From assembly GCF_000340215.1 (NCBI RefSeq), contig NW_006921538.1, forward strand, positions 1,054,001 to 1,118,000: a stretch of DNA of 64,000 nucleotides, given 5' to 3'. The notes beneath the pieces were generated by a model. That model was not told where the DNA came from and did not search any database. It worked only from the letters and a program-made list of their open reading frames with translations. This document shows positions 1-64,000 of this stretch, one piece after another. The stretch's first letter is position 1, and every line of letters begins with the position of its first letter. This stretch comes from Pseudocercospora fijiensis CIRAD86. Taxonomy: Eukaryota; Ascomycota; Dothideomycetes; Mycosphaerellales; Mycosphaerellaceae. The position numbers were made by a program, and so were the translations under genes.

Positions 1-544
1 CGAATGCGAGACCTCGCAATATCAGATAATTCCGCCTCGCATGTATAGGTGCATGTTTGTCCTGACTGACTTCCCGTCTCAACTCTCGTATCGTCTTCTT
101 CAATCCTCTCTCCCTCCTCCTCAACATCTCCATCTTACCCTCGCCTGCATGTAAAGCAATAGCCATAGTCTTCGAATGATCACCATTACTAAAGGCATCT
201 ACATTCACATGCGTCCTAGTATATTTCTCCATCGTCCTCTGGAGCTGTTCGTAGTGTTCGAGGCAGTCCTGTTTCTTGCCTACGAGATTGAAGAGGTAAT
301 TGTTGTAGAGATATCCTCCTGCTTCGCGGTTTATCGTCTGGCATGATAAGAGAAGAGCGGTCGGAATCCTTTCATTTGTGATGCAGAGGAGTGTGCTTGG
401 GGATGCTTGGACGTAGATTTGTCGGCCTGGTGGGAAGGCGTGTTGGTAGATTAGGTAGCGGATGTCGTAGGGAAGGCCGAGGAGGGTTAGTCTTGAGGCA
501 GGCTCTGCAGATTGGCTGCTCCTTTTCATTATGAGGCGGCGCAT
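1..544 (-). CDS. F-box-like/LPxxIRxxIY-type protein, 5' part only
   Basis: A minus-strand frame stays open from an ATG at 544 (a second in-frame ATG is at 529) to the window edge, so the 3' part is missing. Upstream the frame reaches a stop with no earlier ATG. About 181 codons are visible. Residues ~18-35 contain LLGLPYDIRYLIYQHAF, the LPxxIRxxIY pattern that opens many ascomycete F-box-like proteins. After it come a hydrophobic stretch with LLSCQTINREA and a basic heptad-like segment rich in R, K and E. Proteins of this type are usually orphans in large lineage-specific families. Some act as substrate adaptors of SCF ubiquitin ligases, but nothing here names a substrate. The open frame and motif make a real gene likely; the function is not known. 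Confidence 0.7.
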   Translation of the reverse strand, partial: MRRLIMKRSSQSAEPASRLTLLGLPYDIRYLIYQHAFPPGRQIYVQASPSTLLCITNERIPTALLLSCQTINREAGGYLYNNYLFNLVGKKQDCLEHYEQLQRTMEKYTRTHVNVDAFSNGDHSKTMAIALHAGEGKMEMLRRRERGLKKTIRELRREVSQDKHAPIHARRNYLILRGLAF

Positions 545-1817
545 GTCGTGAGTGTGGGTTGCGGAGAGTCGACGGACAGTGTGGGTGATGCCTGAAGATA
601 AGTAGAGCCGATGGAATTGGGAAAAGCTGATGCCTTGAGGCAGATTTGGACAGCTGTGTCGATATACTGTACCTACATATTGCTTCGCAGGAGTCTAGTG
701 AGTGTCCATGCATATTATTGTGGCTATGGCATGATAGGATGGAATCTATGCCGTTGCGATGGCACTTGCTAGCGGCGCTGGGTGCTGATTCAGCTCGCCA
801 AGAACCACGCTCCGGACCTCATCGTTCTCCTGAGCAGCTGCTCTCCTCTCAATCGCGCTCGAGATCACCTTTGCACACGATTGCCTCGATCGCTTGTCGA
901 ATCTATACCAATACCTCCCCTTGAATAACTTGATTGTATCGCTTACAGAATTGGGTGCGATTTTAGAGCCAGATGCCTTCAACCCATCGAACTGATTTCG
1001 ACGGCCCTCCCGAACGCTGCCTCAAACTTATGAGATATGACCCTCTCCAGGCACCCTCTCGGCACTCTCAGGAGTTTCTGATTCGATTAGAGTCCACCGC
1101 GTTGACCGGATTTTGACCTTCGTGGGAAGTAAGGATGTCTTTGGCCGCTTGACTTCCGAAAGAGAAACCACTCTGGGCGGCTCAAGTCCATGAGGTACTT
1201 GGGAGGCTGAACGCCGCGTAGAAGAAAAAGTCAGGATGTGACAATTCAATGCCTTCCTGCTGCAATTTGCCATTCGGCACAGCACTCGCTGATCGCAGTC
1301 AATGTTCCAAAACTCGGGCGGCCCAGATCATCCCCGAGCAGACCAGACAGTGCTGTAAGAGACCAAGCTGCAGAGCTTTCTCAACACAGGAAAGCTTCGA
1401 TCTCGACGGAGAAGCTGGATATGGCGTCTGTGATGTAGTGGCACGCTGGACGCACGGTTCTTTGCGCCAGATCTTACTTTCCCTTCCTCTGATTTTACCC
1501 TGTCCAAGACTTGGCCTCGATGGTCAACTTCGCCAGTGAAGGGTGCAAAATTGAGGAAATGCGATTCAAGCGGGTCGCATTCAATGCTGAGTCGATGCTC
1601 ATATTTGCTCTTTGTCTTGTGAACACTGAATCCGGTGAGCTATAAAGTGTTTTACAAAGGGTCCACTTTGACCAACCACTTACCACTCACCAATCTTCCT
1701 AGGTACAGAATCTGGGGAAAGCCCTCGGAGCATTCTTCATCCTCGATCGAAACCAGAAGTTTTTCGCCAATTTGTGCAACCTCGGCGCCACGCTCGACGA
1801 CACAGCCCACAGCCAAT
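545..1817. other. Intergenic, no supported gene
   Basis: No frame with family signature or convincing splice pattern was found. Two short minus-strand frames (746-982 and 1028-1285) have protein-like composition but lack a clear start context and cannot be joined by a standard intron. A TATA-like CTATAAAG lies near 1640, about 180 bp before the next ATG, and may serve the gene at 1818. Confidence 0.4.
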
Positions 1818-2405
1818 ATGCCGCCAAAGAAGAAATCGCCGCTCGACAAGATGCGGGAGAAGACGAGGATCAGGAATCGAGAAACTAGAGCCCTCCTTCC
1901 AGGATCTGCATTCGACAGGATTACAGATGCAAATGCTGCGCTAAGCACAAGGCCAAAATACACGAGCGATACTGAAGACACTCCCAGCAAGACAAGCATG
2001 GCGTCTGCTGCCACGCCTACGAAGGTTACAAAATCTAAGAAAGCAACAACCGCGAAGAAGATGCCTGAGAAGAGGGAACAGCCAAAGGAAGTAGAGTCAT
2101 GGCAACCAGCTGGAGGCGAACGGAAAGCGGTGGATGTGGCTGAAGCAACCTCGGTACTAGGCATTGCGCGAATCGCTGCTTGGAGGCTGGACAGCTTCAA
2201 AGATGAGCTCGAGGAGCTACTGGACACTGTTGAACGAAACGACGTGCAGGATATATTCCACTATGTGGTTGACCTAGGTGGAGAAAAGATTGCGGATGTC
2301 TACGTGCGATTTGGGAGCAAGCTTAACGCCTCAATCATGAGACAGAGCATTGATGGAAAAATGCTTGGTAGTAGAAGACTGAGGATCTATTATGCGGCAG
2401 AATAG
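1818..2405 (+). CDS. Lysine-rich nuclear-type protein of unknown function
   Basis: The ATG at 1818 (MPPKKKSPLDKMREKTRIR...) is preferred over an in-frame ATG at 1635, because the stretch between them is low-quality serine/threonine sequence that contains the likely TATA box and 5' UTR. The 195-residue product starts with a basic segment. A disordered Ser/Thr/Lys linker (residues ~35-105) has repeated KK clusters that could be nuclear localisation signals. A compact C-terminal region of ~70 residues is predicted alpha/beta (VLGIARIAAWRL, DIFHYVVDLGGEKIADVYVRFG, RRLRIYYAAE). The last part resembles a small RNA-recognition-like fold only in spacing of hydrophobic residues, so I give no family. 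Intronless. Function unknown. Confidence 0.65.
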   Translation: MPPKKKSPLDKMREKTRIRNRETRALLPGSAFDRITDANAALSTRPKYTSDTEDTPSKTSMASAATPTKVTKSKKATTAKKMPEKREQPKEVESWQPAGGERKAVDVAEATSVLGIARIAAWRLDSFKDELEELLDTVERNDVQDIFHYVVDLGGEKIADVYVRFGSKLNASIMRQSIDGKMLGSRRLRIYYAAE

Positions 2406-2597
2406 CCTCTGTGTGAGAAGGTCACTCACAATTGCATCGCGTTTGGTGCTGATCACGTGCGAAGTGGGTCGGCGCTAATTTGATGGCGTAATAGCCCAAA
2501 TTTGAAACCTTGCATGTGAATCTTGAAAGTTGAAAGCGTTTCAGTCAATGTAGAAAACGACAACCTCAGTCGTGAACGCTGCGCGAGATAATCGAAA

Positions 2598-3755
2598 ATG
2601 GTGCTCGAAGCCATCCGCTACGCGCCTTGCTCGCTTCAAATCCTCAACCAACTCAAGCTTCCACATCAAGAAGAATACGACGAAGTGAAAACTGCTGAAG
2701 ATGGCTGGCACGCCATTAAAGACATGCGCACTCGTGGCGCTCCAGCAATAGCAATCGTCGCAGCACTCAGTCTCGCAGTCGAGCTTTCCAACAACAAGAC
2801 CTCAGACAAGGCCGAAGAAGTTGCAGCTTTCATTGTGGAGAAATTGGATTATCTAGTCACGTCACGTCCAACCGCCGTCAACTTGGCAGATGCAGTTGGC
2901 AAACTCAAGAAAATCGTCACGAGTGCGGCAGCAATCAGCGACGCGAATGGCGACAGCGTGAGCAAGACATACTGCGATGCTGCACAAGCAATGTTGGCAG
3001 CTGATGTCAGCGACAACAAGGGCATTGGCAAATATGGCGCGGAATGGATTGAGAAGGTTGCAGGCGGCGGACAGGTTAGCGTCGTGACACACTGCAACAC
3101 AGGATCTCTCGCTACTGCTGGCTACGGAACTGCTCTGGGTGTGATCCGGTCATTACATGCCAATGGATCTCTTAAGCACGCTTTCTGCACCGAAACGCGG
3201 CCATACAACCAAGGCTCGAGATTGACTGCCTTCGAACTTGTGCATGACAAGATTCCGGCTACTCTTATCACCGACTCCATGGCTTCTGCACTCCTGCGAC
3301 TCCAGGGCCCCGAAAAACGCATTACCGCGATTGTAGTTGGCGCAGATCGTGTGGCAGCGAATGGAGACACTGCCAACAAAATCGGCACGTACCAGCTCGC
3401 CATCACGGCAAAGTACCATGGCGTCAAATTCCTCGTTGCAGCGCCTCGCACCACGATCGACCTCAACACCAGGTCTGGAGCAGATATCGTAATCGAGGAG
3501 CGCCCAGGCGAAGAGATGACAATGCTGACGGGGCCGAGATTGAATGATTTAGACCAGGTCGAGACCATCAGCATTGCGGCCAAGGGTATCAATGTGTGGA
3601 ACCCGTCGTTCGATGTCACGCCTGCTGAACTGATTGACGGCATCATCACCGAGATTGGCGTCTTCGAGAAGGATAGCAAGAGAGTCTATGACTTGAGCGC
3701 GGCATTGGAGGCGCACAATCAGGGCGTCAAGCCAGCAACTGTGGGTGGGCTTTGA
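2598..3755 (+). CDS. MRI1: Methylthioribose-1-phosphate isomerase (Mri1/MtnA)
   Basis: A 385-residue protein collinear with eukaryotic Mri1 along its whole length. It converts 5-methylthioribose-1-phosphate to 5-methylthioribulose-1-phosphate in the methionine salvage pathway, in the cytosol. It has the N-terminal IRYAP..L motif, RGAPAIAIV (residues ~46-54), THCNTGS with the catalytic cysteine at about C166, the [17 protein letters not shown] signature (~198-214), and [10 protein letters not shown] with the catalytic aspartate at about D250. The C-terminal [15 protein letters not shown] block is also typical. Single exon with ATG in an A-rich context (GAAAATGG). Length matches the family, so the gene looks intact. 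The paralogous eIF2B alpha/beta/delta subunits lack this cysteine/aspartate pair, which makes Mri1 the better call. Confidence 0.96.
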
Positions 3756-3886
3756 GGGTTCCCGCATCAGCCTGCTGTGTCCGCGAGATCGGGCGAAGCA
3801 TAGACATAGAGCCAAAAGCCATGCTTCTTGCGGCCGTGCTCGAGGCAAGTCAGAGCAAGATTTCGCTGTGCTGCTGATCTCCTACT

Positions 3887-4184
3887 TCATTCCTTCTTAT
3901 CTTCCTCTCCCACTCCGGCCGCCTCCGGCTTCAACCGATCTGCTGTCTGCTGATTCTGCTCTGCCTCTGCAAGTAAGGCTTCAATCTTGGCTTCCATGGC
4001 ATCTAGCTTCTTCTCCATCTCTGTCGCCGTCCGCTCGCCTTTCTGGAGTTCCTGCAGTGCCTAGGTATAGTCAGCTTGGATTCCGCGCTGGGTCCTGAGA
4101 TTCTACTGTACTCACCTTGGCCAGCTCTGCAGCTTCGTCGAAGCGCGTGCCTCCGGTCCCCAATGTGCTATTGTCTTCCGCCAT
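3887..4184 (-). CDS. Small two-exon coiled-coil protein (80 aa)
   Basis: Exon 1 is 4184-4116 (23 codons) and exon 2 is 4060-3887 (57 codons plus TGA). They are separated by a 55-bp intron (4115-4061) with GTGAGT donor, GCTGAC branch-like sequence and CTAG acceptor; the phase-0 join keeps the frame. The product begins MAEDNSTLGTGGTRFDEAAELAK and continues with a continuous helix (residues ~24-65) of strong heptad character, including EMEKKLDAMEAKIEALLAEAE. It ends in an acidic/basic tail. No signal peptide or membrane segment. Small coiled coils of this kind are often subunits of larger complexes, but I do not recognise the family. The gene converges with MRI1, the two stops being about 130 bp apart. 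Confidence 0.7.
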
Positions 4185-4964
4185 GACTGCGATGTGCGGT
4201 CGGTGTGTTTGATGAGATTCCCAGGATGGTCGTGATTGAGGTCTGTTGCCGCGATCTTGCCGAGCCTCAAGGCGGGGGAGATCCTGACTTCACTTCACAC
4301 TTCACAACAGCACTGTCTTCTCTTCCTCTCCTTCCATCACGATTACTAATAGGGCACGAGTCTGTTCCAACATCGAATGCTGCGGACAGCATGACCGCGG
4401 ACCATGATGAACACCTCGGCATGTGTCAACGGCCTTCGTTTGGTGTGCCGCATTTGTCCGGGCGCCAGACAGCGTGGTGACCAGCATTATGTCGAAACTT
4501 CCTGGGCGATGGCTTGGAACTCTTTGGCGCGGGCGGTGAAATGAATCGCTGCTACGGCGTCACTACTTCTTCTGAGTTAGCCAGAATGCAAGCGATTCAG
4601 AGAACCCTGGCTCTTGGAACCGCAGCATCCCGCCCCGAACGCATCTCGTATCGGCACGGTAGTCGTAACCTCGGATTAGGAAAAGTCCACCAGGATGTAC
4701 ATGGCGAAGTGCAGAATGCCAATGCTGGCGTCTTCGGCATTGATATCATCGTCAAAGGACTTCCATGCATCTCTGCGTGAGATTGATCTAGGGTAGAGGC
4801 GAAGATGCTAGGCCATCTCCCTAGTGCGAACACATTTCCTCGAAAGCTTTCAAGGATTTCTTACGATGCTCTTGGTCTGCTCGGAGGAAAAGTGTATACA
4901 GGGGTGGATAGTCCGCAGACGCAAGTCTGCACAACAAATCTTCCAGCAGCGCTCTTGCGAACTC
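4185..4964. other. Intergenic between divergent genes, no supported gene
   Basis: Shared upstream region of the small coiled-coil gene and the MFS transporter. Short open frames occur on both strands but none has start context, introns or motifs that support a gene. Confidence 0.4.
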
Positions 4965-6740
4965 ATGCCCAAGCGCAGCCCAAACACGATGCGGTTCAAC
5001 GATGACCAAAAAGACATTGCCGAAGTGGATGGCACTGCGATACACTCATCAGAAGCATCCTCGGATCAAGAGAACCAAGTACAGGAAGCCGAGCCACTAG
5101 ATGTCGACCCCGTCTTCTCCCTTCGTGAGCAACGAAAGATCATCCACAAGATCGATAAACGCCTTGTCTTCATTCTTGGCCTCATGTATTGTGTATCGCT
5201 GATGGACCGGGTCAATCTGCCCAACGCAGCCATTGCTGGTATGAACGTTGATTTGGACATGAATAAGGGGTTTAGATATGTATGTCTCGCATCCTCCCTT
5301 CCTCTCTGCGATGCGGCGCTGACCGGACAACAAGTCAACCATAGGGCTGGTTTTCTTCGTCACATATGTTTTGTTCCAACCTCCTGCAACTATCTTGACT
5401 CGTAAACTTGGCCCAAGGCTCTTTCTTCCCGGCCTTTGCGTTGCGTGGGGTGCAGTGATGGTCGGCGCCGGCTTTGTGCAGAAGTGGACTACGATGATTC
5501 CCCTGCGGTTGTTGCTCGGCTTATTCGAGGTAAGCATCACTATACACTCGTTGAGCCGAGCGCGCATCTAATTGAATAGGCTGGATACTTTCCAGGATGC
5601 GTATACCTTCTGTCCGCATGGTACGCAAGGTACGATCAGCAAAGGCGGTTCGCCCTGTTTTACCTGCTTGGTCTGGCTGCTGCTGGAGTATCTGGCATTC
5701 TTGCGTACGGTGTCTCGAAAATGGATGGACTCGCTGGTCACGCCGGGTGGCGGTGGATGTATGCAATTTCCCCAGTCCTTGAGACGAGCCTGCTGACCTC
5801 GTGCAGTTTCATCATGTATGGCATCATTACGATGACACTTGGAGTCCTTGGCTATATCTTTGTCGTCGACTTTCCCGATCGATGCAAGGAGAGGAAGCAT
5901 TGGAGTTTCCTGGCCAATGACGAAATCGACTTCATCATTCGACGCATCAACAAAGACAGAGGCGACGCTGTAGCCGAGCCATGGGACTTTCGAAAGTGGA
6001 TCGCTTCCGGCGCGGATCCCAAGGTCTGGAGTTTTGCCCTACTTTTCTTGTGAGACTCATGCCGTCAATATCTCCGATCTTGCTAACCTCTTATAGCTGT
6101 GCGACTTCTACAGGATATGGCATGTCCTTCTTCTTGCCCATCATTCTGAGGCGGAACATGGGCTATAGCATTGCACTTTCGCAAGTCCTCGCTGCTCCAC
6201 AGTATATCTATGCCGCCATTCTTTGCTACGTCTTTGCGTGGTTTGGCGACAGATATCGGATACGCGGACCCTTGCTGTTCCTGAACGCATTGCAAGGCTT
6301 TATTGGTCTGCCTTTGCTCGGCTTCGCCAAATCATCCGGCGTTCGATACTTTTCGACATTCCTGATCGCAGGTGGTGCTCATGCGGCAATACCGACCATT
6401 ATGGCATATCAGGTATATATCATCCGTCCTGAAACAAAGCAGCAAGATGCTAAGATGCTGACACGTACAGGCAAACAACGTTCGAGGTCACTGGAAGCGC
6501 GCCTTCACGTCCGCTACCCTGATTGGATTCGGCGGCATTGGTGGTATTGCTGGATCACTGATGTATCGCACCCGTGATGCACCGAAGTATCATCTGGCTG
6601 TCTATCTGAGCCTAGCATTCAACTCCTTGATTGTGGTTCTGGTCTGCATTAACACTGTATACTTCAGGTACGAGAACAGGAAAGCTGACCGTGGAGAGAA
6701 AGTGCTCGAGGGATATGTGAACTTCAGATATACCATTTGA
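4965..6740 (+). CDS. MFS transporter, anion:cation symporter (Dal5/Tna1-like) family
   Basis: Six exons: 4965-5279, 5335-5529, 5580-5758, 5807-6049, 6097-6412 and 6471-6740. Introns are 47-58 bp with standard donors and CTGAC/CTAAC branch sites. They join to 505 residues with no frame break; a start at the in-frame ATG 4989 is also possible. About 70 hydrophilic residues precede the first membrane helix (RLVFILGLMYCVSLMDRVNLPNA). The following YVLFQPPATILTRKLGPRLF block, the MMF-type loop and about 12 hydrophobic segments are typical of the fungal ACS family, which imports carboxylates and vitamins such as nicotinate, pantothenate or allantoate across the plasma membrane. The substrate cannot be read from the sequence. 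No metabolic cluster surrounds it. Confidence 0.9.
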
Positions 6741-7390
6741 AGGATAGGGCTCTGCTAATCAAGAGGCCGGGGATCAGCCTACTGGAGTGATACAACTTCG
6801 CTAATTGCAATGATACCTCTTCGCTAACCGTCACGCCACGGCTATGCTGTCTTCAAACTATCTGCAATGACATGGCCCCGCTCTCATGGATGTCAGAACT
6901 CCGCTATCACGCGAGCAACCCGAAGCTCATCATGTGAACTATGAGGCTGATAGAGCGAAATACCGCAGGTGAAGCACGCGCACCTCACTCGAGTGCGGCA
7001 AACAAACAACGCAACTCCGCCACGTGCCGCCGGACTAAGCTATCAAACCCACCAGCAGCATATCATGAGGGCCGTCATACTGGAGAGCAGCAATCGACGC
7101 TCTGGCAGAGTCCTCTACCCTGCCTATAAAAGAGTGGCCCTTCTCTCTCCATTTCCGATTCAAACCCAGACACCCCGAGCAACACTCGAAGCAGCCCTCC
7201 ATAGTATTAACCCGTGCTCACTTGACAGGCCGTTTTCACACCTCGAAGCACATTTTTGCCTCCGGTATTCGCCTCGACGGCAGTGCCTTGAGAATTTGAC
7301 GGAAGTAGTATGCTCTCGCACTCCTCTTTGGCAGAGTCGGACTCCCTCTGACGCTGTGTAGTACTCCCGACTACGTATCAAGAAGCAACG
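6741..7390. other. Intergenic/promoter region
   Basis: No supported gene. The right half is the probable promoter and leader of the secreted proline-rich protein. Confidence 0.5.
7125..7132 (+). promoter_or_regulatory. TATA box candidate for the proline-rich gene
   Basis: TATAAAAG in the context CTGCCTATAAAAGAGTGG lies 259 bp before the ATG at 7391. It is the best TATA match in the region and would give a leader of about 230 nt. Confidence 0.5.
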
Positions 7391-8326
7391 ATGACTCGCA
7401 TCATACGCCCTCTTCTCTCTGGCATGACCATTGTCGTCGCCTTCCTCAACGGCACCACTGGTCTGCCACTACCTCCGGCCTCCGCCCCTAGCATTGCCCA
7501 GCTGTATCCCGCTGGCCGCATCGCTGCTGCAACTGGCCCTCCCACTCTGTACCTTCAACCTGGTTTCAATGCTCCCGCCGGCGCCGTCATTGATACCAAC
7601 AGAGCACCATATGTAGCTACCCACGCGGAGTACACATTTTGGTGGAAAGTCCGCACCTTGGAGCAATCCGAAACGCACGAAAATGTAGAGCTGGCCATGG
7701 TCCGGGATACGCGAAGCAACAATCCTGGAATGAGAGACATTCAGCCATTTGTCAGGCAAGAGATCCGACGGTTGAGGCCATTTTTCGAAGGACGGCGAAC
7801 CCAGAGGTCTGCTATTCCACGGGACTTCGCATTCCCGCTGCCGCCTCCGAACTGGGTCCCGCCTCCTCCGGTAGTTCCATTTCGCAACCCCCTGAATCCT
7901 CCAGGTCCCTCTGGGTTTGGTCGGAATCCAGCAAACGTTTCGAATCCACCTCGTCCGATCATGCACTATCCTCCACCTCCTCCGGCCATGCACTATCCAC
8001 CTCCTCCTCCGGCCATGCACTATCCACCTCCTCCTCCGAACATGCACTATCCACCACCTCCTCCGGCCATGCACTATCCACCACCTCCTCCGGCCATGTA
8101 CTATCCTCCTCATCCTCCTCAGCCTCCTCCTCCTGCACGCCCTTACATTCCCACCCCTGAAACGATCGAGAGAATCCAGTGTAACTTTGTAATTCAGCAT
8201 ACCGGCCTCGGCTGTGATGTTGAGTTGGCAAAGCTCGTGGTGTTAGATTTCGAGAAAGAATACCTTCCGCATATCTCGCCGGCTGATCATATGACGGCGA
8301 TCAATCAGATTCTGGGATTTCCCTAG
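7391..8326 (+). CDS. Secreted proline-rich protein with MHYPPPPPA repeats
   Basis: A 311-residue single-exon protein. The N-terminus (MTRIIRPLLSGMTIVVAFLNGTTGLPLPPA) is a plausible signal peptide. Residues ~35-140 form a non-repetitive domain containing EYTFWWKVRTLEQSE and DIQPFVRQEIRRLRPFFEGR. Residues ~148-255 are proline-rich and hold six tandem 9-residue units of type MHYPPPPPA. The C-terminal ~55 residues are again globular-looking (RIQCNFVIQHTGLGCDVELAKLVVLDFEKEYLPHI) with two cysteines. The repeat region resembles cell-wall or extensin-like tracts, but the flanking domains are not recognised. Secretion is inferred from the N-terminus only. Confidence 0.75.
   Translation: MTRIIRPLLSGMTIVVAFLNGTTGLPLPPASAPSIAQLYPAGRIAAATGPPTLYLQPGFNAPAGAVIDTNRAPYVATHAEYTFWWKVRTLEQSETHENVELAMVRDTRSNNPGMRDIQPFVRQEIRRLRPFFEGRRTQRSAIPRDFAFPLPPPNWVPPPPVVPFRNPLNPPGPSGFGRNPANVSNPPRPIMHYPPPPPAMHYPPPPPAMHYPPPPPNMHYPPPPPAMHYPPPPPAMYYPPHPPQPPPPARPYIPTPETIERIQCNFVIQHTGLGCDVELAKLVVLDFEKEYLPHISPADHMTAINQILGFP
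7961..8122 (+). repeat. 27-bp in-frame minisatellite, six units
   Basis: Units start at 7961, 7988, 8015, 8042, 8069 and 8096, each beginning ATGCACTAT or ATGTACTAT and encoding M(H/Y)YPPxPPx. The last unit is diverged. The period is a multiple of three, so copy-number change keeps the frame. Confidence 0.95.
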
Positions 8327-9097
8327 CGAAGTCGCCTTCGGACTGATTACGCCTCTCCCTCCCTCCGCGACCGACTTTGATGATCCCGCAAATCTCTGGG
8401 TACGTGCTGGATAACTACGACTATTACTGGTCGCAGAACCGGAGCCCTCCCCAGGAGACAAACGATGTTGCTGCACTCTTGGTTACATTTACTGGCGGCA
8501 CTAGAGAATAAGCTCGTGGAGGTGTTAAGGGAACTGGCAGGCGAGGCACGTGAAGTGAGAGACATGCTCAGAGTTTCACCGGTATTGGGGCTTTAGGCGA
8601 ACTGCTTCTGCATTGATTGATACTCCAGGGAAAGCCAAAAAGAAAACCATGCTGCGAAAAAAGGCGAGAGGCTGGCGCGGTAGAGTATCATGATCATGGA
8701 ATGGCCTCTTCGATAGAAAGTGGTTCTCACAGCCGGTGTATACTAAGATATGCTACTGCTATACCTACAGGAGACGGATGTCTACTCACGGAGTGTGGCA
8801 TCAATGACCAATGACGCTGTCATGGTCTTCGCCTGCAAACTCATCGACTGGACCATACAGGCGAGCAGAGGCGCGGCGAACATTTGGAATTGCCCAGCCA
8901 CATGTGTCTCCGCAATAGACCCAGAACAGAATCGGAAGGCCGGCGACTTTGATGTAGAGGTCGAGGGTGAACTCCAACCATGTCTGAAGTCGAGACACGG
9001 GAGAGGGATTATTAGATAACACAGGAGGTCCGACTGTCGCATTGCTCTCATGCCCATTGACACCATCATCCTGATCCTGATGCTCGGAGGCGCCATC
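8327..9097. other. Intergenic, no firm gene
   Basis: Contains a 43-codon frame at 8465-8596 rich in leucine and charged residues (LENKLVEVLRELAGEAREV), which could encode a short amphipathic helix. There is no other support, so it is not called as a gene. Confidence 0.35.
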
Positions 9098-10510
9098 CTA
9101 CAGCTCCTTCCTGTCACCATTGGCCTGGCTTGCGAACTCTGACTTCTTAATGCTTTCGGGGGCTTCACCAGCAACCTTGGGCTTGTCCTTCGACACCTTA
9201 CGTTCCGAAGAGTAGCCAAGAGCGCGTAATCGCTCGGTGAGGATGGGATGCGAATGGTGGTAAGCACTGTACATCCAGTCGGCATCCATTGAAGAGAGGT
9301 TCTTGATGTTGATTTTGATGAGAGAGCTTGCGAGTTCCGCCTTGTATCCTAAATCGTACGAGAACTTGTCGGCCTGGTACTCGAATTTTCGTGTGATTGT
9401 GTTCATGATCAGCTTCAAGGCGTGATCAGTGGGCGAGAGAACCATGTTGAAGAGGATGAAGCCAATGATGATGGGTCGCTCAGTTGGGAAGCCGAAGTGC
9501 TTGTATAGGGAGTTGTTGTGGATGAAGGCGCTGAACAGGGCGAAGATAGCGAAGAGATGCGTTGAGCCGATGCCGAGCAGTTTGGCTGTGTGATTCTCCT
9601 TCCAGTGACCGAGCTCATGAGCCAACACTGCCTCAATTTCCTTGGTCTCCTGTTGTTCGATGAGTGTGTCGTAAAGCACAATCTTCTTCTTCAGATATGG
9701 AAGACCAGAGAAATATGCATTGCTATGGGAGGAACGCTTTGAGCCATCGATGACTTGTAGCTCACCAAGTGGGAATTGGAGGCGTCCGGCAAGAGCATCG
9801 ATTCGATCCTTGAGATCGCCTGGCTGGAGAGGAGTAAGCTTGTTGAAGAGCGGGACAATGACGGTTGGGTAGATGGTGATGGCACCAAGCTGGACGAAGA
9901 GCAGGAAGACCCAGATGTAGAAGAAGAAGTTGTCACCTGTAGCCCGGATGATCTTGAGGAAGGCGGCTCCGATGGGCACACCAAACGCAATGCCGATGGC
10001 TTGAGACTTCACGATGTCGGTAAGCCACAGCTTGACGGTCTGCTTGTTGAAACCGAATTTCTCCTCCAGGACGAAATGATGATAGTAGCTGAAGGGCAGG
10101 CCGAGAAGCGTGTCGATCCAGGCATTGGCGAAGATGAAGACGAGAGACTGAGTGATCTCTCCAGTCAAGCCCCATGTGCCGTATTTCGCAACCAGAGTGC
10201 CAGAGACACGCCAGAGCAGCGGAATGATATTGTATTGGACCTCTGCCAGCTTCTTTGCGACGCCCCATGTGTTGGTCGCGAATTCGAATTTTGCTTTGGC
10301 CCTTCCATAGCTCTGTGCCTTATCAAAAGTCTCCTGATCAACCTCGCTCTTCAGCTGCCGGGGAATTGTCTTCTTCTGCTGAACTTGGAATTGACGGTAG
10401 GCGAGGTAGGTCTCGAGGGCATATTCGGCGACACCGAAGGTGATGATGATTGTCTTCCACGGGATGTCGTCGTTGTCTAACAGAGCGCCGAAGCGACGAA
10501 GCAGATCCAT
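9098..10510 (-). CDS. STE24: CAAX prenyl protease 1 (Ste24), zinc metalloprotease
   Basis: A 470-residue multi-pass protein that removes the -AAX tripeptide from farnesylated proteins and carries out the second cleavage of a-factor-type pheromones; it acts in the ER and inner nuclear membrane. The zinc site is complete: HELGH at about 298-302 inside VLAHELGHWKENH, and the third ligand in FEYQAD (about E377). It also has the N-terminal helix FGVAEYALETYLAYRQ, GLPFSYYHHFVLEEKFGFN, SHSNAYFSGL upstream of the active site, and the C-terminal SHPILTERLRALGYS motif. Length and order match the family. The gene is intronless here. A hydrophilic 35-residue tail ends DRKEL. High confidence in identity. 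Confidence 0.97.
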   Translation of the reverse strand: MDLLRRFGALLDNDDIPWKTIIITFGVAEYALETYLAYRQFQVQQKKTIPRQLKSEVDQETFDKAQSYGRAKAKFEFATNTWGVAKKLAEVQYNIIPLLWRVSGTLVAKYGTWGLTGEITQSLVFIFANAWIDTLLGLPFSYYHHFVLEEKFGFNKQTVKLWLTDIVKSQAIGIAFGVPIGAAFLKIIRATGDNFFFYIWVFLLFVQLGAITIYPTVIVPLFNKLTPLQPGDLKDRIDALAGRLQFPLGELQVIDGSKRSSHSNAYFSGLPYLKKKIVLYDTLIEQQETKEIEAVLAHELGHWKENHTAKLLGIGSTHLFAIFALFSAFIHNNSLYKHFGFPTERPIIIGFILFNMVLSPTDHALKLIMNTITRKFEYQADKFSYDLGYKAELASSLIKINIKNLSSMDADWMYSAYHHSHPILTERLRALGYSSERKVSKDKPKVAGEAPESIKKSEFASQANGDRKEL

Positions 10511-11317
10511 TTCCGCCTAGCGTGTGTCGGTGAAGACGGTGGTGGACGGTGCGGGTTCCAGCGCATCGTATATTAAGGCAACGTGGAAGTTGAGCTGGAA
10601 CCTGGACCAAAATAGAAAGGAAAGGGTTTGATGAGATTTGATGAGGGAGCAATCAAAGCTGCTCCATGACCGGCATGTTCCGCACGTGGGTGTTGCAAGG
10701 TTAGGTTCTGAACCTTGCAGTGAGCTCCCTGCAATTTCCTTTCAGCTGCGCACAATTCTTCCTCTTTTCTTCCTCTTCCTCTTTTCTTCCTCTTCCTCTT
10801 TTCTTCCTCCTCTTCCTCTTTTCTTCCTCTTCCTCTTTTCTTCCTCTTCCTCTTTTCTTCTTCATCCTCTTCCATGCTGCATCTTCATCTTATGTTCCCC
10901 AAACTGCCACTGCCAGTTGTTCGTGCATCGAAGCATCGGCAAGTGGAGCAAAGAGCATACGGATAGCATGAGCGACGTTCGCCGCGAGATGCAGCCGTCC
11001 TTACGCCGCAGAAGGACCGATCCAAACCCTCTCCGCGCTGCTCCTCCTCGACCAGAAGAGATGGAGACCCCACTACTACACTGTAGCCAGACAATTCATG
11101 CAGCATGATGAAGGGTGCAGGGCTGACTGGAAATCGGGCCGTACTTTGCAGGCCGCGAGTGGCATCAGAAGCGCCGCCATGCCTGTTTATGCACAATGGA
11201 ACGATGATGGGGAGACTTGCTAGACGGGGAGGGGCAGATGTTGCAGCCTAGATGGAGTAAAAGAAATGTAGCACCCAGGATACACGGGTCTTGTAGAGTT
11301 GTGCCTATTTTCCCGCC
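10511..11317. other. Divergent promoter region with polypyrimidine tract
   Basis: Lies between divergently transcribed STE24 and the invertase gene. Apart from the pyrimidine tract, no gene or clear element was found. Confidence 0.5.
10756..10873 (+). repeat. TTCCTC/TTTCTTCC polypyrimidine tract
   Basis: About 115 bp consisting almost only of T and C, built from shifting units such as CTTCCTCTTTT. On the opposite strand it is a purine mirror tract. Such tracts can form H-DNA and are common in fungal promoters. Confidence 0.85.
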
Positions 11318-13184
11318 ATGTGGTCGTCGTGTAGTATACTCGCAGCAGCAGCTCTGCTGGCTGATCAAGCAGCCGCTCAAGTATCAGCAAATGCCCGCGC
11401 GACATACTACGCACCTGGCATTCCCACAGATGCACCAGTCCCGGGCAGCTACAATGACTACTTGCGGCCCAGAGTACACTTCACTCCGCCGCGATACTTC
11501 ATGAATGGCGAGCCAACATTCAGTACTGCCTGCGTGATGCTTCGCTGATGTTCCGTAGACCCCAATGGCCTGCACCGAGGCGCAGATGCATTATGGCATA
11601 TGTACTATCAGTACAATCCTTTGACACCCGTCGCGGGCAATCAGGTACGTGGTGCGGGTGCGCGCTGCATTTTCTCCGCGTCCTTCTCCAAACCTGACCC
11701 GCATGTTATTCTAGCACTGGGGCCACGCGACCTCCGAGGACCTCTATACGTGGGAGAACCAAAAGATCGCGCTCTGGCCGCCAAACAACTACACGTACGT
11801 CTTCTCCGGCAGCGCGGTGCTTGACCCAAACAATACCTCCGGCTTCTTCCCACACCAGGACAATGGAGTGGTCGCCATCTACACGCTCGCCGAGTATCCC
11901 GGGGGCGTGCAGGGTGTACAGTACCAAGCCATTGCCTACAGCCGAGACGATGGCTACACTTTCGAAGCATATGAGGCCAACCCAGTCCTGGACATCAACA
12001 GTACCCAGTTCCGCGATCCGTACGTCATCTGGCACGAGCCCTCCGCCCAGTGGGTCATGACCGTTGCGTATGCTGCAGAGTTTGTCATTGCCATCTTCAC
12101 GTCTCCAGATCTCAAGCAATGGACTCACGCCTCCAATTTCACCAAACATGGCCACCTCGGCGTGCAGTATGAATGTCCGAATCTTCTGCAGATGCCCATG
12201 CGTGGCCAAGAAGAGCCAATCTGGCTCCTGCTCATCAGCATGAACCCAGGAGGACCTCGTGGCGGTAGCGTCTCGCAGTACTTCCCCGGCCACTTCAACG
12301 GCACCCATTTCGAGCCATTCGACGATGCTGCCCGATTCACAGACTTCGGCAAAGACAACTACGCAGCCCAATTCTTCCATGGTGTCCCAGCCAATGAGCC
12401 GCAGATTGCGCTTGGCTGGGCTTCAAACTGGGAATATACCCAGCTCGTGCCCACAGGCTTGCTAGAGCACGGCCAATTCCGTTCCGCCATGACAGTCCCA
12501 CGAGCCCACACAATCGCCAACATTTCGGCTCGTGGCTACGACCTCATCTCCGAAATCCACAACATCTCCGCTGTCGTCGACTCGGAGCTAGCATACAACT
12601 CATCTCTCGGCAACGGCACAATCATGACCTACTTCGGCCACGTAGACTCAGGGGCCATCTACTTCGAAACCAACATCACGAACCTCACCTCATCCACTCG
12701 CCAAGGAACAGCAAATTTCACAATCTCCTCTTCCCTCTCTGGCGAATACATCCAAGGCGGAATAAAAGTCGCCGGAGAACCTGGAATCTGGATCGATCGA
12801 GGCCATATCCGTGGCTTCGACAACCCGTACTTTTCCGACAAGTTCTCCGAGGAAGGCACTTTTGTCCCGGCTACCGCATCTTGGGACATGAGTGTTGTCG
12901 TTGATCGGTCCATTATTGAGATCTTCTTGAATGGCGCCCAAGCTGCCGGCACCTTGACATTCTTCCCAACCGCACCGCTTGACACCTTGGCGATATATGT
13001 CGGCGGCATCGATGAGACGGCCAGTAGCTCCGTCGCTGTCTGGGCTTTGAGGGATACTTGGGCGGGCCAAGCGAATGCCAATGGGACTGTGGTGGGTAAC
13101 GTTACGCAACTTGACGTGAGACAAGTGCGCTTGACCACGCTAAACGCGGAGTTGACCATCGATATAGGGATCCGTAGACGCTAA
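11318..13184 (+). CDS. Secreted GH32 beta-fructofuranosidase (invertase)
   Basis: Three exons: 11318-11507, 11559-11644 and 11715-13184, giving 581 residues. Intron 1 is a GC-AG intron (GCGAGC...CGTAG) that splits the codon of the nucleophile. Intron 2 is GT-AG (70 bp). Signal peptide at residues 1-21 ([21 protein letters not shown]). GH32 landmarks: FMNDPNG with nucleophile about D64, FRDPYV with transition-state stabiliser about D193, and YECPNL with acid/base about E245. A C-terminal beta-sandwich ends near VWALRDTW. Many NxS/T glycosylation sites fit an extracellular enzyme hydrolysing sucrose. The final ~18 residues and the stop at 13182 lie inside the terminal inverted repeat of the adjacent mobile island, so the C-terminus is probably chimeric. 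The catalytic domains are complete. Confidence 0.93.
13106..13123 (+). repeat. Left flanking direct repeat (possible target duplication)
   Basis: GCAACTTGACGTGAGACA, within the invertase coding sequence 7 bp outside the left inverted repeat. It matches 16 of 18 bases of 44,974-44,991 in the same orientation outside the right inverted repeat. Confidence 0.5.
13131..13161 (+). repeat. Left terminal inverted repeat
   Basis: Begins TTGACCACGCTAAACGCG and ends GTTGACCATCG. It matches the reverse complement of 44,929-44,959 at 29 of 31 positions. It contains two direct TTGACCA copies on either side of a short CGCTAAA(A/C)GCG inverted core. It also encodes part of the present C-terminus of the invertase. 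Confidence 0.85.
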
Positions 13185-13377
13185 AGCGGGTGCGTCCCGT
13201 ACGCGAAAGTTTCATTACGCTAGGATCTTCTATTACGCTAAGCGTTGCGCGATATCTATACGCGTATCTTTGCGCGTATACTCTCTTCCTTTCTTTCTAT
13301 AATATACTACTAGTACGTATCTACCCTTAGCCCCTACCCCTATTCCTTTATATATACCTATGTACATATGCGACGAG

Positions 13378-14760
13378 CTAATAAGGCGACTTCGATGTCG
13401 CAGCTAACCGAGTTCCCCTATACTACTATACCTAAGCCTATAGCTCTGTATATACCTCCTAACATACTATAAGATATTAAGACCGTTGCCTAGAACAACA
13501 CCCTACTAGAGCAATCTGTAAGTATAGAGACTAGGGTATATATCTGCCTATACTTATGCCTATATAGAGCTCCTACCGCAAATATAAGAAGCGCCTCTTA
13601 TAAGGCGAGTTATTTAACATACCTAAGATAGAAATCGTAGTATGTAATCTCTCTTCTACCTATGCAATAAGCTAAACTAATGCCTATAGATCTGCCTAAA
13701 GACTAACTAGGAGGCCGTACGCACCTATATAGGTAAGGTAACTTGTCGTATGCCGGCAGGATCTAAGAACTTCGGTCGCTTCCTAGCTACCTAGAAGAAT
13801 CGCGATAGGTATATGCAGTGTTATGCCTATATTACTAGTTATTGCTAACACTATAATAGAAAAGACGAAGACGAAGAGACACTAAAGGAGTTGTACGAAG
13901 AGAAGGGCTTCTATAGTGTATAACTCTGTCTTTGCCTATACGTATACCTAAAGCTAACACCTTATAGACTATCTACCGCGACACTTCGGCTCTCGCTATA
14001 TATATCATCTATAGTATACGTAGCTCCCTACCTAGAGCTTTACCTATACTAACGCATATATAGTACAAGGGAAAAGTCGAGCAGCCTAAGGAGAAGGACC
14101 GTAGTAGTCGGTATACGCCTAAGACTAAGACAAAAAAGTGCATTAGTAGGTTTAGGCAGCTCTATAGGCAAAGCTTTTTACTAATATATCCCTTAGATTT
14201 CTTCGATAATGCCTAGGATCTGTACGAGGTCAAGTATAGCTATATCTTTACCCTTACCTTTGCCTATACTAATCCGTATACAGCCCCGACGCCCTAGGTA
14301 TACCGAGCAAGGGCAAAGCTAAGGGCAAAGCACCGGCCAAATCTGCCGAGACAATCGAAGACTTAGAGACTAAGTCTAAGTCTGAGTCTAAGAGTAATAG
14401 CGAGGTGTATATGCCGATCTATGCCTATACCGCTAGTTATATACTAACTTAAATAGGCCCTTCGTCGTCCGGCGCAGCAAGCACGGTAAGGTATAAATGG
14501 TTACGTACATACCTTTGCCTATACTAACGCCTATATAGATTGATCTAACTAAGGCTAACCGCGAGTTCCGTGCCGAGTTCCCCGAGGCTATAGTGCCTTG
14601 CCTAGGTTGCTAGGCTAAGAAGGCCAAGAAGAGTAAGTCTAGAGCTTTGGCTATAGCAATGCCTATACTAACGCCTATAACAGACTATAACCTTAGTGCC
14701 GATACCTGCAACTATACTAAGAACTACAACGTCGTTATCCTTATAGGATAAGGGCATAGA
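13378..14760 (+). pseudogene. Relic gene A (unknown transposon-associated protein)
   Basis: Starts near the ATG at 13,378 and can be followed through about eight short exons with several TAG/TAA stops. Exon pieces include SSYRKYKKRLL (about 13,568), ICLKTN..AVRTYIGKVTCRMP (about 13,690-13,755), a charged KDEDEETLKELYEEKGF stretch, and a C-terminal part with VPCLGC and DTCNYT that may be a cysteine pair cluster. Five introns end in nearly the same sequence, CCTATACTAACGCCTATA-type plus TAG. It is collinear with relic gene B at 27.88-29.56 kb, so it was a true gene that was duplicated and then degraded. Family not recognised. Confidence 0.55.
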
Positions 14761-16249
14761 TATAGGCATAGGCACGGGCATAGGATGAATATAGGATAAT
14801 TATTGCCTATATAGGCACGTATATAAGTATAGAACTAGCTACTAGTTGAAAGCCCCGGCTATAGTTAGACTTGAAATCTAACTATAGCCAAATCTTCTCC
14901 GCACTCGTAACTTCCTATATACGCCGTACTATAGCTATAGGTCGCCCTTTACAATATCGTAACTACTTTCGAGGCTTCTAGAGTCTAACAAAGGTAGCTT
15001 AACTAAAAAACAAGGGGGATAACGAAAGGCTAGCGGTTATATCCTAAGAATAATATAAGCTATACTAGTACTAATAAGTACTAACAGCTAGAAACTAACA
15101 ATAATTATATATATACTAGGATTTATAGGTAGTAGAAGCTACAGTTTAGACGAATTAGTATAGAAAGTTTGAAATAATAGGGGCTATATTAGTAAAGTTA
15201 CCTAGATCAAAATAATTAAAACTAGTATATAGCGGGTAGGTCCTTTTTAGTATAGATACCTAGAATTTTATAACTGCTAGTTTTAGTCTAAAAGACATAG
15301 AGATACCGATCGATATTATACTATAGCGTTACTAGTAGGCTGGTTTTTTATATAGGACAGATGCTACTACTAGTACTATACCTATTCTCTAGTCTTTAGC
15401 TATAGCAGTAGGGCGTTATTATCCCCTACTGTTAATGGAATAAAGGTATAGTCTTTAAAAAGTAGGTTTAGGTATTCTTTTTAAGTCAGCTATATACTAG
15501 CGCTAGTACGTATCTTATAATGCCCTAAGGCCTATATACTGTTCTATCGAATACGTTATACATATTGAATCACACAAACGTACAGAAGTAGTAGTACTCT
15601 AGTTTAATACTACCCTATTTTGATTTTTATATATATATATATATATATATACTACCGTATAGGCCTATATACCGACTAACTAATATTAAACTATATCTTA
15701 ATCTCTAGCGTAGCCTAGTATCGGGTCTCGTATTACTCGGGAGATAATACGCTACTTACCCGCTTTCCGGCTAATAGTACTATTCTATCGGGTATAGTCT
15801 ACGGATCTACTAGTAACCCGCTTTTTTAGTTTAGTATACTAAGGTCGGCGAGGTATGTTTCTAACTAGTATCGAATTGCTCTAATACTATGCTATACTTT
15901 TAACGTAGCAAGCTAGATATATAGCTAATCGTATAGATATAGGTGCTTTAGCTAGGTATTACCTACCCGCTCGCCTATACTAAATAGGACAGTATAGGCT
16001 ATAACCTAGAGATAATCGGCTTTCTATACTAGTAGGCCGGGAAGGGTAATAGTACTTATATCTACTACTTTAAAGTCGGTAGCAATCGCACTACTACTAG
16101 TGCCTATTTCGATTTTACAGGTTAGTTTAATAACAAGGATTTGCTACTCGATCGTATATATCTAGAAGACTAGTTTGTATACCTGCTATACGATCTAATT
16201 CTAGCTAATACTAAGGTCGCCGACTATATTATATTTCCGAATTGTAGTA
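14761..16249. other. AT-rich RIP-degraded DNA, no recognisable gene
   Basis: TpA-rich with frequent stops in all frames. It includes a (TA)n run near 15,630-15,652. No terminal repeats or domains recognised. Confidence 0.6.
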
Positions 16250-16856
16250 TATTAGACTAGGACGCTAGTAAGGCTCGTGCTATTACTATAGTCCGCGGCG
16301 CAGACGAGTAGCATATCGATAGTATCTAGAGAAGCACGTTTTACTATAACCAAAATATTCAGCTACCGCCAACTAGGCAACCCTAAGCAGTACCATAAAC
16401 GTTTACTATAGTCGGCCTAAGATAGTATCATATACTATCGCAGGTTAGCGTACTAGCATTGCTATACCCTATAGTAGGTCGGGTTAGTTTGGTTTAGTTT
16501 ACTAAGCCAAAATTCTAGGTTAGTTTAAGTTAGTTTGCTAAGCAACTATACGAGTAGCAGGTTAGAACTATAGAATTAGTCGGTTTCTAACAAGTATAGG
16601 AATATATACGTAACTTAAAGCAAGCCCTTTTTAAGACTAGTACTAATAGAATTTTCGAAGACTTTTATTTCGGACGTCTAATAAAGCATAATATACTATA
16701 TATATACTTAGAGAGTATTTATCGCGCGCTATATAGCGCCGTATAATAGCGGCATATTTTGTATATAGAAACGCTTATAGAGGATACTAAGAATATCTAT
16801 CCTACTAGAATATCTATCCTACCTACTACTATCTCGAATTTAGATATTCTAACCCT

Positions 16857-16935
16857 TAAGAATCTAATCTAGGGCTTTAAAATCCTTACCTATAGTCGTA
16901 ACGCGATTCACGTAGATAGCTATAAGGACAATAGC
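16857..16935 (-). pseudogene. Histone-H3-like C-terminal relic (left arm, type II)
   Basis: The minus strand reads AIYVNRVTTIGKDFKALD then a stop. This parallels the H3 C-terminal AIHAKRVTIMPKD segment with the histidine codon changed to tyrosine, as a CpA-to-TpA change gives. It is the mirror image of the C-terminal part of the relic at 21,382-22,010. Upstream exons are missing in this arm. Confidence 0.55.
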
Positions 16936-18787
16936 TAAAATAGTATTAGTATGGTTCCAAAAGAGGTAGTAAAATTTAGTAGGAAATTCTACCTAGATAT
17001 CTTCCGCAGTTACTACTTTAATAGTAATAATACTACTATATATAGTCTAACTATCTAGTATAAAGACCCGGCTAGAGGTACTAGCTACAGTAATCTTATA
17101 AGTAACCTAACTCTATTACTAGGAAATATAATAAATATCTATACTACGGTAGGCTATACTAAATAAGTTAGCTATTTAGTAGGAATAGGCCTACTACCGT
17201 CTCTATATACCGGCTCCGAGTGCCGACTATGCCTCTAGATTTAACTCCCCCCTATCTCGAAGGCTAAGGTACCGAGTAGAACCCCTGTACCTTATGTCTG
17301 CTCGGTTGTCGCGGAGCGCTTATAAGTAAGATATTAAAAAAGTATATAAAATATACGAGAAGAGCATCCCAGGATATAGGTCGTTAGTAAATAATAGTAG
17401 TACGCCTAGTTATTTATATAGTACGTTACTCTAAACGACTATGAGCCTATATTATCTCGTACTTCGCTTATAAGACTATATTATATACGACCGGGTAAGT
17501 ATAGTAGGGAGGTAGAGGTAGTATCTTAGGACGAGGCTTCTATATATCTTAGAATCTCTTATACGGGCTATACGTTCTTCTTCGTTAGACTCGTAGGTAG
17601 AGTCGTCGCTAGACTCTACTAACTTGTGCTATCGATCTCCTCCCTAGTTATCCTAGCTATACGAGTAGCGGTAAGCGATAATACCTAGATCGTATAACGA
17701 TCTCTCCCCTTCTTTAGTTATATATACTTCTACTTCTTAGTATAGTTAAACTACGAATACTATTAAGGCAAGCCGGGATATAGCAAGAAACTAGTCTAAA
17801 TATAGCTCGTCTCCGTAATAATCGAGTAAACATAAGGCGCTAGGTTTCTACTTCGTACCTTATATCTAGGTATAACGCGGGAATAAAACTAGGAGTATAG
17901 CCGGTATATATAGCTAGTAAAAGGATGCGAAAGTGTGCCTCGTCCTAGGTTAATGTAGCGGCTAAATACAAATCCTAATTAATCCGCTATAAACCGACGC
18001 CGAATCTTAGCTAGAAGCTATATATTTTTATATTAAAGAGCAACCCGCTTCGTATAGATAGTAAGGAGGTTAGAAAGCTTAAACTCGGTTATAAGAAATA
18101 TCTAGGGTTGCGTTAGTCTACTTTACCCCTCGCCTACGTTCGGGGATTTAAACTATACGTAAAGTCGCACTTTCTTAGTAGGCTATACGTAAAAGTCGAC
18201 GATAGCACTATTATAGAGTAAATATAATGGGAAACTGGATATAAGTGCGATAAGAGATAAGAAACGGTAGATTTCCGCTATATTAGTAGCTAGTAAATTG
18301 CGACTAAGGACCTTAATCCGGCCTCTTAGCAAAACTCTAGTCTACTATATAATCGATTACTTTATATATCGGCCTGTATATCTATTATGTAATCTACTAC
18401 CCTCTCCGCCCTCTCTACCTTAGTTAACCGCTTGGTGCGTACCCTCTTTATATTTTCGCCCTTTTTACGCCCTATACCGAGTTTTCTGTACTCTTTGTAT
18501 ACTAGAAAGAAAGAATACGAAGAATACGCGCCTTAGAATAAGGTAGACTGGCTTGCTAAGGATTATACAAGAAAACGGCGGTAGTAAAGTCTGTGGCTGT
18601 AATATGCTCGGATAAGGCTGTATGTGTAATATTTAGACTCGCGGTTCCTTACTATACCTACCTAGATATCCGAATAGGACTAGAATATACGATTATATCG
18701 AGGTTTACGTATAGCCTACTAAGAAAGTGCGATTCTATATATAGTTGAAATCCCCGCGACTACGGGATAAAGTATAACTAACGAAAC

Positions 18788-18986
18788 CCCGGATACCTTC
18801 GTAGCTTTCGAGAGATTACTAATCGCTATAGCCGTAAATTATATACTAGACTTAAAATCTAATATAATTACTTAGACGAGTCGCTAGAAGGGAGTTATAG
18901 AGATTAAAAGCTCGGTCTACCTTTTATCTTAGAATAGCCGGATCTCGCGAAGGGTAATAGTATCCGGTCTAAGGCGCCGCTTTTTT
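18788..18986 (-). pseudogene. Histone-H3-like relic (left arm, type I)
   Basis: The minus strand reads KKRRLRPDTITLREIRLF, then after stops TELLIS and a PF.RLV segment, then LDF and AIS.L. This follows the order of H3 alpha-N and alpha-1 regions (RPGTVALREIRRYQ, TELLIRKLPFQRLVRE). It breaks off at about 18,788 in the middle of the alpha-2 region, where unrelated AT-rich sequence begins. Stops are TAG/TAA at positions where glutamine or arginine codons would be expected, as RIP produces. Mirror copy of 19,762-20,076. Confidence 0.75.
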
Positions 18987-19324
18987 ATCGTCTAAACCTA
19001 CCTTTTACCCTTTTTTATAGAAGAATAGCTTTTCTTCGTAATAGTCTTCGTCTGTCTACCTTTTTAGCTACTCTATCCTTCTTATATCTACCTAAAGTAT
19101 TCTTATTTCGTAGTACTGTTTTCCGAGTAACCCCCTTCCCTTATATATACTATATATAGTATTCCTCTTCCGATATTTCGTTCTCGCTACGGTCTTCCTA
19201 TACTTAGCTTACTTTACTCGTACTCTATTCTAAGTTCTAAAGGTATCTTTATATACGTTCGGGCGACGAAGGTATATCGCTAAGACCTAGAAAAATTAAT
19301 AAGCCTATAAATGTAAAGAGATAT

Positions 19325-19434
19325 TTATACTTCTGATACTCTAGACTAAATAGTCTTCTATTAAACCGTCCTAGTCGGTTATCGTTAGATTCGTAATTAG
19401 GATAGTCCGTATCCTTACTAGGAAGTGTTATAGA
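19325..19434. other. Spacer at centre of palindrome
   Basis: About 110 bp between the inverted arms, not self-complementary. As single-stranded DNA it would be the loop of a hairpin with arms of several kilobases. Confidence 0.6.
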
Positions 19435-19761
19435 ATATCTCTTTACGATTATAGGCTTATTAATTTTCTAGGTTCTAGCGATATACCTTCGTCGTCTAAG
19501 CGCATATAAAGATACCTTTAGAGCCTAAAGGGCAAGGGTAAAGCAAGCTAAGTATAGGGAGACCGTAGCGAGAACGAGATATCGGAAGAGTAAGACTCTC
19601 CGTAGTATATATAAGGGAAGGGGGTTCCTCGGAAAACAGTACTAAAAAAACAAGAAGGCCTTAGATAGATAAGAGAAGGCTAAAAGGAGTAGGTATACGA
19701 AGACTATCGTAAAGAAAAGTTATTCTTCTATTAAAAAAAGGGTATAAGGTAGGACTCGATA

Positions 19762-20076
19762 ATAAAGAAGTAGTACTTTAAACTAGGTACTATTACCCTT
19801 CGCTAGATCCGGCTATTCTAAGACAAAAGAGGGACCGAGTTTTTAATCCCTAAGACTCTCTTCTAGCGACTCGTCCGAGAAATTATATTAGATTTTTAGT
19901 CTAGTATACGATTTACGGCTAAGGCGATTAATGCTCTTTAGGAAGCTACGGAGGCATTTCTTATAACCGAATTTAAGCTTTATAACCTCCTTGCTATTTA
20001 TACGAAGCGGGGTACTCTTTAATATAAAGATATATAGCTTCTAGCTGAAATTCGGCGTCGGTTTATAGCGGATTAG
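19762..20076 (+). pseudogene. Histone-H3-like relic (right arm, type I)
   Basis: One plus-strand frame with no indels, interrupted by seven or more TAG/TAA codons, reads as a histone H3 fold. In order: FKLGTITLR.IRLF, TEFLIPKTLF.RLVREI, LDF.SSIRFTAKAINAL, EATEAFLITEF, LLAIYTKRGTL, YKDI.LLAEIRRR. This corresponds to the H3 segments GTVALREIRRY, TELLIRKLPFQRLVREI, RFQSSAVMALQEACEAYLV, CAIHAKRVTI and PKDIQLARRIRG. A basic tail with GVPRKTVLKKQ lies upstream in another frame. Nearly every stop falls at a conserved Q, R or K position, consistent with CpA-to-TpA damage. It is nearer H3/CenH3 than any other histone, but which variant cannot be decided. Confidence 0.85.
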
Positions 20077-20354
20077 TTAGACTTTGTATTTAGTCGTTAG
20101 ATTAACCTAGGAGGAGGCCTATTTTCGCATCCTTTTACTAGCTATATATACCGGCTATACTCCTAGTTTTATTCCCGCGTTATACCTAGATATAAGGTAC
20201 GAAGTAGAAACCTAGCGCCCTATATTTACTCGGCTATTATAGAGACGAGCTATATTTAAATTGGTTTCTTCGTATATCGCGACCGAGTAGATAGTTAGCG
20301 AAAGGGCGATAGAACGTTTATAATACGTCTCTATTTAGACCTAAAATACAAAGG

Positions 20355-20665
20355 TCCTAAGGAGCCCTAATATACTAACTATAAAGAGATTCTTTAGTAT
20401 TAGCACTTTAATCCTCTATACTACGAGGCAGATAGTAAGCCTACGAGAGAGAAATTTTAATAAGAGATTCTCTATAATACGTAGCGCTATTATATAGCGA
20501 CAGATACGTACTAAGTCCGGCAACTCGAAGAAGAATTAAGATAGCGACTAAGGAAGATTTAAGAGATCGATAGTATACTAGTAGAGTCGAGGTCTTATAA
20601 GCGAAGTACGAGATAATATAGGCTCTAGGTCGTATAGAGTAACGTACTATATAAATAACTAGGCG
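20355..20665 (+). pseudogene. Relic of a coiled-coil protein downstream of the H3-like relic
   Basis: A plus-strand frame with TAA/TAG stops contains HFNPLYYEADSKPTREKF and VRQLEEEL followed by a charged heptad-like stretch. It is unrecognised. It lies between the two H3-like relics and is mirrored in the left arm, so it probably belonged to the same repeated unit. Confidence 0.35.
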
Positions 20666-21381
20666 TGCGACTCTTATTTACTTACGACCTATATCCTAGG
20701 ATACTCTTCTTATACTTTTTATACTCTTTTCTAATACCTTACCTATAAGCGCTCCGCGATAACCGATTAAATATAAGCTATAGGGTTTCCGCTCGGTACC
20801 TTAGCCTCCGAGATAGGGCGGAGTTAAATTTAGAGCGATAGCCGGCACTCGTAGCCGGCATACAGAGATGGTAGTAGGCCTTTTCCTACTAAATAACTAG
20901 CTTGTTTAGTATAGCCTACCTAACATTTCTCATATTTCCTAGTAATAGGCCTAGGTTATTTATAAGATTACTGTAGCTAGTAAGGGAATTACTAAAGAAT
21001 ATCTATACTATAGTAGGATACTATTATTACGCCGAGTGTTTGTTAAAAGGAGGCTTTTGCCTATTACTATACCGGCTATATATACCGGCTATATTTCAAA
21101 GTTTGCCGCACCTGCCTTTTTTAGCCGTATCTAACTTCTTTTCTTGCTCTAACGTTACTATAATATAGGCTTGCGCGACGCTTACTCTATTACCTAGCGA
21201 TACCGCGATACTACCTCTCTCGCTATATTTAACCTTCGTATCGATACCTATATCTCTACGCTCTATATCCACTACCTCCGTACTAATATCCTCGCTCCGC
21301 GCGCGCCTTCGTATACCTTCGTAACGTACTTTCTTTATTAATTCGACGACTTTTGTAATACCGAGTCTACTTAACTAAGTT

Positions 21382-22010
21382 ATAACGACTCGTACGAAGG
21401 GACCTACTACTTCTACGGATTATAATAAGACCGGAAGTAGTAGAACGAGTATAGTATATTAACGCAAGAAGGCTACTACTACTACCGCTAGCTCTAGCAC
21501 TAGAAAGAGCGTCGCGAGTAAGGCTCCGCGTAAGACGACGGCAGATAAGGCTCTAGGCAAGACGACGACTAGCGCTTCTACTACTAGTAGCAATAATCGT
21601 ACGAAGCGTCGATAGCGCCTAGGAAGTAAGTCCTATCTATAGCCGGTAGCGTAGCCGGTAGCGTAGCCGGCATTCTTACTATTCTTTTACTAATCCTTCT
21701 TTAGCCGTAGCCCTTCGTTAGATTCGGATATATTAGAAGGATACTAAACTCCTAATCCGTAAAGCTCCTTTCTAACGACTTATTCGTAAAATTGCCTAGT
21801 ATATTATATAGGACCTTCGCTTCTAAGCCTCTATAATAGATACCCTTTAAGAGGCTTTAGAAGCCTACCTTATTTGTATCTACGAATATATATTTCTCTT
21901 CTACCTCTTTTCGAACTATACTAATACTATTTTAGCTATTGTCCTTATAGCTATCTACGCGAAGCGTATTACGATTATAGATAAGATTTTAAAGCCCTCA
22001 ATTAGATTCT
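21382..22010 (+). pseudogene. Spliced histone-H3-like relic with long N-terminal tail (type II)
   Basis: A probable start codon at 21,382 has become ATA. A basic tail follows with ASKAPRKTTADKALGKTT, ending in TKRR.RLG. An 85-bp intron (21,626-21,710; GTAAGT, TTACTAATCC, CGTAG) contains three AGCCGGTAGCGT units. Splicing restores GT-LR.IR.Y, KDTKLLIRKAPF, RLIRKIA, DLRF.ASIIDTL and EALEAYLI, which match H3 alpha-N, alpha-1 and alpha-2 in order and spacing. After a possible second intron the frame gives AIYAKRITI, the H3 alpha-3 entry segment with histidine replaced by tyrosine. All stops are TAG/TAA. The tail differs from canonical H3, as in CenH3-type variants, but the class is uncertain. Confidence 0.8.
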
Positions 22011-23460
22011 AAAAGGCTAGAATGTCTATATTCGAAATAGTACTACTAGGTAGGATAGATATTATAGTAGGAAGAATAGATATTATAGTAGGAAGAATGT
22101 TCTTAGTGTTATCTATAATCGTTTTCTATATACGAAATAAGCCGCTGTTATACGGCGCTCTAAGTATATATATATATATATATATAATATATATATAGTA
22201 TAGTATACTTTATTAGCCGTACGGAATAGAAGTCGTTAAAAATCCCGTTAGTACTAAGGAGTAAAAACGCCGGCTACGCTACCGGCTACGCTAATAGCTA
22301 CGCTACTAGGTCTTTTAAAGAACTAGAAGAAGATAGATATTTTAGTTAATTTGTATTAGTTTATATTTTTATAAAAAGAAAATAGGGAAAAAGAAGGAAG
22401 GTTAAAGAGCCTAATACTTATAGTTATAGGCATTATCCCTGTTTTCTAGACTATATTATATACCTGCCTTCGCAACTCTACCTAATACTTACTCTAAATA
22501 TCCTTATACTCTACCTACTAGAAATTTAACTAGATACCTAGACCTATAGCTGCCTCTATATCTTTTACTATCTTCTATAGGTTAAAGGACTCCTCTATAG
22601 CAGCCTCTATATCCTTATATAATACGAAGTTACTACCTACCCTACCCTTTATATCTACTAAATAACTAAGAGTTCTAAGGAACGAACTAGCATTCGGCCT
22701 TAGTATAGCGAGTAACTAGTAGAACGTAGTATAGAGCTATTTTATAGCTCTTTTATATACTATACCGATACCGAGGGAAGAGCTATCCTATTACTTAATA
22801 TTAGAGAATAGTTTAGTAGGAAAGTGTTAGAACTTCTTAAAGAGGGCTTCTAGGGAAATCGATAAGTTCTACCTAGATATAGATAATAATATTCTACCGA
22901 GTAGTTAGGGAATCAAATAGCGAGCGAAAGGATGAAATTTATACCTAATAAGTGTAGTTTCTAAACTAAACTATAATAGCTTATATATATATATGCTCTT
23001 AATTAGTTAGTGCCCTTAGCTAATTATCTATAGATTTAGGGTTATATAAGTACCTTCCTATAACTAAAAAATGCCGGCTACGCTGCCGGCTATACTCTCG
23101 TGTCTTATAAAGGGCTTGCTTCGAGTTACGTATATATTCTTATACTTCTTAGAAACCGATAAATTCTGTAGTTCGAACCAGCTACTCCTATAGTTGCTTA
23201 GCAAACTAACCTAAACCAAACTAGATCTTTAGCTTAGCAAACTAAACTAAACTAAACTAACCCGAACTACTACGGGGTCTAGTCTCGACTCGTACGAGTT
23301 CTATACTACTTTAGGTACCGCTACCTAGCTTCCCTATTTTTTATAGTATCCCGTTATACTTCTTAGTAGATATAATATATAGTTTTCGTCCCCGTTGTAA
23401 TTATACCGTAGTTAACTAAAGCTAAGGCGAATAACGCCGTAGGCCTAGAGCTAGTACTCC

Positions 23461-26400
23461 TACACCAAAAGGGCACACAAGGCTATAGTTATTACTAAGT
23501 ATATTATCTCTACGAATACAAAACTAAAGAGCTTACTTACGAGTCGGGCAGAATCGAGTATAACAACGCTTACTAACGATAATAACAGTCATCTTCGGCC
23601 ACTTCTCCTTACTACCGTAGAGCTTCGTAAAGGCCTTTTCGAAAGACGGTAGTTCTATCTATAGGACTAGTTTATACTAGCCTTCCGAGACGCTATTCCG
23701 GTAAATAATAACTTTGTTTAGTAGAGAGCTATTCTTCTTATACTACAAATTTAGACGCTTAATTACCGTTTCTTCGAGCCTATTAGCTATTTCTTAGCGG
23801 CTATCCTATATACAGATCGAGCCTAGCTATTAGAGTACATACTTATTAACGCTAGTAATAAGCGTAGCTATTAATAGCGTACCTTCGAGGAGCCTAGCGA
23901 CGGGTAGGTAATATTAATACTAAATAGTAGTATTATCTCGTTATTAAGCAGTTTACTACTAAAGGCATTTAGTATATAGTACGCTACGCTACTACCCTTT
24001 ACGTTAAACTTAAGTACTAGATTACTAATATATATGCCCTATCTAATAGGCTTCTAAAGCTTCGATCCTAGAGAGTAGATAGTATATATACTAAATTTAA
24101 TATTACTAAATTATTTAATACGAGCGTATAACTACTTATCGGCTTCCGGAATAAATACAATGAGGAACCTAATACCTATACTCTCCTAGGCCGCTATCGC
24201 GAAGATATTAGTATTATATGACGTAGCGAGCGGTTACTAAAGTCGCGATTCTATATAGTAGTAAGGGTCTCTAGTAAGATTTCCTACGTAGGCTTAATAC
24301 GCTAGCCTATACTAATACTATATAACTTTATATACTTTTTAACTCTATTAATCAAGTTTTAAGATTACCTAGGTCCCTATATAGCGTATTGCCTCGATTG
24401 CCTTTACGGTTAATAATTAGAAACGACTACCTATTAGATTTTCTAGGTCTAGTAAACTTAACGCCCTATAAGTTCTAGGAGCCCTTCTACGGCGTAATAG
24501 GTTTCGAATTCGAACTATAGCTTACGTAAAGAGTATCTAGGATATAGTCGGATACTATAATTATACTAGGACCTACCGAGAAGCTAAATAGCCTTATAGA
24601 AGTTAACTAAGGATTACTATTAGGATTAGTAAGACGGAAGAGTTATATACTATTCCTAAGTCTAGTACCGGGAGTTCTAGTAACAGATATAGCGTTAAGA
24701 TTTAAAAATCTAGCTACGAATTTAAGTATCTTAGAAGTCTAGTTGCTACTAAGTAGGCGTCGACAAGGCTAGCTAGGACGGACTATATATAACTTTATAG
24801 GCAGATATTAGTAATTAGCGCACGTACCGACGTTAAGTACTAGACGATCTAGGTACCTACTAGTAAGGGCAATTCCGTAGTACTAACGGAAGTAATTATT
24901 AACCGTAATCTATCGTAGTATAGTATTTATAGGGTCGATAAAGCAGAATATAACCCAGTTAGTATTACTTAAACGCTAGACCTAATTCTTGTCGGCGACC
25001 TTCGTAAAGCCGATAACAGTCCTAATCTTAACTCTAATTAGCTCTTACTAGCTATCTTTTATATCGGCGGTATCGACCTTTAATATATAAAAGAAAGCTT
25101 TAAGCTAGTTAAGATTACTAGTACGCGCGTTAGCCTAAAGCTAAAGTAGAAGTCTAGGTTAGTAAAAGGCACTAGCGGTAACGTTTAAATTAACTAGTAG
25201 ACGCCGGTTAACTACTAGGCGAATAGAGGAGTAGTAGCCTCGTAGTACTTATAGCCTCCGCCTAAATCGGAAAGCTCCTTCCTAGATAGCTATAGTATAG
25301 ATAGAATTTGTTTTAGCCTACGTTATAAACGGTATTAGTCTCGTCTAGCGCCCTAGTTTAGACGATGTTTATAAGTAGTAGTATAATTTAGAGTATTAGG
25401 TAGTTTAAATATTTCTTTAAATATTCTCCTATTCTTTTCTAATATTATACTAAAACTATCGTCTAGGCCCGTCGTAGTACTATAAGCTTAATAAGAGAGT
25501 AAATTAGGCTATAAAATTAAAACAATTCTAGGACATCCTATTAAGTAGTCTTCTATTACTAAAATTTACCCTTATCTTCCTAACGGGTAGATAAAGTATT
25601 ATTTGTTTATATATATTAGTAGATACTAAGATAATATTAACAGAAACTACTATATCGTTACTACTAGACAACTTAGTCCTAAATAAAATTAATATATAGA
25701 TCGAAGACGTACCTCGAATCTAGCGCGAATCTAACGCCGCTTTCTATCTAGAAAGTAAAACACGTTTAATTAAATTTCTCGGCGGTCTCTTAATATAACC
25801 TAATAAAAAGTATATCGTTAGAACCGCGCAATCTTATTCTATCTAACACAAAACTTTCGTATAGGTCGAGAACGTATCTCGAATCTAAGACGAATCTAAC
25901 GCTGCCTTTCTAATCGGAAAGCGGTATACGTTATTTAGATATCTAGGCGGTCTCTAGATATATTTTAGTTAAAAGTACCTAGTTCGAACCGCGTAATAAG
26001 GTTCTATATTCTAACTAGCTCGATACTATCGTACTACGAGCGGATATTATACTACTTGTAATTAATATTAGCTACGTTAAATACTACGAAAGGGTCTAAG
26101 GGAGGTACTTAGGTTATTGCCTCGCCCCTCCTAGTACCTAGACATATATAGCAAACCGGGCCTATAGTCTCTAAAAATAGGGGACGTTAGGCTATTCCCT
26201 ATACCCTAGGAACTCGCTTAGCTAAACTTAATTTTTCGGATTTTATATATTATAAGTTAAAACCGTCGGTATTATATATAATTATTATTAATATATTGTC
26301 TTCTAGACGCGGTAAGGTATAATAGTACCCGCTAAATTCGGATTTACGTATTTCGAGGTATAGTTGTTGCTTATTATTATAGTATCGTAGTATTATCGTT

Positions 26401-27879
26401 AGTCTTACTAGTATACGTTAGAATTCTCGGTTAGTCCTATAGAGTATCTATACTAATAGTTGCCTATATAGCGATAGCACAATAAGGAACCTAGATATAC
26501 TCTAAATTACCTTACTCCCTATACTTTATACTGTGAGAATTCGAATAGTATTAATAAAGGCCTACTATAGGCGGAAGAGAGGGTTCTAAGAGGGGATTCT
26601 TCCCCCTAGTATAGCGCTAGGACTTGTTACTAGAATACAGACACCCTTATTAACCTAGTATAATATACTATTCCTATATTATTCTAATAGAGGTGCTATT
26701 ATAGTGCGCTATATACTATAGTATAAATTATAAGTAGACTCTTCTAACTACTAAGTATAGCTATATATACTACGATAGGTTATACTACCTATAGAACCTT
26801 ATACTATTATAGCTAATAGTAGTAGTAGTAGTAGTAGGAGTATTAGCCTCCGCTTAGTACTACCTACTAGAAATCTAATTTACTAGTAACATTTAATTTG
26901 CTATATAGGCCTCTAACCGTATACTAATTATATAGGTTAACCTACTATTTGTCGAGATATAGTTAATACTATAAGGAGCTATAACTAGCTAGCAATAGTT
27001 AATACCTAAATAGTAACTACTCGCCTATCGGATTAAGTATATACGTTATATTCGCGTTAGACTTTGCGATACTCGTTAAATATTATTATAAATCTAAGCG
27101 TTTATAGAGGCAAAATATGTAGCTAGAACTAGGCAATAGTTCAGATTAATATACTATTAGTCGAGGTATAGCTCAATTTAATTTACTATATAGTATTGTG
27201 TTTGGTCTAGTAGCTGTTAGTATACTAGGTATCTGTCTTGGATCTTAGGTAGATAAAATATTTAGAAGGTTATAATTGTAACTCTTAAGCCTATAGGTAG
27301 CCTATATAGACTAGAATAGTCCTTAGGTTGCCTTGTATTCTCCTATACAGAAACCCTTTTTCTTCGGGCCTAGAGGCTAGTAGATAAAGCTTAGGTCCCT
27401 TCGTATTGGAATACTAGTTATACTCCTAGTGCTTATTTAATAGGTTTTAAGTTACTGTCTGTAAGATACTACTAGTATTCCTATAAAGTCGTCTGGTAAT
27501 GTGCTAGCTCTACGTTCTTTGGTACTCCTAATAGTATAAGGTTTTATTCTATTTTTATAATAGACTATTACTAGTATATATTAGTAGGATAACGAGTCGA
27601 AGGCTAATTACAAGCATACGAAGATATACCTAGTATATTAGTTTAAGTATTATATATAACGAGATTATAGTAGAGTACTCTATTAGGGTCGAATAAGACA
27701 TACTAAGTGTATGCGCAGACACATGGCTATACGTTTGCGCATATCGGATCGGGAGACCGGCAATCCCGGATACGAAGATTCTATTATACTAGGATTATAT
27801 ATTACGCTAAGTAAGGATATGATATCTTTGCGCTTTTCTATGCGCTCGAACCCTCTTCTTCTTTCTCTACTATAAACTA
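23461..27879. other. AT-rich RIP-degraded DNA, no recognisable gene
   Basis: Stops in all frames. A stretch at about 24,100-24,420 (plus strand) still has protein-like runs such as NKYNEEPNTYTLLGRYRED, but I do not recognise it. A ~163-bp tandem duplication lies at about 25,698-26,020 and an (AGT)n microsatellite at about 26,819-26,841. Confidence 0.55.
25698..26020 (+). repeat. 163-bp diverged tandem duplication
   Basis: Two units starting ATAGATCGAAGACGTACC (25,698) and ATAGGTCGAGAACGTATC (25,861), each ending near a TTCGAACC-like or equivalent GAACCGCG stretch. Differences are mostly transitions. Confidence 0.6.
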
Positions 27880-29560
27880 CTCGTACGTATTAGACCCAGA
27901 GCCCTCTGTATATACCTATGCGTATTCCTAATCCGCTTAGTACTAGAATCAATTCTAGTGTTTATATATACATCCGCACAAAGCTATACGTATAGCAGTC
28001 GACTATACCGTAGGACATTAAGGGCTGCGTATTCCCGAGCTCGCTCGTTAACGGTAGCGTAAGTACATTCCTATAGCTATACGTCGCTATATACTAATAC
28101 GCAAACAGAGCAGCTACCGCAAGTACAAAAAGCGTCTGCTTAGTAGCGAGCTAGTCCCTCTACTAATTCTAGATGTCGTCGTAAGCATTCTTCTGCCCTT
28201 ACCTATCTATATACTTATATATACAGACATGCCTAAAGAAGAAAGTGCCCGCTGTTCGCCTTTTTATAGGTAAGGTCGTTTGTCGTATGCCGGCTAGTGC
28301 TAAAAACTAGAGTCGATTTATCGACGCTACGGAGGATAACGGGTATAGTTATACTATTGCGCATATCTATATATAGCACTAATCTCTATAGTAATAAGAG
28401 TTTGGAGGATATATACGACGAGGAGGGTATATATTATATATAACCTAGCCTTCGCGCATACCTATATATTCTACTAATACTTACGTAGATAATATGCCGC
28501 GATATAAGAACACTCGCGACGCATATTTAGTACGGGGTATATATTGTCCCCGAATAGATCTGCTTATACTTATGCCTTTATAGTATAGCGGCGTCGTCGA
28601 AGAGGGACGTAAGGAAGATAGCAAGCGGGATACCGGCGGTCGCTATACCCCGGAAGACAAGTTGAAGCGCTATATAGGTATAGCTATACCTATACATTTG
28701 CCTATTAATTCCTATTAACGAGCCTTAGAATTCTACGACCGCCTCTAGGAGATATACGAGGACGAGGCGCGAGAGTATACGTAAGTCTACGATTATAGAT
28801 ATGCGCATTCTAACACCTATCTAGTAAGGGTCCCTCTAAGGCGACCTCGAAGAAGGCCGATATAGGTAGCGACGAGACTAGCGACGAGGGTAGCGACGAG
28901 ACTAGCGACGAGGCTAGCGACGCGGCTAGCGACTAGACTAAGAACGAGGCTAAGAGCGAGGCTAAGAACGAGGCTAAAAGCAAGGCTAAGAACGAGGCTA
29001 AAAACAAGGCTAAGAACGAGGCGAAAAGTAAGGCTACCGATATAGCTACCGATAAGCCCTCTACTAAAGGTCCTAAGACCCCGACCGTAGTTATTAAGTC
29101 GTCTACGGAGGACGAGGACGAGGACGAGGAAATGGATTCTAGGTCTAAGCAAGGGTATATGCTTAGATATAGTTATAGAGACTTGTCGCCGCTAACATAT
29201 ATAGCAAATTCGAGCTTATACTTGCCTCGAAGTCTAGTAGGGTAAGCATAAGGCTGGCCTTATCTATGCTTATACTAATGCGCGTAGGTTAATAGGACGC
29301 TTACAAACAACGACTTCAAAAGGCGCTTCCCTAATATAGCCGTACCCTGCAATACTTATAAGGCCGCCGGTGCGAAGACGAGTATGCCTATCTATCCGTT
29401 TTAGTCTGTTAGTATACTAACGGATGTATAGACTGCAAATAGGGTAACTATACCTGCGAGAATATAAAGGCATACGTACTCTAATCTATAGCTATACCTA
29501 CGCGTATAGACAAGAGTACCGTAGGGCTCGTACCGGGGAGAGGGATTCGTTAGAGAATTA
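27880..29560 (+). pseudogene. Relic gene B (paralogue of relic gene A)
   Basis: Collinear with gene A: upstream TTACGCTAAG...TTTGCGC motif, DIKGCVF, an intron, SSYRKYKKRLLSSEL (28,097 on), an intron, LKKKVPAVRLFIGKVVCRMP, NKSLEDIYDEEG, GGRYTPEDKLKRY, and VPCNTYKAAGAK with a further cysteine motif near 29,430. A low-complexity acidic/lysine region (28,850-29,150) is built from (A/T)SDE and KNEAKSKA repeats, longer than in gene A. Fewer stops than A. It lacks the terminal inverted repeat that precedes A. Function unknown. Confidence 0.55.
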
Positions 29561-30137
29561 GATAGCTATGCGCATACAACCGGTTATAGCTATAGCTCGC
29601 GCGTTAATTTAGCTTTGCGCTAGCTAATGTTTGGCTTGGCGGCGGTAAGAGTATATAGATTGATATCCTATAGCGTTTAGTATACAGTGATTTATATACA
29701 AACCTATGCGCCGACCTATACGTATAGCGAAGTTTACACTACTACTTATAGTACAGCTCGTATATAGAGGCATAGCTAACGTTATACCATTTTCCGCAAC
29801 TTCTTTAATCGCTAAGACGTACTTTAGCTAGCGTCGACCGAGCTAGCGGCGGGTAGCGGGAGTTTTATACATACGGCTATCGCTATGCTTATACGTCTAG
29901 CTATAGCTCTGTTTACTCGATACCCTCTCGAACGACGCGATAGCAGGCAGCTAAGATGTATTAGCATAACTATAGACATATCTACGCCTATAACTCTGCT
30001 TACCTAGCAGACGGCTATTGCCGGGGCGCTAGCCCCTTTACCGAACGAACAGAAGGAGCGCTATATGTTTAGCTAATGTCTCGCGTATATCTACGCATAA
30101 ATGATGCTCTAGATCTACGTATCTTTGCTATTTCTTT

Positions 30138-33100
30138 AATATACAAAGTATATAGTTTAAGTTATATTCCTATATAGTAGAATACCCTATGCTATTTTTT
30201 ATTAATTCCTATTTATATATATTAATAATACTCTATACTATTATAATTTGCGTTGTTACTATCTCTCTCTCTCTCTAAATTTTCTCGTTATATATATATT
30301 AATAGAAATATAATCTCTACTACTATTATTCTAGTTACTGCCCCTCTCCTAGTATACGAATGTCTTTAGGTATACGCAAAGGCAACACTGTAGCTATGCA
30401 TCCGTTCCTCCGTTTTAGTAATAAAGGCTTAGTATTATTTTATATTAGTATAAGACTATTACGCTAGTGTAATATAAAGTAAATAGTTTAACTTGTTTAC
30501 CTATATAGCAGAAGACCCTATATATATATAGCTAAAAAGATCTTTTTATTTTTTTTTAGATTTATACTTATTAATAATACTCTATACTATTACAATTTGC
30601 GTTGTTACTATATCTCTCTCCCTCTAAATTTTCTCGTTATATATATTAATAGAAATATAATCTCTACTACTATTATTCTAGTTACTGCCCCTCTCTTAGC
30701 ATACAGATGCCTTCGGGTATGCGCAAAGGCAACGCTATAGCTATGCATCCGTTCCTCCGTTTTAGTAATATAATTATTATAGTTAAAGCTTAGTTTTGTC
30801 CTACTTTATTATCCCTTTACGCATACCTATGCACTAGCGATTAGGCACTCCCTATTCTATGCGAGATACAACATAGGTATGCACATATCTCACGCTATAG
30901 ATATGCGCCCATTCTTCCGTTTTAGTAATAAAGGCTTAGTATTATTTTATATTAGTATAAGATTATTACGCTAGTGTAATATAAAGTAAATAGTTTAACT
31001 TGTTTACCTATATAGCAGAAGACCCTATATATATATAGCTAAAAAGATCTTTTTATTTTTCTTTAGATTTATACTTATTAATAATACTCTATACTATTAC
31101 AATTTGCGTTGTTACTATATCTCTCTCCCTCTAAATTTTCTCGTTATATATATTAATAGAAATATAATCTCTACTACTTTTATTCTAGTTACTGCCCCTC
31201 TCTTAGCATATAGATGCCTTCGGGTATGCGCAAAGGCAACGCTGTAGCTATGCATCCGTTCCTCCGTTTTAGTAATATAATTATTATAGTTAAAGCTTAG
31301 TTTTGTCCTACTTTATTATCCCTTTACGCATACCTATGCACTAGCGATTAGGCACTCCCTATTCTATGCGAGACACAATATAGGTATGCACATATCTCAC
31401 GCTATAGATATGCGCCTATTCTTCCGTTTTAGTAATAAAGGCTTAGTATTATTTTATATTAGTATAAGATTATTACGCTAGTGTAATATAAAGTAAATAG
31501 TTTAACTTGTTTACCTATATAGCAGAAGACCCTATATATATATAGCTAAAAAGATCTTTTTATTTTTCTTTAGATTTATACTTATTAATAATACTCTATA
31601 CTATTACAATTTGCGTTGTTACTATATCTCTCTCCCTCTAAATTTTCTCGTTATATATATTAATAGAAATATAATCTCTACTACTATTATTCTAGTTACT
31701 GCCCCTCTCTTAGTATACAGATGCCTTCGGGTATGCGTAAAGGCAACGCTGTAGCTATATATCCGTTCCTCCGTTTTAGTAATATAATTATTATAGTTAA
31801 AGCTTAGTTTTGTCCTACTTTATTATCCCTTTACGCATACCTATGCACTAGCGATTAGGCACTCCCTATTCTATACGAGACACAATATAGGTATACACAT
31901 ATCTCACGCTATAGATATGCGCCTATTCTTCCGTTTTAGTAATAAAGGCTTAGTATTATTTTATATTAGTATAAGATTATTACGCTAGTGTAATATAAAG
32001 TAAATAGTTTAACTTGTTTGCCTATATAGTAGAAGACCCTATATATATATATAGCTAAAAAGATCTTTTTATTTTTTTAGATTTATACTTATTAATAATA
32101 CTCTATAGCTATTATATTTTATGTTATTACAATATCGCTCTCTCTCTAAATTTTCTCGTTATATATATATTAATAGAGATATTATCTCTAATATAATTAT
32201 TATAGTTAAAGCTTAGTTTTATCCTACTTTATTATCCCTTTACGTATTATTGTATATAAGACACTACATAGGTATGCACATATCTCACGCTATAGATATG
32301 CGTCTGTTCTTCCGTTTTAGTAATAAAGGCTTAGTATTATTTTATATTAGTATAAGATTATTACGCTAGTGTAATATAAAGTAAATAGTTTAACTTGTTT
32401 ACCTATATAGTAGAAGACCCTATATATATATAGCTAAAAAGATCTTTTTATTTTTTTAGATCTATACTTATTAATAATACTCTATAGCTATTATATTTTA
32501 TGTTATTATAATATCGCTCTCTCTCTAAATTTTCTCGTTATATATATATTAATAGAAATATTATCTCTAATATAACTATTATAGTTAAAGCTTAGTTTTA
32601 TCCGACTTTATTATCCTATTACGTATTATTCTATATAAGATACTACATAGGTATGCACATATCTCACGCTATAGATATGCGTCTGTTCTTCCGTTTTAGT
32701 AATAAAGGCTTAGTATTATTTTATATTAGTATAAGATTATTACGCTAGTGTAATATAAAGTAAATAGTTTAACTTGTTTGCCTATATAGTAGAAGACCCT
32801 ATATATATATAGCTAAAAAGATCTTTTTATTTTTTTAGATCTATACTTATTAATAATACTCTATAGCTATTATATTTTATGTTATTACAATATCGCTCTC
32901 TCTCTAAATTTTCTCGTTATATATATATTAATAGAAATATTATCTCTAATATAACTATTATAGTTAAAGCTTAGTTTTATCCGACTTTATTATCCTGTTA
33001 CGTATTGTTCTGTGTAAGACACTACATAGGTATGCACATATCTCACGCTATAGATATGCGTTCGTTCTTCCGTTTTAGTAATAAAGGCTTAGTATTATTT

Positions 33101-33480
33101 TATATTAGTATAAGATTATTACGCTAGTGTAATATAAAGTAAATAGTTTAACTTGTTTGCCTATATAGTAGAAGACCCTATATATATATAGCTAAAAAGA
33201 TCTTTTTATTTTTTTAGATCTATACTTATTAATAATACTCTATAGCTATTACATTTTACGTTATTACGATATCGCTCTCTCTCTAAATTTTCTCGTTATA
33301 TATTAATACAAATATTACTTATCTCTACTACTATTATTCTAGTTACTACCTCTATTCTGTATACGGCTGCGTATAGGTATGCGCATACCTTACGCTTTAG
33401 GCATGCGCCTGCATTTCCTTTTAGTAATAAAGGCTTAATATTATTTCAATATTAGGGTAATTTTAGCCTAGTTTATCTAC
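30138..33480 (+). repeat. Satellite array: three 507-bp then three ~380-bp periods
   Basis: The landmark GCTAAAAAGATCTTTTTATT occurs at 30,531, 31,038, 31,545, 32,052, 32,433, 32,812 and 33,191. Spacings are therefore 507, 507, 507, 381, 379 and 379. The short units lack ~127 bp containing the CCCCTCTCTTAGCATA...CCTCCGTTTTAG segment. A diverged first copy begins near 30,138 and a diverged last copy ends near 33,480. Units are almost identical despite their RIP-like composition. Confidence 0.95.
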
Positions 33481-33790
33481 CCTTTGAATATATCTATGCG
33501 CTTACGATAAGGCTCTCCCTCGAGTTATGCCTATATATATGTGCTCGACTATGTCTATATACGTAATATATGCTAAAAAGATGTTAATACAACCTATATA
33601 TATAGCTATCTCCGACCCTCTCTTAACTAGCGAGCTATCTCGTCGTATACCTGTAGCTGCGCCCGTAGATACTCTGCCTATAAACTAGCGATCTCTGCTA
33701 GTATTAGCGGATATATTAAGGTAGGTTGTATAACCGGAGGCATTAAGGAAGGCATTGTCGCGGCTATTGGTATAGCTATTAGGGGCTATA

Positions 33791-34114
33791 TTGGCTGTCC
33801 TATCGGTAGCTGCATTGGCTGTCCTATCGGTAGCTGCATTGGCTGTCCTATTAGGGGCTGCATTAGCTGTCCTATCGGTGGCTACATTGGCTGTCCTATC
33901 GGTAGCTGCATTGGCTGTCCTATCGGTAGCTGCATTGGCTATCCTATCGGTAGCTGTATTAGCTGTCCTATCGGTAGCTGCATTAGCTGTCCTATCGGTA
34001 GCTGCATTAGCTGTCCTATCGGTAGCTGTATTAGCTGTCCTATCGGTAGCTGCATTGGCTGTCCTATTAGTAGCTGTATTAGCGGCATTGTTAGTAGCTG
34101 TATTAGCTGTCTAA
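33791..34114 (-). repeat. 24-bp minisatellite within relic gene C
   Basis: About 13 units of CTGTCCTATCGGTAGCTGCA type, period 24 bp. On the minus strand it encodes NAATDRTA-type octapeptides. The plus strand also stays open (AVLSVAAL repeats), but that is a by-product of the repeat. Confidence 0.9.
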
Positions 34115-34402
34115 TTATCGGCTAGTTATAGCTAGGGACAATTCGGGTTTAATCTTGAAGTTGAATCCCGTCTCGAGACATATCTATAGGCGTACCTATA
34201 GGCGTTCCAATACAGCTAGGTCCTAATGTCGCGGTATTAGTAACTAATCTCTAGTTTCCCCTTTCTCTAGGCATAGGAACGCGTAAAGGTAGAGGCATAC
34301 TTTCCGTACTCGCTCGCTTTCGTCGCCGGCTAGTAACCTCTAGTTCAGGATCCCGGATAGGGATTATATATAGGCGAATCCCGGGTAGTAGGCTTAGGCG
34401 TT

Positions 34403-34407
34403 GTAAC
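34403..34407 (+). repeat. Target-site duplication (left), GTAAC
   Basis: Identical to 41,573-41,577, directly outside the LTRs, as expected for 5-bp duplication by a retroviral-type integrase. Confidence 0.9.
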
Positions 34408-34604
34408 TGTGAGAAGGGTATATTAGCAGGTAGATAGGGTGGTAGTGAATTAGTGTAGTATTCGATAGAGATCTAAGAGAAGAGGGAGGAAGGTAGGCAA
34501 GTTAGCCTAACGCTAAGCGCCAAGCCCTGCCTAAGGCATCGAGACCCTAGCTTCACTCGAGCCCGGTCATATGCTAATCATATATAACCTCTTTAGTCCT
34601 AATA
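34408..34604 (-). repeat. 3' LTR
   Basis: 197 bp, starting TGTGAGAAGGGTATAT on the plus strand. It differs from the other LTR at about 15 positions, all transitions and most in CpA/TpG context. Confidence 0.93.
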
Positions 34605-35875
34605 TACGCTTCCTTTCTAAAGGCCGCGCCCTCGTGGCCGGTCTTTGTTCTAATCTCAATCTCCGTTACTACTAACTTAGCAGGTCTAATAAGCCGCTTA
34701 GTCCGCGCTAAATTGAACGCACAACTACCGATTATGTAACTATGTTAAACCTTACCTCCGAATAATACAATGTATAACTCTAACTGCGCTATCCTTATAT
34801 ATAATAAAGTGAAGGGATATAAAGCTATAAGAATTGAGGGCTATCGACCAATCACAATACGAGCGCGTCTTCCCTGCTATAATAGGTAGACGTACGAGGT
34901 ATTGCAGCCCTACCTCCGCTCTAAGTAATGTCGTTCCGAGTTCTTTGCGTCTACTCTAAAAGACCTAGAAATGTCCGCTCCGAGGGTTTATCCGTTCCGA
35001 GGGTTGTTCTTATTGTTACGAGGACTATTACTATTCGTGGTTTCGCTAGCCCTAATTAGTTAGGTTTAGCAGCCTTTAAGTGTTAGCTAATTATATCTTT
35101 TTAAAAAACACAGCTCGTCTAGTTTCTATAGGTAAAGGCCATTGTAAGTATAGTAGTAGAGGTTCGCCTCGCTTAAAGGGTCGGAAAGATCGAGGAGTAA
35201 CCTATTGTCCGCAAGATCGACCCCGGCTAGCTTAGCTCTATAGTTTTGCCCTTAGTTAGTTAGTCTATTAGTCGCTCAATCTTTTAAGCGGCTTAAAGTT
35301 TTGATCAAAGTTTTGATCAAAGTTTTAATTAAAGGTGCCTTAGGCTCGTAGTATAGGTAAGGTTGTGTCTATAGGCGCAGCGACAACAGCAAGTAATGTT
35401 AATAATGGCAGCGCTAGTCGTCTTAGCGCTAACTTTACCTCCTTTAACCAACAATAACTCGGCAATACCGTTACTAATATAGCGGTGTCCTTCCTTTCTT
35501 AAATAGCAATACACTCCGCAACACTGTTACTAATATAGCCGCGCCGGCCGCGCCGTCCTTCGCTAGCTCGTAGCGCGACGCCATCGTCTTTATTACCGTT
35601 ATTCGTACGCGCGTACGCCCCTATCGATCGCTTAGGCCTTAGGGCCTCGACAGAATAAAGGAACAAGAGGGGCGCTAAGAGAAGGGTCTTATAGGGTGCG
35701 CTAGTGAAGAGGTAGATTCTATAATAGTGTAGTCTTATTGTCCTTTGTTGCTAACAATTGCTTGCCTCTAATTAGTTAGCTAATAGCACCCTAGGGGTAG
35801 CATTGATCCTAGGCCTTAATAGTAACATTATAGGCATTATAAGCTCTTGGCCTTCTTCGTGTTCTTTACGCTAGT

Positions 35876-37400
35876 CCAATACTCATCTAATAACTCAGTT
35901 ATGTCCTTAAACGAGTCTTTAGCCTCCTACGAGTCCTATTTAGGTAAATAGCCTTACTATCTTAATAGGTACTCCTTCTTGCCTTTCCTAGTCCGGTGCT
36001 ATAGGATACGTTCTACAGACTACAGCTCTTTACTATCCGCTAGTATGTCTTCGTATTTAGTAGGGGCTTTATCCCCCTCGCGCAGGCAATACAGCTTAAG
36101 GAGGGATACATAGAAGGTGTTATAGATAGTGTAATAAGGAGGAAGCTACAACTAATAGGCCTATGCGGAGGAGCCCTTAACTTCTCGAATGCGGAATGGA
36201 CTAATGTACCTTAGTGCTAGTTTAGGGCGTGTTTTGCTATTAGGTAATAGGTGTTTGCGGATGCGGAGGTTCTTCGTACTAAGCATAACTATATCGCCTT
36301 GTTTGAAGGTCATTAGCGTATAGTGTTTGTTATAGTAGGCCTTCTAATAGGCCTAGGCCTTTGCTAGTTTGTTAGCTATTATAGCGTGAATTTCTCGCAT
36401 CTTTTAAACCCTCTCAACAGCCGCTAGCGTCTCAGGTACCAGCACTTAACGCGCTTCTCTTTCCTTGCGCTCGGCCTCGAGCGAGGTAAATAGGTCTTAT
36501 AGTAAGGCGGCGTTCTGGCCTATTATAGCTATATATAGTAAAACCTTGGTAGATGAGTGTACACTATTGTTGTACACGAATTCTGCAGGCTATAGGAGAT
36601 TAACCCAGTTATTAGGGTTCTTATTAATGTAGCTGCGCAGGTACTGCTATAGCGTAGCATTCTGCCTTTCGGTTTGACTATCTGTTTATAGATAGAATGC
36701 TATAGATAGGCGATGCTTGAGTCTTAGCTACAGGCAAATCTTACTCTAATAATAAGATGTAAATATCGAGCCTCGGTTAGAGACTATCCCTTTAGGGGTC
36801 CCCTAATAGGTATAGAAGATGTTGTTCTACAGCGCTTCTGCTATATCAATAGCAGTCTAATCTTTCCGCGCCGGGATGTATCGAGCGCCCTTAGTAAATC
36901 GGTCTATAACGACTAGGATAGCGTTAAAGATGTCTTTGCTTCCTCTTCGCTTAGCAGGGGGAAGACCTGTAATAAAATCCATTGTAAGCTCTATAAATGG
37001 CTTATAAGGGATTGGTAATAAGGACAACTCGCTAAAAGGCTAATGCTTTAGTGCCTTAATACGTTGATATACGGCGCATGTGTTTACGTAGTCCTTTATA
37101 TCCCGCTTACTATTTAGCTAGTAGTATATGCGCGATAGTAGCTCGTGCGACCTCTCTATGCTATAGTAACTAGCAAGCTTACTATTATAGTGTCGCTTAA
37201 GAAGCTCTTGTCGGATCGAATGTTTAGCGGGGACATAGTATCTGCCCTTAAACTTCAAATAACCTTTGTTATCGATCGACTAGTTGTTACTCTTGCTAGA
37301 TCGAGTCTTTCGCCTACTCACAAGCTTGTCTATACGTTTAGCAGCAAAGGCGTCCCTCTACTAAGCCTGTAATAGCTTATCTATAAACGATTAACTATCC
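35876..37400 (-). pseudogene. Retrotransposon integrase and chromodomain
   Basis: The minus-strand frame reads SHELLSRIYY, DIKDYVNTC, then the integrase core TMDFITGLPPAKRRGSKD, VIDRFTKGARYIPARKD, VSNRGSIFT, and a C-terminal region with YTLMTFKQGDIVMLSTKNL. It finishes with a chromodomain (SVERIL, HRTRKGKKEYLLR, ITELLDEYW). In VSNRGS (about 36,775-36,780) the second acidic residue of the DDE triad is asparagine. Chromodomain tryptophans have become TAG. Chromodomains target such elements to heterochromatin. Confidence 0.9.
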
Positions 37401-37649
37401 CTATTTACAAGGTTATTTAACAGCACCCTCGCTATTAAACGAGGTACGCATTATATGCATCTAATAGCACTAGTAGCCGGATTAACTGTATTAGTGCTTT
37501 AATCGCTATTACTATATATAGCGATATCGACTAGGGAGTTATTATAACTTCTCCTATCTATGTCCTTGGCTCTTGCCTTAATACGCACTATTAATATAGT
37601 AAGAGCATTAATATGCTTCAAGCCGTCGCGGAGTCCGGTAAGCCGCTTA

Positions 37650-39178
37650 TCCTGCGCGTGCTTATTAATAATACGGGCTATAGCAATCTTATACTACAGG
37701 GTTAGAAACAATAAATTAATAGATTGCTAAGTCCCGCTGTCGTAATTAGGTCGCCTCGATAGGCTATTAGTAGGGTTGCTTACGCCTAGCCGATATAATA
37801 CATCAAAATCAAACCTAGCGAGGTAGACGGCCTATCTAGCCTGTCGACCTATAACTCTAGTAACCTTAGTAATGCTACGGAGGTTGTTATAGTCTATATA
37901 GACCTATATCGTATGTTAGGCCCTATCGAGGTAATGCCTCTAATGCTTAAAGGCCTCGATAATAGCTAAGAGCTCTTGCTCGTAGGTCTCGTAGCGACGC
38001 TCTACATCGATTATCTTTCGTAAAAAGAAGGCAATTAGGTGCTAGTAATAGTCCTCATCTGATTGCTAGGATATAATAGCCGATATAGCGAACTGTAAAG
38101 CGTCAGTCTCAATACGGATCTACTTGCTTAGTATAAAATAGTGTAGTAAGGGGACATTAGTAAAGCGTTGCTTTAGGCCGTTAAAAGCGGCTTGTGCTCT
38201 ATTAGTCTATTTGAACTCTCTAGTTAGGTTGGCCTTGGTTTTAGTAAGCTCAGTTAGGGGCATTACATACCGTAAATAGCTCTTAATAAAGCGGCGGTAG
38301 AAATTAGCGAAACCGAGGAACGATTAAAGCTCCTTAATAGACGTAGGAACAGGCCATTTAGTAATGGTTTTGATCCGATTAGGATTAGCCTTAACACCCT
38401 CGGTTGAAATAAGGAAGCTAAGGAATAACACCTCCTTAGCAGCAAAGGTACATTTAGAAGGCTTGCAATATAGTCTATAGGCTCGTAGGCGATCGAGTAC
38501 CTTACGGACTATAGCCTAGTGCTCCGCAATGTCAGGTAAGTGTGTGTAAACTAGGATGTTATCTAGGTAAACTATACAGAGATAGTCTAATAGGCCCGAA
38601 AGGGCCCGATTAATATAGGACTAGAATGTTACGGGGGCGTTAGCTAAGCCGAATAGCATAACCAAGTACTCGAAATAGCTATAGCGAGTACGGAAGGCTG
38701 TTTTCTATTCGTCACCCTTACGAATGCGGATACGATAGTACGCATCCTTAATGTCTAGTGTAGTATAGAAGTAGGCACTAGAAAGGCGATCGAGGGTCTT
38801 ATTAATAAGAGGAAGTGGACAGCGATCTTTGATAGTAACAGCATTAAGCCTACGATAATCGATACAGAGGCGCAGGCTACTATCCTTCTTTAGTACGAAC
38901 AGGATAGGGGCACTAGTAGGGCTGTTACTATACCGTATCCGGCTATTAGCTAGGTTTTCCTCTAGGTACTTACGCAACACAGCAAGCTCTCGTTCACTAA
39001 GGTTATAGAGGGGTCCAAAAGGGACCTCTTTGCCCTCTATAATATCAATCTTATAATCCGTCTCTTTAAACATAGGTAATGTCGATGCTAAGTGGTGTTT
39101 GAATACATTAATGTAGGTCTCTCGAATAGGTTCTAGTATGCGCTCAAGCTGTTTAGGATCTATGCTATTAGGGGGCAC
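37650..39178 (-). pseudogene. Retrotransposon reverse transcriptase and RNase H
   Basis: Open for 157 codons at 39,178-38,705 with [40 protein letters not shown] and [13 protein letters not shown], the first RT motifs. It continues after a stop with YLVMLFGLANAP and YLDNILVYT (about 38,553-38,578), where the catalytic YxDD box reads DN. Then come the connection region and RNase H (ETDALQFAISAIISQ; YEQELLAIIEAFKH). Typical gypsy order and spacing. Confidence 0.92.
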
Positions 39179-39520
39179 TAGTTCATCGTTATTACTACCG
39201 AGCAGGTCGGCAGTTAGATTAGCGGAGGCGGGAGTTAGGTTGCTAATAAACAGGACCCTAATATTATTAGGACACTCGCTAATATCGATGTGTTTAATGT
39301 CCTCTTTCCTAGCGATTCCAAATCGCTATTGTTAACTGCCTAAGTCTATAACTATAGCATAGTACTTAAGAACAGGGTTGCTAATAATAATGTTAGATAG
39401 GAGGCTGTCTATGTCTACTGCGTAGGTAGTAAAGTTTAGTAGGCGTTCATTGCCGAGGTCGTCTCTTAGGGCTATATAGATATAGTAGGCTCCGTAGGTT
39501 AAGTGCCGAGCGTTATTAAA

Positions 39521-39715
39521 CTAAGCAAGGGTTAGCAGGTTAGTCCTAGGCAGTTGTCGAAGGTCTAATTGCTTAGCTAGGCGATAGCTAATAAGGGCAC
39601 TAACTGAATTTCCTAGATCTAGTATAACCTTAGTCTTATAGTTAGTTCTATGTGTATCCGATACGAGACAGGTGCGTATAATAGCTAGTACAATGTCGAT
39701 AGTCTTACGCCGCAC
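39521..39715 (-). pseudogene. Retrotransposon aspartic protease region
   Basis: A 64-codon open piece with TKVILDLGNSVSALISYRLA, which aligns by position with the D-S/T-G active-site loop of retroviral proteases but has leucine in the central position. It lies between the zinc knuckle and reverse transcriptase as expected. Confidence 0.7.
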
Positions 39716-39829
39716 AAGGCTAACAGTTGGTGCGGCGCTTATTCTTTTTTCGAAGGTTAGCCTACAGGGGTAGCGTTGGCTACTAAAAGGTGCTTTCGGT
39801 GCTTAGCGGCAGTACGATCGACTCGGGCC

Positions 39830-41118
39830 TAGTCTCGAGGCCTATTACATTAGCCTAGTAAATAAGTGGTGCTATTACAATTGAAGCACTTATATCTAGT
39901 TAGGGCACCGCTAGGTCCGCTCGAATTAGTGCTAGAATTGGATAAACGATTAGGGGTATATAGAAATAAGCCCCTTCCTTGTCCTCTTCCTCGCTAGAGG
40001 TTTCTACCGCGGTATCGGCCCCTACCTCTTCTACGTTAGTCGTTACTATTTCTATTGTTAGCAGTGTTAGTTTAGGGAGTACCTCCTTAGTTTCTACCGC
40101 GGCTACGGTTAGTAGATAGTCGTATCTTAGATTCTAACCGTTGCTATAGCTGTACTGCACGCTCTATAGTCTCTACTTTAACTATAAATTGAATACGTAT
40201 AAGATTAGCCTATTCGAACACACGGCGGCGGTCCAATTCAAGGACTAGTTCCTATCTTAGTTTAGGTCGTATCTCAGATATCCAGATAGAGTCGGTCTTA
40301 GGTAGCAAATCGTCCTTAAGGGTCTTTAGATAGGCCTCGAAGGATCGAGAGGTTTGGTCGGCCTTTTGCTTAGCACGTAGGTATTGGTCTTAGGCGTGCT
40401 GCTAGCGCAATATAGGGTTGCTAAGGGTGTTTAGCATAATAGTCTTATAATCCTGCTATTGAACAGCGGTCTAGTCGTAAAGGGAATCAAAATAGTTATC
40501 CTATGTACGTTTTAGGTCGCTATTAATGTACTGCATAGCGTATACGACTAAGGAATAGTCGTCTAGTAGCGCCCTTAGTGCATTGCGCTAGTTCAACTCA
40601 CAATTACGTATATAATCATTGTACTGCTTGCGGCTAGAGCTATTAAATACGGTACAGTCCTTGAGTTTAGCATCCTTCTTCTAGACAGGTAGCGAGGAAG
40701 GTCCTACTGTTAGTTCTAGTCTAGCAGTAGTTGTTAAGGCTTCCTATAGGCGGCGAATCTCGAGGAGATTATCCTTTAACTGTTATTCTTAACGCAAGGT
40801 AGTAAGCCTGTTTTAGGTAGCTTCTTGAAGTCTCGCTACTAGCTAGGGGCCAAAGGCTAGTTAGCTATATCGTCGATTAACAATGTTGTTAAGTATGTCG
40901 TTAATAGGCAACTCTAGGTCGTTACCTAGAACTACAGGTTCTTCGGCAGGCCTAGCAGCAGGTTCTTTAGCAGGCACCTTAGTAGGAGGCACTTTAGTAG
41001 GCACTTTAGTAGGAGGCGCTTTAGCAGGCACTATGCTGCTAGCGTTATCGTTGCCGGCGCTGCTAGCGGCAGTACGGTTGTTGTTTCGTAATAAACCGGC
41101 TATTGTAAGGGGCGACAC
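39830..41118 (-). pseudogene. Retrotransposon Gag with degenerate zinc knuckle
   Basis: Starts at the ATG 41,118 (MSPLTIAGLLRNNNRTAASS) with a KVPPTKVPAKEPAA linker. It continues with TAG/TAA stops through SRKQYNDYIRNCEL, KADQTSRSFEAYLKTLKDDL and RGRGRYRGRN to a CX2CX4-X-X4C knuckle at about 39,848-39,889. In that knuckle the histidine ligand is tyrosine (TAT) and the residue before the last cysteine is TAA. Confidence 0.8.
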
Positions 41119-41375
41119 TAATAATATATTATTAGCCCCTAAGATGCGGATGTGGCGGAATTAGTAGATATCGGCTTAGTATGCTTAACTTAGTGTAATA
41201 GGCCGTATAGAAGGCCTTGCTTGATAATTGGTACGGTTGTTTCGATAGAATAGTATGTATAGGTCCCGTTCTTCGGGCGTAATATAGTCAAATCGATGGT
41301 TTTCGTAGCTACACCGCTAAAAGCTTGAAATAAGGACTATCTAGCTGCTGCCCTTAAAGGGTGGATCGAATACTA

Positions 41376-41572
41376 TATAAGAAGGGTATATTAGCAGGTA
41401 GATAGGGTAGTAGTGAATTAGTGTAGTATTCGATAGAGATCTAAGAGGAGAGGGAGGAAGGCAGGCAAGTTGGCCTAACGCTAAGCGCTAAGCCCTACCT
41501 AAGGCATCGAGACCCTAGCTTCACTCGAGCCCGGTTATATACCAATCACGTGTAACCTCTTTAGTCCTAACA
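41376..41572 (-). repeat. 5' LTR
   Basis: 197 bp; on the minus strand it starts TGTTAGGACTAAAGAGG. Same length as the other LTR. Confidence 0.93.
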
Positions 41573-41577
41573 GTAAC
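41573..41577 (+). repeat. Target-site duplication (right), GTAAC
   Basis: Same five bases as 34,403-34,407. Confidence 0.9.
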
Positions 41578-44500
41578 GGTCGTAGGGCGGGCGTAGGGCT
41601 TAGACTTCCGGTTAGGCGTTATAACGGTCGTAGATATAGCGGTAGGCTAGGCTCGATATCCCGTAATTGTAAACGTGTTTCCTATTCTAGGAGGGTCCTC
41701 CGGGTAGGAATTGTTCTAACCTAAGCTCTAGCGGCGCGATGCGCATTATTGACCCTAGTAGTACGCTTATCCTTACTGTTACTCCTATGCTTATAGAGAT
41801 TGCTAGAGGCCTGCTCTTAGTACGCTAGCCTTATAGCCTTTTCCTGTTTATATCTAGTCTTCTTTATAACTACGGCTATTAGTACGGGCATAAATCTGCT
41901 AATAGGTAGCTCTTACCTTGCTTCTATAGTGCCCTCTCGTATCTAGACTAGATAGAGACATTTACTAACGTATGCTTTACGCGGTAGTCGGTCCAACCCT
42001 AGAACTAATCGATATCGCGCATATCTATAGTCGTAGCTCTAGAAATACCTATTATTAAAGGTAGGTCGGTTCCGAATAAGTATAACTTATATCCCGTCTG
42101 TTCGTTAGCATTTGTATCCGCCCGTCTGCTTCTATATATATCCTTGTTTATAAGCGTATACTCGGGGTTAAGCGCGGCTGCAATAACATCGTTTTTCTTA
42201 TTCGTCGCCTAGTTACGGAGATCTTTGTTCCGGGACCCTACATATATTAGCGAATGTCTATAGCTATATATATAGACGTACGTTAGAGGATGCCGATAAT
42301 CGTATAGTACTCCTGCCTACTCGGAGCGTCGATAAGGGATAGTATATCTTCTCGCTCTTTTATAGTAACCCTACTACGCTATTTGCTTATAACCTTGTCT
42401 ACGTTCCTAATGAAGTATATACGACAGAGCATAAGTATATACTGTAGGTAATACTCCGCCGTATAGAGGGGGTCGATTTCGTATAGGTAGAGACTAAGGC
42501 CTATAGGTTAGCATAGGTACGGGCATAGGCTAGGGCATAGATACTAGCATATTAGCACCCGAGCTAATCGACTGCGACACAGTGCTACCCGTCCGTATCC
42601 CCGTAGATATGTGCCTACCTACATCTGCCTACACCTACGACAGCCGCTAAGGTCGTAAATAGGCGCTTCTATACGAGATAATATATCCGATTAGTATTCT
42701 TCTCGTTGCAGATAACCCGAGCTAAGGTAAAGACTATCTTGTTAGTAGGTATATAGCTATAGGTTAGCCTATATATACGCTTTCCATTCTAACCTAACTT
42801 AACCGCAAAGATAACCTCGTTTATATTAGATCCTACGATACGTTTATAGGACATATCGACGTCGAATAACTAGAGAGACGTAAAGATCTCTGCTTGTTCC
42901 CTATAAAAGCATACCACTGTCTATATGCCTATAGGGGAGATATATACGTCTTAGATATATTACTACTAAATTAGCGTATGTTAGTATCTATAGCTATAGA
43001 TAAGGACGTATAGTCTTCGGGTTGAGTTTCTGCTGTTTGTATACCCATTCTACTACGTTAATATCGCGAAGGTAACTATACTCCGTATACTTAAGCTTTA
43101 CTATTATCGCGGTTAAGCGCGAAGTATTGTTCAAAGCAATATAGAGCTTAGCAAGTAATAGTACCCCTTTTTTATTAAGGAACTGCTACAATATCGGATA
43201 GACCTAGAATCGGGCTAAGGACTACGTAAGCGGAAGTCTATAGGTATAGCTATATATATACCCGTTGTTAGGTCCGGCGAAATGCACTTCTTAATTAATT
43301 CCTTTAGCTCTTCCTCGATAAGAGCAGGGACTTTCGTCGGAGGGGGTAGTATATGCGTATATTTGCCCCGAGATACGATTATTATATAGGGCGTCCTTAT
43401 AGGATCGCGCGGGACGATGAAATCGAACTTGACCTTATACTCTTACGTAACGAGCTTGCCCTGCCCTTATAGGTAATCGACTTCTACGCGGTATTAGCTA
43501 ATCTATGCCTATAGGTCTAGACGTACCTACGGCATGTCGTATAAACCACCTTTATCGGCTTAACAACCGTATAAACGTTAGTCGGACCTGCTAGTAGATT
43601 TTAGAAGAAGTCCTTAAGTATATCGATTAACTATTTCCCTTCTTTTAGAATAACTTAGCGGAAGTATAATAGTCGTAGGTATGCATAGTAGTTGGTATAT
43701 ACGAGTGAGTACTAGTAATAACCAGCTAGCGTCTATACAGTTAGCTATAGATATGCCTATATATATAACTAATTACTTATAGGCGTCTCTGCCTCCTCGT
43801 ACGTTAAACTACAATCTTCGCGTTAATCGTCGCAGGCTTTTCTCGACCGGAATCTTGCTTATGCTGTATACTAAAGCCTATACCCGTAGATTAGTACTCG
43901 GTAAACTATCCAACTACGGATATATATACGTATATAAGTTCTCTACCCGGTATTGCGTCTCTTCTCCTCTTAGTACGAATATCCTTACGAGCGGAGGTAT
44001 AGAATTAACCCTCTAGTTTAGGTACTCGTCCGTAAGGCGATAGTACGCAGCGCCCTCCCGGAGATATAAGCAAGCATATTAACATATCTTAACACCGCTA
44101 CAATTCTTCCGTACCTAAATACAGGATACGCTATTAAAGTACGACGCTTTAGTTTCCTTCGGGGAATAGGGCTGCCTTGCCCTATATTGCATCTAATATA
44201 TATTAGCATATATATAACAATATACACGCCTATATATACTCTATATTCAAGAACGGCTAGAATCTTTATAACGTTCTCTAAGATAAGATCGGTATAGTTA
44301 TAGTAATCCGCAAGTAGAACGATATATATATAGCTATAGTTATAACTACTTAGGTATTCTAGTATCGTAGCAATATATTCGATATGCTTGATAGAAAGCG
44401 GGGTATATATAGCATTTGTAATAAGGGTAGGCCCGGGTCGAGGAAGTAGCTAAGTCTTATTAGAAAGTATAGGTATACTATTAGCTATAGCTAAGCCTAT

Positions 44501-44820
44501 AATGTTGCTTTCTAGCTACTTGTCTTCTATAGTCTCTAAGGCGATGCGATCTTCTTCCGCAAGTATTCCTAACGTAAAGATATTAGAGGCCTATATCTCG
44601 GTAAGCTAAAGGGTATATATATCTATATGCTTATATATACGCGCTCGTTAATAGACTCGGTATGCGAGATAAGCTTATTAGAATATTTATGTTTATAATC
44701 TTCCTATATATAGGGAAGAAAGGTTAATAGAGTCTCTATAGCTTTAGTCGGTGCTTTAGATAGTAGTTTTGTTCGGTGCTCGTAATCTGTATAGTCTAAG
44801 AAGCGGGCATTCGTATAGTA
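41573..44820 (-). pseudogene. 5' part of relic gene C (large transposase-like protein)
   Basis: Read leftwards from about 44,810. Many short exons carry RIP-type stops and introns with recognisable GT/AG ends. Segments include SIKHIEYIATILEYLSS, LADYYNYTDLILENVIKIL, PYIIIVSRGKYTHILPPPTK, EEELKELIKKCISPDLT, a core with FDVDMSYKRIVGSNINEVIF, YYLQYILMLCRIYFIRNVDK, a NKKNDVIAAALNPEY segment, and RADTNANEQTGYKLYLFG. From memory these resemble a large repetitive family of fungal transposase-like proteins with a NAxEQxH.K..G-type motif. I cannot name it securely (MULE-like is one possibility). The frame continues at 34,407 beyond the retrotransposon. Confidence 0.55.
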
Positions 44821-44928
44821 GAAGGAAAGGGAAGGGAAAGAATTAGTCGATTAGTAGGAAAGTAGATACGTAGGCGCTAATTTGCGGCTAACTATATACA
44901 CGGTCACGCACAGACTCGGCTATACGGA

Positions 44929-44959
44929 CGTTGGTCAACTCCGCTTTTAGCGTGGTCAA
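44929..44959 (-). repeat. Right terminal inverted repeat
   Basis: Reverse complement begins TTGACCACGCTAAAAGCG. See the left copy at 13,131-13,161. Normal-composition DNA resumes immediately to its right. Confidence 0.85.
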
Positions 44960-44973
44960 CCGCAGATTTCTCT

Positions 44974-44991
44974 GCAACTTGACATGAGTCA
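44974..44991 (+). repeat. Right flanking direct repeat (possible target duplication)
   Basis: GCAACTTGACATGAGTCA, 16/18 identical to 13,106-13,123. Read in the invertase frame it continues QLDMSHKKRWSER to a TAG at 45,014-45,016, which could be the original end of the invertase. That is an inference. Confidence 0.45.
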
Positions 44992-45459
44992 TAAGAAGAG
45001 ATGGAGTGAGAGGTAGAGGAAGGCGTATTCGAATCGCTAATCAGGTCTTACAGCTAGACTTGTCGGTGTTCGCCTCCGTAACACCTTCGCTTACATATCT
45101 GTCCGATTTGACGATCGCGTCGTGCAACTAGCTGGTGTGCATCGCCTATCGCGTCATCTGGCCAGCCATGTCGGCCCAGCTAACTCAAGCTCTGACGCCA
45201 GCGCTAAAGCAGGCCTGACATGTCGAGCATGTGTATTGCCAAGCCACTCTACGAGACTGACAAAAGCTAGTTGTGCGACTTCACGATCCAACCAAGTCTA
45301 CTCATTCGTGCTGCCAATCGTGAATCGCACCGAAAGCCATTGCTATACATTGAGACGGTAGCTAGTTGTACGACGCCGGACACTTATCAATAAGTCATTC
45401 TCATATTTTCATTCTCTGCCAGAAGCGAGGAGGCGGCGACAAAACTATCTTCGAGCTGT
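44992..45459. other. Intergenic, no supported gene
   Basis: Ordinary composition, with only short open frames lacking support. Confidence 0.4.
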
Positions 45460-45771
45460 TCAGGTCGGAGCGTATCCCATTCTTGGTTTACGACGAATGA
45501 CCGCGCTTCCTTGCTGGTTGTACACGTTGCCAGTCCTGTACTTGCGGCGCGCATGGGAATTGCAGAGCTCCATGCCATCCCAGCTACGAGATTGAATGTC
45601 GCCGTCACAACCTTCAACTTCGCATTGGCCTCGAGGCCGCGGCTGGCCAAACCGTTTGGGATCATAGTGGTGGAAGCAGAGATTCTCCTCGATGTTCTGC
45701 ATGATATTCTTGTTGCAGCCGGCCGCTTCACAAATCCCAATCCGAGCTTTATACTCCGTCCGCTCGACCAT
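45460..45771 (-). CDS. Two-module C4-type CxxxxC...CxxH zinc-binding protein or C-terminal domain
   Basis: From the first ATG in the frame (45,771) the product is 103 residues. It has two similar modules: CEAAGCNKNIMQ...LCFHHY and CEVEGCDGDIQS...LCNSHARRKY. Each has C-x4-C, then ~12-14 residues, then C-x2-H, with a basic tail RKYRTG. Such modules occur in small DNA-binding zinc ribbons and near HNH nucleases; no specific family is assigned. The same frame is open upstream, without a stop, to the TAG ending the 281-residue protein at 45,928, so this may be the C-terminal domain of that protein, separated by one amber codon. Confidence 0.6.
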   Translation of the reverse strand: MVERTEYKARIGICEAAGCNKNIMQNIEENLCFHHYDPKRFGQPRPRGQCEVEGCDGDIQSRSWDGMELCNSHARRKYRTGNVYNQQGSAVIRRKPRMGYAPT

Positions 45772-45927
45772 TCGCCCAGCTTGCGATGGGCGGTCAGAAG
45801 CGGCAACACCTGAGTAATTGCTCCCCTTCTTCACCTGCCTCTCATCTTTCTCCACATTAGTGCCTGACTGAGCTACTGAGTTCAAATCCTTGGTGATGGT
45901 TCCACCGTGCGTCTGCGGAGTCGGTTC

Positions 45928-46773
45928 CTAGTCATCCTGCGCTTTCGCGGATCTGTCCTCTGTCCTCTTAGCCTTCTTCGCCGCCTTCCTCGCAGCTTTC
46001 TCTTCCTCAGTCCTGGCCTTCTGCGGTACCTCGACTTCTGCATCCTTCCTATGCCTCATGATTGGTGGTAATTTGCCATTATGCTTCGACACAGGTGCTC
46101 CAGCACGTTTGCCCACTTCTCCTTCCACGATTTCCTGCTGTTGTTCATACTCTTCTCGAGGCTGTGCATCCGGACCTTCATCGAGCTCTGCCGGGTCTCT
46201 CCGCTCTTCGTAGGCGACTAGGCTGTCTTGATATGGCGTGATATAGCCAGACGGCTGCTCGTGGTCGGAAGCGCCAGCCGCTGCGGAGTCGCTTGCCCAT
46301 GCGTCGATTTCGTGGTTCTTTTTCTGCCTCTTGCGATTGCCGCCGTCTTTCCTCTCTTCTAAGCGTCGCGCCTTCTTTGCTGCTTTCCGTGCTGCCTTGT
46401 CGATGGCGCCGTTGGTTTGCTCGATCGTCTCGTCGAGTCGTGTATCGTCTGAGGGTACGGCGGCAGATGTGGAGTGCGTGGCAGCCTCTTCCTCGCCGAA
46501 GCGCGCAACGAGTTCGTCCTTACTTTCCGGCATTAAGCTTTCTCCGCGCATTCCTGCCTCAATGCGCTTCAGATGGTGGATTGCCCAGCCGCCGCTAGGA
46601 CCGCCTTTTGGGCCGAAGCGTATGCCATCTGTCGCGAGCCAGGCGTCCGGGTGTAGTGATGGCTTCTTTTTTGAGCGCTCAATATATGCCGCGATGATGG
46701 GTTGCGCCTGCTTTGTAGAAATTCGCTTGGTTTTATGAACGCGCATAGGTGGGAAGGCAGTGCGACTCGACAT
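45928..46773 (-). CDS. Lysine/alanine-rich protein of unknown function
   Basis: 281 residues from ATG 46,773. The N-terminal ~75 residues look folded: TKQAQPIIAAYIERSKKKPS, ATDGIRFGPKGGPSGGWAIHHL. The rest is charged and disordered, with two copies of a KAARKAAKKAKR-type basic motif (about 127-140 and 262-275) that are likely nuclear or nucleolar signals. The stop is TAG, and the reading frame then stays open for a further 155 codons containing two zinc modules. Either two genes lie 156 bp apart in the same frame, or one protein of about 437 residues carries a nonsense codon. Family not recognised. Confidence 0.7.
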   Translation of the reverse strand: MSSRTAFPPMRVHKTKRISTKQAQPIIAAYIERSKKKPSLHPDAWLATDGIRFGPKGGPSGGWAIHHLKRIEAGMRGESLMPESKDELVARFGEEEAATHSTSAAVPSDDTRLDETIEQTNGAIDKAARKAAKKARRLEERKDGGNRKRQKKNHEIDAWASDSAAAGASDHEQPSGYITPYQDSLVAYEERRDPAELDEGPDAQPREEYEQQQEIVEGEVGKRAGAPVSKHNGKLPPIMRHRKDAEVEVPQKARTEEEKAARKAAKKAKRTEDRSAKAQDD

Positions 46774-47080
46774 CTTGACGGTCGTGAGCGTGAGCGTAGC
46801 AACCTCGAATGGTTAATGGAGTTGAAGGCTTGAAGCTCGAAGTCGGCTTCTAGAATTTCAGTGCAAGGGTCCCTGGCCGCCGAACCTTATCGAGCCTTGG
46901 CAGAGTCCTAGCTCAGCCTTACAGTAGATAGGGAAGGAACACTTGGAAATGTGAAATGGCCATGAGGATTCATAATCATTGATTCAGCTCCGCCAAAGCA
47001 AGAATTCGAGCACACGGATGGCAAAGTCGCTCGGGAAACTGAATGCGCAAGACGAGAGAAGCCACGTCTTTCTATCCCAT
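46774..47080. other. Intergenic
   Basis: Upstream region of the lysine-rich gene and 3' region of the F-box-like gene; no gene seen. Confidence 0.5.
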
Positions 47081-48259
47081 TTACAAGCCCCTTTTCGCCT
47101 TCTCGTTGATTATCCCCTCAAGACTTGTCATGACTCTCCCGACTTCTCGCCCGTTCTGACGCTTCTTCTTCTTGACCTTATCAGCCCTCTCTGCCTTCGC
47201 TGCCCGATCTTCGCTTCGCTTCCATGTCCAGTACATTGTGCTGTGCGAGTGCAGTGCTCTGAAGTAAGTTCCTGCTTCCACATTGCTCCTATCTTCATAG
47301 ATATCTCCCAAAGCCTCCATGATATCCCACTGCTTCATCGTAAACTTTGAGCACGTTTCCATATCGGCGTCCAGACGTCTCGGTGACCTCCACTTAGGCC
47401 TGCGACACCGAAGCTTGACAAGAAGACCGAACTTTTGTGCCACTGCTCTGTAGTTGTCCAAACCGCAAGTTCTCGTGGCAAGTCTGATCTGGATGTATGC
47501 ATCAAGTTCGTCCATGACGTCGGAATTGGGTTCGAAAAATTCGACAGGCAGCCCATGATTGTTGGAAATCTCGGGAATGGAGACATCTTTCAGGTTCTTT
47601 TGGCTAACAAGCTCATCCACCCATTTCCATTCGGGAAAAACATTAACGATCAAAGAGTGCCGCCCATCAGTGCGACGGTGCATGTCCCAGCTGTGCAAGC
47701 GTAAACTTTCGATCGCTGGCAGTTTTTCAAGGAGATAGTGCACCATTTCATGCAATTCCTCTTCGTCCCAGTGCGCACAATAGCGCATGTCGAGGGAGAC
47801 ACGTCGCACAACCATTCTTGTGGCTGTAGGAATAAAATCTAGAACGCGAGCTTCGAGCTCCTCCAACCGTATGAAAGCAGGGGTGTTCCTGAAATACGAT
47901 TGCGCAGCTGCACGACTCCATTGTCTCGAGACTCCGAGAGCATGGTCCTCCGAAGCAGCGAGGTAGAGGACAGGATCCGCTTTCCAGTCTATGCTGGTCG
48001 ATGTAATCCACTCAGTCTTGAAAGGAAGCTGAGTGTGGCCAAGGCAGATGGACAGCTTATCTAAGTATGGTTGGAGATTGTATCCATCAGGTTTGTTAGC
48101 AAAGGCAAGATCGAACACCATTTCGAGAATTTCCTGTGGAAGGCGCCATATTGCAGCGATGTTGTCGCTGGAACAGGAATCAGGTGAAGTTGCGACGCCA
48201 CTACTTTCAGCAGACACGGATCGCAGTACTTGGCCCATAGTCAATCCGGACGGTTCCAT
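47081..48259 (-). CDS. F-box-like protein of unknown function
   Basis: 392 residues, single exon. After a Ser-rich N-terminus, residues ~38-53 read IWRLPQEILEMVFDLAF, the LPxEILxxVF core of F-box-like domains. The remainder is a mixed helical region with RLEELEARVLDFIPTATRMVVRRVSLDMR and LPAIESLRLHSWDMH, which resembles the irregular leucine-rich repeats that follow F-boxes in many fungal proteins. The C-terminus is lysine-rich (ADKVKKKKRQNGREVGR). A role as SCF adaptor is possible but not shown. Confidence 0.75.
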   Translation of the reverse strand: MEPSGLTMGQVLRSVSAESSGVATSPDSCSSDNIAAIWRLPQEILEMVFDLAFANKPDGYNLQPYLDKLSICLGHTQLPFKTEWITSTSIDWKADPVLYLAASEDHALGVSRQWSRAAAQSYFRNTPAFIRLEELEARVLDFIPTATRMVVRRVSLDMRYCAHWDEEELHEMVHYLLEKLPAIESLRLHSWDMHRRTDGRHSLIVNVFPEWKWVDELVSQKNLKDVSIPEISNNHGLPVEFFEPNSDVMDELDAYIQIRLATRTCGLDNYRAVAQKFGLLVKLRCRRPKWRSPRRLDADMETCSKFTMKQWDIMEALGDIYEDRSNVEAGTYFRALHSHSTMYWTWKRSEDRAAKAERADKVKKKKRQNGREVGRVMTSLEGIINEKAKRGL

Positions 48260-48719
48260 GAGTGGGAGCGGGACCAGGTAGTGGAAAGCAGATCCCTTAG
48301 TCGGCCGGTGGAAAGATAGAAAAAATTTAGAGATCTATCGCGGTCGTGGCAAAGAGGAGTTCAGAAGAGGCCTGATAAATTTCTAAATCCGATTAGACTG
48401 TGTGTGAGCTGTTGTTGGTAGCTTCAAGCTTGCAAAAGCTTATGCCATGTTCAGGTGAACTCCACCACCGCCGGAATGCATGCTTTCAGAGGCGACGTAA
48501 GGCGAGAGAGCGGCTACGTGTAGGATGGCGTGGGTTCAGGTCCGCTGAAGTAGACTATGTCTCTGAACGTGGCGTTGGGAACGTGGGGGTTGCTGCTGCT
48601 AATCCATCGCCTCGCCTCCAATGGTCACTGACAGACTGAATGTGTCCGCCACGCAACCTGCTCAAGTCGTGTGCGCTCCCACAGCGCCGTATTCGCGTGC
48701 GCACGAATATTGTCATTCT
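48260..48719. other. Intergenic, no supported gene
   Basis: Upstream of the F-box-like gene and downstream of bL34m; nothing recognised. Confidence 0.45.
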
Positions 48720-49154
48720 CTAGTGGCTCAATGTACTCCTTCCCTTCAACCGCCTCCTCATCAGAGTCTTCCTTCCTGTCCTCGTTCTGATCCTAGACAG
48801 ATAGCCATGCCGCCGTTTTCTCACGACATGTGAAGGCCTGAATGTCGCACGTTTAGCGCCTCGTATCTGTGTTATCGAAAGGCCTGTGAAAGATGTGGGC
48901 TGCGCGAAGGTAGTCTCTGCTGCTGAGGTCGAAGCTGCTGGTTGATGATAGGATGTTGTTGGAGTAGTGCTCGGTCGCGAAGGTGATGATAAGAGGACGG
49001 CGAAAGATCTGTGCTTGCTGTTAGAAGCTGATGATGCAGTGTCAATGATGTGGTGCTCGTACCGGCTCTGAAGGGGTCGCATGTTCTGAGCGGGCAGTCT
49101 GAGCGGTTGACTGAATGCCCTCAGAGCACTTCGTGTACAGCGCAGGCACAGCAT
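48720..49154 (-). CDS. MRPL34: Mitochondrial large-subunit ribosomal protein bL34m
   Basis: 144 residues. The C-terminal ~45 residues are a complete bL34 domain: KRATFRPSHVVRKRRHGYLS, RTRTGRKTLMRRRLKGR, ending RSTLSH. The first ~95 residues are a long arginine- and serine-rich mitochondrial presequence (MLCLRCTRSALRAFSQPLRL) plus linker, as usual for fungal orthologues. It is a structural component of the mitoribosome near the peptidyl-transferase side. Single exon. Confidence 0.93.
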   Translation of the reverse strand: MLCLRCTRSALRAFSQPLRLPAQNMRPLQSRYEHHIIDTASSASNSKHRSFAVLLSSPSRPSTTPTTSYHQPAASTSAAETTFAQPTSFTGLSITQIRGAKRATFRPSHVVRKRRHGYLSRIRTRTGRKTLMRRRLKGRSTLSH

Positions 49155-49399
49155 TTCGATGGCGCACGAGAATGAAGGTAGTTGCAGTTGTGAATGTCGA
49201 TGGCAGCGGTGGGCAGTGTCAATCAGAGCGAGTGTGTATGCGGCTCTCGGGGAAGCTGCGGAGTGTGATCGCTTATGGTTAGCGTGAGAATATCAAATGG
49301 CTTGGCAACAGACAACAGTATCAGAGCGGGGAGGTCCGGGAGGATGTGTTTTATTGTCGCTGTACTGCTGTGGCCTCAATCAAATTCTCATCTCATAGA

Positions 49400-50125
49400 T
49401 CAGCCCCCACCATTTGACATCCTCGGCGGACGCACGTAAACTTGCTCCCAGGAACCGCCGCCCATGTAGAGATATGTGGCTGGCAGCAAGCGCCGAACAG
49501 AGCTCTTCATCCATCCTACGTCGAACCGCTTGTCACCTTCGATAGGAGGATATCCCTCATCGCCAGCATTGATCCTCTCCCGCGATTCGTCGTCTGGAAT
49601 GGTTTTCTTGTCCCACTGACGTGGCGTCTCATCGAAAAACTCGTGGATGAGCTTGACGAAAGCTTTCGGGCGCAAGATCAGATCGGGATCGCTGTCATTG
49701 GGATCTTCGTCCTCGATGACGGATGTCATGACCTCTTCGTCAATGTAGAGGCAAGCGGCATAGCGTGTCAGATCGTAGTCGCCGTTGACCGATTGCACCC
49801 ATTCCGAGAACATGCTAACTCTACTGTCAGCCCTTTTGCCAACCAGTTTGTCGAGCCTCGCCACTCACCGCCGCACTGTGGATTTGGAAGCGCCGTTGAG
49901 CTGCACTTCATCTTCGCGAACGTCCCAGATAAGATTCTTCTTGAGCTCATGGTCGACATCGCTGTCTTTGAATTTGGTTTGAGCGTACGCGTCAAGGCAA
50001 TCCAGGAATTCTTTCCAGCGCGCATCGTCGCCGTAGACCACGCGGTAGACTACGTAGCCGAATTTGCCATCGTGATGCTTTGGGAGCGACTCGAGCAGTT
50101 GCACATTGTCGGGCTTGTAAGCCAT
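49400..50125 (-). CDS. Conserved-type fungal protein of unknown function, two exons
   Basis: Exon 1 is 50,125-49,869 and exon 2 is 49,820-49,400. The 48-bp intron (GTGAGT...CTGACAGTAG) is phase 2 and restores an arginine codon. 225 residues. The N-terminal part has HDGKFGYVVYRVVYGDDARWKEFLDC, a small alpha/beta opening seen in many ascomycete orphans. The middle reads WDVREDEVQLNGASKSTVRR and the C-terminal part FVKLIHEFF. An in-frame ATG at 50,290 would add a basic N-terminus, but 50,125 has the better position relative to the conserved-looking start. No signal peptide or membrane segment. Function unknown. Confidence 0.75.
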
Positions 50126-50452
50126 GGCGGTAATGAAGCGTCTCAATCCTGAATGTGGATACTTTTTGTAAAGTCGAGGCGGCAGCAGCGAACTTCTAAA
50201 TGCACGGAAGCGGGGCGAGATTAGGCTTCCGCTTTCACATGTGAAAGCTTGGCACGCGATGAATTTTAGAGTCAGGATTGATTGAGGCACTACCAGCTAG
50301 AATTACCCTCCACGATATCTCTACTCGAATATCTCCAATACTGCTAACCTTTCCTGATGGCAGTAGTAGCGGTAGTAGTAGTTCAGCGAGCCTCTTCTTT
50401 AGGCTTCTCCCTATGGTACAGCAGCGTCCTCCGGCTCTGTATGTGTATCGCT

Positions 50453-51745
50453 CTAGTCCAGGTCGGCCTGACACCGGAAAGAGCCGCGATTCCAGGCGTC
50501 ATCGTACATGCCGTAGAGAATCTGGCTCACTTCGTACCAATCAGCAGGGCGATCCTGTTCGGGAGTGTCGCCAATTCTATGATTGACGTATGAGATTTTT
50601 TCCACGAGCCAATCCTTCATCTTGTCCATGCGGCTGTCGAGGAAATCACTGAGAATGGTCAGTCAGAAGAAGTAGTTGAAGCAAACTGGTCAGGCAACGT
50701 ACCACCAAAATTCCATCCAGCGATCAGTCAGCTCAGTGCCTTCTCCAACGTACTTCTCGATCAGTTCCAGCTCGTGCCAAACACCCCCCGACTCTTTACT
50801 GGCAAACTGAAGGACCGATTTGCTATCTGTCATATAGTCGAATACAAGGAATACCGACTTGAGATACTTGATGAAGCGAGGAGAAAGGCCACAAGTTTTG
50901 GTGGCCATCCACTTCTCCACTGCACTATCAAACTTGTCATCAGCGTGTGGAGCGATGCCTTTCCAGATCCTAGCCTTCACGGCGTTGAGCTCACGGCCGG
51001 CAAGGACAAGCTCATGTCGATTCTGGACAGAGCCAAGCTCTTCGAAAACTCGGTCGTTCGGTACGGTGGGACTATTGCCACCCTCGCCAATACCCGGCAG
51101 ATCACTAGGCAGTACGTCCTTGTTCCAAACGTCCCGGAACCAGCTAGCTCCAAGAGGTGCGATCTCAGAAGTCGCACCGCTTGGGAGAGTACCGCTAATA
51201 GCTGATACGATGAACATCTTGACCGTCTGAAGCTCCAGGATATGTTCTGTAACCCAGTGAGCGTAGTTAGTCGGGTAGTCGAAGTGTCCCAATGCCCAGT
51301 TATTACAGTCGGCCGAGTCCTTGTAGTTGAAAGCTTTGTCGTAAGGCTGATTTGCCCATTTGGAGCCATCGCCTCGAAGAAGACTTGATCCTGGATATGG
51401 TCGAGAGGAGATGGAGAACGAGCCTTTGCCGTCACGAAGGTCTACTTTGTAGATTCTGGCAGAAGCATAGGAGGCTTGAGTGGAGGCGTCAATCAGAATG
51501 CTCTCTTCCCAGACCACGTCGGCGTCGTCGCAGAGGCCTGGATCGTCGGCACACAAGTCGATGTCGCAGTTCAGCTCACAGGAGGCACGGGCGACAGTGA
51601 AGTTGCGAGGATGAAGGCGATAGCGTAGAGGACTGGTTGAGGCATGAGCGTGGGCTGCTGGAGCAGGGCCGGAAGAGAGGACAGAGGAGGTCAGGCAGGC
51701 AAGGGTCACGCCAATACCCAGAGTGATGCGGCGAAGGGTCACCAT
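50453..51745 (-). CDS. Secreted cysteine-containing protein of unknown function, two exons
   Basis: Exon 1 is 51,745-50,703 and exon 2 is 50,648-50,453. The 54-bp intron (GTACGT, CTGAC, CTCAG) splits a cysteine codon; together they give 412 residues. Signal peptide MVTLRRITLGIGVTLACLTSSVLSS. A short cysteine-rich segment follows (CELNCDIDLCADDPGLC). Then comes NNWALGHFDYPTNYAHWVTE and HILELQTVKMFI, a pattern I associate from memory with the region after the catalytic domain of some fungal GH18 chitinases. No chitinase catalytic motif is present. The C-terminal exon reads DFLDSRMDKMKDWLVEKISY. Secretion is probable; the biochemical role is unknown. Confidence 0.75.
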
Positions 51746-53314
51746 GGCTGTAGGGTGTTGTAGGTGTTTTAAATGTTGCTGTGATTCGCTTGTGTGTAGC
51801 TGGGAGAGGTCGGTAGTGGTCTGTTGGTGGTGGACGAACTGCATTGGAAGGTCGAAAGCAGAAGTATTTATTCCGGTATGGTTCACCAGTCAATGGTGTA
51901 TGCTCGAGATATGCAGCATCATTGGCAGCAGTGAAGTCATTCAGAGCTGAAATTAGCTGCCTTTGAGCAATCCAGGCCTCGAACTCGAAGCGATATTCAG
52001 CATTCATGGCCTTGCTTGATCGTCAAATCGACGCTTTGACCCGGTCAAAAGCAAGGTCGTGAATCCTGGCTTCTGCTGGAGGTGTGACGCAGATGTGTCT
52101 ACAGATTTTATGCGCCAGAAGAGAGGTATACTGTGGCTTGGGAGATGGTAACCAGAGATTTTGGTACACTCCGGAGGCCAGGTACAGTCGTCCTTGGAAG
52201 AAGCACGGTTCGAGTCAAGGAGGACACAATGTCAGATACATCCATTATCCTGCATCGAGAGCCCTATGCGGTCTTACCGGTGTCTGAACCTGGGGGCCTT
52301 TCGAGCTCAACGCGGGTGAATGTGTTCTGTACCTCATACGCCTAGGCGCTCCTGTTCCATTTCTGCAGTATTTCATCAGGCTTGAATGGCTGTGGCCTTC
52401 AGTATGAGCACATAGTACGCTACGAAGATACTGAGCGTATAGAGAGTGAGACAGAGCTATTCTTCACGAACAAGAAACGTTACACCCGACGGTCGCTGCT
52501 CTTGGTCCACCCGGGGCATCCACGACTTTCCTGCCAATCAGCCAGACAGCGCCAAAGCCGAGCTCAGCGTGAGCAGGAATGTTCAGCAGTCACCGAATGA
52601 GTATGTATTCACCCTATCGCTTCTCCTGATCGGGACACGACGTTTTGCTGATCTCGCGCTACGACAGCGTTGAGCACTTGAGTGTATGCTGCTACACCTC
52701 ACATGGTAGTCATCGACAAGACTTGCTTTGTATGTCATGGCAGAATGTACGAGGCTCCGGCACTGCTTGACGTGCAGTAACGCATACTAGAGCCTTTGAG
52801 CTGTCCTGAAGTGAGAGCGTACTGTCTCTTACCCACATATCTGTGCCCTCCGCTCGTTAGCATTAGACAAGAACCTAATCTCCATCTGAAACGCAGCTGA
52901 TTATCATGATGGCGCGGAGCGAGTCTCATGTAGGCCAGTCGCACATCTCGCAATTCTGCTTTCTTCCTCGCTACTACTGCTTCGGCTTCTCGACAGAAAG
53001 CAGAGGTCATCAGTTCTGTTCGCGGGCCATCGTCCGCTGGCGGATGTTGGAGTGGAGTTTGGCAAGGCAGTGGGCTTGATCATTGTGTCTTCAGTCTCTC
53101 CTAAGGACAGTTGCATCCAAAATGCGATGTGTTATTAGTGGAGAACAACTTGAAGTGCAAGGTGAAGTCGGGATCCTCCGATCTTGGTCGATGCGTAGGC
53201 GCCTGTCATGAAATATTGATGAGCTCTCAACCAATGACGTCTTCCCGCCATTGACGACCGCGGTTTCACCTTCCCAGGACGACTCGGGACCAAGCTCGCA
53301 ACTTTTCCTACACC
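51746..53314. other. Long intergenic region, no supported gene
   Basis: About 1.5 kb of ordinary-composition DNA. Several frames of 60-90 codons occur but none shows motif, intron pattern or start context. Confidence 0.4.
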
Positions 53315-53626
53315 ATGCACCACCTTCGATATCTCCCACGCCCAGCTCGTCTCGTCACTAAATCGAGTCGACATTTCAGTCTCTCATTAGCATTTCGCGA
53401 ACGGGCTCCTGCTCCCCCCAACCCAGTAGCACCACGAGCCTCCGCACCCTCGCGCAGCAACTCAAACCTCCCAGTCCTCCCACTCATAGCCATTTTTTGC
53501 CTAGGCACCGGCTCCTTCTACTTCCTCACAAAGTCCCGCGCCGGTCAAACTCCAACTCACACCTACGAACTTCCCGAACGAAATCCCGGTCGAGAGCAGT
53601 GGCCCAAGACACCAAGGAAAGAGTAG
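53315..53626 (+). CDS. Small mitochondrial-type single-pass membrane protein
   Basis: 103 residues. A basic, Ser/Arg-rich N-terminus (MHHLRYLPRPARLVTKSSRH) looks like a mitochondrial presequence. A proline-rich linker leads to one hydrophobic segment, LPVLPLIAIFCLGTGSFYFL, and a short hydrophilic tail ending PKTPRKE. Small proteins of this layout in fungi are often inner-membrane factors. No family name is assigned. It ends 32 bp before URA6. Confidence 0.7.
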   Translation: MHHLRYLPRPARLVTKSSRHFSLSLAFRERAPAPPNPVAPRASAPSRSNSNLPVLPLIAIFCLGTGSFYFLTKSRAGQTPTHTYELPERNPGREQWPKTPRKE

Positions 53627-53658
53627 TCAAACATCACACACCCTACTGAAGTGACATC

Positions 53659-54324
53659 ATGGCACCGATTGAGGTTCCCGGCTTCGACCGTACCTCCCCT
53701 CTCTTCAAGTCTGGCACCAACGCCCCAGACGAAGCCCTCGTGCTCTTCGTCCTCGGTGGTCCAGGCGCAGGCAAAGGAACCCAATGCGCCAACCTAGTCC
53801 GAGATTACGGCTTCAAACATCTCAGCGCCGGCGACCTCCTCCGCGAAGAACAAAACCGACCCGGCTCCGACTACGGAGAAATGATCTCAACTTACATAAA
53901 AGAAGGACAAATCGTGCCGCAAGAAGTCACGATCAAGCTCCTAGAAAACAGCATGGTATCAGAAATCGAGAAGAGCGGGAACCGGAAATTTTTGATTGAT
54001 GGATTCCCGAGGAAAATGGATCAGGCGATTAAATTTGAGGAGATTGTCGTGCCGAGCAAGTTCACACTCTTCTTTGATTGCCCTGAGGAGACGATGAGGG
54101 AGAGGCTGTTGAATCGGGGAAAGACGAGTGGGAGGGCAGATGATAACGAGGAGAGTATTAAGAAGAGGTTTAGGACATTTGTGGAGACTAGTATGCCTGT
54201 TGTCGAGTATTTTGAAAAAGAGGGTCGGGTGGTGAAGGTTGATGCGAGACCTGAGCCCGACAAGGTTTATGAGAGTGTGAAGGAGCAGCTGGCGGGGAGG
54301 GGATTAAAGCCGACGAGTTCATGA
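53659..54324 (+). CDS. URA6: UMP/CMP kinase (uridylate kinase, Ura6)
   Basis: 221 residues, intronless, adenylate-kinase fold. P-loop GGPGAGKGTQ at about 33-42; NMP-binding segment HLSAGDLLREEQNRPGSDYG; DGFPRKMDQA; LID region RGKTSGRADDNEESIKKR of the short type; and a C-terminal helix. It phosphorylates UMP and CMP (dCMP, weakly AMP) to diphosphates in the pyrimidine pathway, in cytosol and nucleus. Eukaryotic UMP/CMP kinases have this short LID, which separates them from long-LID adenylate kinases. Length matches the fungal family. Confidence 0.95.
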   Translation: MAPIEVPGFDRTSPLFKSGTNAPDEALVLFVLGGPGAGKGTQCANLVRDYGFKHLSAGDLLREEQNRPGSDYGEMISTYIKEGQIVPQEVTIKLLENSMVSEIEKSGNRKFLIDGFPRKMDQAIKFEEIVVPSKFTLFFDCPEETMRERLLNRGKTSGRADDNEESIKKRFRTFVETSMPVVEYFEKEGRVVKVDARPEPDKVYESVKEQLAGRGLKPTSS

Positions 54325-54574
54325 GTTGGCGATGTAATGGAGTAGTAGAGGAGGCTTGCGCTGATGATAGATCGAAAATGATACACGAATCACTCCAACT
54401 CATGCATTTCCTTCGCCGAATCTCTACCATGCGACACTCTCATCTACTTCTATTGCTTAGTGGATCATCCGCCCGACTCCTCGCTATACACATGTACACA
54501 CATATACATATATGCTCGCATAAATGAAAACCAAAGCTGCCACTCATCCTGTGCTGATGTTGAACCTTCTTCTC

Positions 54575-56881
54575 TCAGAACAACTTCCCGACCGTATCAC
54601 AATACCCCGGCGTCTTATCCTGCTGTCCATTGACCCATGCTTTAATCGTAAGCGCAGTCGTATAACTCATCATCACAAAGCCAAAAATCACAAGCACCAC
54701 ATCCCCAGCTCTTTGCCAAGTCTTCGTCGCGACGACCCGATAATGCATCATGGGAGGATAGATGTAGACCAGCGGTATACACGCGAAACTTCCCACCAAA
54801 CTGACGAATTTATCCAAATCTCCTGCACCTGCCCAAGCGATGACTGCGCAGAGTGCGACCATGAAGAAACGGAAAATGTTCTTTTTCCATTTGATCCAGG
54901 GGTTGTATTTTCCGGTTCGAGAGAAAAGCTGTTGGGACGTGATTTCGATTGCTGGGTAGATTTGAAGGGGTGTGGAGAGAAGGATGGCGAGGGAGTATAT
55001 GAACTGCACTGCATTGACCAGTTTGTCGTCCTGGGGTAAGTTGAGGAGGATGACGGTTTTGGTGTCGCTGCCATATGCGGCGTAGGAGAGGGCGCCTGCC
55101 GAGATGAAGACGACCGTGACGATGATCATAACGGTGGCCATGACTTTTGGGAATTTCTTGGGCTCGGCCATTCCGGATTGGATTGGGATGACGAGACCAA
55201 CGCCCTCGAAGGTGAAGATTGCTGTTCCGATGAGAAGGGTCCAGTAGTTGGCGTTGAAGTTTTGGATGTCGGCAATGCCGTGTTGGCGGACGATTGTGTA
55301 CACATCGTAGTAGTAGACGTAGACCAATCCGAGCAGGATGAAGGCGTCCGCGAGAAGTGCCATCTTCTGGATATGATTGATGTTGCGGTAGAGACTCATT
55401 GGCAGGAATATGATCATCTGCATGAGAATCATGTAGCCGACGTTGAGGTCGGTCTTGCAGCGCGTGACAGCCAAAACGAATGCTCGCAGATTTTCAGCCA
55501 CAAAGACGATGTAGGCACTGCTGAAACCAATCTGCGAGATCACCAAACTAAAGTTGATTAGGTTTCGGAAGTAATTGCCATAGATCTTGCTGCCCATGTC
55601 GCCGTACGATGCATGGATCTTGAGACGAATGGATACCAGCAGGATGAAGCAGTAGTAGGACAGAGCTGCCAAGAAGAAGAGGACGATATTTGAAAACGCC
55701 ATTCCACCATTGAGGTAGGCGCGAGGCAAGAATAGAACTCCAGTTCCAACAAAGGACTTGAGAAGCAACATGGCGGCTCCGAATGGTGTTCCTTTGCCTT
55801 TTGGTTGTGCTTTGCGCTTTCGTTTTCGTTTAGCAGGTGTAAGTAGTGCAGAGTCCTCGCCCCAGTCTCGCTCGTCGCGATCTGAACCATCGTCCTGTAT
55901 CGTCGTCTCTTCGTAGGCGTCGGAGGAGAAGTATTCGTCTATGCCCAGCACTTCGTCATCCTCCTCTAGCTCCTCGCCGGCGAAATGGCCGTACAGAGTC
56001 AAAAATTCGATGAAGTTATTCGTGACGAATTGAGGTTTCGTCGGCTCCGGATTGACTCGGCGAGTAGGCATCGTTCCATATTGAGCTCTTTGTGCGGATG
56101 GCGCTGGAGATGCAGCAGCGCGACGTAAATGATCTCTTCGAAACCCACCTGGTTTTTGTATGAAAGATATATCGTCGTCATCATCGTCACCTTCGTTGGT
56201 CGTCTTCGGAGCACTATAGCTCGCGCTTCTTCGTAGCCTGCTGCTCTCCGCTTCTTCTCGCTCCTTCTTCTCGGCATACCGATAGATGTGCCGGGTTGTA
56301 TCGCCACCTTGCAGCTGCAAGCTCGAGAACTCTTCTTCTTGCCCATTCGAGCTCTCGCCTGGAAAAGCTCCGCCAATCTTCGGTGACCCCGCCTGCGAGC
56401 CTCCGGATGGATTCACGAGATGTCGCTTAAGGACTTCAATATCCTCTTTGGCGTTCGGACTCTGCCCAAGCTGAGCTGCGTAGCTCGCAGATGTGAACGA
56501 TCCCACTCTTTGCTCTCTGCCCTGCGGACTCTCGAAGCGTTTCGTACCTCTATTTTCTCTCATCGGCGGAGGAGTGCCATATCTTGATGGAGACTGGCCC
56601 ATCGAGCTTCGCAGCGCTTGAGATAACGACGAAGGGCCTGGACCGGGCACTGAAGACACAGAGGCCCCGGCCAAAGGTTCTTGATTTTGCGGTATCTCTT
56701 GTGCCTGGACGTTCGGTATAGATGGACCACTAGGCGCAGATCCGGCTATGGGCTCTGCTAACCTTGCCGTCCTCGAAGCTCGGCTCGGCGAGCCCATCCA
56801 GCTTGCCGAGTCTGCATCTCGTAGGCTGGCTGAGGGTATGGGCCGCGCGTTGGACGGGTCGCCGCCCGCTTGCGAGGACAT
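54575..56881 (-). CDS. AVT3: Vacuolar amino-acid transporter, AAAP family (Avt3/Avt4-like)
   Basis: 768 residues, single exon. Residues 1-~355 are a Ser/Pro-rich disordered cytosolic N-terminus with FIEFLTLYGHFAGEELEEDDE near 290-310 and a KRKRKRK cluster at 351-357. About 11 membrane helices follow, beginning FGAAMLLLKSFVGTGVLFLP. Family landmarks are SYGDMGSKIYG, FSSAYIVFVAENL, IFTFEGVGLVIPIQSGM and TPLQIYPAIEI. These proteins export amino acids from the vacuole lumen; the long N-terminus is typical of Avt3/Avt4 and is a site of regulation in yeast. The exact paralogue cannot be decided from sequence alone. Confidence 0.88.
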   Translation of the reverse strand: MSSQAGGDPSNARPIPSASLRDADSASWMGSPSRASRTARLAEPIAGSAPSGPSIPNVQAQEIPQNQEPLAGASVSSVPGPGPSSLSQALRSSMGQSPSRYGTPPPMRENRGTKRFESPQGREQRVGSFTSASYAAQLGQSPNAKEDIEVLKRHLVNPSGGSQAGSPKIGGAFPGESSNGQEEEFSSLQLQGGDTTRHIYRYAEKKEREEAESSRLRRSASYSAPKTTNEGDDDDDDISFIQKPGGFRRDHLRRAAASPAPSAQRAQYGTMPTRRVNPEPTKPQFVTNNFIEFLTLYGHFAGEELEEDDEVLGIDEYFSSDAYEETTIQDDGSDRDERDWGEDSALLTPAKRKRKRKAQPKGKGTPFGAAMLLLKSFVGTGVLFLPRAYLNGGMAFSNIVLFFLAALSYYCFILLVSIRLKIHASYGDMGSKIYGNYFRNLINFSLVISQIGFSSAYIVFVAENLRAFVLAVTRCKTDLNVGYMILMQMIIFLPMSLYRNINHIQKMALLADAFILLGLVYVYYYDVYTIVRQHGIADIQNFNANYWTLLIGTAIFTFEGVGLVIPIQSGMAEPKKFPKVMATVMIIVTVVFISAGALSYAAYGSDTKTVILLNLPQDDKLVNAVQFIYSLAILLSTPLQIYPAIEITSQQLFSRTGKYNPWIKWKKNIFRFFMVALCAVIAWAGAGDLDKFVSLVGSFACIPLVYIYPPMMHYRVVATKTWQRAGDVVLVIFGFVMMSYTTALTIKAWVNGQQDKTPGYCDTVGKLF

Positions 56882-57280
56882 ATCAGCGTCAGCGCAGTAT
56901 GCTGTCTTCCCGTCTGTCTATTGCTGGTGGAGTGTATGTGCGTGTACGCGCTCGACTGTATATTGTTGTTGCGAGCACGGTATAGCTTCGGGCCCGGGCA
57001 AGCACAGCAGATACTGCAAGTCGCCAGATAAAGGCCGCGTGCCGTGATGCTGGGCTGTGTTGTGCTGCAGTCAGCCGACTCTTCTGCTTTGCTTCGCTGC
57101 AGCAGGTGTTCGTGTGACCGCGTGCCGTCGGCTTTCAATGGCTGTGTTTCTTTCACAACCTACAGTATGCCGACAAGCTTTCGGCCCCGGCAGGAGTCAA
57201 TCAATATTTCATGCTATCTCCTTGATTACGTTCCCTCAACAATGCCGCGCTCTTCCTTCGCGCCAACGACTTCCAGCCAC
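56882..57280. other. Upstream region of the AAAP transporter, no gene
   Basis: No supported gene; ordinary composition up to about 57,280. Confidence 0.45.
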
Positions 57281-57745
57281 TAGTTACGTAGCATTCTACT
57301 ACTTTAAACGCCTATCTTTATACATTACAAGCTATATAAGGTATTCCTAAGAGAGCCTTCTTTATACTATTCTAGCAAGCCTAGATACTAGTATTAATAC
57401 CTTATAATATAGACTCTACGTTCTTAAAGACAGGCACTAATCTATATTCGATCTATAAGTTGTCCTGTCTAAGCTACTACTACCGAAGCTACGTAACGGT
57501 TTAAATAAGTCCCTAAGGCCTACTATAGCTTCTAGACCCTCTACGAGTAGCTTACTTGCTATATAAGTTCTAATAACCGCCCGAGTAAGATATAGTACTT
57601 ACCCTAACTAGGAAAGCTAGTAAATCGGCTTCTAGTAGCCTAAGGGCTTTACGTAGTACGTAGCTACTACTATAGAATAGAATATAATTTCTATATTAGA
57701 TTGAAGAGCGCATTCAGCGCTTTTATATACACTAACAACAACTAC
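57281..57745. mobile_element. Small AT-rich RIP-type relic, possibly a MITE
   Basis: About 460 bp with the same TpA-rich, CpA-poor character as the large island, in otherwise ordinary DNA. GTTACGTAGC near 57,284 has an exact inverted match (GCTACGTAAC) near 57,489, followed in both by a TAGTAG/CTACTA stretch. No coding content is recognisable. Confidence 0.5.
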
Positions 57746-57862
57746 AATCCGTCTAGTATTGCGTAAATAAATACGACCGTATTGAAGATACAGTGCTAAA
57801 TAGTGTACGGCTGTACGGCAGGCGGGAGTGTGCGGCAGGTGGGGAAGACTTCTAACACTCAC

Positions 57863-57928
57863 AGGGCAGACGAACTCCTTCCATAACGTCGACTCACTCC
57901 ACGGCATTGCTTCGGGATCAACACACAT
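57863..57928 (-). pseudogene. DPE..PW fragment (copy 1)
   Basis: The minus strand reads CVDPEAMPWSESTLWKEFVCP and then a GTGAGT donor-like sequence. It matches copy 2 at 58,346-58,471 in the pattern VDPExxPWxxxxxWKxFVxP. No complete gene can be assembled around it. Confidence 0.4.
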
Positions 57929-58345
57929 CCGAGTCTGACAATGACAGTCATCAGAACAACGAGCTGAGGGCGATGCGTGATTCTATCGAGAATTTTGACT
58001 GCTGGATCTCAACTGCCCCCTTGCCTCGGCATCGCAATCGCATTCGCACAATATCATGCAGATACTGACGACGGATGACAGTGCGAGCAGAATCTGCGTC
58101 TCAGGCATGTGCAGGTGCTTAGGAGCCGTATCAATGGTACAGAGGCCGGTCGGGAAGAAGACTCAGCATCTGGAACATAGCAACGAGTTCACAGTGCATT
58201 CTGTCTGATACCTGGCCTTCGAATCATGTGACACTGGCCCTATGCGTAATGCTTATGCGATTAAAGAGCCACTCACGCAGCGAGCCTTCGACTTGGGTTC
58301 AGCCTGGCTTAAGTGATGTCCACCGCGAGCACCCCTTTTGATCTG
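57929..58345. other. Intergenic, no supported gene
   Basis: Lies between the two DPE..PW fragments; no gene or element recognised. Confidence 0.35.
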
Positions 58346-58471
58346 CTACGATTGAATCCCGACCACCGTCAGCCACTGGTCACTTGCTTCGGTGACGTCT
58401 CGCATCGGCAGAACGAATTGCTTCCATGGCACCAACCCATTCCATGGCAAGCCTTCTGGATCAACTGCCAT
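58346..58471 (-). pseudogene. DPE..PW fragment (copy 2)
   Basis: Minus strand MAVDPEGLPWNGLVPWKQFV, then LPMRDVTEASDQWLTVVG to a stop. Upstream in the same frame is AQYNNGLSYYTF, which reads as a continuation of VPYAQ at the end of the gene at 58,518-59,268 across a short out-of-frame stretch. It is therefore either a separate small gene or the detached last exon of that gene. Confidence 0.4.
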
Positions 58472-58517
58472 GAATGTGTAATAGCTGAGGCCGTTGTTGT
58501 ACTGAGCCCTGCTGTGC

Positions 58518-59268
58518 TCACTGGGCATACGGGACGCGCTGCAACAACTCATGCATAGGCTGACTGTACAGCAGACTCAACAGCAGCTTGTGTGCGACGA
58601 CTGCGTCTTCACGGAGCTCCCAAGCGCTCTTGTCCTGATTGTAGGGTAAGGAGCCCGAGCTACGTGTATACATGCCGATGCTTTTGGAGAATCGAGAAGT
58701 CTGGATGGCGATGAAATGTTGGAAAGACCTGCCACGTGTCGATCAGATCGTGCGGAACGCTCATGGACTTATTGGTCTGTGGCATGATCAGCGCATCGAA
58801 CCTTAAGAAGCGACCAGCTTACGTACTTCATCTGTAATCGTCCAGGCTTCGTCGATCCAGCAGAGGCGATATGAGTAGACACTCATCTTCTCACGCGTCA
58901 AGGGATGATTGACCTCTTTGCCACCAAGGTGCTTCCAGCGATCACCAAGCCGAAGTTTGAATCGTCCGGGAGACGCGGCGGACAGCGTTTTGCCTAGATG
59001 ACCAGATTAGCACGGCTTGAACGTACTGCTAGGCTGGCTTGTGGGGAGCGCTACCATCTACCAAAAGCACCTCGCTTGCGGAGAGGTATATAGGGACATT
59101 GCCGCCCTCGACCTGCAGAACTTGCAGTGGCAACTCGAGTTTTATTGAGGATCTGAAAAATGTTGGCGACTTCAATGTGACCACAAATGGCGCCGCTATT
59201 GACTCGGGACGCGAGAAGGTCCATGTGAGTAAACAGACTTACAGATGCTCGGCTCCTGGATCTGCCAT
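58518..59268 (-). CDS. Multi-exon gene of unknown function, 3' end unresolved
   Basis: ATG 59,268 in good context (CAACATGG). Exons 59,268-59,243, 59,152-59,055 and 58,993-58,827 join cleanly through GTAAGT, GTAGCG and GTACGT donors. They encode MADPGAEHLSSIKLELPLQV, GGNVPIYLSASEVLLVDG, GRFKLRLGDRWKHLGGKEV and SVYSYRLCWIDEAWTITDE. Exon 4 starts at 58,776 (TNKSMSVPHDLIDTW) and either reaches TAG at 58,660 or is spliced again (GTGGCA...CGTAG). The second choice continues with SGSLPYNQDKSAWEL and HKLLLSLLYSQPMHELLQR to a TGA at 58,518. A one-base frameshift would explain the conflict equally well. No family recognised. Confidence 0.5.
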
Positions 59269-59887
59269 GTTGATGAGACCTTTGCTAAGGGCTTCGATTG
59301 TCAGAAGCGAACTTGTTTGAATCCAAAGATGACAATATATCAGGTTGAAGATCGAATAAATACTGCGCGCCGCAAAGTGAGTCTTGAGCATTGACCTCCG
59401 CGCGCGGTTCACTAGCGTTGTTGTCGCACATGACAGGCTTGGCGCTCGCGGGGGCACTAGTCTGTGTATACGGATTTTGGGTGGTTCTACATTCTATAAC
59501 GTGCTGATCAATACTTCAAAGCATAAAGAGCGGTTGAAGTCGATGAGAGGACTATTTACGACACCCTAGCCCTGTTTGCTTGGACAATGGACGCGCTGAA
59601 TCCGTCAAAGAAGATAAGAAGCCACGACCCATAGCTTCTTGCAATCCACTGGCTCTCGGCAGCTCGTAGAGACCTTCAGTAATGAAGCGAAGAGATAGCG
59701 TCAAATTTTACTAAAGGGCATAAGCAATATCAAGACGGATGTAGCAATCGATCGCACGTGAGATATAAAGAAATGAGGAGATCATTTGATTGGGTGGCTT
59801 AGGACCAAGATCCGAATGCTATATGTCTATCTATTATCACGGACAAAAGGTCACATGGAAGAGAAGCTTATTCCTTCCGCCGCCCTC
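59269..59887. other. Intergenic, no supported gene
   Basis: Shared upstream/downstream DNA of two minus-strand genes; nothing recognised. Confidence 0.4.
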
Positions 59888-60217
59888 TCATAACCTGGAA
59901 TTCGAAAAGCCAATACTGACCCATCTGGCCCAGTACGCAAGAAAGCCACTGCCAGTGCCACCTTGCTGACCGTCATCCGACTCGGGAAACGAAGGATTGA
60001 TGAAGAAGACCTTCTTGCACAGCGGACAGTTTGCTTCTCTGCGAGAGGTCAGCCACCTAGAGATGCACCTTCGGCAATGGGAATACTTACAATTGCAAGG
60101 CAGAGTGACTGGATCTACCACGTCATTTTCTTCGCCTTGACAGATTGTACATTCCTTCTCGTTACTTGATGTCAGCCCGCCTCCAGAGTAGAATTCTTCT
60201 CTTGATGGTAGAGGCAT
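59888..60217 (-). CDS. RING-type zinc finger protein (copy 1)
   Basis: The ATG at 60,217 gives 109 residues starting MPLPSREEFY, the same opening as the RING gene at 62,327. The frame is open further upstream but without an ATG. RING-like cross-brace: C23-x2-C26, C41-x-C43, C48-x2-C51, C64-x2-C67, in ECTICQGEENDVVDPVTL and PCNCKYSHCRRCISRWL and NCPLCKKVFF. The LPCxC arrangement is an all-cysteine variant, with H47 next to C48 as an alternative ligand. RING proteins are usually E3 ubiquitin ligases. No substrate domain is visible; the C-terminus is short and hydrophobic. Confidence 0.75.
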   Translation of the reverse strand: MPLPSREEFYSGGGLTSSNEKECTICQGEENDVVDPVTLPCNCKYSHCRRCISRWLTSRREANCPLCKKVFFINPSFPESDDGQQGGTGSGFLAYWARWVSIGFSNSRL

Positions 60218-60639
60218 ATTGTCTCGTCCCCTCAGCGCTTCCTGAGCTCTGTGAGGATTATAGAATGGCTTTGGAATTTGTTGATCGACCGTTCCGCGCC
60301 CATCTTCAAGCTTCCATGTGAGAGAATAAAGCGGGATTTCTTCTTTGTCCTTGGATCCTTTGTTCAATCCGGTCTCTGATGGGGACAATCCGTCTTGATG
60401 GGCTGTGTTGGTATGCTCATCTTGCACAACGCATTCTCATTGTTGTGACCTGATACACAGTAAGTCTCTTGACAAACCGTAACAAAAGCCACGCAACAAT
60501 GCCTTTCAGTCCTTTTGTACGTGTGGCCCGTATGAAACTCTCAATTTCCGTTCAATTCTAACAGTCTGCGGTTCAGATCAAACAACAGACACACTCAAGC
60601 ATACAGTTTATCCTTAGATTACCGATCCATACTCCAACC

Positions 60640-60690
60640 ATGGTTCTCCACACCCGAGAAGACTTCTACAACAAGGTGTCCAACGAGTAA
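60640..60690 (+). pseudogene. Possible first-exon fragment of a RING paralogue
   Basis: ATG at 60,640 encodes MVLHTREDFYNKVSNE, similar to MPLPSREEFY and MPLPTEEEFR at the start of neighbouring RING genes. It then reaches TAA, or a GTAAGA donor two codon positions earlier. No following RING exon was found. Confidence 0.3.
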
Positions 60691-61017
60691 GAGTAGAATG
60701 AATACATCCTGCATGGCCGGTTACAATATCGTTCTAGCAACAGCGTCCGGTAAACGTGATTGAGCTCTGTAGCACAGCGGCGCAGTGAAGTAATTGGACT
60801 CTGCCCATTCTATACCATAACAAGGCCCTCTAGATCCTACCAGGTATACCAAACTTTCCAAATGGTGACCAGGAACCAGGGGCTTTGAAGGTAGTGGGGC
60901 AGAGAGACTGTCAGTATCAAGAAGCCGTCGTGCGCTCAACTATATCATTCAACACTGCCCATTCGTTGTCCAAAAACAAGCAGTACCATACCATTCCCTT
61001 CACTTACGCGGCCTACA

Positions 61018-61107
61018 GATTCGACAAGCGATGGGTTGAAATCCACAATGCATTGGACCTAAAGATTCGACAAGTGACTGTTGAAATCCACAATGCATTG
61101 GGTCAGT
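61018..61107 (+). repeat. 46-bp tandem duplication
   Basis: GATTCGACAAG...TTGAAATCCACAATGCATTGG occurs at 61,018 and again at 61,064 with few differences. Confidence 0.85.
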
Positions 61108-61268
61108 CGTAGAAAGCGAGCATCTTCACTCGCTCGCATCCACAGCTATATCTACCTTACACCCGAAAAAAGAAACCATTTCCTTCCATTCAGAACAATC
61201 TGTACCTCGTCAGTGACCACCACAGAATACCACCATCACCCACCACTTCCCACATCGCATCCAACACA

Positions 61269-62066
61269 ATGCTCCCAACCGAATCCTCCTTCTACACCAA
61301 CAACGGCCTAACCAGCGTCATAGCTTCCTCCGACCGGCCCTGCTCCATCTGTCTCGATTCAGACATCATCGACCCCGTAACGCTTCCTTGTCCTTGCAAG
61401 AACATCTACTGCCGAGAATCGATAACCCAATGGCTCAACTCCTCAGCTCGATGTCCAACTTGTAAGAAGCTATTCTTCATTCCTCCACATCCGCCCGAAG
61501 ATATGAGGGAGTACTTGGAGATTTATGGCTTTGAGGCTTTCGGTGAGGAGCTTGTGCAGGTCGCGAGCGATCCGCCGGGACATCATGAGTTTACTCAATT
61601 CGAGTACTTGCTTCCACGTCTCGTCGGTATGCAAGAAGTCATTGATAATGATGATGTCCTCTACGAAGATAGGCGTTGGGCGAGTTTCGACTTTCCCACT
61701 TTGAGGCTAATCTTAATCGGTAGGGCGAATGAGTTGGCTTACTTTCAGGTTCTAGACGGCCGGCCGATTCTAGACGAGGAGCTTGAGTTGTTCAGAGCCG
61801 TAGGCAAGGCTTTGTGTGATGTTTTGAGAGGTCTTGATGGCTGTAATATGCCGAGTCAGGATGTTGTTGATCGTATCACTGTTGCGCTCCTGGATGAGCT
61901 CGAGGAGCAACATGTTGAAGCTTTGCAAGCCAACGGTGACGGTGGCAACACACACTGGTTGCCCCAGATCTTGCTGTACATTTCGGCGGCAGCTTCGATC
62001 ACTGGTGACCTACAGACAGCTGACGTACTGACAGCGCAGGACGCAGGAAGTCCAGCTAACGAGTGA
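61269..62066 (+). CDS. RING-type zinc finger protein (copy 2), one ligand missing
   Basis: 265 residues from ATG 61,269. N-terminal RING-like domain: PCSICLDSDIIDPVTL, PCPCKNIYCRESITQWL, RCPTCKKLFF, aligned to copies 1 and 3. The position that is cysteine in CRRC (copy 1) and CYGC (copy 3) is serine here (CRES), so one zinc ligand appears lost. The C-terminal ~190 residues are helical (FEYLLPRLVGMQEVI, FDFPTLRLILIGRANELAYF, VDRITVALLDELEEQHVEAL), of no known family. Single exon. Likely an E3-like protein by family, possibly with weakened zinc binding. Confidence 0.8.
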   Translation: MLPTESSFYTNNGLTSVIASSDRPCSICLDSDIIDPVTLPCPCKNIYCRESITQWLNSSARCPTCKKLFFIPPHPPEDMREYLEIYGFEAFGEELVQVASDPPGHHEFTQFEYLLPRLVGMQEVIDNDDVLYEDRRWASFDFPTLRLILIGRANELAYFQVLDGRPILDEELELFRAVGKALCDVLRGLDGCNMPSQDVVDRITVALLDELEEQHVEALQANGDGGNTHWLPQILLYISAAASITGDLQTADVLTAQDAGSPANE

Positions 62067-62326
62067 TGAGATGAGAGCTGAAGGTATGGATTGGCTTCTG
62101 TTTGGGGTGGTTTTGGTTTTGACGCACGTGCCTAGCTCACAGTTGGCATGGGAACGTCCGAGTGAAAGAGTCGAGGCGTGGTTGCCAGTTTTGTCAGCGG
62201 CAGTGAATACAACATAGCACGGGATTCAATTTTCAGATAGCTTTGAAGCAAACCCTCGACTCTGTTTCTTTTCCTCGACACTTCCCTTTTTGGCTGGCGC
62301 ACCAACTCCGGTTAGGATACACAAAC
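62067..62326. promoter_or_regulatory. Short intergenic/promoter between RING copies 2 and 3
   Basis: About 260 bp that must hold the 3' end of copy 2 and the promoter of copy 3; no clear TATA box. Confidence 0.3.
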
Positions 62327-63426
62327 ATGCCGCTGCCGACCGAGGAGGAATTTCGCGCGAAGAACGACCTGAAAGAAATCAAGACGGCGCACGAAGAAGA
62401 GTGCCCGATCTGCAATATCCCTGTATGCAGCAGCTCTGCGATCTACCGCTCACCATGGTGCCGTTGTCTGATGCTGACGTCTGAGTTGTAGGTCGAGAAA
62501 GCGAGTGGCCTGTGCTGCGATTGCGCATATGTGTACTGTTACGGGTGCTTGTGGGAGTGGTTGAGCGGTGCCGGTCGGTATGCTTCGTTGCTTGACGCAC
62601 CATCTTGCTGACCACAATCACAGGCCGCGGCAAGTGTCCGACGTGCAGACGCAAATTCTTTCGACTGGCAGGCGACCCAGCCACCGTCTGGGAGCTATGG
62701 GAATCTGACCAGGACGAGTGGATGCGACAAGGAGGGTGGCCGCTCTCCGCCTACGACTTCCTTGAATTTGCCGACTTCGTGTCTGCCAACACTGCGATGG
62801 CCAGGTGAGCCTTTCCACCCGACCGTCCATCAATAGCCACGCGACCGCCTTCGCGGCTGGCAGCGTCTGTGGCGGCATCTTGTTCAGAGCTGATGATGTC
62901 CAGATACACCCGCCTCGACGAGGGTCTTCTTGAGATCGAGGACCGCGCCACCTTCCGCGTCGATCTGATATCGGATATCCTTACTTACTGTTTGAACTAT
63001 CAGATCGATTTTGCTGTGGTTGAGGGAATCGTCCTCCCAGACTCCACTGTTGAAGACTGGAAACTTGTTGTATCCACATTGATCCAGTTCTGCCAGCTGC
63101 TGGAAGGCGAAACTCTGCCTGTCCGCGAGGTCACGTCGAAATTGCTGGAAGCGTTGCGCATGTCGTCCTGGAACGCAGGTCCAGCACTGAAAGCTTTTCT
63201 GGCGAAGAGCGACGAGCAGATCATTCGAGAGCATGACGACGCTCAATACTGCGAGGAGCTTTACCGGCCCTCTGATGCTAAGATCGCCCACTTTCCATTC
63301 GCAGTCACCGGTCTGGCATGGCGGGTCACGCTGTGGGAGAACTCCAAGAAACGCATCGCTACCGGTCGCTCGCCCGAGAGTGCCGCGACAGAGGAGCAAG
63401 GCGAACAAGCTCCTGGAGGAAATTGA
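62327..63426 (+). CDS. RING-type zinc finger protein (copy 3), four exons
   Basis: Exons 62,327-62,422, 62,492-62,573, 62,624-62,804 and 62,904-63,426; total 882 nt, 293 residues. Introns begin GTATGC, GTCGGT and GTGAGC and have CTGAC/CTGATGA branch-like sites. RING ligands are split over three exons: C26-x2-C29 in ECPICNIP, then LCCDCAYVYCYGCLWEWL (C40/C41, C43, C48, C51), then C64-x2-C67 in KCPTCRRKFF. The C-terminal ~220 residues are helical, with SAYDFLEFADFVSANTAMAR and DLISDILTYCLNYQ, similar in layout to copy 2. Second donor (GTCGGT) is weak but is the only one that keeps the frame. Confidence 0.8.
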
Positions 63427-64000
63427 GATCGAGTTCCAGGATCGCCGGGAACAGCAGCCACCCAGCTTAGTCGGAAGAGTGCTATTGAAGGACCTCAACA
63501 GTCTCTCGCCTGCGATGGCGTCTTGTCGCGCAGAACGCCCTTCCCAATGTTGCACATCCAGCTCGCATTTTCGTTTTGCAGCTCACGTCGCCATGCATCA
63601 CTTTAAGAGCGGCATCAATGCAACGGCCAGGCGATCACGGAATGGCGCCGCATTGCTTTCCTTTGATACAGGCCTGATTTCTTTTCTCGGACACAACCAC
63701 ACAGCTTTATGCACATGGGCAAGGCATGATTGGCATGAGAAGCATATCATCCGGAGGAGGAATGGTTGGGGTTCGCATTTTTGAGCTGCGTTGGCATTCG
63801 GAGGCGTAAAGAGGACCCGAGGCCTGCTGAAGGTTTTCCCAATCCTCACTCGCAACGGGAATTCGAGTGGTGAGACCACAGCTGTAGTACAGCGAATACT
63901 ACGAATGAAGATCGAGAATTGCGGTATTTTGATCCCTTCTCATTTCCAAATGTGCTGCGGCACTCGCCACTGTCTCCACCGAGTCTCACAATGCTTTCCA
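63427..64000. other. No supported gene to window end
   Basis: Frames of 90-180 codons overlap the end of RING copy 3 on other frames but have no independent support. Confidence 0.4.

Follow-up and report, generated by a model that had tools for sequence, protein, structure and literature searches.

The locus considered here raises the question of how two reading frames resembling histone H3, both broken by stop codons, came to lie on the plus strand of repetitive DNA in Pseudocercospora fijiensis CIRAD86, and whether their products ever served the element that carries them. The window is the whole stretch that was analysed, 64 000 nucleotides of contig NW_006921538.1, and all coordinates given without a copy name refer to it. 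An earlier note, made from the letters of this DNA, knew of no standard fungal transposon family encoding an H3 variant, and suggested either that such a protein marked or disguised the chromatin of the element or that the sequence was a captured centromeric H3 (CenH3). The premise proved mistaken, as hAT transposon families carrying H3-like genes are described in the available parts of PMC6710886 and PMC3538342; the amplification of H3 by a hAT transposon and its destruction by repeat-induced point mutation (RIP) is a matter of published record from 2013 to 2019. We hold it to be very probable that the window contains a copy of the H3-carrying hAT family of P. fijiensis, killed by RIP and rearranged.

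The accessible portions of Dhillon et al. (2019; PMC6710886) report 784 RIP-inactivated H3-like copies in P. fijiensis on a 9.5-9.9-kb hAT transposon; this has ends of 20 bp and duplications of 8 bp, and carries a DUF659 domain together with one H3-like copy or two. The original H3, of 411 nt and 136 amino acids, is placed there on scaffold 6 of a 74 Mb genome, the copies, transposase included, are described as broken by RIP through changes of CpA to TpA, and the capture of a transcript is argued from missing introns and from exon junctions. The figure of 784 copies is cited again in the available part of PMC13041039 (2026). Our results agree with these portions in genome size, in copy number, in the intact H3 on the sixth sequence, in the number of H3-like genes per element, in the ends and duplications, in the change of CpA to TpA and in the broken state of the copies; they differ in that the published copies are intronless and the published element has no direct or inverted repeats, and in that we read introns in one of the genes. 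Neither a palindromic derivative nor an Argonaute-bearing host repeat was found described in the same portions. In Pyrenophora tritici-repentis, the available sections of Manning et al. (2013; PMC3538342) describe a hAT element with a divergent H3-like gene (H3L), which has insertions in its tail and is neither H3 nor CenH3 by that paper's alignments; the elements measure 5.6 and 2.3 kb and have one H3L each, and there are 26 nearly identical copies, most of them intact, for which ESTs were found. According to the portions of PMC6710886 at hand, the hAT elements of the two fungi share no sequence similarity and the event was called independent. Nothing more on H3-carrying hAT elements appeared among the literature matches listed.

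The features of the locus are collected in Table 1. With stops read as X, the Pfam Histone profile (PF00125) matched both plus-strand frames above its cut-off, as the earlier note led one to expect, and the H3 order of helices that it had read in them was upheld by an 80-codon core that aligns to the host H3, gap-free for type II once its introns are removed and interrupted in type I by a single insertion of two codons. Compared with the host protein, type I has two additional residues after alpha-N and an altered C-terminus; 46 of 75 and 44 of 76 core residues are identical to host H3 in type I, and 52 of 76 and 41 of 73 in type II. The order alpha-N, alpha-1, a loop 1 of the same length, alpha-2, loop 2 and alpha-3 is that of a core histone H3, and both tails have the PRK motif; core H3, in contrast, is without the repeated GKAPRKTTA-like units of the type II tail. 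The number of these units varies in frame between copies and subfamilies (window 21382-21625, L009 and L026). The stops are almost only TAG and TAA, as noted before: the type I frame at 19,762-20,076 has seven TAG, two TAA and no TGA, and all three frames of 21,383-22,040, taken together, have 31 TAG, 22 TAA and no TGA. The 618 nt of the type I frame equal its length in the full copy L009, and the frame ends at a stop beyond which the two subfamilies introduced below, A and B, are no longer similar; one copy, L027, has a private 1-nt deletion inside the type I exon. The genes are indeed of two distinct types, and type II has the lysine-rich tail ascribed to it, with two introns in place of the one that had been reported.

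Table 1. Features of the H3-carrying element and its surroundings in the window.
Feature	Position	Strand	Evidence
Palindromic H3-carrying hAT element derivative, without transposase, both ends being the element's 'left' end	16463..23281	.	blastn of full element L009
Left terminal repeat, degenerate (TATACCCTATAGTAGGTCGG)	16463..16482	+	Comparison with TAGACCCCGCAGTGGTTCGG in full copies
Mirror remnant of type II, other arm	16857..16969	-	DNA evidence only; 16877-16969 88% complementary to 21901-21993
Mirror remnant of type I, other arm	18788..18986	-	PF00125 E 2.1e-5; phmmer with host H3 E 1.6e-10
Type I H3-like gene, intronless, RIP-killed	19483..20100	+	PF00125 (Histone) E 8.3e-16 for the frame at 19.6-20.15 kb, stops read as X
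Type II exon 1, tail with GKAPRKTTA-like units; 5' limit provisional	21382..21625	+	Translation
Type II intron 1 (GTAAGT ... CTAATCCTTCTTTAG)	21626..21704	+	One codon away from where host H3 has its intron 2
Type II exon 2, alpha-N to alpha-2	21705..21887	+	PF00125 E 3.1e-10 for the frame at 21.4-22.04 kb, stops read as X
Type II intron 2, 48 nt; 5' site RIP-changed to ATATAT, 3' end ACTAATACTATTTTAG	21888..21935	+	Copy comparison
Type II exon 3, loop 2 to alpha-3; 3' limit provisional	21936..22010	+	Translation
Right terminal repeat (TAGACCCCGTAGTAGTTCGG on minus strand)	23262..23281	-	Compared with full copies
RIP-killed Argonaute fragments, context and not part of the H3 element	23533..25254	-	Pfam
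Piwi piece 1	23533-23871	-	E 3.8e-13
Piwi piece 2	23928-24164	-	E 0.0053, below cut-off
ArgoL1	25162-25254	-	E 2.7e-8

A search of the genome (73.94 Mb, 30 contigs) with PF00125 gave 772 candidates, 150 of which were scored. Two of the rows listed were free of stops: the intact host H3 on contig 6, with three exons, 411 nt and 136 amino acids, and an open exon on contig 5, which we read as the host CenH3. Nineteen copy loci were fetched (L009-L027), of which 14 belong to subfamily A, with L009 as reference, and five to subfamily B. L009 spans about 9.9 kb including its right end and carries both H3 genes on the same strand, the approximate positions being 5.2-5.8 kb for type I and 2.9-3.6 kb for type II. 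Two copies have the terminal inverted repeat TAGACCCCGCAGTGGTTCGG at each end, and the other two (L009/L053 and L011/L055) have it in RIP-type variants; all four full copies examined at both ends have the 20-bp ends and perfect 8-bp target duplications (GTACTTTG, TACCTACC, ATTAAACT and ACTTGTCC). The note was right in placing the genes on a duplicated and RIP-killed mobile element. Pfam found no transposase above cut-off in the scanned parts of L009 and L010 and no transposase match at all in L010:720-4600; in L009, of which all but the last 1.5 kb was scanned, Dimer_Tnp_hAT appeared below cut-off (E 0.051), upstream of type I and on the same strand. Weak matches to SelB-wing_3 and MKLP1_Arf_bdg were taken as chance. 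No close intact relatives of the element genes stood out among the best 120 of 1121 matches for type I or the best 120 of 7934 for type II.

The copy in the window differs from this full form. In a blastn comparison, positions 1615-5976 were the only part of L009 to match the window, as 23281-19434 and a second time, inverted and in pieces, inside 16473-19406, while the transposase side of L009 had no match; the window copy is therefore a rearranged form, in which two left ends stand head to head, minus the transposase side. Its arms are 78-90% complementary in the main blocks, and the 8 bp outside its two ends differ, with no target duplication visible. The diverged mirror copies of the H3 genes, reported earlier at 18,788-18,986 and 16,857-16,935, are in this light the second arm of one palindrome and not separate genes. 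The former is recognizable as H3, although Pfam places the minus-strand mirror at 18.6-19.15 kb slightly below the cut-off (25.2 against 26.4 bits), and phmmer, run with host H3 over the entire window (E up to 1e-3), matched at three places only, namely type I, type II and this mirror. The latter is seen in DNA complementarity only, as the one frame tried of 16,857-16,935 on the minus strand gave no Pfam match.

For the centre of the window copy (19150-19700), nine matches cover the full 551 bases at 98-100% identity, the window's own place among them, one further match covers 542 bases at 94% and another 445 bases at 100%; with 40 of 382 candidates scored, these counts are lower bounds. In 11 of 14 end pieces, taken from seven other copies, similarity passes the ends of the element and continues into the flanks, two of the remaining pieces being without a match and one beginning inside the element. 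Because the matches run into the flanks, it was a larger repeat that was copied, and we set aside the possibility that the near-identical copies arose when the palindrome itself transposed following RIP. The window copy thus sits in a larger Argonaute-bearing repeat, itself copied. The left edge of this repeat lies at window position 13105/13106 in two fetched copies and at 13148 in a third, and on the right the copy on contig 9, one of the three fetched, keeps 97% identity as it enters a tandem array (30141-33520). The pieces from contigs 1 and 6 had no match in that interval, and these copies have therefore been cut short or rearranged. The array, with a unit near 507 bp, stands at the right side of the larger repeat. 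A 12-bp tandem repeat (TAGCGACGAGAC/TAAGAACGAGGC) lies inside the larger repeat at 28843-29022, and a direct repeat (34412-34602 and 41380-41570, 94% over 191 bp) lies outside the studied block.

A Piwi fragment stands at the same distance in seven of the 11 centre matches, the window included, and 11.9 kb away in an eighth. Eight of the 64 PF02171 matches in the genome bear the signature of this fragment, with the profile running from 97 to 206-212; examples in this assembly (G000) are C9:3890863, C2:2020121 and C10:2803617, and the repeat exceeds 17 kb. Some 35 other short matches to Piwi, covering profile positions of about 230-300, are spread over many contigs; each contains one or two TAG and no more than two TAA, and they are perhaps a second repeat family with a piece of an Argonaute-like gene. 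We do not claim that the H3 element split an Argonaute gene, because a search on its other side turned up no further part of Piwi. A histone borne by a virus or a giant transposon was discounted: Pfam (E up to 0.01) gave no domain other than Piwi and ArgoL1 in 23283-30140, and in 13106-16471 it had no match. The PDB sequence searches gave no Argonaute match, and no paper joining Argonaute and Pseudocercospora was among the literature matches listed.

The block of the H3 element has 170.5 TpA and 8.8 CpA per kb; in the leftmost 12 kb of the window, which are richer in GC, the values are 34.2 and 69.8. By the formula as quoted in the available part of PMC13041039, the RIP composite index comes to about +1.6 in the former and about -0.9 in the latter. 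In 7,320 gap-free columns of the 14 A copies, 519 are polymorphic for CpA/TpA or TpG/TpA, 158 show other transitions and 22 include transversions, and the RIP-type columns have a broad frequency spectrum. The scarcity of transversions and the breadth of this spectrum together indicate that the A copies are young by transversions and that RIP hit them individually. A further 664 columns are fixed for TpA, and an earlier layer of RIP common to the copies is possible.

The positions of the stops bear on the state of the genes when RIP reached them. In the 80-codon core of types I and II of L009 and L010, 16 of 20 stops fall at codons for Gln in the host, which make up only seven of the 80 (p 4e-14, a flattering value given that the four sequences are related and not fully independent); to judge from this placement, the frames plainly still spelled H3 there at the time RIP arrived. 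Indels fixed between the two subfamilies, counted by hand and defined by presence in four or more of the five B copies, with end gaps and private indels such as the 1-nt deletion of L027 excluded, are multiples of three in six of six cases within exons, compared with one of nine outside (p 0.0014), three of the six exon cases falling in the repetitive type II tail. Substitutions by codon position, counted only for changes between purine and pyrimidine, which RIP cannot make, gave no third-position excess between A and B, either for type I (13, 6 and 12; p 0.32) or for type II (15, 14 and 17; p 0.34), the type II core alone giving 7, 6 and 13 (p 0.056). In six pairs drawn from the host H3, type I and type II, the third-position share was 0.36-0.47 (p 0.03-0.39), weak at best, and on single branches it was 0.35-0.56 (p 0.014-0.52), the lowest p belonging to type I of L010, with 15 of 27 changes at third positions. 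The exons of type II have diverged at 51 of 480 sites and its introns at one of 126, which is not as purifying selection on the protein predicts; nor is this evidence of positive selection on type II, as fourfold sites (six of 76) and first and second positions (29 of 318) have changed about equally. We take it from the sequences that both frames most likely still read as protein genes at the onset of RIP.

The two putative introns of type II have consensus signals that persist across the copies. Intron 1 begins with GTAAGT in 18 of 19 copies and contains CTA[A/G]TCCTTCTTTAG in all 19. Intron 2 measures 48 nt and ends in CTAAT..TTTTAG in 19 of 19, beginning with GTATGT in four and with G-to-A variants of it in the other 15. 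Without the 48-nt stretch, type II of L009 reads FESVNLIAIYAKR against FEDTNLCAIHAKR in the host, gap-free, and three H3 entries of the protein search (P0183, P0208 and P0209) have what would be a read-through intron at the same site, as deduced from the proteins only. The available part of PMC6710886 describes the second H3 copy as having a 16-amino-acid insertion, which appears to be better read as this 48-nt intron. As it seems to have two introns, type II looks like a genomic and not a transcript-derived copy, and the published conclusion, in the portions at hand, that the copies are intronless and of transcript origin does not seem to hold for it.

Could either gene have been a CenH3? Measured from REI to ALQE, the loop 1 span is 23 in all four element sequences and in 16 of 16 H3 sequences and the host H3, compared with 26-32 in 18 of 18 CenH3; the element genes have the histone fold in common with CENP-A/Cse4 but the loop length of H3. 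The trees, whose rows were hand-picked from listed entries and include some CenH3 labelled by sequence and not by name, changed with their size. A first, small tree, in which two CenH3 rows only were present, joined type I with CenH3 (96/96), and type I does have the EAFLV and RVTL found in CenH3 rows; with 30 CenH3 and 20 H3 rows, however, types I and II stood together (97/94), under a long-branch warning, outside the CenH3 clade (97/85), and each alone also fell outside it (92/99 for type I and 100/99 for type II). AU tests did not reject a placement with CenH3 (p 0.17 and 0.48 for type I, 0.47 for type II). Against such an origin, the host CenH3 also reads through the GTVALR site, near which both the host H3 and type II have an intron. 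The element genes look like H3 rather than CenH3, with which the larger trees agree, and on the length of loop 1 and these trees we set aside the capture of a CenH3 as very improbable, the one tree in its favour having held two CenH3 rows.

The genes may have been idle freight. The published view, as given in the available portions of PMC6710886, is that a hAT element on one occasion took up an H3 transcript, which travelled along with it and was killed by RIP without ever serving it, and we would give this an even chance. The argument from missing introns and exon junctions made there fits the intronless type I, and neither the codon positions, which bear no sign of purifying selection between the subfamilies, nor the greater divergence of type II exons than introns demands a use for the proteins. 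The two intron-like stretches of type II, one of them at a place apparently occupied by an intron in other H3 genes, fit it poorly, however, as do the keeping of the frames over two diverged subfamilies, with every fixed exon indel a multiple of three, and the 41-52 of 73-76 core residues that both genes still share with host H3.

A further reading is that hAT elements of Dothideomycetes keep a divergent H3 as a working gene to their own benefit. The stops at host Gln codons, the frame-keeping indels, the presence of two H3 genes per element and the third-position changes in type I of L010 are all consistent with such a use; the missing third-position excess between subfamilies and the excess of exon over intron divergence in type II are not, and the event in Pyrenophora is called independent in the available text of PMC6710886. 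We consider it rather unlikely, and H3 products that served the element are a minority reading of these data. It is a guess that they acted in the chromatin of the element, for example by forming nucleosomes more resistant to silencing. The wider proposal that hAT transposons of Dothideomycetes, repeatedly or since long ago, carried a working, divergent H3 nucleosome variant, in this family two to an element and one of them retaining introns of the H3 type, that helped them, for instance against silencing, until RIP destroyed it, is an unlikely one on present evidence.

In our preferred explanation, that of an RIP-killed and rearranged copy of the P. fijiensis family, an ancestral hAT element would have taken up H3 sequence, type II probably deriving from an intron-containing gene. 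The full form carries two H3-derived genes on one strand downstream of the transposase, type I intronless and type II with two introns. The element spread to hundreds of places, and RIP turned CpA into TpA in the copies, creating stops in both H3 genes; in the window copy, two left ends are joined inside a larger repeat that was itself copied.

The intron reading, the evidence against CenH3 and the palindromic derivative go beyond the published account, as far as its available portions extend. If the intron reading holds, the published inference of transcript capture would be in error as regards the second gene, and each of the H3 genes may have a history of its own. Should transposons of this kind retain a divergent H3 in two orders of fungi, it would become testable in P. 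tritici-repentis, whose copies are reported to be intact, whether mobile elements can supply a nucleosome variant themselves.
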